Positions 1 through 64,000 of a stretch of 64,000 nucleotides of DNA are shown here, piece after piece. Made by a program: the position numbers and the translations under genes. The DNA lies in contig NC_089584.1 in NCBI RefSeq assembly GCF_019320115.1, forward strand, positions 79,613,922 through 79,677,921. The letters are read 5' to 3'. The notes under the pieces were generated by a model. That model made no database searches and was not told the DNA's origin. It saw only the letters and a list, made by a program, of their open reading frames with translations. Each line of letters starts with the position of its first letter. Position 1 is the stretch's first letter. The DNA comes from Miscanthus floridulus. Taxonomy: Eukaryota; Streptophyta; Magnoliopsida; Poales; Poaceae.

Positions 1-2310
1 GGAGAGGCCGTAGAGCGCACAGAGAGAGAGAGAGGAGGTGCTCGGAGTGGTGTTGTTATTGTAGATTAGCTTTCTCCATCTACGAGGGCTGCACTTGAGC
101 AGGTTGAGCACCGTCATGGTGGTCCAGCTAGGACTCTCATGGTTGGAGGATGGCATGTTGCTATTGATGAGAGTTAGTCTCAGGGGGAGCCTCAGCAGCA
201 GCCATAGCCAGTAGAGTAGACTCAGGAGGGAGAGCAGGCCGAGGAGATAGAGCAGGCACCTCAGCCACAGCTTCGCCGCTCTAGTCATACCCGTGCTCCA
301 GTCACACCGAGGTTAGAGATACAGCGGAGGAGTTCTCACCCACCGCCTAGACCATAGGGTCCGCCTCTAGTGACTCACTTGGATTTGAGGGCCGCCACGG
401 CCAAGCAGGTTCAGCAGCTCAGATTTGTGGACTTTGAGCAGTCATTCCTACCGAGGCGGGATGAGCGTGCTTCAGAGGGTTTCTACACACCTCTGTAGGA
501 AGATTTTTATAATGCATATCTTAACAGTGGGGCAGTATTCAGATCTCAGAGGGCGTGCAACATTGAGACCATTGTAGTAGCAGCTGGAGAGCATATTCAC
601 CCTTACCTATCTTACCTACCAGGGCTGACTGATTTACTTGGACGGACATGCTTATATGTTCCATCTTGGGTCCGTTAGTTCAATGCTACACTTTGGATTG
701 ACCCGCAGCACAGATTCATTCACTTTGCTTTCAGAGGCAGAGATTATAGGCTGACGAGCACTAGGGTCAGAGAGATACTCAGAGTTTAGGAGCAGCCCAT
801 CCGGCTACATGAGGTTTGCTATGGATAGACAATGCCTCCCAGACGCCCTCACGGCAGTCTTGTGCCCCCTACAGATCTAGTCCGCCATTATTTTACAGAG
901 CCATTCGGCAAGAGGTCGAGCAGGACACCCAGTGATCTCACTCCTACAGCTAGAGTGCCGAATGCTATTATAAGGAGGACACTGCTTCCGAGGATGGAGT
1001 ATCGCGAGGGCTTGACTCACATACAGTTATGGTTACTGAACTCTCTAATGCAGGAGACAGTGTTTGACATTTGGGATCTCCTTCTATCAGAGATGGAGGA
1101 TACTATTGTAGAGGGGTTCAGGGGTCATAGGCAGCTGCCATATGCTCACTGGGTTACATTCCTGATCCACAGGGTAGTTACTATGAGGCCACCAGAGATG
1201 CTGGCAGAGTATAGTGGTGCTACTATAGAGTTCCCTGTATACAACATGACTCAGATGATCCGTCATAATGCAGTAAGGACACCTAGCCAGTCGAGCTGAT
1301 GTCCAGAGATGCTAGAGACTGCAGCTCAGCAGGATGGGACCATCAGGAGCATAGCAGTTATAGAGGAGGAGCAGCTTGATGCTCAGCAGGAGGGGATTGT
1401 CGCGAGCGACCCCAGTGACACCTCAGATGATGACTACTAGCCTAGTCCTCAGATGCCTCCACGTCGACATGACCATGAGGCCGTTAGTTCCAGTTCAGCT
1501 CCACCTGCACTGTAGACAGACACCGCTCTACTTGCCATATTTGAGCGGATGAGATAGGATCAGGCTCGCCAGGCTCAGGAGATAGCTGCCACTTTTGCTC
1601 AGTTTCAGACTAGGCAGGATGAGTTCTAGCAATAGCAATAGGCAATCCAGCAGTAGCAGCAGGCCATGCATCAGCAGCAGCTTCTCATGCAACAGCAGCT
1701 ACTTGGGTTTATGCAGCATGTTGTGACAGCTATTGGGGCTCCACCATCATAGCCCTCACCGCAGCTTGGTTAGCCTGCCACCACTTCTATGACTCCAGCA
1801 TTACAGCCTAATGGGCTTCAGAGTCGGGGACAACCACCAACATAGTTTGCTTCACCTACAAAGCAGGTGTCCTAGTGGTTTGCCTCACCAGTGCTAGCCT
1901 CGCAGTTTACACCTTTTCAGATGGGCTTCACATAGGCTCAGACTTCTTCGCTGCTAGTGCTAGATACTTCAGTCTCCAGGAGCCTTGGAGCGACTTTCCG
2001 TGAGTTGACAGGGCAGCCTACTCCGCCATATTTACATGTCCTAGGTCCTTCTACAGTTGCACCTATTACCGGGACTACAGAGACGCTCCCTTCTTCTGTT
2101 GCATCATCAGAGCCGCCTGCTTCAGTGATACCTGCATAGTCTACGGCCGCTCTAGTCCCTAATCCAACCTAGAACGCTTCAGCATCGCTTCCAGCTACAT
2201 AGGGTCAGATAGCTCAGAGCTCAGGGTCAGATGATGATGGCACATAGTTCTAGCTCGCTCCTCATACCTCAGCGCCTGACTCGTCCGCTGCAGCCCCATC
2301 GACCGACCCT
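1..2310 (+). pseudogene. env-like ORF of a SIRE-type copia element, 27 amber stops
   Basis: One reading frame, in phase with position 1, can be followed for 2.3 kb without an obvious frameshift. It is broken by 27 TAG codons and one TGA (1297), with no TAA. The middle (about 380-1290) reads as a compact globular domain like the plant retrotransposon env-like/'putative plant transposon protein' domain of SIRE elements, including a stretch LDLRAATAKQVQQLRFVDF and a later AHWVTFLIHRVVT. The C-terminal third is Gln/Pro/Ser-rich and low complexity. Many TAGs sit where Gln is expected, for example inside the poly-Gln run near 1628-1662. I see no convincing transmembrane segment. Family placement comes from recognition, not from a search. 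Confidence 0.65.
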
Positions 2311-2784
2311 TAGGTTTTGGTGTTTGACACCAAAGGGGGAGAGGGATCGAGTATGTTAGATTTAGGGGGAGCGACTTAGGGGGTGCTTAGTATTCTATTA
2401 TATTTGGTTTTTATGTGTGATACACTATTATGCATTCGTGTGTTTACTTTTATGCATCAAACTATATTTTTGTGATAGTGATATCTATGTGATCATGATA
2501 TGTGACATGTGTGCTCTCTACTTTGAATCTTTTATATGTCATATCACTTGTGTTATGCTCATTTGCTTTGCTTCCGCATTTTACTCCGATGCAAATGAGC
2601 TTTATTACTTGTACTCATGCTTATTTCATATCTTTTGAGTACATCATGTTGGCTTGGGTCATATAAGCTTCCCTAACTCCTTTGTTCTTATTGTCAAAAA
2701 CTTATATGAACCAAGCATGTTAAAAACCTAACTCTTTCACATACTCGAGGTGGTATTGTCATCAATCACCAAAAAGGGAGAGAT
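2311..2784 (+). other. retroelement 3' untranslated region and polypurine tract
   Basis: AT-rich sequence follows the env-like frame, with no credible coding potential. A purine-rich tract, AAAAAGGGAGAGA at about 2771-2783, lies directly before the LTR start, as expected for the plus-strand priming site. A second purine block (GGGGGAGAGGGA) lies near 2335. Confidence 0.6.
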
Positions 2785-4239
2785 TGAAAGCATCTAAGCC
2801 CCTAGTTGGGTTTTGGTGATTAATGACAATATGTGATTACTATGACTAACATGTGTTTTGTAGAAACAATTAAGTTAGGTCATGGTAATGGAGATCGATT
2901 GGGCTATCATTATGGTCATGCCCCTATGATGGAAATCATTTCGGTTTTCAAAGGATGAACGACAAGGTTAAGGATGGACTAGTTCTAAGTGTCGATTGGA
3001 GTGGAAGAGACACTTAGAGTAGTTTAGGACTTTGTTTTTCCTTTGGCCGTACTATTAAGGGGGGTATGGACGGGTAGCTTGACCTAGGTGAGTCTAGTGA
3101 GTTAGGTGTGGTGCACACTTGCTAAATCTAGCACTAGGTAGCTCCTAAGAAGTCCTTAGATCCATTGGAACAAACTTCATTCACATATGATAGAGAGTTG
3201 GAAGTGAATGGAGGGTCAAATACTGATCGGACGCTGGCTTCGGGGTGACCAGACGCTGGCGCAGAGTCTGGTCAGTTCATTTGATCAAGGTGAAATCATT
3301 TGGTGCGATCGGACGCTGAGAGGTGAAGTGACCGAACGCTGAGTCCCAGCGTCCGGCCGACTCCAGTAAGGTTCCAGAGAGGGAAAATCATGACCGGACG
3401 TGTCCGGTCACATCTTAAACACTGGAGTTGGGGGAGAACTGACCGAAGCGTCCAATCAACATGACTAGAGCGTCCGGTCACCCCGTAGAGGCACATAACG
3501 GTTTGTTTTTCAGCCATGATTATAAATACTTCCTCCATTCATGTGTGGGGGTACTTTTGCTCATTCCAACAGCTGAGAAACACCTTTGAGAGTGCCAAGA
3601 AGAGCAAGGTCCTAGTGAGGTAATTAAGATTTGAGAATCCTAAAGAGAGCCCTCATTAGTGAGATCAAGAGTAGCAAAGTGTGCATCCACCCTTCTCATT
3701 AGGCTTGTCGTGGTCAAGTAAGAGTTCGTGCTTGTTACTTTTGGTGATCGCCATCACCTAGACGGCTTGGTGGTGATTGGGAGTTTGGTGATCATCCGGC
3801 GGAGCTTGTGGATGACCCAACTCAAGTTGTGAGCGGTTGTGGGTGATTCACCGTGACGGAGTGTCAAAGAATCAACCCATAGAGAGCACTTGATCCTTGC
3901 GCGGATCAAGGGGGAGCTACACTCTTGCACGGATGCTCCAACGAGGACTAGTGGGGAGTGGCGACTCTCCGATACCTTGGCAAAACATCGCAGCGTTCCT
4001 CCTTTTCTATTTACTTTGAGCATTTACTTTGGGCAATTCAATTCTTGTCATTTATATTCATAGAATTACCATGCAAGAGTAGGATTGGAACATAGGTTGC
4101 TAAACTTTTGTGCGGTAGATCAATAGAAACACTTTCTAGGCACAAGGGGTTAATTGGGCTAACCATATGACTTAATTATTGCAAAGAAATTTAGAATTAG
4201 CCTAATTCACCCCCCCTCTTGGGCATCTTGATCCTTTCA
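2785..4239 (+). repeat. 3' LTR of the copia element (1455 bp)
   Basis: The LTR starts TGAAAGCATCTAAG right after the polypurine tract and ends CATCTTGATCCTTTCA. The termini form the inverted pair TGAAAG/CTTTCA. The next five bases (4240-4244, TACGC) would be the target-site duplication, whose partner is outside the window. ORFs on either strand inside it are chance. Confidence 0.8.
3225..3480. repeat. cluster of CCGGACGCTG-type short repeats inside the LTR
   Basis: The core CGGACGCT, or its inverse AGCGTCCGG, recurs with variants in both orientations at about 3227, 3250, 3309, 3335, 3347, 3395 and 3468. The spacing is irregular. This is GC-rich imperfect repetition in an otherwise AT-balanced LTR. 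Confidence 0.6.
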
Positions 4240-4395
4240 TACGCGTTCCCTACATCAGAGAGGAGCCAGTGGAGCCTGTGTTGGGTGGCTCCACCACAGT
4301 AGCTGCACAGTAGTACTACAGTGCCAGAACGGGAGCCAGCCGGAGCAACGCCAAAACACTCCATAAACTTGTGCTTAGGTATTGGTTCAAACTAA

Positions 4396-4687
4396 GGCCT
4401 CGTTCATTTTGGCTGGAACGGCCCAGAACATAGCATGTTCCGCCCGGATCGATTTGGCTCGATTTGAAGTCAGGTCGGACCAGAAATAGTCGTTCGGTTA
4501 GATACGGTCCGGAATGAAAAGGTGTCGATCTAGGCCTTTCTTTCCCCTTCTAGGCCCGGAATGGAAACAGACCATCGTATGTCCGGAACAAAGACGGACC
4601 AGATTTGAGTAAAACACCAGGATCCACTTGATTCGGCCCAGGAAGAGAAACCAACATGTCTTCAACCTGAAACAACTGAACAAGGCC
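4396..4687. mobile_element. Tourist-like MITE with TAA target duplication
   Basis: The terminal inverted repeats are GGCCTCGTTCA at the left and TGAACAAGGCC at the right (10 of 11 match). TAA occurs at 4393-4395 and again at 4688-4690, fitting the 3-bp TWA duplication of PIF/Harbinger elements. The 292-bp length and lack of coding capacity fit a MITE. Minus-strand ORFs at 4498-4732 are chance readings through it. Confidence 0.65.
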
Positions 4688-5253
4688 TAAGGAAGCGTTT
4701 GGCTTGAAACCAAGAAACAGTGCCAAACACAAAAAAGTTCCAACTAGAATCAGTTGGAACGATTCTCATATTTTGCACGGAGTGCTCGAATCCGCAAAAG
4801 TCTGGTTTCACATGTGAATCATCTCCGTCCCGTTCGGCTGGCTGAATTTTGGCTGAAACTGGCTGAAAAACACTGTTCTGGCTGAATTATTGTGAGAAAA
4901 AAACACTGTTCTGGCTGAAAAAAGAAGCCGAAAAGCCGGATATGGGGTAAGCCGAACGGGGCCAAATTCTTTTTAGTGCAACAAGTATTTTTTAGTTATA
5001 TAATTCTTTTTAGTGCAACAAGTTAAAATGGGTTGTATTTAAATTATTCTTAGTCCAAAAAATTGATTTTTTTAATTTATTTTTATTTATATGTTTTTTA
5101 AGAATATATATATCTTCTAGTGAACCAGAATCCAACCTATCAGCCAAATAATCTCACAAAGTGATTCTGATTCATCATCTGAAACGTTTCTTGAGAAAAT
5201 CTGAATCCAAAATGTTTTTAGGAGAATTTAGATCCCTACCAAATGCACCCTAA
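4688..5253. other. possible larger decayed MITE hosting the 4829-4960 element
   Basis: The left side reads GGAAGCGTTTGGC and the right side ACCAAATGCACCC, a loose inverted pair. The sequence between is AT-rich and non-coding apart from the nested element at 4829-4960. The termini are too degraded to be sure this is one element. Confidence 0.3.
4829..4960. mobile_element. small MITE, TIR CCCGTTCGGCT
   Basis: The perfect terminal inverted repeats CCCGTTCGGCT (4829-4839) and AGCCGAACGGG (4950-4960) enclose 132 bp. The interior repeats GGCTGAA and AAAAACACTGTTCTGGCTGAA. This type is very frequent in Andropogoneae genomes as far as I recall. I could not find a clear target duplication, so the superfamily is left open. 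Confidence 0.7.
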
Positions 5254-5891
5254 AAGTAAGATCATGAGTTTCAAGAAGAAAATCAATTACTAACTACTAA
5301 GCATGGTCTACTAGCAATCCTAGTTGTCACACAGACAGACTTGCAAACAACAAGTAAAGTTGAAAGTTAAGACATAAAAGTAATTGCAAGAACAAAAGAG
5401 AGGCAATGATACAACCAGATTTCCCCCCATGGTTTGGGTTTGTTGCCACAACCCCTAATCCACGTTAGAGCACTGCAGAGTCAAAAAGACTTGGTTTATC
5501 TCTCTTGAGTCATGAAGTCTCATGTCTTTACAAGTACATACCCATTCTCCACTCTAGAATGGCGGGGTTCAAACCATGAACACCAATAGGAGTCTCCCAA
5601 CAAGAAACTCCACCTAGAAGGTCACCTAGTCCTTCGTCGACCATCTCGATGCTAACAAACATCAAGGGTAACAAGTCTTCAACAACACGTTGATGAAACC
5701 CAATCAAGAACATTGGATTCACACAAAGCATACTCTTACTATTGGCAATCTAGGCTTGGATGGTTCTCACAAACTTCACAAAGTGCCTCAAAACCAAGGT
5801 GAAAGAGCAGCTCCAAATGAGTTAGTGAAGGCACTTATACAGGGTTGGAATGACTCGCTAGCCATGGAAAAAAGTTTGCAAACCCAAACAT
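5254..5891. other. non-coding, no recognised content
   Basis: No ORF here looks genuine; overlapping short ORFs on both strands between 5528 and 6048 lack any family signature. The text resembles decayed LTR or transposon sequence. Confidence 0.4.
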
Positions 5892-6420
5892 CACTGAATA
5901 ACCTGCTAAGCATCACAAAGTCGCACCGAATCATACATTGATCCAAAACAGACAAAATGGAATATTTTGGCATATTCCAACAACCAGAATGGAATATGCC
6001 AAAAATATGCTTCACTGGATGATCTTCTAGGTGCCTTGAAGTCACCACTGCATCACATGGTGCAGTTTAATGACTTGGCCAACTTGACACACAGTTGAGG
6101 CACACCATCACTGAATGATCCACTGGGTGTCACAAAGTCGCCTCCAGATCATATAGTGCACACTAGTAACTTGGCCACTTGACAGTTGACACACAGTCAA
6201 GGCAGGGCCTCACTAGATCATCCATTAGGGTGTCGCAAAGTCACCACTTAATCATGGTTCACATCAGTGGGTTAGCCATTTGACACTTAGTCAGGGCTGG
6301 ACCTCATTGGACAATCCATCTGGGTGTCACGAAGTCACCACTGGATCAATACGGTGACCACTTAGTTATTGGGCCAAGTCACAAACTGACTCTGCGCAGT
6401 GCCACCGAATGATCCACCAA
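5892..6420. repeat. degenerate tandem array, period about 98 bp
   Basis: A unit opening with CACTGAATGATCC and followed by GGGTGTCACAAAGTCACCACT begins at about 5892, 6013, 6109, 6211, 6304 and 6403 (intervals 121, 96, 102, 93, 99). The second half of each unit carries a TTGACACACAGTCA-like segment. Identity between units is only partial, so this is an old array. It could be a remnant of a repeat-bearing LTR or transposon subterminal region. Confidence 0.65.
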
Positions 6421-6734
6421 GCTGGTCCAATCATACCACTCCCGGATGCATATTTTGAGCCTGTTCTCGTCCAATTCAATTTCTTTGAGATCTTTGACTT
6501 AGAACCTATCCATTATGGACACTTAGGCTCTAATTCAGGTGAGAGTATAACACTTGTGCATATCCAAATGCTCTCAACTCCCATCAAGTTGCATATTTTG
6601 GACCCTTCCCCTCCCCCTGATAGTACACCCAAAGGAAAAACAAAGCCCTAATATACTCTACATCAAGTGCCTTTGAACACCAAGCTTGCACTTGACCCTA
6701 TAGAGTCTTTACTCTTCATGAATATCCTTTCCTC
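6421..6734. other. non-coding spacer between tandem array and LINE fragment
   Basis: A plus-strand ORF (6409-6651) spans most of this stretch, but it begins inside the last repeat unit and shows no recognisable domain. I see nothing else. Confidence 0.35.
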
Positions 6735-6996
6735 CATACTTGTCATCAGTCCATAACATCCTGGGGGCTTGGGCCAGCCGCACTCATAAAAATCATTTTG
6801 TGTTCGACAGAACTTCTTGTTTGGATGGTGCTTTGTCGCTTGCTAAGGAGGAGACGAGGTTCTGGAATATGGCAGGGCTCAAGGAGTTCCTTATCTCCGC
6901 GTCTTGTGCCTACGAAGTTTAATTTGGGCCAGGTCCTGTTTTCAAACTCTATTCCCTCTTAATGAAAAACATGTCTTACGGTACAGTTGCGAAAAA
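6735..6996 (+). pseudogene. 3' end of an L1-type LINE (ORF2 C-terminus and A-rich tail)
   Basis: The translation contains THKNHFVFDRTS followed by FWNMAGLKEF. This matches the usual end of plant L1 ORF2, where a W-x-ERN-x-x-VF-type segment precedes a W-x-x-AG motif. A short 3' untranslated stretch follows and ends in GAAAAAAAG at about 6990, like a poly(A) tail. Only the last ~60 codons survive, consistent with a 5'-truncated LINE insertion. Confidence 0.6.
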
Positions 6997-7002
6997 AAGA
7001 TT

Positions 7003-7395
7003 TTTTGAGTTAAAGCTTGCACCATAGTGTGTGGAAAATGAAGCTCCCAATCTCTGCTAGCACGGATTCTATCTAGCTTCTCAAAAGTTAGAGTTTGTAA
7101 ATTATCGGCCCACTTAAAATGCCTTCTGAGAGCTCCAACTTCCTCAAGTTGAACGCATCAATAATGACATTAAAAAGAAAATACAATCTATAATTGAAAT
7201 TTGAGCTATTTTATTCATTTGATCCTCTTAAAATATTAAAGTCGCCACGTACAATGATAGGTAAGGTTCCTTTAGCGCAAAGTTGAACTATAATTCCGAT
7301 AAGAAGGCTTCTTCAAAATCTTTTTGTGCCGGACCATATACGTCACCAGGAGCCCTTTTTTCTTCTGTCAATGGAACACATTGCACATTTTTTTA
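7003..7395 (-). pseudogene. LINE ORF2 endonuclease fragment
   Basis: On the minus strand, pieces of a plant L1 apurinic-type endonuclease can be read. In order they are VYGPAQKDFEEAFLSEL (about 7290-7345), LPIIVRGDFNILRGSNE (about 7214-7265, with the conserved GDFN) and LRKLELSE then LDRIRASRDW (about 7050-7150). The frame shifts between pieces. Only the endonuclease C-terminal half is present and no reverse transcriptase follows. It lies tail-to-tail with the plus-strand LINE end just upstream. Confidence 0.65.
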
Positions 7396-7448
7396 AGAAC
7401 ATCGTGTTTTGGTTTTTGCTTCCGTTCTCAGCCTTGCATCCTAGATTA

Positions 7449-7779
7449 GGGGGTGTTTGGTTGCCCCTCCTAAATTTTAGTCGCTGTCCTGTCGAATGTT
7501 TGGACACATGCATAAAGTACTAAATATAGACTAACTACGAAACTAATTGCATAGTTTACGACTAATTTATGAAATGAATCTTTTAAACCTAATTAGTCCA
7601 TGATTTGACAATGCTTTGCTACAGTAAACATGTGCTAATGACGGATTAATTAGGCTTAAAAAATCATCTCGTGGAGTACCGACGGATTATATAATTTGTT
7701 TTTTTATTAGTATCTGAACCCCCATGCAATATCCTCTCGACACACCTCCTAAATTTTAGTAGCTGGATCCCAACACCCC
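7449..7779. mobile_element. MITE with GGGGGTGTTTGG termini and TTA duplication
   Basis: The element starts GGGGGTGTTTGG and ends with the near-complement CCCAACACCCC. TTA flanks both sides (7446-7448 and 7780-7782). The interior is AT-rich and includes the palindromic arms TAATTAGTCCATGATTTG and CTAATGACGGATTAATTAGG. The 331-bp length fits a Tourist-like MITE. Confidence 0.7.
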
Positions 7780-7894
7780 TTAATTTGGAGTGAGCAAAAT
7801 GCTTCATAGAGTACGCAGCACGTACCTGCTGTCGGTAGGCTAGGTTCGGAGTTCAAAATTTTGGGTATGTTATACACATGACTTACTAATTGGG

Positions 7895-8223
7895 GCTAAA
7901 AAATTAGTCCAAACCAGCTATAGTTGGCTACCTAATTGACTAACAACACTTGTCTAAAAATTTAGCCCACCTATTACTATTAGCTCTGAAGGACGGGCCT
8001 GGTGCAAGCGGTAGAGTCTTACCGTCTGTGACCGGAAGATCCTAGGTTCGAGTCGTAGTCTCCTCACATTGCACATGTGAGGGTAAGGCTTGCCACTGAC
8101 ACGGGAACTCTCTGCACTGGGTATATTATTTTTTATTACTATTAGCCCTCCTATTTAAATGCACTAAGCTATTTGAACTAATATTTAGCTAGCTATTGAT
8201 TAGCCTTGTATCCAATCAGACCC
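7895..8223. mobile_element. second MITE, interrupted by a SINE
   Basis: Flanks of the SINE at 7985-8133 join into one element-like sequence, GGGGCTAAAAAATTAGTCC through to ATCCAATCAGACCC. It carries repeated TTAGCTAG/CTAATTGAC arms typical of grass MITEs. The left terminus appears truncated because a partner to the final ATCCAATCAGACCC is not visible. Boundaries are approximate. Confidence 0.4.
7985..8133 (+). mobile_element. tRNA-derived SINE (Au-like) with 13-bp target duplication
   Basis: The internal RNA polymerase III promoter is present: an A-box-like TGGTGCAAGCGG (8000-8011) and a B box GGTTCGAGTC (8045-8054). The tRNA-unrelated body includes GGGTAAGGCTTGCCACTGAC and CTCTCTGCACTGGGTA, as in the Au SINE family of grasses. 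A perfect 13-bp duplication, TATTACTATTAGC, flanks it at 7972-7984 and 8134-8146, fixing both ends. The insertion split a pre-existing MITE. Confidence 0.85.
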
Positions 8224-8449
8224 TTTGTCTGACTATGCAACAATGAGCTAGATCCACAATGGAGTCTTGTATCTGAAGAAGCATGGACAAAATCATCCCG
8301 TCTGCTAATGGAAAAGCACATTATTCTTCGTCTAGAGTTATTAGTGCCGCATGTTGACAAGATACATCATCCGTACGATTCTGGCTCAAATGCAGGGAAC
8401 TAGTTCAACATTTGCATATGCTTCTTATTGGTACATGGTTTCCAGAACT

Positions 8450-10384
8450 TCACTTCTTTGGTGTATCTGCATACTTCCAGGAGGTATGTGCATAGGAACT
8501 GTATTGTCTTCCACCAGCCACATCTTCTGCACGTATCTGGCTGGCAATTTCTTTCAGGTCCTCAGCTGTGAGCTTCACCTTTAAGGACTCAACGTTGGCA
8601 TCTAGGTTATTTGTTTTTGTTGTCCCTGAGAAATTAATGAACACATCTCTCAGCAACCAAATGTAGGATGATTTGACATTGACAATACAAAAACAATCCT
8701 GTTCACTGATGACTTGCTTCAGACTTTGAATTGAATAACAAGCACAGATCAATTGACATAAGTTTGAAATTGAACTATATTACAGCTAAGTAAAAAACCA
8801 AACATATCACGAACAACTCAACAGGTTGTACAAAATACTACAAATCCATATTTAGAGAAGGCCGTTTTTATTATAGGATCTACGGAAATGATCTGTTACC
8901 TCACTGCTCCCCTTGTGAAGCAGCAAAATTCAAAGAGGATAATTTCAACATTAGACAAAGCTATTTGTGTTCGTTTCCTATAACATATGAATCATTTTGC
9001 ACATTTCACTTTTCTCAGAAAGTATATACAGGAAACTTTCTAATTATTCATCTGGTGTTCTTGTTTATCTTGGGAATAGTATGAATATCAGCAGTTCACA
9101 TTGTGCGCCATCATTGAACGAGGACAGGCTTATAAGGTCACACCTGGTATAGGAACCACATCATCCCCTTGATGCAGAACCCAAGCTAGAGCAAGCTGAG
9201 CTGGGCTGCACTGGTACTTCTTGGCCAGGTCTTCTATTTTCAGGTAAATCTGCTTGTTCTTCTCCAAGCTTTCTGCTGTAAATCTTGGATGCCTTTGCTG
9301 ATGAAAGCAGGGTTAATTTGCATAAGTATTAAACTGAATCGATAGAGGTCAGGATATCAGTTCCAAGGAAAATTCTGTTCATACCAGACTAGATACAGAA
9401 GAAACTTGCTGCGTCACTCCTCTTCCAGCAAAAAATCCGCGGCCGATTGGACTGTAAGGCACAATTCCAATCCCCAATTCTCTGTAGTCCATATACACTG
9501 AAATTCGTGTTAAATCAGAACCATACCTGAACTTTATTAATGAACTTGGTGGAACAGGCCTAATTTGTGAGTGATGGAGACTAGAGCTCACCTGCAGAGT
9601 GGCAGAATCTCGGGCTCGATGTCACGGGACCAGAGCGACCACTCCATCTGCACAGCGGTGATGGGATGCACGGCGTGCGCGCGGCGGATCGTGTCCGGAC
9701 TCGCCTCCGACAAGCCGATGTACTTGACCTTCCCCTCCTCCACCAGCTTCTTGAGCTCACCAATCTGCAGCGATTTCGGCACAAGAATTCATAACAGCAA
9801 CAGCAGCAAGCAGAACGAGAATGCGGCAAGGTGGCCAAGAGACGCAGACCGTGTCCTCGATGGGGACGGTGGTGTCGACGCGGTGCTGGTAGTAGAGGTC
9901 GATGTAGCCGGCGTCGAGGCGGCGCAGGCTGGCCTCGCAGCAGGCGCGCACGTACTCGGGCGTGCCGCACACGGTCATGCCGGCGGCGCCCTGCCCTATC
10001 CCGAACTTGGTGGCCACCTGCACCTGCTCCCGCGGCAGCTGCTTGAGCGCCTTCCCCAGGAGGGTCTCGTTGGTGTGGGGCCCGTAGGCGTCGGAGGTGT
10101 CGAAGAAGGTGACCCCGCGGCGGAAGGCGTGCGCGACGACGGCGGCGACGGCCTCCTCGCCGAGCGGCGCGTTGTAGGAGCCCGTGAGCCCCATGCACCC
10201 GAACCCCAGCTTCGACACCTGCATCGGGCCGGCGGTCGGTCGGAATCGAACCGAGCAGCCGAGTCAGTTCGAGGTAGTCGACGGAGGCACAGAGAGGGAG
10301 AGGAAGAGGAACGAAGTCAATCACCTCCAGCCCCTGCGTGCCGAGCTTGACGCGGGGAACCTGCGGCAGGGCGGCTTGCTCCAT
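8450..10384 (-). CDS. aldo-keto reductase, perakine reductase/auxin-induced protein-like (copy A)
   Basis: A spliced gene of six exons: 10325-10384, 9850-10218, 9592-9764, 9385-9481, 9144-9297 and 8450-8625. All introns are GT-AG, and the exons join in frame to 1029 nt, encoding 342 aa. The protein starts [15 protein letters not shown] and ends WKYADTPKK. The (beta/alpha)8 aldo-keto reductase catalytic tetrad is complete: Asp60 and Tyr65 in [14 protein letters not shown], Lys91 in VATKFG and His132 in [17 protein letters not shown] and PIPGTTK match the NADP(H)-binding loops. Such cytosolic enzymes reduce aldehydes or ketones with NADPH; the substrate cannot be told from sequence. The length is normal for the family. 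The gene lies in tandem, same strand, downstream of a close paralogue. It lacks the intron that splits the paralogue after LLGK. No TATA box is evident upstream. Confidence 0.9.
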
Positions 10385-10613
10385 GGCGCGGCGGGCGGCT
10401 GCAGTCTCGGAGGATCGAAGGCTGCTGCCGTGCTGAGAAGTGAAGGCTGGAAGTGGAAGGGAACACTCGGCTCGGCAGTGCGGTGGGTAGTTGCTGACAG
10501 ACAGGGCAAAAAAGCTCTGCTTTCTGCTCAACGGCAACAAAGCTCTGAGGAGGACGAGCAATGAAGCATGATTCCTGTAGCAGCTCTGTCACATCACATC
10601 GGCTCGTGACAGG

Positions 10614-10787
10614 GTGACGAGCCACGTTTTTCCGGCTTGTTCGGGTTGAAAGGATCGGATACGATCGTGGATTATTACTGCTGCTGGTTTAGTGATAGAG
10701 TGACGAGCTACGTTTTTTCAGCTTGTTCAGCTGAGGTTGAAACGATCGGATATGTGGATTATTACTGCTGGCTGGTTTAGTGTAGGA
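10614..10787. repeat. two-copy tandem duplication, unit about 87 bp
   Basis: GTGACGAGCCACGTTTTTCC opens the first unit (10614-10699). GTGACGAGCTACGTTTTTTC opens the second (10700-10787). Both continue through GATCGGATA, GTGGATTATTACTGCTG and GGTTTAGTG. The unit pair lies about 230 bp upstream of the copy A start codon. The adjoining GAGAAAAATACTATTC resembles the inside of the CGTTCGGCT-type MITEs. Confidence 0.65.
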
Positions 10788-11080
10788 GAAAAATACTATT
10801 CGATGCGAACGGGCTGTTTGTTTGTGCCAAAAGTCGGTAGTAGGCTGGCACGAATACTTCTCGCCCACTGATGGTGACAACTATACGAGCTCTACTCCGT
10901 AGCTCAAAATCTGCCGCCGGCTCGTTTACATCCAGTCTTTCCAAATCACCTTTAGGGCTGCGATAAGGCTGCCTGTAACCCCATTCCAGTCATTCTGTCG
11001 AGTAATGGAACTGCGTACGTGTAAAGTTTGGATGGTTGTAAAATAGGTCACGGCGTCTTGCAAAGTTTGGATGATTAGCA

Positions 11081-11196
11081 CTCAATGCATCCCAAATTAT
11101 AAGACAGTTTATGCACATAAATATATGCTAAGTCTAGACATATACTAAAAACAATATATCTAAAAAGAACAAAACGTCTTATAATTTGGTACGGAG
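11081..11196. mobile_element. Stowaway-like MITE
   Basis: The arms CCCAAATTATAAGACAGTTT and AAAACGTCTTATAATTTGGTACGGAG form a long imperfect inverted repeat. ACGGAG followed by TA at the right end is the Stowaway signature (TA plus CTCCGT). The left terminus is eroded (CTCAATGCAT). Length is about 116 bp and non-coding. Confidence 0.65.
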
Positions 11197-12202
11197 TACT
11201 AAGACTAGACTAGATGGTAAAATAGTTGCGTGATATTGTGCTCTGAAGGTGTTCCTATATGCTGCGATAAGGCTGTAATCCCATTACAGTCATACATGTT
11301 CCTATACGCTCAGGTTTCAGACTCTTCTTCTACATTTCACTGCAAATGCTCTGAAGTGAGTTTAAGTCTGAGAAAGTAGAAAGAGGAGCAAAGATGCATG
11401 TATAAGTTCTTGCCTACTGGTAAGTACATGCGGTGCTCGGAAGCATGGCTTCCTCATCGGCGCCAAAGAGTCTGAATGTGCAGATTGAACTGTACTGGTA
11501 AAAACAAACCCAGCTTTCATCCTCTCTACAAATCAGAACCATGATTCTGCACTTTGGTGGTGAATTCGTCATAGCTAGCAAGCAATAAAGAAACTTCACC
11601 ATTCCCTTTTCTAAAACTCAAAGGCCAAGTTTTTTAGGAATTCTATGTTTTTCTTGTAAAATTGAACTCATTTCTAGTTTTCTGAGTCCTACATTTTTCC
11701 TGTGAAATTAATGATTCCTGTAACTCATGTGAAATTGAATTCATTCTTATAAAATTCCTCCCTAAAACTGTTGCATCCGTAAGAAGCCACAACATACTCG
11801 ACATTCCTCAACACGGTCTGCAACATAGCTTGTTTCTCATTCTCAGGTCGAGATGCGGATTAAAAGCGAGAATACATGTACTCCGTATGTACTTGGTGGC
11901 ATGTTTTCCTGCCTACATGCTGATTGAGCTAGCACACATTACTGTAACTTTTTTTTTTGCAAGGAACTATATGGCAGGTTCACATAACCACAATTCATGT
12001 GACAACATATAATCATGAGCAAACTCTACAGTCCATTCTTAGCTTCACATAAGTACACAAAATCAAATTCCTGCTCGTACTTCCAATAAGACTGGGCCCT
12101 TCATTGTTCTTCTCTGTACATTATTTAGAACAGGTATTCCTGAGGACATCTGCAGGGAGAGTGCCACACCAATCGCATCATCATTGTTGCTTTGAAGTAT
12201 TT

Positions 12203-14294
<2,092 letters not shown>

Positions 14295-14421
14295 GGCCGC
14301 TGCTCGCTGGTGAACTGAAAGAGGAACGGTGAAAGTGGAATCAAGTTTGGTTCGAGGAAAAATAGCAGCCACTTCTGCCAGATTTTGGGTTGGTGGGGCT
14401 TTTGCCAAAAGTCCAACCAAA

Positions 14422-14704
14422 GGGGCTATGTTTGGAGGTGGCTTTATTAGAAGCAGCTGTTTTTTCGTACTATATTTTTAAAAACTGGTTTGCTTCTGTT
14501 TTTAGCTTTTGGCTTTCTGCTTTTTAAAATTGGTGGAATAAAAAGTTCTTCTATAGTTGTTTTAAGAGAGATAAAGATAGAAGCTATATTTTATACTTGT
14601 TTAATCAAATAACTTTCAGTTTTTCTACAGCTCATAATCCACAGCAGCTTTCTCACAGCTCATAGTACTTTTTTTCCATAGCCACAGCTCAACCAAACAC
14701 GCCC
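14422..14704. mobile_element. MITE upstream of reductase copy B
   Basis: The left end GGGCTATGTTTGG pairs with the right end CCAAACACGCCC. The interior has repeated 'AGCAGCTG', 'CACAGCTCA' and 'TCTCACAGCTCATA' arms typical of a common hAT-like grass MITE. The length is about 283 bp, non-coding. No clear 8-bp duplication was found, so the superfamily is tentative. Its inner edge is about 130 bp from the copy B start codon. Confidence 0.6.
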
Positions 14705-16081
14705 TTTATAGGCACATGGTACATATTATAGCTATAGGATTGTTGAATCTAGATAATAAAAGTTGGGAATAATTGTCGGTTGGACATCTAAATTGATAAA
14801 TTGATAGTCCTTTGCTGCTAGACATTTCACTCTGGAACAATTTGTCAGAAAATATTGTGGTTCGATAAAATTAGGCCAAATTAGGCCACTGAACTGGTTA
14901 CAGAATGAACAGCGGTGAAATAAAATTCGGACCGGTTACATAGAGAACAACGGTGAAATAAAATTCTTACCGCCGCTTTCTTCTTCCTCTCAACCTTTTT
15001 TTTTTCCTTCTGTTTCCTGTCCCCTTCATGGGCGGCTGCGCCTCCGACGCAACCGGTCTACGCCGTGCCGCCGCCCTCTGCGTGGGCACGTATGCCGCCA
15101 CCTAGGTCTAGCGGGAAGGTGCTAGCCGGGGGCGGTGCCGTTTCTTGGTTCCGGTAATGTATTGCTATCGTCCTATCGCTTCACTCGCCTCCCACTCCGC
15201 TCTGCCCCCTCTACAGAGTCCGCGTGGGGGCGATCTACGAAGTCCACGTTGGGTACGCAGTTTGCAATTGGTTGCTTTTTTGCGTCTCTCTCTCCCTCCC
15301 GTCGCTCTACTTTCCTCGTGCAGTACCTGCCTCCGGACGCTGGGCAGGCCAAACACGGCCCCCGCCGTTGAGAAGGCCGGGCATGGCCGATGGTTGTCGC
15401 TCCGTCGCAGGCGAGGCCGGGGGCGGCGGCAGTTCGCAACCTCAGTGCGAGCGCAGGCGCGATACCGAATGCCTAACGCCAGGTAGGCCGGGCGAGGCCG
15501 CCAGTCGAAGCCCGGTGCCGTCGAGGCCGTCAGCGGTTGTCGGGAGGCCGTCCACGGGAGTGTTCGGCTAGGGGAAAAAAACACCGTTCATGATGAAAAC
15601 ACGGTTCATACTTATCTGCTACGAGAGAAAAATACTATCCCAGCTGAAAAAACAAGCCGGCTTCTTGTTCATGCTGAAAACGCTCGCCCCATTTATTTTT
15701 CAATGAAAAATAATATTGCTCTTTGAAGATAAAATCGTAGTTATTATTTTTCTAACCTTGTACTTTTGTTTTATGTGCTTTCCTATATTATTCGTCAAAC
15801 AACCATTTATACAACATTCCTATGTTTCTAAATCCTCCATTTTCTACGTGCACTCCTATCATATTTATATGTTTTTTCTTATTCATGTGTTTTCTATTTC
15901 CACGTTTCAGAGGGGCCCTAAATGAATAATCTTGGTACTGATATGGCAAGTTATTGAGAGCTCACTGTTGAAGGTGCCTTAAATGAAATGTGCCGACCTC
16001 GTCTAGTGACGGAACTTGGATGAAAGTTTAGAAGGGCTAAAATCGTCATCTTCAATCTCTAGCCTTTCCTTCTCGGAGCAG
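14705..16081. other. intergenic DNA with a GC-rich block and decayed MITE pieces
   Basis: No gene is supported. 15030-15560 is strongly GC-rich with repeated GGCCGGGCGAGGCCG-type words, and open in several frames on both strands, as random GC-rich sequence tends to be. 15556-15690 resembles a broken copy of the CGTTCGGCT-type MITE (GAGAGAAAAATACTATCCC, AAAAAACAAGCCGG). 15690-15950 is AT-rich. 15990-16081 (GTGACGGAACTTGGATGAAAG) looks like another dispersed repeat, cut by the gypsy insertion. Confidence 0.45.
14896..14971. repeat. two-copy 38-bp tandem repeat
   Basis: GGTTACAGAATGAACAGCGG (from 14896) and GGTTACATAGAGAACAACGG (from 14934) each continue into TGAAATAAAATTC. They sit directly next to each other. 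Confidence 0.7.
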
Positions 16082-16086
16082 CCATG

Positions 16087-17870
16087 TGTCGGCATGAAAT
16101 TTCGTCCCATGCCAAGGATACACGAGTAAGTCGGAAGGGTCCGCTTGATGGAGCTGAAGATCCACCTAGCTTCAGCGCAGGGGTGGTCGATCTTGCGCAC
16201 TCCTCCTGAGACGTGCCAGTCAATTTGACCCTGCAATTGACAAGAAGAGAAAGCTAATCAGTAATTTAAGGCGGAACATGCCGGTGTTGCCAGACAGTCC
16301 CGAATGTGCGGCTCTGAGAGCCGATATGAAAGGAAATCAACTAAATAGTCGATTCCAGTATATTCATAAGATGAATCAATTAAAGCTCATGGAAGGTAAA
16401 TCGGTTATCGCTCAGGATAGATCTCGTTATTTAGACAAACATTAGTCAATGGCAAAAGGATATCAGCAATGATTAGTTTAGGCTAAGCCAATGACTGCAA
16501 GTAACCGAATCCTTTTTGTATAAATGAAACAGCTCATCGCCATTTAACTATTTAATAAAGATAAATCTAATGAACATATTAGATCTCATCTATCACTATG
16601 ACCAGTGGGGCATGAGGCAGAATCATGCAGGCCGTAGAAACAACAATAAATTCGACGACCCTAACTTATTACTAATATCAGTGGGGCATGAGGCAGAATC
16701 ATATAGGCCGTAATACAATAATAAGATCATGGGGCCAACACATCTTTCAACCTATCTCTACTTCAACGGTCTCGTAACGTGAACTGTTCGTGAAAGCACT
16801 CGATATCGGCTAAAACAGCCGATTCAGGCATAGCGCACAGTTAAGGTCATACCCTATCAAGAACAGATCTACCAAATAACGATCCCCACTCCACGGTGCT
16901 AACAGTGGGATATGAGGCAGAATCACACAGGCTGTGATAATGGGCCATGAAATTGTTTTCACTAGCCAATAGATCTACTCAAGATCAGACATACCTTAAC
17001 CACACACTATGTACGATCAAGATTAACATAAAACAGCCGATAAAACATAACTCATCATTTAAAGTACAGATTAGATCAAATTTAGATTAACAAACGATGT
17101 GTTAAAAAAGATATAAGGCCGATCTAGATCAATCCCGATTGGACGAAGTGATATTGCTGTAATTAAATAAATAATGGAAGCAATAAGCAATATCGGTAAC
17201 TTAATGAATCTATCCGAAGGAATGCCACCCTTAGATAGAGCCGATAACTTGACCTTAATCTAGTTTGAGCAGTGGAGGTCGACCGGATCGATGCAGTCGT
17301 ACTTGAACTAGATAAGAGTCGATAACTAGCTTATACCAGAGTCGTAATGGAGGTCGACCGGATCGATGCAGCCGTACGAATAGAAGTATAAGCCATGACG
17401 GTACTTACAGACAAGCAGTGGAGGTCGACTGGATCGATGCAGCCGTACTTGCTGAAGAACTCGTCGAGATATACTCTACTTCTACTCCTAAGGGGTGGCC
17501 GGAGCCGATAAAAGTAAGTAACTTGTATTGGATTGATTGTGTGTTTGATACAATAGTCGGGGGTTTATATTTATACCATGGGCTGAAGAGTCCTAAACGA
17601 ACATGACTAGATAAAAAGAAATACCAAGATACATGGACTCTAATTTCCCTTATGTAGAATCCTTGCTGATGAAGCTTCCTTATTTGATACGTGTCCTTGT
17701 TTCTTTCATCCTAATATGCACCTAGACGTCATGTATCTCTCAAATTAATTAAATAATATTTCTTGGCCGGCTCATAAATATCCCTTAATTATGAAACTTT
17801 CTCGCTTTTAACATCATCGGCCGATCTCTTTCTTTCTAGGATAAGCTTACTAAATTTTGGTGTAAATACA
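16087..17870 (-). repeat. 3' LTR of the 16087-25210 gypsy element
   Basis: On the plus strand it begins TGTCGGCATGAAATTTCG and ends TTTTGGTGTAAATACA. It aligns along its length with 23427-25210. The minus-strand polypurine tract AACTAGGGGGCC lies immediately inside it (17871-17882). Confidence 0.88.
16603..17450. repeat. two interleaved sets of short direct repeats inside the LTR
   Basis: Set 1: CAGTGGGGCATGAGGCAGAA at 16603 and 16679, with a variant at 16903. Set 2: CAGTGGAGGTCGACCGGATC at 17270, with variants at about 17345 and 17416, each followed by GATGCAG. Both sets recur in the other LTR (near 23943-24260 and 24610-24785), so they belong to the family. Confidence 0.8.
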
Positions 17871-17882
17871 GGCCCCCTAGTT

Positions 17883-19740
17883 CGAAGTATGAGTTTTCAT
17901 GCTTCGAACTATTTTAATCCAATGGTCTTCTTTTCCCTAGCCGATGACATTTGATCGCAATCACTGAAAGCTGCATCGGCTCCATCTTCTTTTTTATCTT
18001 GATAACTTCAAAATTGATCTTTCTCTGCATCTTCATTCATCTGCTTTACCCAATTAGTAGCTGGCCCTCCAAGTTCGATCATAGCAATACAAGTTAACCA
18101 GCAGTACGGAAATATGCTTATTTCAAGCCTCACCTACACATGTGAACTTTGAAGTGTCTACCATACCATCTTGGGTGGTTGAGGAATGAAATGGATTAGA
18201 ATCTAGTCATCCTCGCTTCCCCTACTTAGAAAACTTGGGTTTTTAAAAGATTTTTAAATTAAAACATAGCTTTGCTCCTCAAATGATTCTCTTAGATCGC
18301 TCAATGTGTATAGTTCCTCGTCAAAGCATTGTTTTATCTCTTCTTATCCTACTTCTAAAAAGCTTATGTGGAGTTTTAGGTAGGGATAAAATATGTAGCG
18401 TACTTACCTTGCATATATTGTAAGATCAAATCCTGGATCCAATGAGAGAAATGTCATACTCTTAGATCAAGATGTGCATGTGCGTGGAATATTTGGTGGC
18501 TAACCTAATTCTACTATGCTCTTTGAAATACATTTCTCTCTTACGGAATATTTTTGCGAGAACATGGACTATCTTTCCTCATCTTTTTTCTTTTTCCCTT
18601 TATTTATTTATTTATTTTGGACTTCTTTTGTATCCATCTTTTATATATTTTTGCATAACCCATGTCTCTCTTTATAACAATTTTTTGAGAGAAATATTAT
18701 CAAGAACTTAGAGCATTTATTCTAATAAAACCTAACATATTTTTTTGTCTTCTCCTAGTGTAGGAGCAGAACATTTTGAGGTGGATGAAGAACATGTTTT
18801 TGCGTACTTCCAGTATAGAAGCAGCACATATATGTGGCGTGTAAGTGATCTTGATCTTGGGAACATGATAAATCTCTCAGCAAGGGTCAACAAAACTTAA
18901 CAAAACTCAATACAGAGCAAGCAGCTTATGTGGAAGGTTTTTAATGTGACTAATATATGGCTCTGGTAGGAAATTCAACATCATTGAGGAGACAAGCTAT
19001 TGATTTTAAATTTTTGTAAGAAAATTTCCCATGTACTTTGCAAAAAGAAGTAAGATTTCTTTCATCATACCATATCTCATTCATCAACTACTTAGATATC
19101 ATGTTTTCCCTATGATAGATTATTCACAAGTGATAGAAAAAGCATAAAATAAAGAATATGCGTACCTCCGCTTTGAACCAATGAATGCCTTTGCTCGAAC
19201 TTTCTCCCAGTATGTACATATCAGCTAGACTTCGTCGGCCTGATGATCTCTGCATTCTCAATCAAACATATGATATGGCAAGACCGCACGTACTTCCAAG
19301 ATCTGACTCATTTTTTTGTGCCCACATACATCATGTATATATATGCATGAAAATCTGACTTGCATGCACTACATAAAGGGCTCTATCGGCTTGATGTCTT
19401 GATCGTCCAATCCTGAGCCGATTGCGAGCAATCTTTTATTTATTGCTACTGCCTTTTAATAAGGTGATTATCAGTTTCAGAAGTCTCGCAATCAGATCAA
19501 GTTGAGAACACAGAAAGAGCACTGTGAAAAATTCACTTGCTGAAGCCACAAACTACAATAAAGGTCAGGGCTGGCCAAGAGGCTTCCTGCGTTGGCCGCT
19601 GAGCGCGCTATAGGTACATCATAGTAGTGCAGACGCCCTTGTTGTTGTCATGACTATCTTTATTTTTGTTTGTGCTCTATAGGTGATACGTATCGTATTG
19701 GTTTTTTCACATCTTTAGGCTTATTTTTGAACTAGAGGCG
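17883..19740 (-). other. non-coding interior between pol remnant and 3' LTR
   Basis: About 1.85 kb of AT-rich sequence contains no frame resembling pol. Short ORFs (for example 18472-18711 plus) are low-complexity chance readings. This is where RNase H, integrase and downstream sequence would be expected in a complete element. Confidence 0.5.
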
Positions 19741-19849
19741 ATACCCTTCTGGTACCGGCTATTAGAGCCAATGACTAAACGAATCGGCTATTAAGTGTTG
19801 ATCAAATGTTAGGGTAATATTCCTTCAAATTTGTTTCGTCGATTGCTAT

Positions 19850-20000
19850 TGATAGGTTGCACCATAACTTTTCAGACCGAAGGTTAAACGATCGATCAAT
19901 CCAGTCCAAGCATCTCATTAAGCGAAACAAAACTTTTTGTAATAGATCTATCAACTCTGAATAGCACTTATGATTTGACTTAGCGTCCACATACATCGGA
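19850..20000 (-). pseudogene. internally deleted reverse transcriptase remnant
   Basis: On the minus strand a fragment resembling the pre-RT segment CFAWxxxEMPGLD(R)S reads as EMLGLDWIDRS. It is followed almost at once, in a shifted frame, by FGLKSYGATYQ, which is the late-RT FGLKNAGATYQ motif. The RT core normally between these motifs is missing. The palm aspartates are absent. Confidence 0.5.
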
Positions 20001-20199
20001 CTAAGCCTATCTTCAGGACCAATGCTTATTCTTCCTTAATCCAATGGCTGACGTGAAGCCGTGACTATTTACTAAAACAAACTCTCAGAGCTGATTGCTT
20101 GCATCGGCTGTTGGCTTTCATTGCTGATTTTAATGAGGCCTCCTTCCCATTACTTGCCAGAAAAGCATTCAAAGTCTGCTAGCTCCCAAAAACTGGATC

Positions 20200-20860
20200 G
20201 GCTATTGCGATGCTCACAGACTCGTTAGCGCGAACCAGCTCGACATCATCTCCATGCCATTGGATCAAACACTGATGCATGGTCGATGGTACACAATAAT
20301 TCGCATGAATCTAATCACGACCAAGGAGCAAACTGTAAAACCCTTTTCCATCGATGACGAAGAATGTGGTGAGCAGAGTCTTACTCCCGATTATCAGTTC
20401 GACATTCGTTGCCCCTTAGGTCTTAGACGCATTACCCCCAAAGTCCTTAAGCATCATGTCAGTCTCGATCAAATCTCCTGGTCCCTTGCCGAGCTTACAA
20501 AAAGTGGTGTAAGGCATGAAATTGATAGAAGCACCTCCGTCCACAAACATCTTATTCATCGGCTTCTCATCAACCAAACCTTTTACATATAAAGCCTTTA
20601 AGTGCTAATGTTTGACTGGTTTATCAAATATAGCTTGCTGTATAACTGTCAGCTTGGCAACTATCTCTTTATACTCCGATTCATCAAAATCCGAATAAAC
20701 TTCTTGATCTGTCGGAGCTCTGAATTCTAATGGCAACAGAAAAGCCATTTGAATATTGGCCGATGGTTGCTTTCTATCAGCTGTTTGCTTAGCACGCCAT
20801 ACTTGAGGTTTACCGAATGCTTGAGCCTGTTCTAACTCTTTATTCCTTAGGCGTTGCACC
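20200..20860 (-). pseudogene. retroviral-type aspartic protease remnant
   Basis: The minus frame reads through FDESEYKEIVAKLTVIQQ, a TAG, then LKALYVKGLVDEKPMNKMF and VDGGASINFMP. The D-G-A active-site motif is present. Further on, VELIIGSKTLLTTFFV precedes LLLGRD, where the expected Trp codon is TAG, then IHAN. At least three stops interrupt it. Confidence 0.65.
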
Positions 20861-21352
20861 CTTCTCTTCTGGCTTCTTGTTAAACCTCCTGGACATGATT
20901 GGCCCTCCTGCCAAACATATTATCTCTTGTTGCCTTCTTCTTCATAATCAGCCCAATCTTGATCGACAACTCTTTTTCCTAGCCGACTATGAATACTTCC
21001 ATTTTAAGCGCCGATCTATGTTATTATGGTGATATGCATCTTGAGCATGGATAGACCGACAGTTGGTTTGAGATTGCCTAAACTTCCAATACTGATCGCT
21101 GCACTCTGGACAGTTACTCCTGGTAGGCAACTTCAAACCTTCGTTCCAGCAATGTCGGAAGAAAGGACAATTCCAATGCAATTCAGTCTGCTTTCTTTCA
21201 TATCTCTCTTTTTCCTATTCACGTTGGTATTCTTGCTTTTCCAACCAACGCTGATAATCCTTTTCCTTTTGCCGCTGCCATTTATTCAACAGAATTCGAG
21301 ATGTAACCCGCGGCTTTGTCGCCCCTGCTTTTGATGTTTCTCCTTGCTCATA

Positions 21353-23392
21353 TCAGCTCTTTTGCTTATCGCGACGTCTTTTAATTTCTTTGTATTCGTC
21401 GGTCGATATTTGCCTCTTGGGATCGACTGCTCCAGCTTCTCTTGATTTGGTTGATGTTAGGACCTTAGTTTTCCCTTTGAGCAACCTAGCATCGACCATG
21501 TTTTGATCTCCTAGGAAAGGATTATCATCAACTTTTATTTTTCGAGGCGTATCAAATTTGAGCCTTCCTTGATCAATGGCCCTTTGTATATGCTGCCGGA
21601 AAATTCTACATTCATTAGTGGAATGAGAAGTCGCGTTATAGAACTTGCAGAACTTCTTATTCTTCAACTGATCAGGGGGCAACATAACATGATTATCGGG
21701 CAACTTAATCTGTCCCTTTTCAAGCAAGAAATTAAAGAGCTTGTCTGATTTTGTGACATCAAAGTCATAGCTCTCGTCGACTCCTCTTCCCCATGGATTT
21801 GGCACCATTACTGTCTTTTTGCCCTAATTTCATTCAGCTGCAGCAACCTCTTCCTCTTCATCTTCATAGCCGTCATCGACTGAGTATGGATTATAAGCTT
21901 CGGCTACTGTGGTACTCTTCTAGAATCGGGTATCTCTGTGCATACTCTGGAATTGGCTATTGAGTACTACCACTCGTTGAGCCAGTTGACCCAAGTTATC
22001 AAATTCTTGTCCCAGTAGTTTTTCTTTCCACATTGGCAGTATTCCTTGAACGGCTAAAGCAGCTATCTGATCATCAACTAAGTTTAATGAGAAGCATAAG
22101 TTCCTAGTTTCTCAGAACCTCTGAACAAACTCAGTGCCCGATTCATTAGTCTTTTGCCTTATAGTTATTAGATCGGTAATCTTCTTTTCTCCAGTCCCAG
22201 TATAAAAATATGTATGAAATTTCTTCTCGAGGTCAGCCCAGTTGGTAATGGAGTTGACCGGCAGTGATGAAAACCAAGTGAAGGCTGGCCCTGACAGGGA
22301 CAAGGAGAAGAAACAAACTCGATGGGCCTCCTCAACTGATGCATCACCCGGTTGTGTAAGATACTGACTGACATGTTCTATTATGCTTGTACTGTCTTGG
22401 CTAGTGAATTTAGCAAACTCTGGAAGCCTTTAATTTGCAGGAAGAGCGACCAAATCATACCATTCTGGGTATGGGTGTTTGTACAAAAAGGTCAGCCCTT
22501 TTGGCTTTAGACCGAACTGATTCTTCATCATCTTGATAACCTTTAGCAATAACTCGTCAGCATGTGAATTTGGATTTCTCTGTACTTGTTGACCCATTTG
22601 TGGATTGAAATCATGTGTGCCCTGATACCCTGGATTCAGAATCATGTGAAGGGTGTTATAATCTGTGCCACAATGATACCCCTATGGAATCTCTATCTGC
22701 TGGGTCCTTTGCTGGTTTGCTGCTTGAAGTCTCTGATTATAGACATGAGGATCTATATCTCTGTGGATCCTTTGAATTGATGGTGCTATTTTTTGAGCCG
22801 ATGATGGTATGTCGCCTGATGTGTCAAAATTAATCACCTAGTTCTGATCTTGCCCCGCCGGCTGTTGCACATGCTGCACTGACAGTCTAGGATTATACTG
22901 CGTCTGATTCATAGTAGTACCTTAAGCTTATGCAGATGAACCCTAAACTGCCTGGACATCATCATTACCAGCTGGTGCTGCTTCTTGATGGCTGGTACCG
23001 ACTTGATTAGTCCCTTGGGTCGACGGATGTAGAATGTTGTAATAAGCCGGCCCACCTTGACCAAATGGAAACTCATGAACCGCCTCCTTCATGGCATTGT
23101 GGAATGTGTCCAAGAAAGCTTCATTATGGCTTGATATGGCATCATGAGTGGATTTGTTTACAATTTCCGTAAATAAACGCCTGTCTTCAGCTTCAATTGT
23201 ATCTATCTGCCCGTGTAATAGAACTCTTGATAGTGGATATTTCTGAACAATTGTGTTGTCACGTGTTTTGGTGTAGGACAATAAACATTTGTTCTGAAAT
23301 TCTTCTATAGCTTTGCTAATGATATCTTTATCTCCATCAGGTAGATCTTCATAATGTACCATAAAGAAGTCGTTGTTGTTGTGAACCGCCAT
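21353..23392 (-). pseudogene. gag of the 16087-25210 gypsy element
   Basis: The ATG at 23392-23390 opens MAVHNNNDFFMVHYEDLPDG. One frame can be followed leftwards with several stops. MSLSGPAFTWFSSLP and WADLEKKFHTYFY (about 22200-22303) form the retrotransposon gag domain. CKFYNATSHSTNECRIFRQ (about 21640) is the conserved Cys/His segment typical of Tat-type gag. A further Cys-rich piece (CPFFRHCWNEGLKLP, near 21140) belongs to the same polyprotein. It is not translatable as one protein. Confidence 0.75.
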
Positions 23393-23426
23393 GACGATCG
23401 TGGGGTCCCACCGGACGTGCCAAGAA

Positions 23427-25210
23427 CTTATGCACGAAATTTTGTCCCGTGCCGAGAGCACATGAGCAAGCCGGAAGGGTCCGCTCGATGGAGCTGGAGA
23501 TTCGCCTAGCTTAAGTATAGAGGTGGTCGATCCTACGCACTCCTCCCGAGACGTGCCAGTCAATTTGACCCTACAATTGACAAGGAGAGAAAGCTAATCA
23601 ATAATTTAAGACAGAACATGCTGGTGTTGCCAGACAGTCCCGAATGTGTGGCTCTAAGAGTCGATACGGAAGGAAATCGACTAAATAGTCAATTCCAGCA
23701 TTTTAATAAGATGAATCAATTAAAGCTAATGGAAGGTAAATCGGTTATCGCTCAGGATAGATCTCGTTATTTAGACAAACATTAGTCAATGATAAAAGGA
23801 TGTCAGCAATGATTAGTTTATGCTAAGCCAATGACTGCAAGTAACTAAATCCCTTTTGTATAAATGAAACAACTCATCGTCATTTAACTATTTAATAAAG
23901 ATAAATCTAATGAACATATTAGATCTCATCTATCGCTATGACCAGCGGGGCATAAGGCAGAATCATGCAGGACGTAGAAACAACAATAGATTCGACGACC
24001 CTAACTTATTACTAATATCAGTGGGGCATGAGGCAGAATCATGCAGGCCGTAATACAATAATAAGATCATGGACCTAACACATCTTTCAACCTGTCTCTA
24101 CTTCAACCGTCTCATGACGTGAACTGTTCGTAAAAGCACTCGATATCGACTAAAATAGTCGATTCAGGCATAGCGCACAGTTAAGGTCATATCCTATCAG
24201 GAACAGATCTACCAAATAACGATCCCCACTCTATAGTGCTAATAGTGGGGTGTGAGGCAGAATCACACAGGCCGTGATAACGGGCCATGGAACAGTTTTC
24301 ACTAGCCAAAAGATCTACTCAAGATCAGACATGCCTTAACCGCACACTATGCATGATCAAGATTGACATAAAACAACCGATAAAACATAACTCATCATTT
24401 AAAGTACAGATTAGATCAAATTTAGATTAACAAACGATGGGTAAAAAAAGATATAAGACCGATCTAGATCAATTTCAATCGGGCGAAGTGATATTGCTGT
24501 AATTAAATAAATAATGGAAGCAATAAGCAATATTGATAACTTAATGAATCTATCCGAAGGAACGCCACCCTTAGATAGAGCTGATAACTTGACCTTAATA
24601 TAGTTCGAGCAGTGGAGGTCGACTGAATCGATGCAGCCATACTTAAACTAGACAAGAGTCGATAACTAGCTTATACTAGAGTCGCAGTGGAGGTCGACTA
24701 GATCGATACAGCCGTACAAACAGAAATATAAGTCATGACGGTACTTACAGACAAGCAGTGGAGGTCGACCGGATCGATGCGGCCGTACTTGCTGAAGAAC
24801 TCGCCGAGATCTACTCTACTTCTACTCCTAAGGGGTGGCCGAAGCCGAAAAAAGTAAGTAGCTTGTATTAGATTGATTGTGTGTTTGATACAATAGCCAG
24901 GGGTTTATATTTATACCCTGGGCTGATAAGAGTCCAAAACGAACATGTCTAGATAAAAAGAAATACCAAGATACATGGACTCTAATTTCCTTTATGTAGA
25001 ATTATTACTGATGAAGCCTCCTTGTTTGATATGTGTCCTTGTTTCTTTCATCCTAATATGCACCTGGACGTCATGTCTTTCTCAAATTAATTAAATAATA
25101 TTGCTTGGCTGGCTTATAAATATCTCTTAATTAGAAAATTTTCTCGCTTTTGACATCATCGGCCGATCTCTTCCTTTCCAGGATAAGCTTACCAAATTTT
25201 GGTGTAAACA
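23427..25210 (-). repeat. 5' LTR of the 16087-25210 gypsy element
   Basis: This is the right-hand copy of the 1784-bp LTR, ending TTTTGGTGTAAACA before the CCATG duplication. Its inner terminus is eroded (CTTATGCACG against TGTCGGCATG in the other copy). The gag start codon lies only about 35 bp inside it. Confidence 0.85.
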
Positions 25211-25215
25211 CCATG

Positions 25216-25916
25216 GCAAGAATTCTTGGAAAGGCTCTAGGAGGCTCCATCGGATCAGCGGTGATAGGAGAGCTTGAGCCCCCTCGCCCCCACCGGATCC
25301 GTCATTGACCTCGTTGCTTTTTTAATTTCGGCAGAAGAATCAACAAAATAGACCCAGCCACCTCGCCATTTATTTAGTTCCAAAACAAAAATACGTGCAA
25401 ATCTGGTATGTTTCATCAAGGTACTGTACGTGCTACCTAGACGCTGGACCAGCCAACAACACCTGCTTGCATCAACTTTATCATTTCATCCAGTACTATA
25501 TTTTTAGTATTTTGCTAAATATTTTTTTCTCTGTAAAAGAGGTTCGAGGTAACATCTCCCAACAATACATTTTTTTTCTCCGTATGGTCGAAAGTACTCT
25601 TGCTTTAAATATTAACAAATATGTATATGCAGGATACTACCAACATAACTAGGAGAATTGCAAGAACTACTTGATTGCTGGTGTTTGCCGAGTCAATAAC
25701 CTTAGGATGCTGTTAAGAAGATGTGGCATTTAGGTTTTGTCAGAGGATACAATTAGGACATAATTGCTTCTTTTAGTTTTAGATATGCATAAAATTTAAT
25801 TTATAATATTGATGTTCCAAACATCATGTTCAAAAATGATTCTTTTCATAATAATATAACTCATGTTTATCGTATCATTGTTTTTTTGCAACACACATGT
25901 ATTTATCTAGTAAATT
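25216..25916. other. spacer between two gypsy elements
   Basis: No gene recognised. Rejoining the flanks across the 16087-25210 element gives GGAGCAGCCATGGCAAGAAT, with a short open stretch that stops within about 35 codons. The remainder is AT-rich. Confidence 0.35.
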
Positions 25917-27035
25917 TGTCGGTATTTTATAAACCGGACTAGTAAATTATACGAATGCCGTGCTGCTCCAGGAAGACGATAGTAGTATCTAAAAGACATG
26001 AGGATTTATACTGATTCAGACCGGAGCCCTACGTCCAGTCTTAGAGATGATCGAGTGCGTGTTTCTCACTTGAATGCTCTAAAATTCTTACAATAGGGGT
26101 GCAAGAATAGTGAAAGAGGTAGGAGAGCTAGAGTTAGGATAAGGGCTACCCGGAGGAAAGCTTAGAGAGCCTGGTGAGAATTAGAATGATGGGATGAGAT
26201 GATCAAGATGCCCTAAAAGGAGGCCTTGGCTGTCCATATGTAGAGTCCGGGGCTAGGTTACAAAGAAGGAGGTTCTCTCGACCGAGGGGTCATGAGCCTA
26301 AGGGAGGGGGCTAGCTAACTTGGCTTGCAAGTTACACCATCTTGTGGTGCACATCTGGACGTGGTTGTCGTCATGGTCTTGTGCTCATGTCGTGGCATGG
26401 CATGACATGGTGCCATAGTGCCCGTCATGGCGGTATTGTGGGCACGGTGGTGTTTCGCTAGCCGTTCTGCGCGACGTGGTCTTACCATGGTCTTCGTCAT
26501 CCTCCTGATCGTTCGTGGGCGTCATACAAGAGTTGGTAGTAGCCCTCGGGTCGTCGATCGTCTTGCTGCTTGTGGAGTTGGTGGCCAAGATCTCGAGTTT
26601 CGAGGTCGTGGCTTGCGCTGGCTTGGATGGCCTCTAAGTCAAGGCCATAATTGTTGATCCCATCCCGTAGCGGGTGGGATCGTACAAACGTCTTGTTGGG
26701 GTGTATTTGGACAGTGGTTCTCTGTACCTGCCATCACCACTTGGCAGTGTTGTCTTTTCTCTATTGCATGGCGCAGGGATGGAGTCTGACCAGACCGAGG
26801 TGACCGATGTCCCCTCGGTCCTTGCGGCAAGAGGTCGTGAGTTGCCGTGTAGCGTGCGGCTAAGCCAAGAGGAAGGGGTCGTAGCTGACCCTGGCTTCAG
26901 TGATTGGCCTGGTCCGCTTAGCTTAGCTGGGCCTCGGCCATTTGGGCTCAAGCTTGGCTTCAGTACCGCTGGCTGTCCGGCTTTATGTGAATCTTATTCG
27001 ATGCCTTGAGACACCCGGGGATCATAACCCCGATA
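25917..27035 (-). repeat. 3' LTR of the outermost gypsy element (1119 bp)
   Basis: The plus strand begins TGTCGGTATTTTATAAACCG and ends GATCATAACCCCGATA. Read on the minus strand it starts TATCGGGG, likely a TGTCGGGG whose second base has mutated, and ends CCGACA. The polypurine tract abuts its right edge. All ORFs inside it are chance readings. Confidence 0.65.
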
Positions 27036-27430
27036 GTAGCCCCCGAGCGTTTTTGTGATCACGAAGTGATCGTAGAAGCGCTGAGATGGGTGTGCTGAGT
27101 GTGGGTTCATAGTTGTGGTAGGCTCGAGCTTCGGCGCTCGACCCCTTTGCGGGCTGGTGCATTCAATGTGGTAGGTGGCTGTTACGTCCTGTCCTACCAG
27201 GGCACCCTATTGGTGCGGTATGTGACTGTTGAGCCCTGCCATGTCAGTGCGCTGCGTATCGGGGTTCGTGACCTAGGTAGAGACGAGTGGTCTTATTGAC
27301 GTTGTTGCCAGCCCTGCCCTTGAGAGAGTTGGTTTCCCTAACCCTATGCGGGCGTTTGACATTAGCTGCGGCCTCCCATGGTGCGCCATGTGGCATGGGG
27401 GCCTCAGGCTGCTTAGTCCGACTTCGGGCC

Positions 27431-27437
27431 TATAAAT
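27431..27437 (+). promoter_or_regulatory. TATA box of the antisense transcription unit
   Basis: CCTATAAATAGG is a strong plant TATA context in the plus orientation, opposite to the host element. It precedes a long leader (about 1.8 kb) before the antisense ORF start at 29278. Confidence 0.5.
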
Positions 27438-29277
27438 AGGTGCCCTCATACCGTTCAAACCACCTTCAACCACATCCATGTTTTGCCTTTAGCCATCCTT
27501 TGAAAGGTCAGGCTTTAAGAAAAAGGGGGAAGAGAGAGAAGTTCGAAGAGAACCGTGGGGTTCCAATCGTGCGGCCCACTGAGGGTTGTTTGCGGTGGCC
27601 GGAGGCCGGCGTAGCCCCTTCCAACAATTGATGCTAGGAGTTTTATGAGTAGGAGAGGGTTGGGGAGGTGCTCGGACCATTTTCTGGGCTCAGTGATTCC
27701 AGCAGCTCCTAGGCCCTTTAGGTTTTGCGTCACTGAAACACTAGTCCCAGTGGCCACGATTAGCATCTTCGAAAAACTATGGATGCCTCATCGTTTCCCC
27801 TCCATTTTCCAGGGCACGATGGTGGTGTTCTCTAAACCTGCCGACCCTACCCTCTTCTACGTGCTTCGATACAGAGGCTATGGTGCGGCGAGAAGGTTCG
27901 CGAAGGGTTTTTTGCCACCCCTTGTGGTCACGGTGTTCACCTCTGGACCTTTTTGTGGTGTCACCATCGAGGTGATACCTGGTCTTAGCACCTTGTGGGT
28001 GGCTCGTCCGCTCTTGTATCCGAAGGTGCTAAGATAGGAGAGGCTTCCCCTAAGTTTTGGGGTTCCCTCATAGTCTCAGCGAGCCCCTAGACCTTGAGGC
28101 CAGGGTCGTGCCTTTGTCTAGGGTCACCGGAAGGTCTGTTTTGGCCTAACAATGCAAGGAATCGTCTCCCCGACCTATTTTTGCATGGTCACTAGGTTTT
28201 CTGTGATCGTGCGGTGGCTAATAGGTCTTGGACTTTTTATTTCTTCCACGTGATCGAGCCATGATCACATTTTGTACTTCACATTGCTCCACGAAGGAGA
28301 CACTGCTATGCTATCCTGGCTATTTGCTTCATCGATCTCTCCCATAGAGGTTGTGGACCTTTGACGGTTTATGAGTCTTCAGATCTAGCCTTAGGTCTAG
28401 GACCTGGGACGTAGGGAGGAGTTGGTCATGGCTTGGCCTTGACCTCTTACGGGGTCATGGGGACCCGACTCTGCTTTTCCCTAGGTGTCCTTGTTGACCT
28501 CAAGAGGTCATGTTGCCTTGCGATAGGCGGGTTTGGTTCACCCCACGTGTGGAGAGGCATGTCCACCATAACCACGCGGTCGGAGCGATGCACCTCACCA
28601 GGGTTGATGGCTAATTCGAGCGGGACCCGATATCCTCCCCAATCAACATGGAGTTCGGTTGTGCCTCGTCGAGAGACATCCCATAAATCGTTGGCCATCA
28701 AACCTATCAGTCCATAACCACCTCCGCAGCGGTCAAAGATCAAGATGCCTCCCCCAGAGGGGGTCAACCTAGGTAACTTCAAAGCGGATGACTCAAACAC
28801 AGAGAGAGATGGTCACGTGGCTTCGCACCACCGATTAGAGACGTAGAGGCTCATCTCGCCCTGCCCCTAACCCTTGGTGGCCTCGAGCCCTTCTAAGGGC
28901 TAGACCAAGAGTGGATTTCCTAAGCACGACGCGGGGTCATGGGTGTGGTGGGTCGTTATGTGCACGATCTTGGGGGGGCGATTGGCCTCCTCGATCACAT
29001 CATGGCACAATGGCGCCCACTAACATGCAGTCATGTGTGCAAATCAAAATGATAAAGAGCGGTAATGTGCGATGCTTAGTTAGTTCGCGCCACTGCGTGG
29101 GCAACCATCCTAGGTGGTTAGTAAATGTGAGTGCGTGCACATGCATTTTAAGTGTCCACAGTGGCTATAAATATGCTAGAGTGGTATGGCAGAGAGGGCA
29201 TCCGCTTTGAGTAACCTGCTCTGCTACTCCCTTGTTTTTGCTTTTACGTGCTCGTAGTTCCTTCCTCGTCAGCCGGA
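27438..29277 (+). other. leader region of the antisense unit
   Basis: About 1.8 kb between TATA box and aORF start. Several ORFs on both strands (for example 27645-28037 plus, 28447-28800 minus) have no recognisable domain. I regard the region as untranslated or intronic leader. Confidence 0.35.
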
Positions 29278-29898
29278 ATGGATCGCGGTAAGCGGCCATG
29301 GGAGGAGTCGTCGGAGGCCGGTGTGCTACCACCATGTCTTCAGGCTTGCCTGCATGAGCAAGGGTAAGTATTCATGTGATGTTTTAGTTTGAGGTTTGAC
29401 CTATATTGATCACACATGTTCCTAGGGCTGCCTCCCATGCCATGTCCAGAGGGGCCACAGGGGCCACTTGTGTTGTAACCCCACCCATAGGGGGTCAAGT
29501 TCATTGTCCTCATTGTCTTCTTTGGATGATCGGCGTGAGTTCTATGAGCTCACCCACATGGCGGATGAGGCCAGCCAGCGCTATTCTGACACCACCCACG
29601 AGGTGGGTTAGCTAGAGCGCTGCCTTGATGCCATCAGGGTAGCCCTCATGGCCTTAGAGAGGGAGACTGCCATCGTGCAGGTTACAGACGCTGATGCCTA
29701 GGCCCACATCGTGGGTGAGGATGCTCTTCATCTTGTCATCTTGTTCGTTGTTCGCTACCTTTGACCTTCTCACCGTCTTGTTGCCAGCGTTGGAGAAGTA
29801 GTTGGGGGCCTCCCACCATGAGACGGAGGAGGCCCGCTTCAGGGAGACTCTCCTGATGGAGGACCATGAGCGCGCGGTGGTGGCAGGAGTTCGGTAGG
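29278..29898 (+). pseudogene. antisense ORF (aORF) of the gypsy element, two exons, interrupted
   Basis: The ATG at 29278 opens MDRGKRPWEESSEAGVLPP and runs to 29363, where AGG|GTAAGT is an ideal splice donor. A plausible acceptor is CCTAG at 29421-29425. In the second exon the ancestral frame reads REFYELTHMADEASQRYSD, then a TAG, then LERCLDAIRVALMALERE, a helical segment as in known aORF proteins. The frame directly spliced from exon 1 instead ends at 29615, so a frameshift has occurred. Element C cuts the unit at 29898. The function of aORF proteins is unknown to me. Confidence 0.5.
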
Positions 29899-30906
29899 TG
29901 TAACACCCTAGGTGTTTGGCTTCCACATTTGCACTTGCATTTCATAAACATGAGCATCATTCATCCATTCATGAGCTTGGATTGTTGAAACATGCTTTTG
30001 AAACATTGCAACATATTGTTATATTCCATGTGTGTTTGTTTTATGAAATGAATAGTGTGCAACACTCAAGTGCAACATGTCCAACTCACTCTTAAAACAT
30101 GTCACATACTTTAGTGAAACATGGTTAGTTAGTACTATGCCACAAACTCATGAAACATATGAAACATAGCTTTGAAACAAAAGTAACATTTCACTTGTTC
30201 TTCCTTGTTTCGATAAATGTGATGCTTGACTTTTGTGTGATCAATGTGTGGTGTAGCTAATTATCCTCTTAAACAACTTAGCTACACTTAGAATGTCATT
30301 AGGAACAATGTTCATGTTGACCATATTGCCTAATTATGCTTTCAAGTAATGGTTTGACTTGTGTTGACCCCTAGAGCTCTTTTGTTTGACTATTTAAAAA
30401 GTATAGCTTAGAGTGTTTGCATGTCTGAGCAACCTTAAGCAAAGTTGTAGGAAATTTTATAAGGAACAAAAGTTATTTTATGACCATCTGATGAAAATTT
30501 GCAGAACATGCTCAAAAAGGGTCCACAAGTTAGTTTTGAGGTCTATTTAGAAACTCAGAAATTTTCTAAGTCTTGGAACTGATTTTCAGTTTCATGTGTT
30601 GATGTTTGGAGCCTTGTATCTCACTAACCAAGCTGAACTAGCTCTAGCTACAATTGGAAAAGTTGTAGTCCTCACCTAGATCTCCAACTTTATCAACTAT
30701 GCCATGAGCTAGATCATCATGGTTTAGGAGTTATGGAGCGAGGAACTTGCGCTGTCAGTCGGCACCGATGAACGCTGAATCAAAAATTTTAGACCGGCAT
30801 AGTGGCCGACCGGCCGCAGGCCTCTGCCACCACGTGGCTGCCACACGCCATGGCCAGCCTGGCACCACTACCCGCTGTCAACCGCAAGAGGCCGCGTCCT
30901 TCTACT
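29899..30906 (+). repeat. 5' LTR of element C, first segment
   Basis: This aligns with 60244 onward at roughly 97% by eye. It stops at CCTTCTACT where element D begins; the intact copy continues CTCCCAACTTGC. Confidence 0.88.
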
Positions 30907-33900
30907 TGTGGCAGAACCTCCTAAATTATAGGACCCACATGCACTTGTCACTGTCCAACGACCCTTGACAACTATGCATATGTTCCTGGTAACTTAAGAA
31001 GTCTATCGGGTGTCCTCGGGGAACCCCGAATCATCCACGATTTCTAAGCAGGATCACATTATAGAGTCATTGCAGTATTACAACATTTATTCAAATATAT
31101 ACATCAGAGTAAAATAGCGGAAGTCTCACGATAACTTAATTTACAAACCAGTTGTTTCAAACCTTACAAACTAAGTTCGATAATTATTACAAACCATAGT
31201 AGTAGTGGAGTGGCATAATTAACATAAACATAACACACAAAATAAGCATCCTACCCAAGGATCACACATTCACTTATCGTCATCGATAGGAACAATAGTC
31301 ATGCAACAAGGTCCAAAACAGACCTGCTCATGAGGCTCACCTGCAACAAGGGTCAACGAACCCTTAGTACAAAAGTACTCAACAAGACTTAACCGAAATA
31401 AAAACTGAGAAGACTCAGGAATGCAGGCTCAGGGGTTCAAGGTATGGCTTTAGCAATACTCAAAGTTCTTTTGCGTAAAAGCTCTTTACAAAATTTTAGT
31501 ATTTCAACATTTAAACTTCATCAGAACAATATATGAATCTCCCATGATCCGTAATGAGATCATGAACTTCATATCAAACTCTTTCTCAAATCCAGCTCCA
31601 GGTTCAGTTATTAACTACGATGATGAACAGTGAGTTTAGTCTCCATAACCGAGGAGCAACGGCAATTTGAACTGATTATTAACCCAGCTGGGGATTCCAG
31701 ACCACACGACATATGCAGGTCCCCGGCTTACATATATCAACCTACCCTTGGATCTTCTAAAACAAGAACGGGTCCACACCACCCGAGAATACAGTACTCC
31801 ACCAATCCAGCCCATTGCCATGTGGGTACACGCTATTCCCACCATCTCTCCACTCCCAGTGCGCGAGTAGCCATTCTCATAATAGAATAGCCGAGTGAAG
31901 GCTTACCGGAGTATGTGGTTAGTACTACAAAGTCTCATCTCATGCAATTCAACAACGGACAGACCTTAATCGACATAGGCGGAAAGAAGCCGCTCACACG
32001 ACCTCCATGTCTTGTGGCTCTCACACACTGAGTCCGTCCGGTCTAGATTTATTACTTCCCATGCTCATATCTCATGATAACATAAGTAACCAAAAATTCA
32101 TTTAAAACTCTCAGGTGACAGGTAATGACCTGACTAAGCATGACTAAGCATAACTAGACATTTACGAATAAAACAGGTAATCAAGGTAGATATGGAAAAA
32201 CAATGTTGGTGATGCACCAATTAGGTTTCCACTTGACTCCTAATCACTTAATGCAGTATATAAAAGCAAAAGCGATAAAATTTGTAAAACATAAGGTAGG
32301 GTTAAATGCATTCGGGGCTTGCCTTCGTTGACGGAAAAGTTAGGTTCCTGCGACGTTCCACAAGTATCCGATCCGACCTCAACAGACGGATTAACCTCCT
32401 CCGCAACTTGATTAACTACCACGTGTTCACCTTCGTTCACTACACGTAGTAACAATGCCATGTTTAACATGATGCGGAATACGAAACATGATGCGTGATG
32501 ATGGATGTAAAATTAACAATTCGAATACAACTTTCCTTCGCGGTACAGTTGTAAGTCAAACGAACTAAATCTTTTTCGTAACACATACATCAATTGCCAA
32601 TGATCATTATCAACTAATGACCCAAGGTCATCACTCAATCCAAAATTTTAAACAAAACCTAAATCATTAAAGGTTACTATTTACTTTTATGAATTAATTA
32701 TTTAATTCAAAATTATGAAATAAATCAACTTATTCTAATTGAGCTCAAAATTTTTGTAAATGTTCATCACATGAAAACTAAGTGGAAAAACAATTTTCAT
32801 AATTTTTGGATAAAGGATTAAGCCTAGAAAAATTATGAAAACTTATTTATTAATTAATTGAGCAATTTTGATCACATTCAAAAAGTATTGAAAAACAATA
32901 TTTCATATTTTTACTAAATAGTATTCATCATAGAGAGGTCACACAAAATGTTTTATAATTTTTAGAGCTCTAAATAAATCTACATAAAAATAACAAATTA
33001 CAACACTATTCATTCAAATCTGAAAAACAGAAAATTCATTTTGAATGCTGAGTCACTGACAAGGTGACCCCACATGTCATCTTCAACCTCTAGCTTTGAC
33101 CACGATGGCAACGGCGCTGACCGACGAAAACTCGCCGACGGTGAGACCAACGGCGACGGCCAAAGTACCAAAACACTCCCCACACCACCCTGCATCGCTT
33201 GAAGGCACTAGCTTGAGCAATTTTAGCGAGTTACGAGCTTGACATCGGCCATGGCGGACGCGGTGGCTCAGCGATGCCACATCGGCGAAACAAGGCCGGT
33301 AGAGTGTAAACAAAAGGCACGGGAAGGTTCAGCAGCTCACCACGAACACGTTGGAGCAAAGAGCGAGACCGGAGAAGCAACGGTGACGCGGGTCGATGTT
33401 CACAGCGACCACGGTGGAGCAAACCTCAGTGACGGCGGTGCTCAGGCAACTGTGATGGACAAAATGAGCAATCAACTGGTCATAGAGCATCTCAGGAACA
33501 AGGCAAAGCTAGAGGTGCACTAAGCAAGAGCAAAGGCTCACCGAAGAGTGCTGGCCACGACGGCGCAAGCACGACGAAGAGGTTGCCGGCCGCGAGGAAG
33601 AAGGGTTCGCACCGCGGGTTCCTGGCGAAATCAGGTGACCACAGTTGGATGGCTAGGCGTGCAAGGAGTAGGCGAAGCTATTGAGTGCTTCGCTGCGATG
33701 GGGAAGGCACTACAGCGACGGCGCGAGGTCACCGGAGTTGAGCAAGGGCGACGGGAAAAGCAGAGCAACGAAAGGAAGAACGGCGACGTCGTCTGAGCTT
33801 TATAGAGCAGCCAAGAGAGCAAGGAGACAACACGCAGTGGCCTTCTCCGTGTCTGGAACCGAGCAGAAGGACGCCGGCGGTGGGGCGGTGGTCGTGGTAC

Positions 33901-34452
33901 TATTCCACATAATTACAGAATTGCCATTTGTTTTAAAATCCAAATTACTCCCAAATTTGTATAACAACTCAAAAATCTCCAAAAATAAAAGTTGCTCAGA
34001 ATTCAAAGTTCTACAACTTTGCTTTTATAACCATCCCCTAATTCGGTCTACATTTTGAAATGAAATTTTGAATCCAAATAGGGGACATTTAACGAATTAC
34101 GCCTTTTCAAATTACTTCAAATTTTTCATAACAACTTTGAAAACTCCAAAAACAAACTTTGTATAACTTGTCAAGCTCTACACTTTTTCTTTTAGGCTCA
34201 ACCCCAAAATGTGCTTAGATTTTGAAATGAGTTTTCAGGGCAGGATTTAAACACTGAAAATCAGGGTTTTCTAAAAAATTAAAAATCCAAACAAACTTTG
34301 AACTTGATTCAAACAATACAATTCAACACATACCACATAAATGTAAACTTGTTTTAGTGAATGCATAACAAAGTTCTCACCAAGGCCAAATGCTTTGCAA
34401 TGCATATGATGACATGTCCTGTTTTAGGTTTTAAAACACCAGGGGTGTTACA
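30907..34452 (-). repeat. 3' LTR of element D (3546 bp)
   Basis: The plus strand begins TGTGGCAGAACCTCC and ends CACCAGGGGTGTTACA. The minus-strand polypurine tract TTTTAGGGGGAAGGAT abuts it at 34453-34468. A GC-rich block (33060-33880) produces spurious ORFs on both strands. Compared with the other copy it lacks about 33 bp, present there near 46507-46541. Confidence 0.88.
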
Positions 34453-34614
34453 ATCCTTCCCCCTAAAAGAAATCTCGCCCCGAGATTCAAAGCCATAGGG
34501 TAAGTAATAGAAAAGGAAATGTGTCACGCGAACACATACAAAATCTATCCATAAAACAGCTAAGGTCCCTTTACAAAACACAACTTGCAACAACCGAGCT
34601 CAACTAACATTACT

Positions 34615-37600
34615 CTATAATGACGCAAGAAACTCTAGAAATTTTTCTAACAAGTAATCTTCGGATTCCCAAGTAGCTTCTTCTTCGAAATGTTGATTCC
34701 ATTGTATCTTGTAGAACTTGATTGTCCTCCTTCGAGTAACACAATCTTTCTGATCCAGAACTCGGATAGGATATTCAAAATAGGTCAAATTAGGTTCAAG
34801 TTCTACTCCTTCAACCTCAACATTCTACTCAGGCACTCGAAGACACTTCTTCAATTGAGAAACATGGAACACATAATGTACAGCTAAAAGATGTTCGGGT
34901 AGCTTCAAGCGATATGCCACTTTTCCATACCTCTCTAAAATTTGAAATGGCCTAATATATCGAGGTGACAACTTGCCTTTAACACCAAAATGAGTAACTC
35001 CCTTCATTGGTGATACCTTCAGATATACAAAATCTCCCTTGTTAAACACCAATGGTCTACGTCGTTTATCTGCATAACTCTTTTGTCGGGACTGAGCTAT
35101 CTTCAAATTACTTTGTATTTGCCTAACCTTGTCTTCTGTTTCTTTCACAAGGTCAACTCCAAAGAATCTTTTTCCCCGGGCTCAGACCAACTCAGTGATG
35201 TTCTGCATCTACGACCATAGAGTGCTTCAAATGGAGCCATTCTAATGCTCTCCTGATAACTATTATTGTATGAGAACTCAGCCAAAGGCAGACATTCGTC
35301 CCACTTCTTAGAATAGTTAAGGACATAACACCTTAACATATCTTCAAGTACTTGATTGACCCTTTCAGTCTGACCATTAGTTTGTGGATGATAAGCTATA
35401 CTATATAGTAGTTTGGTACCTAACAAAGTATGCAAGTGTTTCCGAAAGCTGGAGACAAACTGTGTACCCTGGTCTGACACTATGGTCTTTGGTACTCCAT
35501 GTAGACTCATGATTCTTGCTAAGTACATCTTGGCATATTGGATAGTAGGATATATACTCTTGACTGGAAGAAAATGTGCTAATTTAGTTAGTCGATCTAC
35601 AATGACCCATATTGAATCAAAACCTTTTGATGTCTTGGGTAGACCAACAATAAAGTCCATACTAATATCCTCCCACTTCCAAGCTGGGATAGGTAATGGC
35701 TGTAACTCTCCAGCAGACCTCAAATGTATAGCTTTCACCTTTTGACAAGTATCACACTTGGCTATATATCGGGCAATTTCTATCTTCATTTTGGTCCACC
35801 AAAACCTTTGTTTCAAGTCATGGTACATCTTATTACTTTCCGGATGAATAGATAGCCTAGTAGCATGTGCTTCTTCAAGAATTGACTGTCGCAACTCAGA
35901 AACCTTTGGTACCACTAAGTGATCCTTGAACCATAACACACCTTCATCATCTATTTTGAAGCATTCCGCTTTCCCATTCTTGATTCTTTCTTTGATATGG
36001 GCTATACCCTTGTTTTCTTTCTGAGCAGCAATAATCTGGTCTCGAATAGTGGCTTCAATAGTTATATTGGTCAAACTACCTTGTTGAATTACCTCTATAC
36101 TCAACTTTTCCATCTCTTGGCATAAAGTCAAACCCATTGTTCTTACTGTCAGACAATTGCAATGGCTCTTTCGACTGAGGGCATCTGCAACTACATTTGC
36201 TTTACCAGGATGGTAATGTACTTCCAAGTCATAATCCTTAATCAATTCTAATCATCTTCTCTATCGCATGTTCAAATCCGATTGAGTAAAGATATACTTT
36301 AAACTCTTGTGATCTGTGTAAATATGGCACGTATTACCAAGCAAGTAATGCCGCCAAATCTTCAGAGCATGAACAACTGCTGCTAACTCTAAATCATGAG
36401 TGGGATAGTGCTCTTCATGTTGCTTGAGTTGTCTAGAAGCATAGGCAATGACTCGGCCTTCTTGCATCAATACACATCCAATGCCAATACCCGAAGCATC
36501 ACAATAAATGTCAAATGACTTCTCAAATCAGGTTGGGCTAATACTGGTGCAATGGTTAACAGTCTCTTCAAAGTCTGGAAAGCTTCTTCACATTCAGATG
36601 ACCAGACAAACTTGGCTTGGTTCTTCAACAACCCAGTGATGGACTTGGATACTCTAGAGAAATCTAGAATAAAACAACGGTAATACCCCGCCATTCCTAG
36701 AAAACTCCGAACCTGATGAACAGTGGTTGGTGGTTTCCAATCAAGCACATCCTTAACTTTGCTCAGATCAATAGCAACTCCTTTAGCTGATAAGACATGT
36801 CCAAGAAACTGTACTTCCTTAAGCCAGAAGTCACTCTTACTGAATTTGGCATATAATTGATGTTCTCTTAAGCGGGTCAGGACAATTCTGAGATGTTCTG
36901 TGTGTTCCTTCTTGTTCTTGGAATAAACTAGGATGTCATCAATAAACACCACCACAAACTTGTCTAGCTCAGGCATGAACACTAAATTCATCAGATACAT
37001 GAAATGAGCTGGGGCATTTGTCAAACCAAAAGACATTACTAAGTATTCATATAATCCATATCTTGTGGTAAATGCCGTTTTGGGAATATCTTCAGGCTTA
37101 ATCTTGATTTGGTGATAGCCTGACCTCAAATCAATCTTGGAGAAAACTTTAGCTCCGGCCAGTTGATAAAAAAGCAAGTCTATCTGAGGTAAGGGATACT
37201 TATTCTTAATGGTCACTTCATTCAACGGACGATAGTCAACACATAACCTCAGGGTCTCATCTTTCTTTTTTACAAAAATTGCAGGGCATCCCCAAGATGA
37301 TGAACTAGGTTGAATAAATCCTTTCTCAATCAACTCTTGCAACTGAGTCTTCAACTCGGCTAATTCCTTAGGAGGCATCCTATAAGCTCTCCAAGAGATC
37401 GGAGCTGTTCCAGGTTTTAACTCTATGTTAAACTGAACATCCCTATCTGGTGGTAGACCGGGTAAATCCTCAGGAAAAACATCAGAGAATTCACAAACTA
37501 CCAGGATATCTCTAATCTCCTTGACAAAAGTTGCACAAACTCTTTCCACTGATCTCCTTAAGGTTGGAAGTTGGATAAGAAGCTGAGAACTACTATCAGG

Positions 37601-39103
37601 CAAACTCACCCTTAATGTCCTATGCAAAGCATCTATAACAGCCTTATGCTGATACATCCAATTCATTCCCAAGATCACATCTATATCTTGATCCTTGAGA
37701 ATAATCATGGTAGTGGGAAAAATATGCCCACCCAGGTTTATGGGTACCTGGTATACCATTTCCTTAGTACACATACATCCCCCGGGCAACTGTATAAAGA
37801 AACTTTCCTTTGTTTCCCCAATTAGAATTGCATGCTTTACGACAAAGGTTCTATTGATGAATGAATGAGATGCACTAGAATAAAAAAGCATAACAGCAGG
37901 GTGATCGGCGACAGGAAACATACCCATCATCACTAGCCCCCCTTCCGGAATTTCTCCAGCTTGAATATAGAACACCCGTCCTGTCTTCCTTTCATCTTTG
38001 CCCTTCTGAGCATTCTGATTATGGTTCTTGTTCTGTGCTTGACCCTGTTGTTGATTGGCAGGGGCCTTCTGATAATTTTGATTAGCCTGCTTGGGATACA
38101 GATATTCCCTAGAGAAATGACTAGTCCTTCCACAATTGTAACATGGATAATTGTGACCCTGGGACGTTGGAGCATTGCCACCAGGAGCATTTGTCTATTG
38201 GGAATTCGGGTAGGTTATAGCAGGACAGACATTTGACTGTTGCCCGGCTTGGAACTGCGGTAGACGATAAGGAGGACGATAATGGTTGACTGGATGATAG
38301 ATTATCTTTTGCCTCTTTTGATTTCCACCAAAAGATCCAGATGGCACACTCTTCTTTTTCTTGATCTCCTTATGCTGCCGATACTTTTCCTCAGAAGCAA
38401 TTGCAATATTCACTGCCTCATGATAAGTAACATTGGCACATGCAGTCATCATTGTCTGTAATTTGGTATTCAGTCCCCTCATGAACCATTTCTTTTTCTT
38501 AGCATATGTATTGACATGTTCAGATGCATACTGTGACAGGTGATTTAATCTACCCACATATTGCATAACCGTTTGATCCCCTTGCTTCAAAGCAAGGAAC
38601 TCATCCAGCTTCATGGCCATCACTCCTTCTAGAATATAATGAGCTCTGAAGGTAGTATGGAACTTAGCCCAAGTTATTGGAATGCCAGCTGGTTGCATAG
38701 CCACTAGATTTGCCCACCAGGCACCTGCTGCACCTCTAAGTTGCTGAGCAGCAAACATAGGTTTCTGCATCTCTGTGCATGGAATAAGATCAAATTTCTG
38801 CTCCATGGTTCGAAGCCAATCATCAGCCTCTAGTGGTTCATCTGCCTTAGTGAACACTGGGGGTCTTGTATCTGTAAAATCAACATACATAGCCTCCTGC
38901 CTATTATAATTGCGGCCACGGTTTCCTTTCACCATATTCTGATTACTCTGAGCTATCTCTCGAAGCAATCGAGCATTTTCTACGGTCACATGAACCAGTG
39001 CTACTATAGCATCAGCTAAAGTTGGCGGAACTGGTGGTGGATCAGGAACACCACCCTCTTCATGCGAAGAACCAGGAATATCCGAAGCACGAGTACGAGG
39101 CAT
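34615..39103 (-). pseudogene. gag-pol polyprotein of element D
   Basis: Starts MPRTRASDIPGSSHEEGG at 39103. Gag (to about 38195) has the core WLRTMEQKFDLIPCTE and AAQQLRGAAGAWW. A single TAG at 38195 separates it from the zinc knuckle [14 protein letters not shown], whose last Cys is Tyr. The protease site reads [11 protein letters not shown], with catalytic Asp replaced by Tyr. RT keeps [13 protein letters not shown] frameshift near 36520 leads into RNase H ([13 protein letters not shown]); two stops occur near 36250. Integrase has the HHCC finger (IHPESNKMYHDL, CDTCQKV) and its catalytic residues in MDFIVGLPK, IVSDQGTQF and QTERVNQVLE. A frameshift near 35155 precedes GDFVYLKVSPMKG. A TAG at 34825 precedes the chromodomain-like end YPIRVLDQKDCVTRRRTIKF to 34615. 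Confidence 0.85.
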
Positions 39104-39203
39104 CTGTTCATAATAAACCAAACTTTACTCACAAGCTTTTATTGAGATATAAAAGTGCTCAGTACAAGCACATTACATTAGGTTTACTTATTTAAGCACA
39201 AGC

Positions 39204-42200
39204 TGTAACACCCCAAAATTTGCCACTTTTAAAAATAGAGTTAAAAGGATTTAATTTGGAATATTTGTGTGCATGAAACATAGGAAAATGAAAATTTTCA
39301 TTAATTTAAAATTTATCATAGGGTAGAAACGTGTTTGTTGCATTCATGCCGGTCGCACCTCGTGTTTCTATGTGCAAAATATGTGTTTTTTATACGTTTA
39401 GGAGATGAATATCTATCTCTAGGAATTTTTTTTGCTTCTTTCTAAAATTTAATTCCTACCTCCTTCACCTTAATATTTATGTTCCAAGTTTCCAACAATA
39501 TTTTTATGAGCTCCTAATACTTTATTTGGGTTCATCATGTTCCAAAGTGTCTCCGGGAATTTTCCCCAAATTTTCGGAGGTCTCGGAGTATTTTTCGTGG
39601 CTTAAATATTAATTCTGGACTTTTCTAGAATTATTTTATCCATGAAATTAATTAATTCCGAAAATAATAAATCTCTCATTTATCCCAACGCTCAAAGCCC
39701 ATGTGCAATAATCCTAATAAATTCTAAAGGCCCATGCATTTATTTACTAATGGGCTTTAATGATTATTTAGGCCTATTAGTAAACGTGGAGGGTGCAACA
39801 TCAATTAGTACCATATCGCTAGTTGACGTGGATGTGGAGAGTTTTTCTTCCTATATATATCAACCAATCCCTTGGGCAAAGCATACCAAAACTACCATAT
39901 GGGGATCCCCGAGCGCATCCACAGGAACCCTCTCTATCTTATTCCCTGTCGCATGAACCCAGATTTTGGCTTGAAACTTCTGTTTGTTTCGCTGCAGACG
40001 TGTTGCCCGTGGATATCTGTTCTGTCCATGGGGCCGGCAACCTTCCTGCTCCACAGCCCCGGGAGCCTCAGCAGCATAGCTGCCGTCCAACCCCCTGCTC
40101 CAGCAGCAGCGTCGATCGGCCACGAAGTTCAGCCAGCAAAGACTCTGCGTTCTTTTCTTCTTCATGCTTGTAAGATCGATCAAATCCACATGTGCCACGT
40201 CTGATCAGCACAGAACTCCAACCAAAATCACCGTTGCATGTGAGTTTCTATCACTTTGTATTTTAGGTCCCTCTTTCTTTGTAATCGATTCATTGTTCTT
40301 CGTGTCTCTTGGAGGTTACAATCTGACATGCATCTGTTGAGCTCCTATACGATCATCAGCTGTTGCCGTGTGCCCTGCTCCAGTTAGCTGTTCCAATTAG
40401 CTTGATGACATCACATGACATCACGTATATGTTTTATGGCCGTTTTCTTATAGAAAAACAAATCCAACAATACTATAGAAATACACCACTTACAATCAAT
40501 AATGGATCCCCACCGTTTCTTCGTTCTAACTCTGATTTGATCCGTTCAACTTGCGTTAGGTTCGTAATTTCATAATCTACATGTTCATACTACTATTATA
40601 TATGTTTTCAACTTTTCAAATTCGAGATTAGATTTAATCTATTACTTTAATGAAGGAAATCTTGTTTATTTCATATCTTCTGCGTTTTAGATCCGTTTAA
40701 GCCCATTCCAGTTGTGTCAGATTCATAGCGACGAGATTTACGCGTTAGTAGCAATGTTTACAATATTACTACTTCTGAAATTTCATCATTTAAATCATAT
40801 CTTGATTAACAATTATGCAACTAGGTTTTATAAATAAAATATGATTTGTTTTACTTTAATATTATAATTCAAACTTAAATTTGACTTAATTTATATTACC
40901 TATAAAATATCTTACATATGTTTTTATATAATTAAAACACATGAAGCTAATAGTCTTATGAGTAGATCTCTCGGTAGTTGTATCTTTTCAATCGTAGCTT
41001 CGATTAGTGTGCTTTCGCGTCTGTGTGTTCGTAGTAAGACATAGATTCATTTTATAAACTTTTCATCTCGATTTTATGTTTGGTGTACTGTTCTAATTTA
41101 GATCTATTGTTTGCTTCGTGTATGATTGCATAGATGCTTGTGTGGTGCTTTATGATTTCATCCAGTCGATGAGATATACGTGGTGATCAAGAAGAAAAAG
41201 AAGAAGAACGTTGAAGATTAAAGCTTACCGAAGGATCGGTATTTTAAGGCAAGTATAGCATGGGACCATCCTTGTTACCTATTCACCTTTAATCATTTAA
41301 TTCATACTTGCATGTGTCTACCTTGACTGCCATTAAGGAATTCCTAGTACTTTGTACCTTGTACCTTGATACCTATGGGGTATTGCATTGGGTAGTATGA
41401 TGCTAGTGCTCAGTTAAAGACCATGATCTTGTAACTTGTCTAATGGAATATGCAATAAACATTAAAAGATACTTTCTAGCAACATGGAACAAGGGGGCTA
41501 GAGCATTGGGCTGTTTTATGGCTCTCTAGATTCCTCTCCCTAAGGACTTATCTGTAAGTGATCATCCGGGACTTACAGTACAGCTGTGAGGGCTATATGG
41601 CTCTGGCTTTAGCTCAGTATGAGGACCTTTTCTAGCTTGTTAGTGGTTACCTTTATGGCGCAAGAGGGGTGTGTTCCGGGTTGGATATAGTGCGGCCTCT
41701 GTCCGTCAGTGTATAGGCTGTGCGTCATTGTGCCTGTCGGAAGGGGAGCTCTACATTCGTAGGCCACAGAAACCTAGCGGCCCTAACTTGTTAGACGAAC
41801 CTTTGAAAGGCTTCATAGTGAACCCTGCCGACCTTCCTTGGTAGTGGGTCAAGAGGCTGATCACCTCGGGCGAAAGGGTAAATCACGACTCACAGTGAAA
41901 GTGTACAACCTCTGCAGAGTGTAAAACTGGTATATCGGCCGTGCTCACGGTCACGAGCGGCCTTGGAACATTTATGGAATAGATGATGAACACAGATGAT
42001 ACTGATAATGAAGATGCTCACTAATGGTTAATTGTTTATGCTATTCATTATTCATGTTTACCTGATCATGTGTTTATATGGGCTTGTGATAAACTTGTTG
42101 CTACTCCATTGATAAAAGATGACTCATTAAAAGCTAATCGCAGTTAAACCAGTGTCAACCTTTTGAGCCTCATGAACCCCATGTTATATCTGTTGAGTAC

Positions 42201-42514
42201 GACATGTACTTACGCTTGCTTTATTTTCAATTATTTGGATAAAAATCCCGGATGGGTACCAGATTGCTAGAGTTTGGAGGAATTAGGCTTGTGATCAACC
42301 AGTCAGTTGTCCCTGTGGATTTGGAGTCTTCGCTTGAAGATCGGAGTTGTCTTTACGCTGTCTATACTCTGAGGTTATATTCTTTATACTAATACGTTAT
42401 GTATTTAAGTATTGTCTATTGATATTACCCTTATTTGTAGCTATATGTGAGATTTGACTTCCTGGGCTCACATATGGTGTGTATCTGGTTTTGTTCTTAA
42501 AACCGGGTGCGACA
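39204..42514 (+). mobile_element. solo LTR inside element D (3311 bp)
   Basis: It starts TGTAACACCCCAAAATTTGC and ends AAAACCGGGTGCGACA, with CAAGC duplicated on both sides (39199-39203 and 42515-42519). No second LTR or coding interior is present, so it is a solo LTR from recombination. Orientation is plus by comparison of late-LTR text (GTTGAGTACGACATGTAC) with element C. A TATA-like CTATATATAT lies at 39851-39860. Short ORFs around 39642-40204 are not supported as genes. Confidence 0.8.
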
Positions 42515-42591
42515 CAAGCCCACACCTAAACAAGACTACTTAACTTAACTAGATCTCCTATTTTACAACTCTACTCTTCTCCTCGACCACA

Positions 42592-43164
42592 TCAAACCTC
42601 ATGATCGGTATCCATTCCAGAAACATTTCCGCCTTCATTATCACTTTCATCAACCATCACTAATTCTTCTGGATCTTCTTCTTCCTCCTCCTCTTCAAGT
42701 TCATCGTCATCAGCAATGATGACACCAGGGTCCATTGCATCAGCTTGAGGTTCATGGTTTGGATCCAGGAGGTTGCTCAGCCTATGGACTTCTTCATGCG
42801 AAGTAGTATTATGTTCTTCTAAATCTTCTACATAAAATTCTAGCTCATGCGCTCTAGCTCTAGCTACATCCTCCCTATGCCAAGCCTCATTTCTCCCTTC
42901 CACCATACGAACTAACATACGCTCGTAGTTCTTATGAGCGGTGGTGCTACACTTCAATTGATCTTTTAACTTGCCTAGCCGGATGGTATCCAAGGCTCTA
43001 TCCCTAGTAGCCTATGCTAACTCTATTGAAAGCCTCTATATCTCTGCCTAGAGATCAGGCCTAGAGCTGCTACTGCTAGCACCGTCATTTCTAGGGGCAA
43101 GTTGGTGACGAGGAACTCCTTTAGGTCCAACAGACTTACGGGGCGTTACCTTGGTGCGAGCCAT
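42592..43164 (-). pseudogene. extra ORF (ORF0) of element D with histone H3 tail-like N-terminus
   Basis: The ATG at 43164-43162 opens MARTKVTPRKSVGPKG, then VPRHQLAPRND. Against mature histone H3 this matches ARTK(1-4), T6, R8-K9-S10, G12 and K14. After a one-residue insertion it also matches P16-R17, Q19-L20-A21, giving 15 of 21 identities. A Ser-rich linker follows (GASSSSSRPD), then three in-frame TAG codons at likely Gln positions, then a charged, probably helical segment (DTIRLGKLKDQLK to HELEFYVEDLEEHN). The end is very acidic (DDDELEEEEEEEDPEE, then a Ser/Asp/Gly tail), for 190 codons in all. The ORF lies 398 bp inside the 5' LTR and upstream of gag. The related ORF of element C shares the acidic end but not the H3-like start. 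Histone capture or convergent mimicry are both possible. The copy itself is not translatable without reading the TAGs. Confidence 0.7.
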
Positions 43165-43566
43165 ACTGTAGGAAGCAAGATTAATCCAATTAAGGCAATT
43201 TGATCAAAATCTAAAGAGCAGCCAGGATGGATTACATAACTCAACCCAAACTCACTACCCAACCCAGACTCAGGGTGAAGGAAGTAATAAGTGAATTAAT
43301 AATGATGCATGAATCGTTCTTATGAATAAAAACATCAAGGCTTATATGGTACAAAACCACAGTTATTTTTATATAGGGCATAATAAGATTACTACTCCAC
43401 CACACAAACCCTTTTTAATCAATTAAGGAATGGTGAGAATGAAATAAGATAAGCCAAAACCAATTTGGACCAAATTAACAAGTTATATCTATTTGTCCCA
43501 AATCATTTTGAAGTTTTTGTAAAACAATACAACAAAGACTTTGTAACGATCGCTCTGATACCATTC
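43165..43566 (-). other. element D leader and primer-binding site
   Basis: The minus strand reads TGGTATCAGAGCG at 43563-43551, a perfect initiator-Met tRNA primer site, three bases inside the LTR. About 390 bp of non-coding leader separates it from the ORF0 start codon. Confidence 0.8.
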
Positions 43567-46500
43567 TGTGGCAGAACCTCCTAAATTATAGGACCCACAT
43601 GCACTTGTCACTGTCCAACGACCCTTGACAACTATGCATATGTTCCTGGCAACTTAAGAAGTCTATCGGGTGTCCTCGGGGAACCTCGAATCATCCACGA
43701 TTTCTGAGCAGGATCACATTATAGAGTCATTGCAGTATTACAACATTTATTCAAATATATACATAGAGTAAAATAGCGGAAGTCTTACGATAACTTAATT
43801 TACAAACCAGTTGTTTCAAACCTTACAAACTAAGTTCGATAATTATTACAAACCATAGTAGTAGTGGAGTGGTATAATTAACATAAACATAACACACAAA
43901 ATAAGCATCCTGCCCAAGGATCACACATTCACTTATCGTCATCGACAGGAACAACAGTCATGCAACAAGGTCCAAAACAGACCTGCTCATGAGGCTCACC
44001 TACAACAAGGGTCAATGAACCCTGAGTACAAAGGTACTCAACAAGACTTAACCAAAATAAAAACTGAGAAGACTCAGGAATGCAGGCTCAGGGGTTCAAG
44101 GTATGGCTTTAGCAATACTCAAAGTTCTTTTGCGTAAAAGCTCTTTACAAAATTTTAGTATTTCAACATTTAAACTTCATTAGAACAATATATGAATCTG
44201 CCATGATCTGTAATGAGATCATGAACTTCATATCAAACTCTTTCTCAAATCTAGCTCTAGTTTCAGTTATTAACTACGATGATGAACATTGAGTTGACTC
44301 TCCATAACCGAGGAGCAACGACAATTTGAACCGATTATTAACCCAGCTGGGGATTCTAGACCACACGACATATGCAGGTCCCTGACTTACATATATCAAC
44401 CTACCCTCAGATCTTCTAAAACAAGAACGGGTCCACGCCACCCGAGAATACAGTACTCCACCAATCCAGCCCATTGCCACGTGGGTACACGCTATTCCCG
44501 CCATCTCTCCACTCCTAGTGCGCGAGTAGCCATTCTCGTAATAGAATAGCCGAGTGAAGGCTTACCAGAGTATGTGGTTAGTACTACAAAGTCTCATCTC
44601 ATGCAATTCAACAACGGACGGACCTTAATCGACACAGGCGGAAAGAAGCCGCTCACAAGACCTCCATGTCTTGTGGCTCTCACACACCGAGTCCACCCGG
44701 TCTAGATTTATTACTTCCCATGCTCATATCTCATGATAACATAAGTAACCAAAGATCCATTTAAAACTCTCAAGTGATAGGTAATCACCCGACTAAGCAT
44801 GACTAAGCATAACTAGACATTTACGAATAAAACAGGTAATCAAGGTAGATATGGAAAAACAAAGTTGGTGATGCACCAATTAGGTTTCCACTTGACTCCT
44901 AATCACTTAATGCAGTATATAAAAGCAAAAGCGATAAAATTTGTAAAACACAAGGTAGGGTTAAATGCATCCGGGGCTTGCCTTCGTTGACGGAAAAGTT
45001 AGGTTCCTGCGATGTTCCACAAGTATCCGATCCGACCTCAACAGACGCATTAACCTCCTCCGTAACTTGATTAACTACCATGTGTTCACCTTTGTTCACT
45101 ACACGTAGTAACAATGCCATGTTTAACATGATGCGGAATACGAAACATGATGCGTGATGATGGATGTAAAATTAACAATTCGAATACAACTTTCCTTCGC
45201 GGTACAATTGTAAGTCAAACGAACTAAATCTTTTTCGTAACACATACATCAATTGCCAATGATCATTATCAACTAATGACCCAAGGTCATCACTCAATCC
45301 AAAATTTCAAACAAATCCTAAATCATTAAAGGTTACTATTTACTTTTATGAATTAATTATTTAATTCAAAATTATGAAATAAATCAAATTATTCTAATTG
45401 AGCTTAAAATTTTTATAAATGTTCATCACATGAAAACTAAGTGGAAAAACAATTTTCATAATTTTTGGATAAAGGATTAAGCCTAGAAAAATTATGAAAA
45501 CTTATTTATTAATTAATTGAGCAATTTTTATAACATTCAAAAATTACTGAAAAACAATATTTCATATTTTTCCTAAATTGTATTCATCACAGAGAGGTCA
45601 CACAAAAATGTTCATAATTTTTGGAGCTCTAAATAAATCTACACAAAAATAATAAATTACAACACTATTCATTCAAATCTGAAAAACAGAAAATTCATTT
45701 TGAACGCTGAGTCACTGACAAGGTGACCCACATGTCATCTTCAACCTCTAGCTTTGACCACGACGGCGACGGCGCTGACCGATGAAAACTCACCGACGGT
45801 GAGACCAACGGCGACTGCCAAATACCAAAACACTCCCCACACCACCTCGCATCGCTTGAAGGCACTAGCTTGAGCAATTTTAGAGAGTTACGAGCTTGGC
45901 GTCGGCCATGGCGGACGCGGCAGCTCGGCAATGCCACACCAGCGAAACAAGGCCGGTAGAGTGTAAACAGAAGGCACGGGAAGGTTCAGCAGCTCACCAC
46001 GAACACGTTGGAGCAAAGAGCGAGACCGAAGAAGCAACGGTGACGCGGGTCGACGTTCACAGCGGCCATGGCGGAGCAAACCTCGGTGACAGCGGTGCTC
46101 AGGCGATTGTGATGGACAAAATGAGCAATCAACCGGTCATAGAGCATCTCGGGAACAAGGCGGAGCTAGAGGTGCACTGAGCAAGAGCAAAGGCTCACCG
46201 GAGAGTGCTGACCACGACAGCGCAAGCACGACGAAGAGGTTGCCGGCCGCGAGGAAGAAGGGTTCGCACCGCGAGTTCCCGGTGAAATCAGGTGACCACA
46301 GTTGGATGGCTAGGCGCGCAAGGAGTAGGCAAAGCTATTGAGCGCTTCGCTACGACGGGGAAGGCACTATAGCGACGGCGCGAGCTCACTAGAGTTGAGC
46401 AAGGGCGACGGGAAAAGCAGAGCAACGAAAGGAAGAACGGCGACGTTGTCTGAGCTTTATAGAGCGGCCAAGAGAACAAGGAGACAACACGCAGTGGCCT

Positions 46501-47099
46501 TCTCTGCGCCAGCACGAAGCCAAGAGCGGCCACAGGCGCGTCTGGAACCAAGCAGAAGGACGCCGGCGGTGGGGCGGTGGTCGTGGTACTATTCCACATA
46601 ATTACAAAATTGCCATTCGTTTTAAAATCCAAATTACTCCCAAATTTGTATAACAACTCAAAAATCTCCAAAAATAAAAGTTGCTCAAAATTCAAAGTTG
46701 TACAACTTTTCTTTTATAACCATCCCCTAATTCGGTCTACATTTTGAAATGAAATTTTGATTCCAAATAGGGGACATTTAACGAATTACGCCTTTTCAAA
46801 TTACTTCAAATTTTTTATAACAACTTTGAAAACTCCAGAAACAAACTTTGTATAACTTGTCGAGCTCTACACTTTTGCTTTTAGGCTCAACCCCAAAATG
46901 TGCTTAGATTTTGAAATGAGTTTTCAGGGCAGGATTTAAACACTAAAAATCAGGGTTTTCTAAAAAATTAAAAATCCAAACAAACTTTGAACTTGATTCA
47001 AACAATACAATTCAACACATACCACACAAATATAAACTTGTTTTAGTGAATGCATAACAAAGTTCTCACCAAGGCCAAATGCTTTGCAATGCATATGAT
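43567..47099 (-). repeat. 5' LTR of element D, truncated at its outer end
   Basis: Matches 30907-34452 closely but stops at GCAATGCATATGAT. The final ~45 bp present in the other copy (ACATGTCCTG to GTGTTACA) are missing. It joins element C LTR sequence through a shared GAT. Confidence 0.88.
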
Positions 47100-47120
47100 T
47101 CCCTCCGCCGTCCGCCATGC
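47097..47120 (+). repeat. 5' LTR of element C, short middle segment
   Basis: GATTCCCTCCGCC.TCCGCCATGC matches the intact C LTR at about 61633-61656. About 390 bp of LTR found in the 3' copy is missing before it and about 1.08 kb after it. Confidence 0.8.
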
Positions 47121-47831
47121 TGAAAGGTCCTTGTTTGGTTTTGGTAATTGAGTGACAACTTAGGTGGACTAATTGTGTTTATGTGAGATACACAGGTGAT
47201 TAGTCCATAGGTACATGTGTGTGAGCAACATATGCCATGGAGGTGAAAATGGCTTGGAGATGTTGCAAAGCTCACACATGTGATGATGAAGGAGCTTATT
47301 GCACATGAGACATGACATTGAGTCATGTGATCAAGGTGGAGAAGATCAAGACAAGACTTGGCTTGATGGACCGGTTGCAAGCGTGAAGGGCAAGTCGAAG
47401 GCTTTGGAGTGATGGACCGCGTGGCGGTGAAGCTTGAGCAAGACTTGGCGCCGATGGACGATGGCAACGGTGAAGAGCAAGTGAAGTCAAGATCGATGAA
47501 CCAATATGATCATGTGATGATATGAAGTGGATCATATCATTGTTGATCGTGTTGGTGCATGTGTTGCATCGATATTGAAGGAGATGGAATGGAATGCGCA
47601 AGGCAAAGGTATAACCTAGGGCATTTCATTTCACCGGTCATAGGTGTGTAGAGAAGTTTATGACCAGGTTTAGGATAGATGGCCGTACTATCAAGAGGGG
47701 CAAACTTGTTTGCATATTGGTCATCTAGTGCCACTCGAGTGATCTAACTTTGCATCTTCGCTAGGATCGAGTGGCGTGGCAAGTTGAGTGGCTAACATCC
47801 TTTGGGAAATGATTGTGAAAAGCTAACACAC
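47121..47831 (+). mobile_element. fragment of a SIRE-like copia LTR
   Basis: Begins TGAAAGGTCCTTGTTTGGTT, a typical SIRE-type LTR start, and runs about 711 bp without reaching a CTTTCA-type end. It breaks off into element C LTR at a shared ATGC. No coding interior is present. Minus-strand ORFs at 47066-47734 are chance. Confidence 0.6.
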
Positions 47832-49267
47832 ATGCATTAAGTATAGGAATTGGTTTGAACCAATTGTTGCATTATATATCTATCCTTGTCCAGATATCAC
47901 ACTTGAATCCTATTTAAGTTCAGGAATGGGTTAAATGCTTAGCCATGCTTAGTGCGGTAGAAGTCGGGTGATTTCCTGTCACCTGCGAGCTTTAGGATGA
48001 GGTGGATCACGGTTGGCTATATTTGTTATTATGGAAAAGAACCATGTTAATAATGAATTAAGACCGGGCGGAGTCTTGTGTAGGGTTGGACATAGTGACT
48101 CCGTCTGTGTCGTTTAAGGACCGATATGCTGTACGTCATTATGTCAGGTTGAACGTAGCCTAACATTTAGCTGGCCGGATAACTCGTTCCGACCGTGAAG
48201 CCTAGTAGCTCAATTCAGGCCAGGAATGCGAGCAGTTGGCCGCAATCTGGATGGTAGTAAGGATGTGCGAAGAGCCATTGGCGTAAGCCCAAGGGCGGGT
48301 TAAGTCACTGAGCACTCATGGCAGAGTGGTTCTCTGATTTTGCGGCACTGATCAGACCCACGACCCTTGAATTGTACCAAAGGTGACTTGTTTGCGACCC
48401 TGACGGGGGAAGCAGGGTTTGTGTTAGGAATACCCCTCTAGCTGGATAGGAATCGATTCGAATTGTCGTCTCTCCCGGATAGTGAGAACTTGACTGAGCA
48501 GCGGCAATGTAGATTCAATTAATTTAACGATATGGTTAAATGGATGATGATGATAATGTTGCCACGATTTATACCTGCTATGGTTAATAATGTTTGCATC
48601 TTACTCAAGTGATTGCTTAGTATAGGTGCTAATATAGATGACATGTTAATGGCTAAAAGTCACTGCTAGCTCAGGTTAAGAGTTGATCACTATTACTTAT
48701 GCTTTTCCGCAAAAAGAAAGTGTCAGCCAGACCCACTAAATTAAGCTATGCATGATCCTTGGTGTCAATTATTTTGGTTTCCGATGGGTAAGTCTAGCTG
48801 AGTATATTCTTGTACTCAGGGTTTATTCCCTCTTGTTGCAGATGACCTTCTTTATCAGGGCTTCTGTAAGTACTGTCTCCACCCAGCGGGTGACGAAGAC
48901 TAGATCAAGGGCATGATCTCTGTTTATCTTATCCGAATGCTTTTGTGGGATGTGATCGGCAAGCTGGTACTTGTATTTGAACTCGTGTGTGTGAGTTAAA
49001 CTATTTGCTTCCGTTACTTTACAAGACTTGGTTTGTAATAACTATGACTCTGATGTGTTGTAATCTATCTGCAAACTATTTGTGAAATGTTGTAACGTGT
49101 GATGTGTTATGTTGAATTACTATGATCTTGGTTGTATGCAAGTTGGTTTGAAATCCTTCATGGTTTTAGTTGACTACCGGATTTATATGGGCTCAAGTGC
49201 GAGAATTTGATCGTTTTGGCGATTGTTTTTGTACTGGTGCTCTTATAAATTGGTCGGTTCTGTTACA
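47832..49267 (+). repeat. 5' LTR of element C, last segment
   Basis: From ATGCATTAAGTATAGGAATT this matches the 3' LTR from 62742 to the window end. It ends CTGTTACA, the complement-matched partner of the TGTAAC start. Confidence 0.88.
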
Positions 49268-49269
49268 GC

Positions 49270-49281
49270 TGGCATCAGAGC
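49270..49281 (+). promoter_or_regulatory. primer-binding site of element C (tRNA-iMet type)
   Basis: TGGCATCAGAGC differs by one base from TGGTATCAGAGC, the complement of the plant initiator-Met tRNA 3' end. It lies two bases inside the LTR. Confidence 0.8.
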
Positions 49282-50068
49282 TAGATTCAACACTAAACAT
49301 GTCATACGGGTATTTAAAAACAAAAGCTTTTGTTGCAAAAATGGTTTTCCAACTTATAGTTATATATAGGTGTTTCAAAATCTAAAATTTTATAGTATGC
49401 TGGTGATCACATCCCTTGTAGCCCACACAAGGACTTTTAGGTGGCTTATATAATTACTAACTTGGGGGAAAGTGATTGTTTCTATTTCGTCATCCATACG
49501 GCGTGCTATTGCATGGGTGCCATTCACTTGAATGGTAATGTATGGATCAATTGCCTCTATGCCAAGGTAAGTGTGAGTTGTGAGAGCATGACCGTCCAAC
49601 TATCGGTCTAGGGGAGAGTTAGTTGTGGTTACTAGAGTAATTACATGTTGCATACATGTACATATGAAGGTACTTAATTGTGGGTATATCTGTCGGGTAG
49701 TTTTGGATACCAAAGTATATATATCCGGGGATGTATATATGGAGAGTATCTTAGTTTACTACTTTCATTGTTAGCACTATATCTTGTTGGGTTGGGCTGC
49801 AATGAAATTTTCTGCAGGTATGCTAACAACACACTATGTAGATCGACTAGTTACCACTATTCGAGAGAACGTGTGTATGCCACCGTATATTCCACTAGAA
49901 CTTAACTTTTCTTAGGTTTGTGAGGACGTATGGAACGTGCATGCATCATATTCACTCATGTCATTCATATTGCATTACTCCCTCCCTTATAATTGCTTAT
50001 CCCAAATATTAAGTTTCATCTCTCAAAAAAATAATCCTCTCATGAGAGTTGGATCCCTTTTTATACAG
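49282..50068 (+). other. element C leader
   Basis: Untranslated leader between the primer site and ORF0. No supported gene. Confidence 0.5.
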
Positions 50069-51133
50069 ATGGCCACGCCTGTGTTTCCTCCTTGTAGCAG
50101 CACCTTTTTGGACCAGTTTGGTACGCCTACCTTGCTCTAGAGGGTGCTAAGCTCAGTTGGGTACCCGGAGGTGCCCCGTTACACGTGGGTGCAGATGGTG
50201 CCATTTAGAGATGTGCCATGGTACAATGTGACCTTGGTGGTGCCGCAGAACCCCATGAGACCGTTGTGGCGTGGGTGGAGCACCAAGTCTGATGGGCAAA
50301 GCCCATGGGAAGCCACACAAGTTGCTGCCCTTGATGTGCTTATGGACATAGCATAGAGTTTCAAAGATGAATTAGTGGGTGAACCAGCTGCATCCATTCC
50401 CCGAGTGGCTCCTATAGATGCTAAGTGGACTCAAGAAGCTGGCTAGGCCTTGGTTCGAGGCCATGGTGAACGTGTTCAGAGCGACAATGTGGAAATGAGT
50501 GCTATGATGGCCGTCTTGAAGCTTTGCCGAGTCAGGCAGGACACCCTCTCTAGAGTGTTAGAAGAAGCTAGCAAGGCAATGGCAGCCCAACACAAGTTTA
50601 GGTTGCGTGCCCGCAAGTATTGCCGTAGGGCGGAGGCATGTGGGCAAGCTCAGCTGGAGGTAGATGAGATTTAGGGCATTGCAAATTATCGCCTACAGCA
50701 GTGGGGGCAAGAAGCACGCGAGAGAGATGAGCTTCATAACTAGCTTATGAACCTCACCATAGAGAGAGATGAGGCAGTACATGAGTTGGACCGTGTGACC
50801 CATCATAGAGATGCACCTCTGGAGTTAGCAGAAGAAAGGCGTCAATGATGGATCATGGCTAACCACAATGCTTTTCAAAGGGAGAATGAGCTCCAAGAGC
50901 AGCTAGAGGAGCTTCAGGTTGAGTACCATCAACTGAACAACCGTCTGTTTCCTATTCCTCACCCTCCACCAGTTTACCCAAATCTTGGACCTCAAGTGAT
51001 TGAGGCCGATGAAGAAGAAGAGGACATGCAGATAGATGTCAATGTAGCTAAACCTGCAGAGGAAGAGGAAGAGGAAGATCCTGAAGAAGTCCAGGGCGTT
51101 TCTGATGTGGACAGTGACCACTTCGATGAGTAG
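50069..51133 (+). pseudogene. extra ORF (ORF0) of element C
   Basis: One frame of 355 codons opens MATPVFPPCSSTFLDQFG and is interrupted by TAG at several sites and one TGA. The N-terminal part (about residues 30-95) is Trp/Pro-rich (YTWVQMVPFRDVPWYNVTLV). The middle is charged and probably coiled (RQDTLSRVLEEASKAMAAQ; RENELQEQLEELQVEYHQL). The end is acidic (VIEADEEEE, then AEEEEEEDPEEV and SDVDSDHFDE). It occupies the same position as ORF0 of element D, between LTR and gag, and shares the acidic EEEEEEDPEE(V/L) end, but has no H3-like start. I do not know its function. Confidence 0.6.
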
Positions 51134-51486
51134 TTAGCTAGCAAGTCTCACTAGTTCAAGCTTTTGCAGCCATTTGTGTAATGGACCAAGTACTATGGTA
51201 GATGTTGGAAGTACCTTTTAATTCAAACTTGGCATGCAATGTACCTTAATCTGCTCCCTTCGGGATGCTTATCTGAGTTGGTGAAATTTAAAACTTGTCA
51301 TGTTGGAATGCACTGCGAATGGCGCTAGTAATCAATTGATGATGTGGTGATTGGAGAATGAATTATTGCCTCTATTTTATTGCATGAATTTTACATTCTC
51401 TCTAGTAAATTCAGTTTGGCGTAATTACATTATTTCTCTCCAATGTGCTAACATCACCAATAATTGCTGGTTGCGCATTGTTACAG
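51134..51486 (+). other. spacer between ORF0 and gag of element C
   Basis: About 350 bp of AT-rich non-coding sequence before the gag ATG at 51487. Confidence 0.5.
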
Positions 51487-52232
51487 ATGCCTCACACTCG
51501 TTCCACTGGTACGGCTGGTGATGATGATGATCTGTCACTACCACCACCACCCACACTAGCAGAATTGATGGCAATTCTTGCTGAAGGACAGTGTACTATG
51601 GCTGAGGCTCTCCGCACAATTGCAAATCATGATGGGCATGGTACACGCCAAGGGCTGGAACCAAATAAGTATAGCGACTTCAAAGATTTCCTTGACACTA
51701 AACCACCGATCTTCAAGGAGGCTGAAGAGCCCCTCCAAGCTGATGAGTGGTTGAACACTCTCAAGCAGAAATTCTGTCTGCTTCGCTTGACTGAGGTGCT
51801 GAAGACTGAGTACGCATCTCATCAACTACATGGGCCAGCTGGTATTTGGTGGAGTCATCATCGGTCCACTATGCTCGCTAATGCCCAAATCACTTGGGAT
51901 CAGTTCAAGTCTGCATTCGGGGGAAATTATATTCCTCCTGGTCTCATGGCAATCAAGCACACTAAATTTATGAAGCTAATCCAAGGGAACAAGAGCTTGA
52001 ATGAATACCTGCAGGCTTTCAATAACCTTGCAAGGTATGCTACTGAGTTTGTTGACACTGATGCCAAGAAGATCGCTAGTTTCAAGTGGGGACTAAGCCC
52101 CAAATTGATGAAGACTATGGGAAATTGTAAGTGTGCTACCTTTAATGAGTTTGTTATTGATGCTTTATCTCAAGAAAACAACAATGCTATTTATGCTGCT
52201 TCAAAGAATCGCAAGAGAGCCTATGAGGCGGG
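51487..52232 (+). pseudogene. gag of element C, first part
   Basis: Starts MPHTRSTGTAGDDDD. An Asp/Pro-rich N-terminus is followed by the retrotransposon gag domain (ADEWLNTLKQKFCLLRLTE, HGPAGIWW, QITWDQFKSAFGGNYIP). The frame is open for 249 codons to EAG, where a solo LTR has inserted. It resumes at 56610-56615 in ASQSKALVTSKAAFRPP. Confidence 0.85.
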
Positions 52233-55200
52233 TGAAACGACCTGATTTCCACGAAGGGAAATCCACAAAGTCGAAGTGTAATAAGACCATTGTAGATCAT
52301 ATTACCCAAATTCTAGTCGAATACCACATCCATACAACGATAATATTAGAGTACAAATAGTGCAGAATTACATAAATTATTGCATCACCGCATTGGTGGA
52401 ATCAAAAAGTAGTGTTCATTCAGAACAGCTTGAAGATAAGATCGCCAAACTCGAGCGTAGGAACGAACCCCTCAACCGTCAGACTCCTTAGAGCTATACT
52501 CCTCAGCAGAACTTGTGTGCCAAAATTTATCAGTATGATTTGTACTGGCCACTCCCACCCTATGAGCATTGCTTTGTGGAAATTGGATGCAAGTTGGATA
52601 TAATTAAAAGGAACCTATAAGGCTGGGGTTTCCTATGTTTTAGCATATCAGGTAAATAATAATAGTTGGTCAAGTTTTTAACACCATTCCCACACACCTT
52701 CCACCCTATCCCCATCTAGAGCCAGGTTTCGATCCTGGGATCAATATACCCCCATCTCCATATCATCACCATACCATCGCTCAGTCGATAGGCCAACTCC
52801 CTCTTGGCACCATCTCATGGCCCGTAGCCCCTAGCTATGACCGACACTCTCTCATGGGGGAAGAAGAGAAGGACTCATCTCGCTATCTAGTTTAAGCGAA
52901 ACCCAGGAAAGGTCCATAGCCGACAAGTCGGCACATGTATCGATCGATCAACCATACACTCTATAGAGGTTTTACATAACCACAAGATCTGCCTTCTTCG
53001 TTGACCATCATCAACTGGGCTGATTCCGGCCGCTTGCTAGCCTAGGATAGTGCCACTCTACCATTCAGCCCTGGTACACCCCAAGTCTAGTCTGAGGTGG
53101 CTGAAACTGTGAGTCATGAGCCAGGTCCACAAGGTCTCCATGAAGTCTTGGAAGGGTGTGGGGGAAATCCTCCACGCCCCGTACCTCCTTACACTGTCCG
53201 CTATCAACCTAGCAGTAGTGGCAATATCCTACCAAGTAGTCCGGCCGTCCCGCACCATATAGGGCGAGTGGTACATAAGGCTTCCCGGTGAATTTGAGTA
53301 CTAGTAAGTCCTTAGGGATGACCAAGCCAGAATGTCTTCATCAGGGTTTTCATTTACCGTGCCACCACAGCACCTCCATCCCGGGCTCCTCCCATCACAG
53401 GTTCACACCCAGGACCACCTCATATACCATTTACCCACCATAGGTATCCATTCTAGGGGTGCCCAGGTAGCACCCCATAGTAAGACTTGCCCCAGGCTCA
53501 TCGTATACTCCAACTTGGTCGACACAACCCTTACCCTTCATGCACCCAAGTTACACATGTAGCACTCTCCCCATAGTCCCGATAACACCAGTTCCCACCA
53601 TGCATTATTGTAGTACAAGCGTAGTAGAAGTATAAGCAATGAAATATAGCAGCAAGCGTGTGTCTAGCCTAATAGCAGGGTAAGCAGGGGTAAGGTTGCG
53701 TCAAGGTAAAGGCCATCAAGGAAGCATACTACCATGCAAGTCCTATCATAGTGTGAGTATACAATAAAATAAAGCAATAACAGTTCTATATGAGCCATGC
53801 ATAGTAGGTGCTATGAGATTGGGTGGAATGTGGCACCTTTAGTGAAGTCATCTCCGTACTCCTCATGGTACTCTCGGTCCTCGTCCGTCAGGTCCTCCTC
53901 CGAGTCTGCAAATGATCGTATTATAGTCGCGTTAGCGACGTCTATAGAATAGCACAAAAAGCAATGAAAATTCAAAAGAACCAAATGTACTCAAACATGG
54001 GTTCATTGCGTAGAGCTCGATTTTAGATGAATTTTGGTCCTAGCCTTGTATTTTTCTGAGTTTGTATGAATTAGTTATGAATTTCTGAAGTTTCAATCAT
54101 TTCTGAAAATGGAAAAAGGCTGAATTAATCCTAGGCTGACACGTGTCACACTATGACTGGCCCACGTGGCATGCTGACGCCAGCATGATGTCAGCATGGC
54201 ATCATCATCTCAGCTCCGAGCTGATGGGTGGGGTCCTGTTGACGTCATCTTGACGTCATCAGTTCCGACAGGTGGGACCGGGGGCTCTTGGGTCACTGAC
54301 ATGTGGGTCCGGTCAAAGTCAACATCAAGTCAATAGGCGAGTCAACAGTCAACGGGTCATAGTCACTGACAGGTGGGGCCAGAGCTGCTGTCGTCAGTAG
54401 CTGACGTCACCATGACATCATCATGATGTCACCTCGGCTGTGTTGTTACTAACAGGTGGGACCCACGTGACGTCGTTATGACGTCAGCATGACATCAACT
54501 ACTGACAAGTGGGTCCAGAGTCTATGTGTCGCTGACATATGGGTCCGATCAATCGGTCAACGTTGACTAGTCAACGGTCAACACAGGCCAGGTCCAAACT
54601 GGGCCGGTTGGGCCTAGATACGGGCTGGGCTTTTGCCCACTACGTGGCATGCTATGGCGCTGCCATGTCGTAGCCAAGGGCCTCCACTGGGCTTTGGTCC
54701 ATAGACCGGCCCACACCGTGTGGCTCACGGTGGACTTATGTTCACGGTCCATGGACCATAGGCTGGGTCTTCGGTGGACCAAGTCCATCCTGCATTCCTT
54801 TGGCATGGTCTACGTGCACCGGATGCATGTGTGTGTGGCCGGCGAGGGGAATTCCCCTGCCTCTTTCCCCAGCGTGCTCCCACCGATGGTGAGCTCACCG
54901 GCGAGCTCCCACAGCGGCGCTAGCGTTCAATTGAGGTGGGAAAAAGCATCACCAGGCCTCGGCGAGTATGGTGGTGGGGTCAAGATGGCGGCTAGGGCTT
55001 CCTAGGGCTTTGGCCACGGTGGTCGGCGGCTTGGCGTGGCGGTGCTCGCCGGCGGGGCATCTAGGGGCAGTTCCAGGGGTCCTGGTGCCCCGTTTTCTTT
55101 CAGACGGTTAGCGGGAGGCATGATGTAGCGTTGACGACGACCATAGGGCGTGGTGGAGTCCACACACGGTGGTGGTGCATGGTGGAATTCCGCCTGAGGT

Positions 55201-56609
55201 CCAGTGCTCGTGGCCAAGGCGCTGCGGCCGGCTAACAGTGTCTTGGTCTACACAGCTATCCTCCAAGCGTCACGGCGGTGCTCTACGGCTACTTCCTAGT
55301 CCAGCGAGGCGGCCAGATGCGCATGCGGTGGCCGCGCCATGACGGCGGTGTTGCGAGCGCGGCAAGCGCGTGCACTACGATGGCATCCATGGGCTAGGAG
55401 GTGGTCTCAGCAAAGGAACTCACCGAGTGGTGCTTGGCGGTGTTCGGTGGTGATGCGGTGGTGAGGCGCTGCCTAGTGGTGGTAGCCGCATCGTTGGGGT
55501 AGGCGCTTGGGGCAGCGCTCTGAGCTTCGGTGATCGACGTCTCCGAGCTCCCTGCTCACCTCCCTCTTCCGAATTTCCCTCTCGGCCCTCTTCTCTCGGA
55601 GTGATGCAGGCAGTTGGGCCACCGAACGACGGCGGTGGGCTGAGGAATCCCTAGGGCGCTCTAGGCATCGCTTTATAGCCCCAAGGTCCGAGCTTCACCC
55701 ATGGCGAACAAGGCGGACGGCAGGCGATGCACCGAACGCATCGGATAGTTCACGGGCACGGGGTAGTTGACGTAGGGGTTGCGTGGGCGCGGCGCCAAGG
55801 GAACATGGCTAGGCGATCTGCGTGACCCTGGGCCCGCGCATGCCGCTTTGGTCGGGACTCGGTCGGGAGGAGATGCCGGCGTGGGGAGGAAGAAAGCACT
55901 GTTGCCAGGAGTGGCTGACACGTGGGGTCCGGTTGGCAGCGGCAGCAGGCGGGGCGAAAGGGCGCACGGGCGTGAGCGGCATGCTGGGCCGGCTTGCTGG
56001 GCCGGTCGTTTAGTCGCGCGGGTTGGGCCGGCCTATGCGCGATGCTGGGCTGGTTAGCGGGCCGAGCAGGCCGAGCCAGCTATGAGGCTCCTCTTCTTTT
56101 CTTTTTCTGTTTTGTTTTTCTTCTTCTTTATTTGAATTCAAATTTGGTTTGAAGTTTGAATTCAAATCTGGTGTACCTTATTCATTGGATTTTTAGATGT
56201 GAGGCCCACAACATTCTTTTATATATATTAGGGACTTTATTTAGCTATTTTGTGTAACAAAAATAGTGGTAGTTTTGTTATACAAAAATAGAAATGGTTT
56301 TCATTTTAAGCATTTATTCTTTGGTTTGATTAATAATTACTTTGTGGTTTATTACTTTAAAGGAGTTGTAAAGCAATTGGAAATCCAAATCACAATTTGA
56401 GTTGACAATGTATGCAACATTTTATTTGGTAGGATTTAAATAAACATAATTAACAAATGACATGCTATGCTCATGAAATTGTCTAGTTGGGTTACAACTA
56501 ATGAAAAACCTAGGGTTGGCTCCTACAGTTGTCACTCAACATTGCATGGGGTTAACAACAAAAATTTTGTAGTTGTGATTTTTGGTGTGCGGATTTTTGG
56601 GTTGTTACA
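52233..56609 (-). mobile_element. solo LTR splitting the gag of element C (4377 bp)
   Basis: Read on the minus strand it starts TGTAACAACCCAAAAATCCG (56609) and ends AATCAGGTCGTTTCA (52233). The duplication is GCGGG at 52228-52232 and GCAGG at 56610-56614, one mismatch. No coding domain is present, and the element it came from is not in the window. It contains GC-rich low-complexity sequence (54800-56090) that generates many false ORFs. Orientation is inferred by comparison with the start of element C and D LTRs (TGTAACACCC). Confidence 0.75.
54130..54590. promoter_or_regulatory. dense cluster of TGACGTCA, CACGTG and TTGAC-type motifs in the solo LTR
   Basis: Perfect TGACGTCA palindromes lie at 54240-54247, 54251-54258, 54402-54409 and 54479-54486. 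CACGTG occurs at 54140, 54163 and 54464. Many GTCAA/TTGAC words lie between 54310 and 54590. A loose CTGACAGGTGGGACC-type unit recurs about six times. Such motifs are binding sites of plant bZIP and WRKY factors; activity here is untested. Confidence 0.5.
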
Positions 56610-57509
56610 GCAGGTGCCTCACAGTCCAAAGCTCTAGTCACATCTAAGGCTGCATTCCGTCCTCCAGCATCAGCTGTTAAGTTCCGCCCACCACTGAAAA
56701 AGAATCTAGGCAAGACTGGATTTCGCAAGGCTTTTACAGTTGCTCTTCCAAAGGGCACTACTAGTCAAGGCAGCTCCAATGTTCCTCCAAGCAGCATGTC
56801 ATGCTAGAACTACAACAAGCTAGGTCACTAGGCAAGGAAGTGTCCTTACCCTAAGAAGAATAACAACCATGGTGGCTATCAGGGGCAGGTGAACTACACT
56901 AATATTGCTGATATTCCTTCAGGAGAGGTAGTCACGGCTGGTAAGTTTCTGGTTGATCAAAACCCTGCAGTTGTACTATTTGATTTGGGTGCTTCACATT
57001 CTTTTATGAGTTCCGCATTTGCATCCAAGTTTAAGCAGAAAACATACACTATTGAGGGTGAGGGTTATTGTATTAGGGCTGCCAGTGGTAATATCCCCAC
57101 AAAGCTATTTGTCGGGGATGTGCAACTTGAGGTAGAGGGACGAAGTTATCAGGTGGATCTGGTAGTTTTACCGGGGCTAGGTATCGATGTGATATTGGGA
57201 ATGAACTGGATGAGCGGTTATGGGGTGCTTATTGATACATCGACTAGAGTAGTCATGCTCAGAGATCCTAGTAATTAGGAAGGTTTTCTAGTGCAACTAC
57301 CTAGGGACATCAATCTCTCTTGTGCGGCAAATGCGGTGCAAGCAAAGGATATTGCAGATATCCCAGTAGTGTGTGATTTTCCTGATGTTTTTCCTGATGA
57401 TTTGCCCGGATTGCCCCTGGATCAAGATGTGGAGTTCAAGATAGAGTTGCTACCTAGTACAACGCCCATATCCCAACAAACTAGCCGAACTGAAGACCCA
57501 GTTGAATGA
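56610..57509 (+). pseudogene. gag C-terminus, zinc knuckle and protease of element C
   Basis: The frame resumes after the solo LTR. The knuckle reads C-stop-N-Y-NKLGH-stop-ARKC, so two codons became TAG and the second Cys became Tyr. Protease carries LFDLGASHSFM (Asp kept) and [12 protein letters not shown] at 57277 interrupts it. Near 57480 about 25 bp are missing between PIS and PNKLAEL, shifting the frame into RT. Confidence 0.75.
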
Positions 57510-60222
57510 ACTTCTAAAGAAAGGCCTTATCCGTCCTAGTTCGTCTCCGTGGGGGTGTCTGGCTATCTTTGTGAGGAAGAATGATCAATCCCTACGCATG
57601 TGTGTAGATTATAGGCCTTTGAATGCAGTCACAATCAAGAATAAGTACCCTCTGCCATGCATAGATATCTTATTTGATCAGTTGTCTAAAGCAAAAGCCT
57701 TTTCCAAGATTGATTTGAGATCTGGTTATCATCAAATCAAAATCCGGCCTGAGGATATTCCAAAAACTGCCTTCTCTACAAGATACGGTCTTTATGAGTA
57801 TCTTGTTATGTCTTTTGGATTGACCAATGCCCCTGCACACTTTATGTATTTGATGAATTCGGTGTTTATGCCCGAGTTGGACAAATTTGTGGTGGTATTT
57901 ATAGATGATATCTTGGTCTATTCTGAGAATGAAGAAGATCACGTTGAACATTTGCGAGTGGTTCTCACTAGATTGCGTGAACACAAGCTTTATGCAAAGT
58001 TCAGCAAGTGTGAATTTTGGCTTCGTGAGGTACCTTTTCTCGAACATGTATTGTCTGATGGTGGAATTATGGTGGACCCTGCCAAGGTGCAAGAAGTGTT
58101 GGACTGGAAGGCTCCAATCTCAGTGCACGAGGTACGGAGTTTTCTAGGGTTGGCTGACTATTATCATCGCTTCATCCTGGATTTCTCTAAAATAGCCAAG
58201 CCTATGACTCGGTTGCTGCAAAAAGACATGAGGTTTGTCTAGACTACTGAGTGTGATGCGGCTTTTCACACCCTACGAACCCTTCTAACTTCGGCTCCAG
58301 TTTTGGCGCAACCGGATATTGAGAAACCTTTTGATGTGTTTTGTGATGCATCAGGCATAGGTTTAGGAGGTGTTCTTATGTAGGAAGGATGAGTCATTGC
58401 ATATACCTCTCACCAACTTTGGAAGCATGAGGTGAATTATCCTACGCATGATTTAGAACTCGCTGCAGTTGTTCATGCTTTGAAGGCCTAGAGACATTAT
58501 TTGCTTGGCAATGAGTGCCACATCTACACTGATCATAAAAGTCTTAAGTACATCTTCACTCAACCTGAGTTGAATATTCATCAGAGAAGATGGCTCATGT
58601 TGATCAAGGATTATAACCTCCAAGTGCACTATCATCCTGGCAAGGCAAACGTCGTTGCGGATGCCTTAAGCAGGAAATTTCATTGCCACTCTTTGATTGA
58701 AAGTGACCTCCATTTGTCAAAACTCCTACATCCTACAGTCCTTCACAACATCTCTGTCAGTTGTACTCTACAGAGTCGAATTATTGAGCTACAGAAGAAA
58801 GATCCAGGTGTGTTCCACATCAAGCGCAAGATGAAAGAGCAAGAAACCAAGCATTTTTGGGTAGATGAGAATGACATGTTATGGTTCAAGGATAGGTTGG
58901 TGGTTCTGAAGGATAGAGAGCTTAGAAATCAAATCATATCCAAAGCACATTCCTCTAAATTATCTATTCATCCTGGTAGTAGCAAAATGTATCATGATTT
59001 GAAGCCATGATTTTGGTGGACCAAGATGAAGATAGAGATAGTCGCTTATGTGGCTAGGTGTGACACTTGTTGTCAAGTCAAAGCTGTGCACATGAAAGCT
59101 GGATTGCTTCAACCACTCTCTATTCTAGGTTGGAAATGGGAGGAGATAAGTGTGGATTTTATTGTTGGACTCCCTACTACTCAGAAGAATTTTAATTCTA
59201 TTTGGGTGATTGTAGACCATTTGACCAAGTCTGCACACTTCATTCCTATTCGTATAGATTTCCGTCCAACTGACTATGCTAAGTTGTACTTCAATCAAAT
59301 AGTCCGACTTCATGGGATACCTCGCACTATTGTCTTTGATAGAGGACCACAGTTCACTGCTCGCTTTTGGGAGCACTTACATGGATTATTGGGAACTAAG
59401 TTAGTAAGAAGCTCTGCCTATCATCCGCAAACCAATGGGCAAACTGAGCGAGTGAATCAAATCTTAGAAGATATGTTGAGAGCGCGTGTCATCTCGTCTA
59501 AGGGTTCATGGGAAAAGTGGTTGCCCCTAGCTGAATTCTCTTATAATAATAGTTATCAAGAGAGTATGAAGATGGCACTGTTTGAAGCTTTGTACGGCTG
59601 AAAGTGTAGAACCCCGTTGAATTGGGTTGAAGCCAGTGAAAGGAGATATTATGGAATTGATTTTGTTCAAGAAGCTGAAGAACAAGTCCATACTATCCAA
59701 ACCCATATGGCCATAGCTCAAGCTAGGTAGAAAAGTTATGCTGATCGCCATAGAAAACCTATTGAGTTCGAAGTTGGAGACTTTGTTTATCTGAAAGTCT
59801 CACCTATGAAGAGTGTCCAACACTTTGGTGTGAAGCGAAAGCTTGCGCTGAGATATGTCAGTTCATTTTAAATTATAGGACAGGGTGGTAAGGTAGCATA
59901 CAAGATCCAATTACCTCCTGAGATGAGTGCTATCTTCAATGTCTTTCACGTATCTCAGTTGAAGAAATGCCTTCACGTCCCTGAAGAGAGAGTTCCACTG
60001 GGGGATATCAAGTAAGAATCTGATTTGACTTTTGAAGAAAAACTGGTCCGAGTAATTGACACTCGAGAGTGAGTGACTCGGAGTCGGGTGGTCAAGTTTT
60101 ACAAGGTCATGTGGAGTAATCAGGGTAGTGAACGCGATGCAACTTGGGAAAGAGAAGATTATTTGAGGGAAGGTTATAAGGAATTCTATCAACAATGGTA
60201 TGCTTGTCAAATCTTGGGATGA
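57502..60222 (+). pseudogene. RT, RNase H, integrase and chromodomain of element C
   Basis: One frame runs to the TGA at 60220. RT has [22 protein letters not shown] and [12 protein letters not shown]. RNase H has FCDASG and [11 protein letters not shown]. Integrase has the finger ([19 protein letters not shown]) and catalytic residues in VDFIVGLP, IVFDRGPQF and ERVNQILE. GDFVYLKVSPMK leads to the chromodomain-like end RVIDTRE-stop-VTRSRVVKFYKV then ATWEREDYL. Interruptions are mainly TAG or TGA at former Gln, Arg or Trp codons, with one TAA (near 59868), and no frameshift after 57502. Confidence 0.85.
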
Positions 60223-60231
60223 GATTTTTAT

Positions 60232-60243
60232 AAGGGGGAGAGC
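60232..60243 (+). promoter_or_regulatory. polypurine tract of element C
   Basis: AAGGGGGAGAGC directly precedes the 3' LTR start TGTAACACC at 60244. Confidence 0.8.
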
Positions 60244-63200
60244 TGTAACACCCTAGGTGTTTGGCTTCCACATTTGCACTTGCATTTCATAAACATGAGC
60301 ATCATTCATCCATTCATGAGCTTGGATTGTTGAAACATGCTTTTGAAACATTGCAACATATTGTTATATTCCATGTGTGTTTGTTTTATGAAATGAATAG
60401 TGTGCAACACTCAAGTGCAACATGTCCAACTCACTCTTAAAACATATCACATACTTTAGTGAAACATGGTTAGTTAGTACTATGCCACAAACTCATGAAA
60501 CATATGAAACATGGCTTTGAAACAAAAGTAACATTTCACTTGTTCTTCCTTGTTTTGATAAATGTGATGCTTGACTTTTGTGTGATCAATGTGTGGTGTG
60601 GCTAATTATCCTCTTAAACAACTTAGCTACACTTAGAATGTCATTAGGAACAATGTTCATGTTGACCATATTGCCTAATTATGCTTTCAAGTAATGGTTT
60701 GACTTGTGTTGACACCTAGAGCTCTTTTGTTTGACTATTTAAAAAGTACAGCTTAGAGTGTTTGCATGTCTGAGCAACCTAAGCAAAGTTGTAGGAAATT
60801 TTATAAGGAACAAAAGTTATTTTATGACCATCTCTTGAAAATGTGCAGAACATGCTCAAAAAGGGCCCACAAGTCAGTTTTGAGGTCTATTTAGAAACTC
60901 AGAAATTTTCTAAGTCTTGGAACTGATTTTCAGTTTTATGTGTCGATGTTTGGAGCCTTGTATCTCACTAACTAGGCCAAACCAGCTCTAGCTACAATTG
61001 GAAAAGTTGTAGTCCTCACCTAGATCTCCAACTTTGTCAACTATGCCATGAGCTAGATCATCACGGTTTAGGAGTTATGGAGCGAGGAACTTGCGCTGTC
61101 AGTCGGCACCGATGAACGCTGAATCAAAAATTTCAGACCGGCACAGTGGCTGACCGGCCGCAGGCCTCTACTGCCATGTGGCTGCCATGTGCCATGGCCA
61201 GCCTAGCGCCACTGCCTGCTATCAACCACAAGAGGCCACGTCCTTCTGCTCTCCCAACTTGCTCTCATTCACTCTCCTCCTCTCGCTCGCGTTTGAAGCA
61301 CCAAGAAAGCGGAGCCATCGCCGTCGCCATTGCTCCGCCGAGCCGTGCACCCTCGCCGTCATGTCATTGCTCGCTCTAGCTAGCCCAAAACTCCACCGTA
61401 GTCTCCTTTAGCTCATCCACCTCACCGTTGAGCCGAAGAGTCAAGGTAGAGGCCGCATTTCCGTTCCCGCCGCTGTCCGGACCTCGCCGGAGTTGGAGCT
61501 CACCGTGGTCGACCACCACCAGAGCCCTCTCACTCCCTTTTCTACCCTCCATTAGTTTCCCCGTGAGCCCTAGAAGCTCGTACCGAGCTTAGCCGCGCCC
61601 TACATGGTCGGACCTCACCGGAGCACCGTCGGATTCCCTCCGCCATCCGCCATGCACGCCACCGTCCTAGCTCGAGCTCGGTAGCGGTTGAGGGGAGGGC
61701 ATATTTAGGTGCGTCTCATCGAGGCGAGCACGCCAGTGCCCTTGTCCTCGCCGGAGTCCTCACCATCGGTGAGCTCCATTGATCCCGCATTGTCCCCAAT
61801 TTTTCATGTCGCTGACATGCGGGCCCTCCTGTGTCGTGGACCCCGTCTGCCAGTGACCGTTAAGAAATAGGCTAGTTCATTTGTTTAGTTTTGAATGCTG
61901 TTTTGTTAAATTTATATCTCTAGTTTGGTAGATTCAAATTGGGTGGTTCCAATTTTGTTAGGATCTTGGTGAAGTGTAGTATTTAGGAAAAATATAATAT
62001 TAGCACTTGTAGTAGAGTTTCTAGAAGGATTAAATTGAAACTTGAAATGTGTTTTTAAATGGATGCAAACTTGTTTAATTCATATCTAGAGTTCCTGTGC
62101 TCCAAAAAATATGAAATTCAGATGGTGAGCTCTTCTTGATGAGTAGAAGCTCTGGTAAAAATTTTAGAATAGTGCATGAATAGTTTTTGAGTTATAGATT
62201 TTCCTTTTATCATTAGATGATCCTTGTGTGAATTTTAGTAATTAATATATAAATCCAATGACCATGAAATTTATTGGAGGATGTCCTAGTACCTTAAGGA
62301 TGCTAAGAAAAAATATAAAATCTATTGCTTAAAACTTTTCACTAGGTTTCCTATTTATGTTATTTTAAGCCTTTATGCCTTGTCATTTGTGTATAGGATG
62401 TTATACTTGTTCAACTGATGTGAAATTTTTACAGTAGCCTACTTGGAGCATGTAGTACCTACTATAATTTGTGTAGATTAAATGGTGTAGTTTTCATATA
62501 TGTTGATTATTCCTCTTAAATAATTAAATATATGTTGATTATTGGAGTGATGCTTCTGGAGTTCGAGGGAGCGAGCTAGGAGGAGGAGCCCGAGGTTCAG
62601 GCAATCGATGAAGCAGCCACCGAGGAGGAGTTGCCCGAGTGCCCTGACCACCGCCCATCCTCTTTCCTAAAAGGCAAGTCCCGGAGCATTCTAAGTCTCC
62701 CATGTTTTTACAAATATCTTGAGTATCTTTTATTGTTGATGATGCATTAAGTATAGGAATTGGTTGGAACCAATTGTTGCATTATATATCTATCCTTGTC
62801 CAGGTATCGCACTTGAATCCTATTTAAGTTCAGGAACGGGTTAAATGCTTAGCCATGCTTAGTGCGGTAGAAGTCGGGTGATTTCCTGTCACCTGTGAGC
62901 TTTAGGATGAGGTGGATCACGGTTGGCTATATTTGCTATCGTGGAAAAGAACCATGTTAATAATGAATTAAGACCCGGCGGAGTCTTGTGTAGGGTTGGA
63001 CATAGTGACTCCATCTGTGTCGTTTAAGGACCGATACATTGTACGTCCTTATGTCATGTTGAACGCAGCCTAACATTTAGCTGGCCGGATAACTCGTTCC
63101 GACCGCGAAGCCTAGTAGCTCGATTCAGGCCGAGAACATGAGAAGTTGGTCGCAATCTAGATGACAGTAAGGATATGCGGAGAGCCATTGGCATAAGCCC

Positions 63201-64000
63201 AAGGGCGGGTTAAGTCACCGAGCACTCATGGCAGAGTGGTTCTCTGATTTTGTGGCACTGATCGGACCCGCGACCCCTGAATTGTACCAAAGGTGACTTA
63301 TTTGTGACCCTGACGGGGGAAGAAGGGTTTGTGTTAGGAATACCCCTCCAGCTGGATAGGAATCGATTCGAATTGCCTTCTCTCTCGGATAGTGAGAACT
63401 TGACTGAGCAGCGACAACGTAGATTCAATTAATTTGACGATATGGTTAAATGGATGATGATGATAATGTTGCCATGATTTATACCTGCTATGGTTAATAA
63501 TGTTTGCATCTTACTCAAGTGATTGCTTAGTACAGGTGCTAATATAGATGACATGTTAATGGCTAAAAGTCACTGCTAGCTTAGGTTAAGATATGATCAT
63601 TATTACTTATGCTTTTCCATAAAAAGAAAGTGTCAGCCAGACCCACTAAATTAAGCTATGCATGATCCTTGGTGTCAATTATTTTGGTTTCCAACTGAGT
63701 AAGTCTAGCTGAGTACATTCTCGTACTTAGGGTTTATTCCCTCTTGTTGTAGATGACCTTCTTTATCAGGGCTTCTGTAAGTACTGTCTCCACCCGGTGG
63801 GTGACGAAGACTAGATCAAGGGCATGATCTCTGTTTATCTTATCTGAATGCTTTTGTGGGATGTGATCGGCAAGCTGGTACTTGTATTTGAACTCGTGTG
63901 TGTGAGTTAAACTATTTGCTTCCGTTACTTTACAAGACTTGGTTTGTAATAACTATGACTCTGATGTGTTGTAATCTATCTGCAAACCTATTTGTGAAAT
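60244..64000 (+). repeat. 3' LTR of element C (continues past window)
   Basis: This is the only uninterrupted copy of the C LTR, and was used to decode the broken 5' copy. It contains a GC-rich block (61240-61860), AT-rich sequence to 62560, a short GAG/GCC-rich patch (62560-62660) and the late-LTR part shared with 47832-49086. Short ORFs at 61146-61411 are chance. ATATGTTGATTATT is repeated near 62496 and 62530. Confidence 0.88.

Follow-up and report, generated by a model that had tools for sequence, protein, structure and literature searches.

A histone H3-tail-like N-terminus in the ORF0 of grass chromoviruses: likely capture of an H3 exon and a possible silencing decoy

Element D and its ORF0

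The window (i.e., the whole stretch of 64,000 nucleotides of Miscanthus floridulus DNA that was analysed) contains an LTR retrotransposon on the minus strand, here called element D, whose features are listed in Table 1.

Table 1. Features of element D and of its ORF0, with positions in the window
Feature	Position	Strand	Remark
5' LTR of element D	43567..47099	-	outermost bases seem lost
Primer-binding site TGGTATCAGAGC	43552..43563	-	-399 (~400 nt) from ORF0 ATG
Splice-acceptor-like stretch TTCCTACAG/T, adjoining ORF0 ATG	43165..43176	-	CAGT in 48/57 genome copies
H3-tail-like block, ORF0 codons 1-25, MARTKVTPRKSVGPKGVPRHQLAPR	43090..43164	-	conserved in divergent ORF0s
K4-equivalent lysine codon	43150..43152	-	K in 50/51 ORF0 N-termini, 12/12 chosen ORF0s
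K9-equivalent lysine codon	43135..43137	-	K in 50/51 ORF0 N-termini, 12/12 chosen ORF0s
Ser-rich linker, ORF0 codons 26-38	43051..43089	-	low-confidence, without regular structure to ~residue 35 (P0016 model)
Long helical segment, ~codons 39-133	42766..43050	-	single helix 36-131 in P0016 AlphaFold2 model
Acidic C-terminal region and stop codon of ORF0	42592..42765	-	low-confidence, without regular structure in P0016 model
~3.3 kb beyond expectation between ORF0 and gag	39104..42591	.	from gag spacing in relatives
gag	38195..39103	-	Pfam Retrotrans_gag E 6.3e-18
Protease and reverse transcriptase	36467..37930	-	Pfam RVT_1 E 3.8e-34, RVP_2 E 9.8e-26
Integrase	35145..36137	-	Pfam Integrase_H2C2 E 4.6e-18; rve E 6.2e-5, below cut-off
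Chromodomain	34615..34824	-	Pfam Chromo E 2.6e-5, 24.5 bits, just under cut-off 25.1
3' LTR of element D	30907..34415	-	outer end placed by eye

The two LTRs differ by a K2P distance of 0.044 over 3,243 aligned sites, which would correspond to an age of ~1.7 My if a rate of 1.3e-8 is assumed, and we take the primer-binding site to be of the initiator-Met tRNA type. The chromodomain contains, by eye, the sequence EEATWESE, which fits the motif EEXTWEXE given for Tekay chromodomains (PMC3350952). This motif and a chromodomain positioned C-terminally on the integrase are features of Tekay-type chromoviruses, and a separate ORF before gag and LTRs of ~3 kb or more are features of the grass elements that carry an ORF0; element D has all of these.

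The first-pass annotation of this DNA had placed an ORF upstream of gag in element D. This ORF is indeed in place, although additional DNA of ~3.3 kb lies between it and gag: in relatives with a recognised gag start, gag begins 727-754 nt past the ORF0 ATG, and the excess in element D is likely a secondary insertion. A gag match was obtained by tblastn in 29 of the 30 loci that carry young copies of this ORF0 in the host genome (see below), the exception being L016. The same annotation described an open frame of 190 codons, in which the H3-like start is followed by a Ser-rich linker, a helical segment and an acidic end. The window copy is not open: codons 39, 43 and 51 are in-frame stops, so that a protein of 190 residues cannot come from it and the helix and the acidic end lie beyond the stops. 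Stop-free copies do exist (29 of the 30 young ones read). The ORF0 of the window is, therefore, a decayed copy in a chromodomain-bearing LTR retrotransposon.

ORF0 is known from Retrosat2, RIRE3, RIRE8 and grass relatives without an accepted function, and the authors who described it inferred enzyme functions from homology models (PMC3485330, as far as its available text goes). Compared by description, the ORF0 studied here is like that of Retrosat2, RIRE3, RIRE8 and FRetro3 in that it lies as an additional ORF behind the 5' LTR and ahead of gag, in an element with LTRs >3 kb in a grass host, and encodes a fast-evolving protein; unlike our analysis, the main text of that paper mentions no resemblance to H3, the word "histone" being absent from it (PMC3485330). 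Among the open-access literature matches listed, judged by title and start of the abstract, there was no report of histone mimicry by a retrotransposon or other transposable element, of an ORF0 with H3, or of H3 capture. Thus, ORF0 is known but its H3-like start apparently is not.

Similarity of the ORF0 start to the histone H3 tail

The minus-strand sequence from position 43164 reads MARTKVTPRKSVGPKGVPRHQLAPRND, and the translation of 43164-43066 is MARTKVTPRKSVGPKGVPRHQLAPRNDGASSSS. The claim that this frame opens like the mature H3 tail is borne out: with one inserted residue and in register from residue 2, 15 out of 21 positions agree. The Smith-Waterman score of the ORF0 start against the H3 tail is 63; when the 38-residue start was shuffled 20,000 times with its composition preserved, no shuffle reached this value (Gumbel p 1.7e-5). 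Among the 2,701 ATG-started 38-mers of the window, with stops read as X, the runner-up scored 32 (mean 15.0, sd 4.1). With the same 38 residues as query, phmmer matched 109 sequences among PDB chains, and the best 60 of these are all either Cse4 or H3, including variants and peptides of H3, although with a best E of 0.026 this single-sequence match is weak taken alone. A chance resemblance of a basic N-terminus would be compatible with such a weak match and with a stretch that is both short and basic, but we consider it very improbable and rejected it on the basis of the shuffles and of the distance to the runner-up in the window; the existence of relatives whose start is more H3-like than that of the window copy and the coincidence of the end of the block with an exon edge (both discussed below) also argue against it.

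The frame is not a histone gene or pseudogene, an identity that was considered and rejected. Of histone H3 it has the N-terminal tail, for residues 1-25 only and imperfectly, and no histone fold was found: three ORF0 relatives gave no histone Pfam match and the AlphaFold2 model of the relative P0016 is a single long helix. Weak Pfam matches of ORF0 (Bestrophin_2, ATG16, MIC19 and others) were also discarded, as all are below the cut-offs and resemble coiled-coil matches.

Conservation of the start between divergent ORF0s

With the window ORF0 as query 283 proteins were retrieved and with a profile 333, many among the 120 matches listed per search being short pieces that begin at an inner Met. 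When residues 1-45 of P0016 served as query, 31 proteins were obtained from 32 candidates and the N-terminal block was present in all 31. By a pattern that requires part of the second half of the block, it occurs in 51 of 159 proteins; the per-residue counts cover these 51, with the other 108 outside the count. Besides the two lysines equivalent to K4 and K9 (Table 1), T6 is retained in 48 of the 51 N-termini, K14 in 42, R2 in 39, R8 in 38 and S10 in 32, with changes of R2 and R8 mostly to H or C.

Residues were also compared in 12 chosen ORF0s, which are a subset of the 51 and some of which are related to each other. K4, T6, K9 and T11 are present in all 12, R2 in 11 and R8 in 10, whereas K14 is found in only nine, A7 in four and S10 in two; positions 5, 7 and 10 (Q, A and S in H3) are variable. 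The first-pass annotation had stressed that the main modifiable residues of H3 are kept, and this can be maintained for K4 and K9 but not for S10 and K14. Its caveat that A7 is Pro applies to part of the family and is not family-wide. The commonest residue is shared by 12/12 at positions 24-25 and by 6 and 5 of 12 at positions 26-27, and two serines of the linker reach 10/12. Some relatives, P0152 and P0156, start with MARTKQTARK, i.e., with exactly ARTKQTARK after the Met, and resemble H3 more than the window copy does; the start of P0158 is ARTKITARKSTG. A profile of the 12 N-termini gave 135 matches in the PDB (best E 1.5e-7), the best 60 of which are H3, H3 peptides, Cse4 or H3-CENP-A chimaeras. 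The ORF0s also depart from H3 in ways that are nearly fixed (P13, the inserted residue, H18, P22 and R23), which argues that any mimicry would be limited to about residues 1-12.

For eight divergent ORF0s, the mean identity over the 28 pairs is 85% in the first 25 residues and 29% in the aligned body, although six of the eight came from the search seeded with the N-terminus and the sample is, therefore, biased towards conserved N-termini. These comparisons indicate that the first 25 residues are H3-tail-like in the relatives found and far better conserved than the rest of the protein between divergent ORF0s. Homologues that lack the H3-like positions would have spoken against the resemblance noted in the window copy; instead, the H3-like start is a feature of the family and its best conserved part between divergent members. 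A scan of viral contigs gave 10 pattern matches, among them no confirmed relative.

ORF0 copies in the host genome

A search of the host genome with the middle of ORF0, in which the start was ignored, identified 30 loci, including the window copy (L031) and four near-identical neighbours (L043-L046). The start was recognised in 27 of the 30 older loci (not in L033, L035 and L053), in one of them, L042, followed by a frame change. These 27 older copies are mostly decayed: only four are stop-free, 26 retain K4 and all 27 retain K9 but only nine R8, and the raw ratio of non-synonymous to synonymous variants is 1.1-1.7 across four segments, as expected for dead copies. In a second group of 30 young copies (L001-L030), several of them near-identical, 29 are without a stop and the raw ratio is 0.33-0.58. 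K4, T6, R8 and K9 are retained in all 30 young copies; T3 is changed to A in 28 of them and Q5 to M in all.

When the two host subfamilies are compared with each other, codons 1-25 have a pN/pS of 0.56, from 5.5 non-synonymous and 3.5 synonymous changes. The corresponding value is 0.00 for the linker, where the only two changes are synonymous, 0.19 for the coil and 0.21 for the acidic end. These values rest on few changes, and one change in the start, at R8, stems from the decayed older copies. ORF0 is, thus, under coding constraint, with a pN/pS of ~0.2 in the coil and acidic end and nearly all young copies stop-free. Stronger constraint on the start than on the linker or body was, however, not found between these two subfamilies. 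Conservation suggestive of selection on the H3-like motif is seen between divergent ORF0s, in a sample partly seeded with the N-terminus, and is not above that of linker and body between the host subfamilies; at this level the idea that the H3-like positions are specially constrained relative to the linker is not supported.

A different possibility is that the tail, captured from H3 or merely resembling it, was kept only as a basic tail for nuclear import or for binding RNA or DNA, without mimicry for readers. The H3 tail is itself an import signal and the ORF0 block is basic. That S10, K14 and position 5 are not strictly kept, that T3 is lost in young copies, that the host copies show no better conservation of the start than of the rest, and that H18 and R23 preserve the character of the charge rather than the identity of the residue all agree with such a role. 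For a generic basic tail, however, there would be no need to keep K4, T6, K9 and T11 in 12/12 while positions 5, 7 and 10 are free, or to hold the exact H3 register starting at residue 2. We regard this explanation as unlikely, yet as the likeliest alternative to a reader-binding tail.

Origin of the H3-like block

A search for H3 in the host genome gave 97 matches, of which 12 places were examined. Nine of these (L076-L084) are intron-split H3 genes, selected for a match that begins at residue 1 and is interrupted at residue 25-32; ten matches in all run from residue 1 to a point short of residue 40, and the one beyond these nine has a stop. In all nine the first coding exon, with introns read from the genomic sequence and not from transcripts, ends after codon 24 (...QLATK, then GT), whereas three intronless H3 genes read through past this codon. 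The end of the ORF0 block, after codon 25 with one codon inserted, coincides with the end of this exon. The block has the same 24-codon span as the first coding exon of the intron-split host genes, and in the eight divergent ORF0s 13-17 of the 23 residues after the Met are identical to it. Unlike host H3, ORF0 has no histone fold after the block, and it differs in the inserted residue and the near-fixed P13, H18, P22 and R23.

Agreement at the level of codons is high for some of these genes and not for others. Between the young copy L001 and the H3 gene L081, 12 of 15 codons for the same residue are identical where 5.4 are expected (p 1e-4), and the agreement is 11/15 with L082 (p 1e-3) and 9/15 with L077 (p 0.025); the expectation is derived from the codon usage of the ORF0 body and all p-values are before correction for the 11 genes compared, L079 being left out as it is nearly the same as L078. 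With the five other intron-split genes L001 shares 6-8 of 15 codons (p 0.08-0.19), and with the three intronless genes 3-4 of 15 (p 0.39 or more). Another young copy, L027, agrees with L081 in 12 of 16 codons (p 4e-4 before correction), and the best agreement of the window copy is 9/15, also with L081 (p 0.03 before correction). The mean agreement with L081 is 0.78 for the 30 young and 0.64 for the 27 older copies, against 0.20-0.36 with the intronless genes. Among the intron-split H3 genes the agreement is, however, prominent only for L081 and L082, and weakly so for L077. Similarity between the 40 nt upstream of ORF0 and the H3 introns was sought and rejected (lowest p 0.17 of 10 comparisons).

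Capture of an H3 exon is, on this comparison of sequences, the likely though not proven origin of the ORF0 start. An ancestral element would have picked up the initial coding exon of an intron-split H3 gene, gained one codon, and joined the exon to a coiled-coil and acidic protein.

Possible function as a reader-binding tail

AlphaFold2, run on eight sequences with P0016 first, predicted a low-confidence arm (residues 1-35), a confident helix (36-131) and a low-confidence acidic end, with a mean pLDDT of 74.9 and a pTM of 0.38 for P0016. Upon removal of the Met, ORF0 would expose A-R-T-K-x-T-x-R-K-x-T-G on the flexible arm of a helical rod, and this arm may be a ligand of host readers or writers of H3K4 and H3K9. 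The likeliest role would be that of a decoy for silencing readers of K4me0/K9me2 (AGDP1/ADCP1, SHH1) or for PHD proteins that read K4me0 (e.g., ZMP), as a result of which the silencing of an expressed element would be delayed. We give a little less than an even chance to the reading that a captured H3 exon was kept as a reader-binding tail, most probably as a silencing decoy. The fuller account, in which an ancestral plant chromovirus took the first coding exon of H3 and the tail has since been competing with chromatin for the K4me0/K9me2 silencing readers, is put forward more tentatively.

AGDP1 contacts A1, R2, K4, R8 and K9me2 of H3, has no specific contact to T3, Q5, T6 and S10 and takes up A7 in a shallow pocket; the bound peptide has a helical form and is shaped by intramolecular bonds of R2, T3, T6 and R8 (PMC6208443). 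ADCP1 contacts R2, K4 and K9me2 but not A7, R8 and S10 (PMC6318295). SHH1 and ZMP are H3-tail readers in the recruitment of Pol IV, both for H3K4me0 and SHH1 also for H3K9me2 (PMC9699677). The division between residues that are kept and residues that vary in ORF0 appears close to the contact set of AGDP1 and fits it, a correspondence that was noticed in hindsight, and much of the set is common to other H3 readers as well. A real objection to reading of the AGDP1 type is that residue 7 is Pro in the ORF0s of the host lineages, which should disturb the helical form of the peptide seen with AGDP1. Also the change of T3 to A in most young copies, and the lack of an H3-like start in those copies of a second element in the window that were read, speak against mimicry.

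The presence of a chromodomain in element D allows for a ligand closer at hand: the ORF0 tail could bind the chromodomain of the element's own integrase, either as a link within the pre-integration complex or to regulate targeting by competing with the H3 of chromatin. Group II chromodomains (e.g., Tekay) have lost essential residues and, according to the available text, a factor interacting with them in plants has not been found (PMC3350952), which would leave room for such a partner. Yet homologous elements in the five non-grass genomes searched in another study are reported to be without an ORF0 (PMC3485330), and the second element of the window has an ORF0-like acidic end without an H3-like start in the copies read, so that we judge this option to be rather improbable. 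PHD domains usually contact a free N-terminus together with R2-T3-K4, and the tail might also serve as bait that brings a chromatin factor (a PHD protein, a remodeller or an H3 methyltransferase or demethylase) to the RNA, the particle or the insertion site of the element. The binding of H3 1-18 by the PHD domain of ZMP (PMC9699677) would fit recruitment, but the support is no more specific for bait than for a decoy and the young subfamily alters T3; recruitment seems to us less probable still than binding to the element's own chromodomain.

Parasite proteins that are not histones but carry an H3-tail motif are known from viruses, i.e., ARSK in influenza NS1, ARKS in SARS-CoV-2 ORF8 and AKKRS in adenovirus protein VII (PMC10208167). 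These viral mimics are motifs of a few residues whose binding or modification has been studied, whereas ORF0 has a register-true N-terminal block of ~24 positions that is shared by a family and likely has a host exon as its source. If a silencing decoy is indeed what the tail is, ORF0 would be an anti-silencing protein encoded by the element and built from the very histone tail by which the element is marked for silencing. Binding of readers by ORF0 would mean that abundant plant retrotransposons carry a histone tail of their own, that they have a concrete route to meeting RNA-directed DNA methylation and H3K9me2 silencing, and that histone mimicry can arise by exon capture and not by convergence on a short motif. 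The H3 tail at its start makes the function of the ORF0 of grass chromoviruses directly addressable with peptides and known readers.

Possible splicing before the ORF0 ATG

The sequence CAGT directly precedes the ORF0 ATG in 48 of 57 genome copies, and 5-12 upstream ATGs lie between the primer-binding site and ORF0. In a scan for donors in five copies, CAG/GTGAGC was found ~840 nt upstream in L001, L003 and L013; the window copy has TAG/GTGAGC, and L037 has none at that place. Candidate splicing into TTCCTACAG/T would, as an idea suggested by the sequence, take out the upstream ATGs. The acceptor-like stretch is also compatible, by eye and at the protein level only, with eight ORF0 relatives that are extended upstream.

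Other features of the window

A second element with long LTRs has an ORF0-like frame at 50201-51133 (+), with in-frame stops and an acidic end of the same kind (EEEEEDPEEV). An H3-like start is absent from this frame in the window and in the related copies read, and the notion that every ORF0 of the window has such a start was, therefore, rejected. Element D appears to be nested in the 5' LTR of a plus-strand element; the repeat pieces that flank it (29896-30735 and 47832-49071) match a far LTR at 60241-63982 (60.2-64.0 kb). At 8453-14118, repeats that are 83-85% identical and ~3.8 kb apart extend over a frame (9757-10224, minus strand) that resembles an aldo-keto reductase by eye and may be a duplicated host gene, perhaps broken. 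Finally, 16092-17869 and 23432-25211 form a pair of direct repeats (87-92%) that are possibly the LTRs of a further element.
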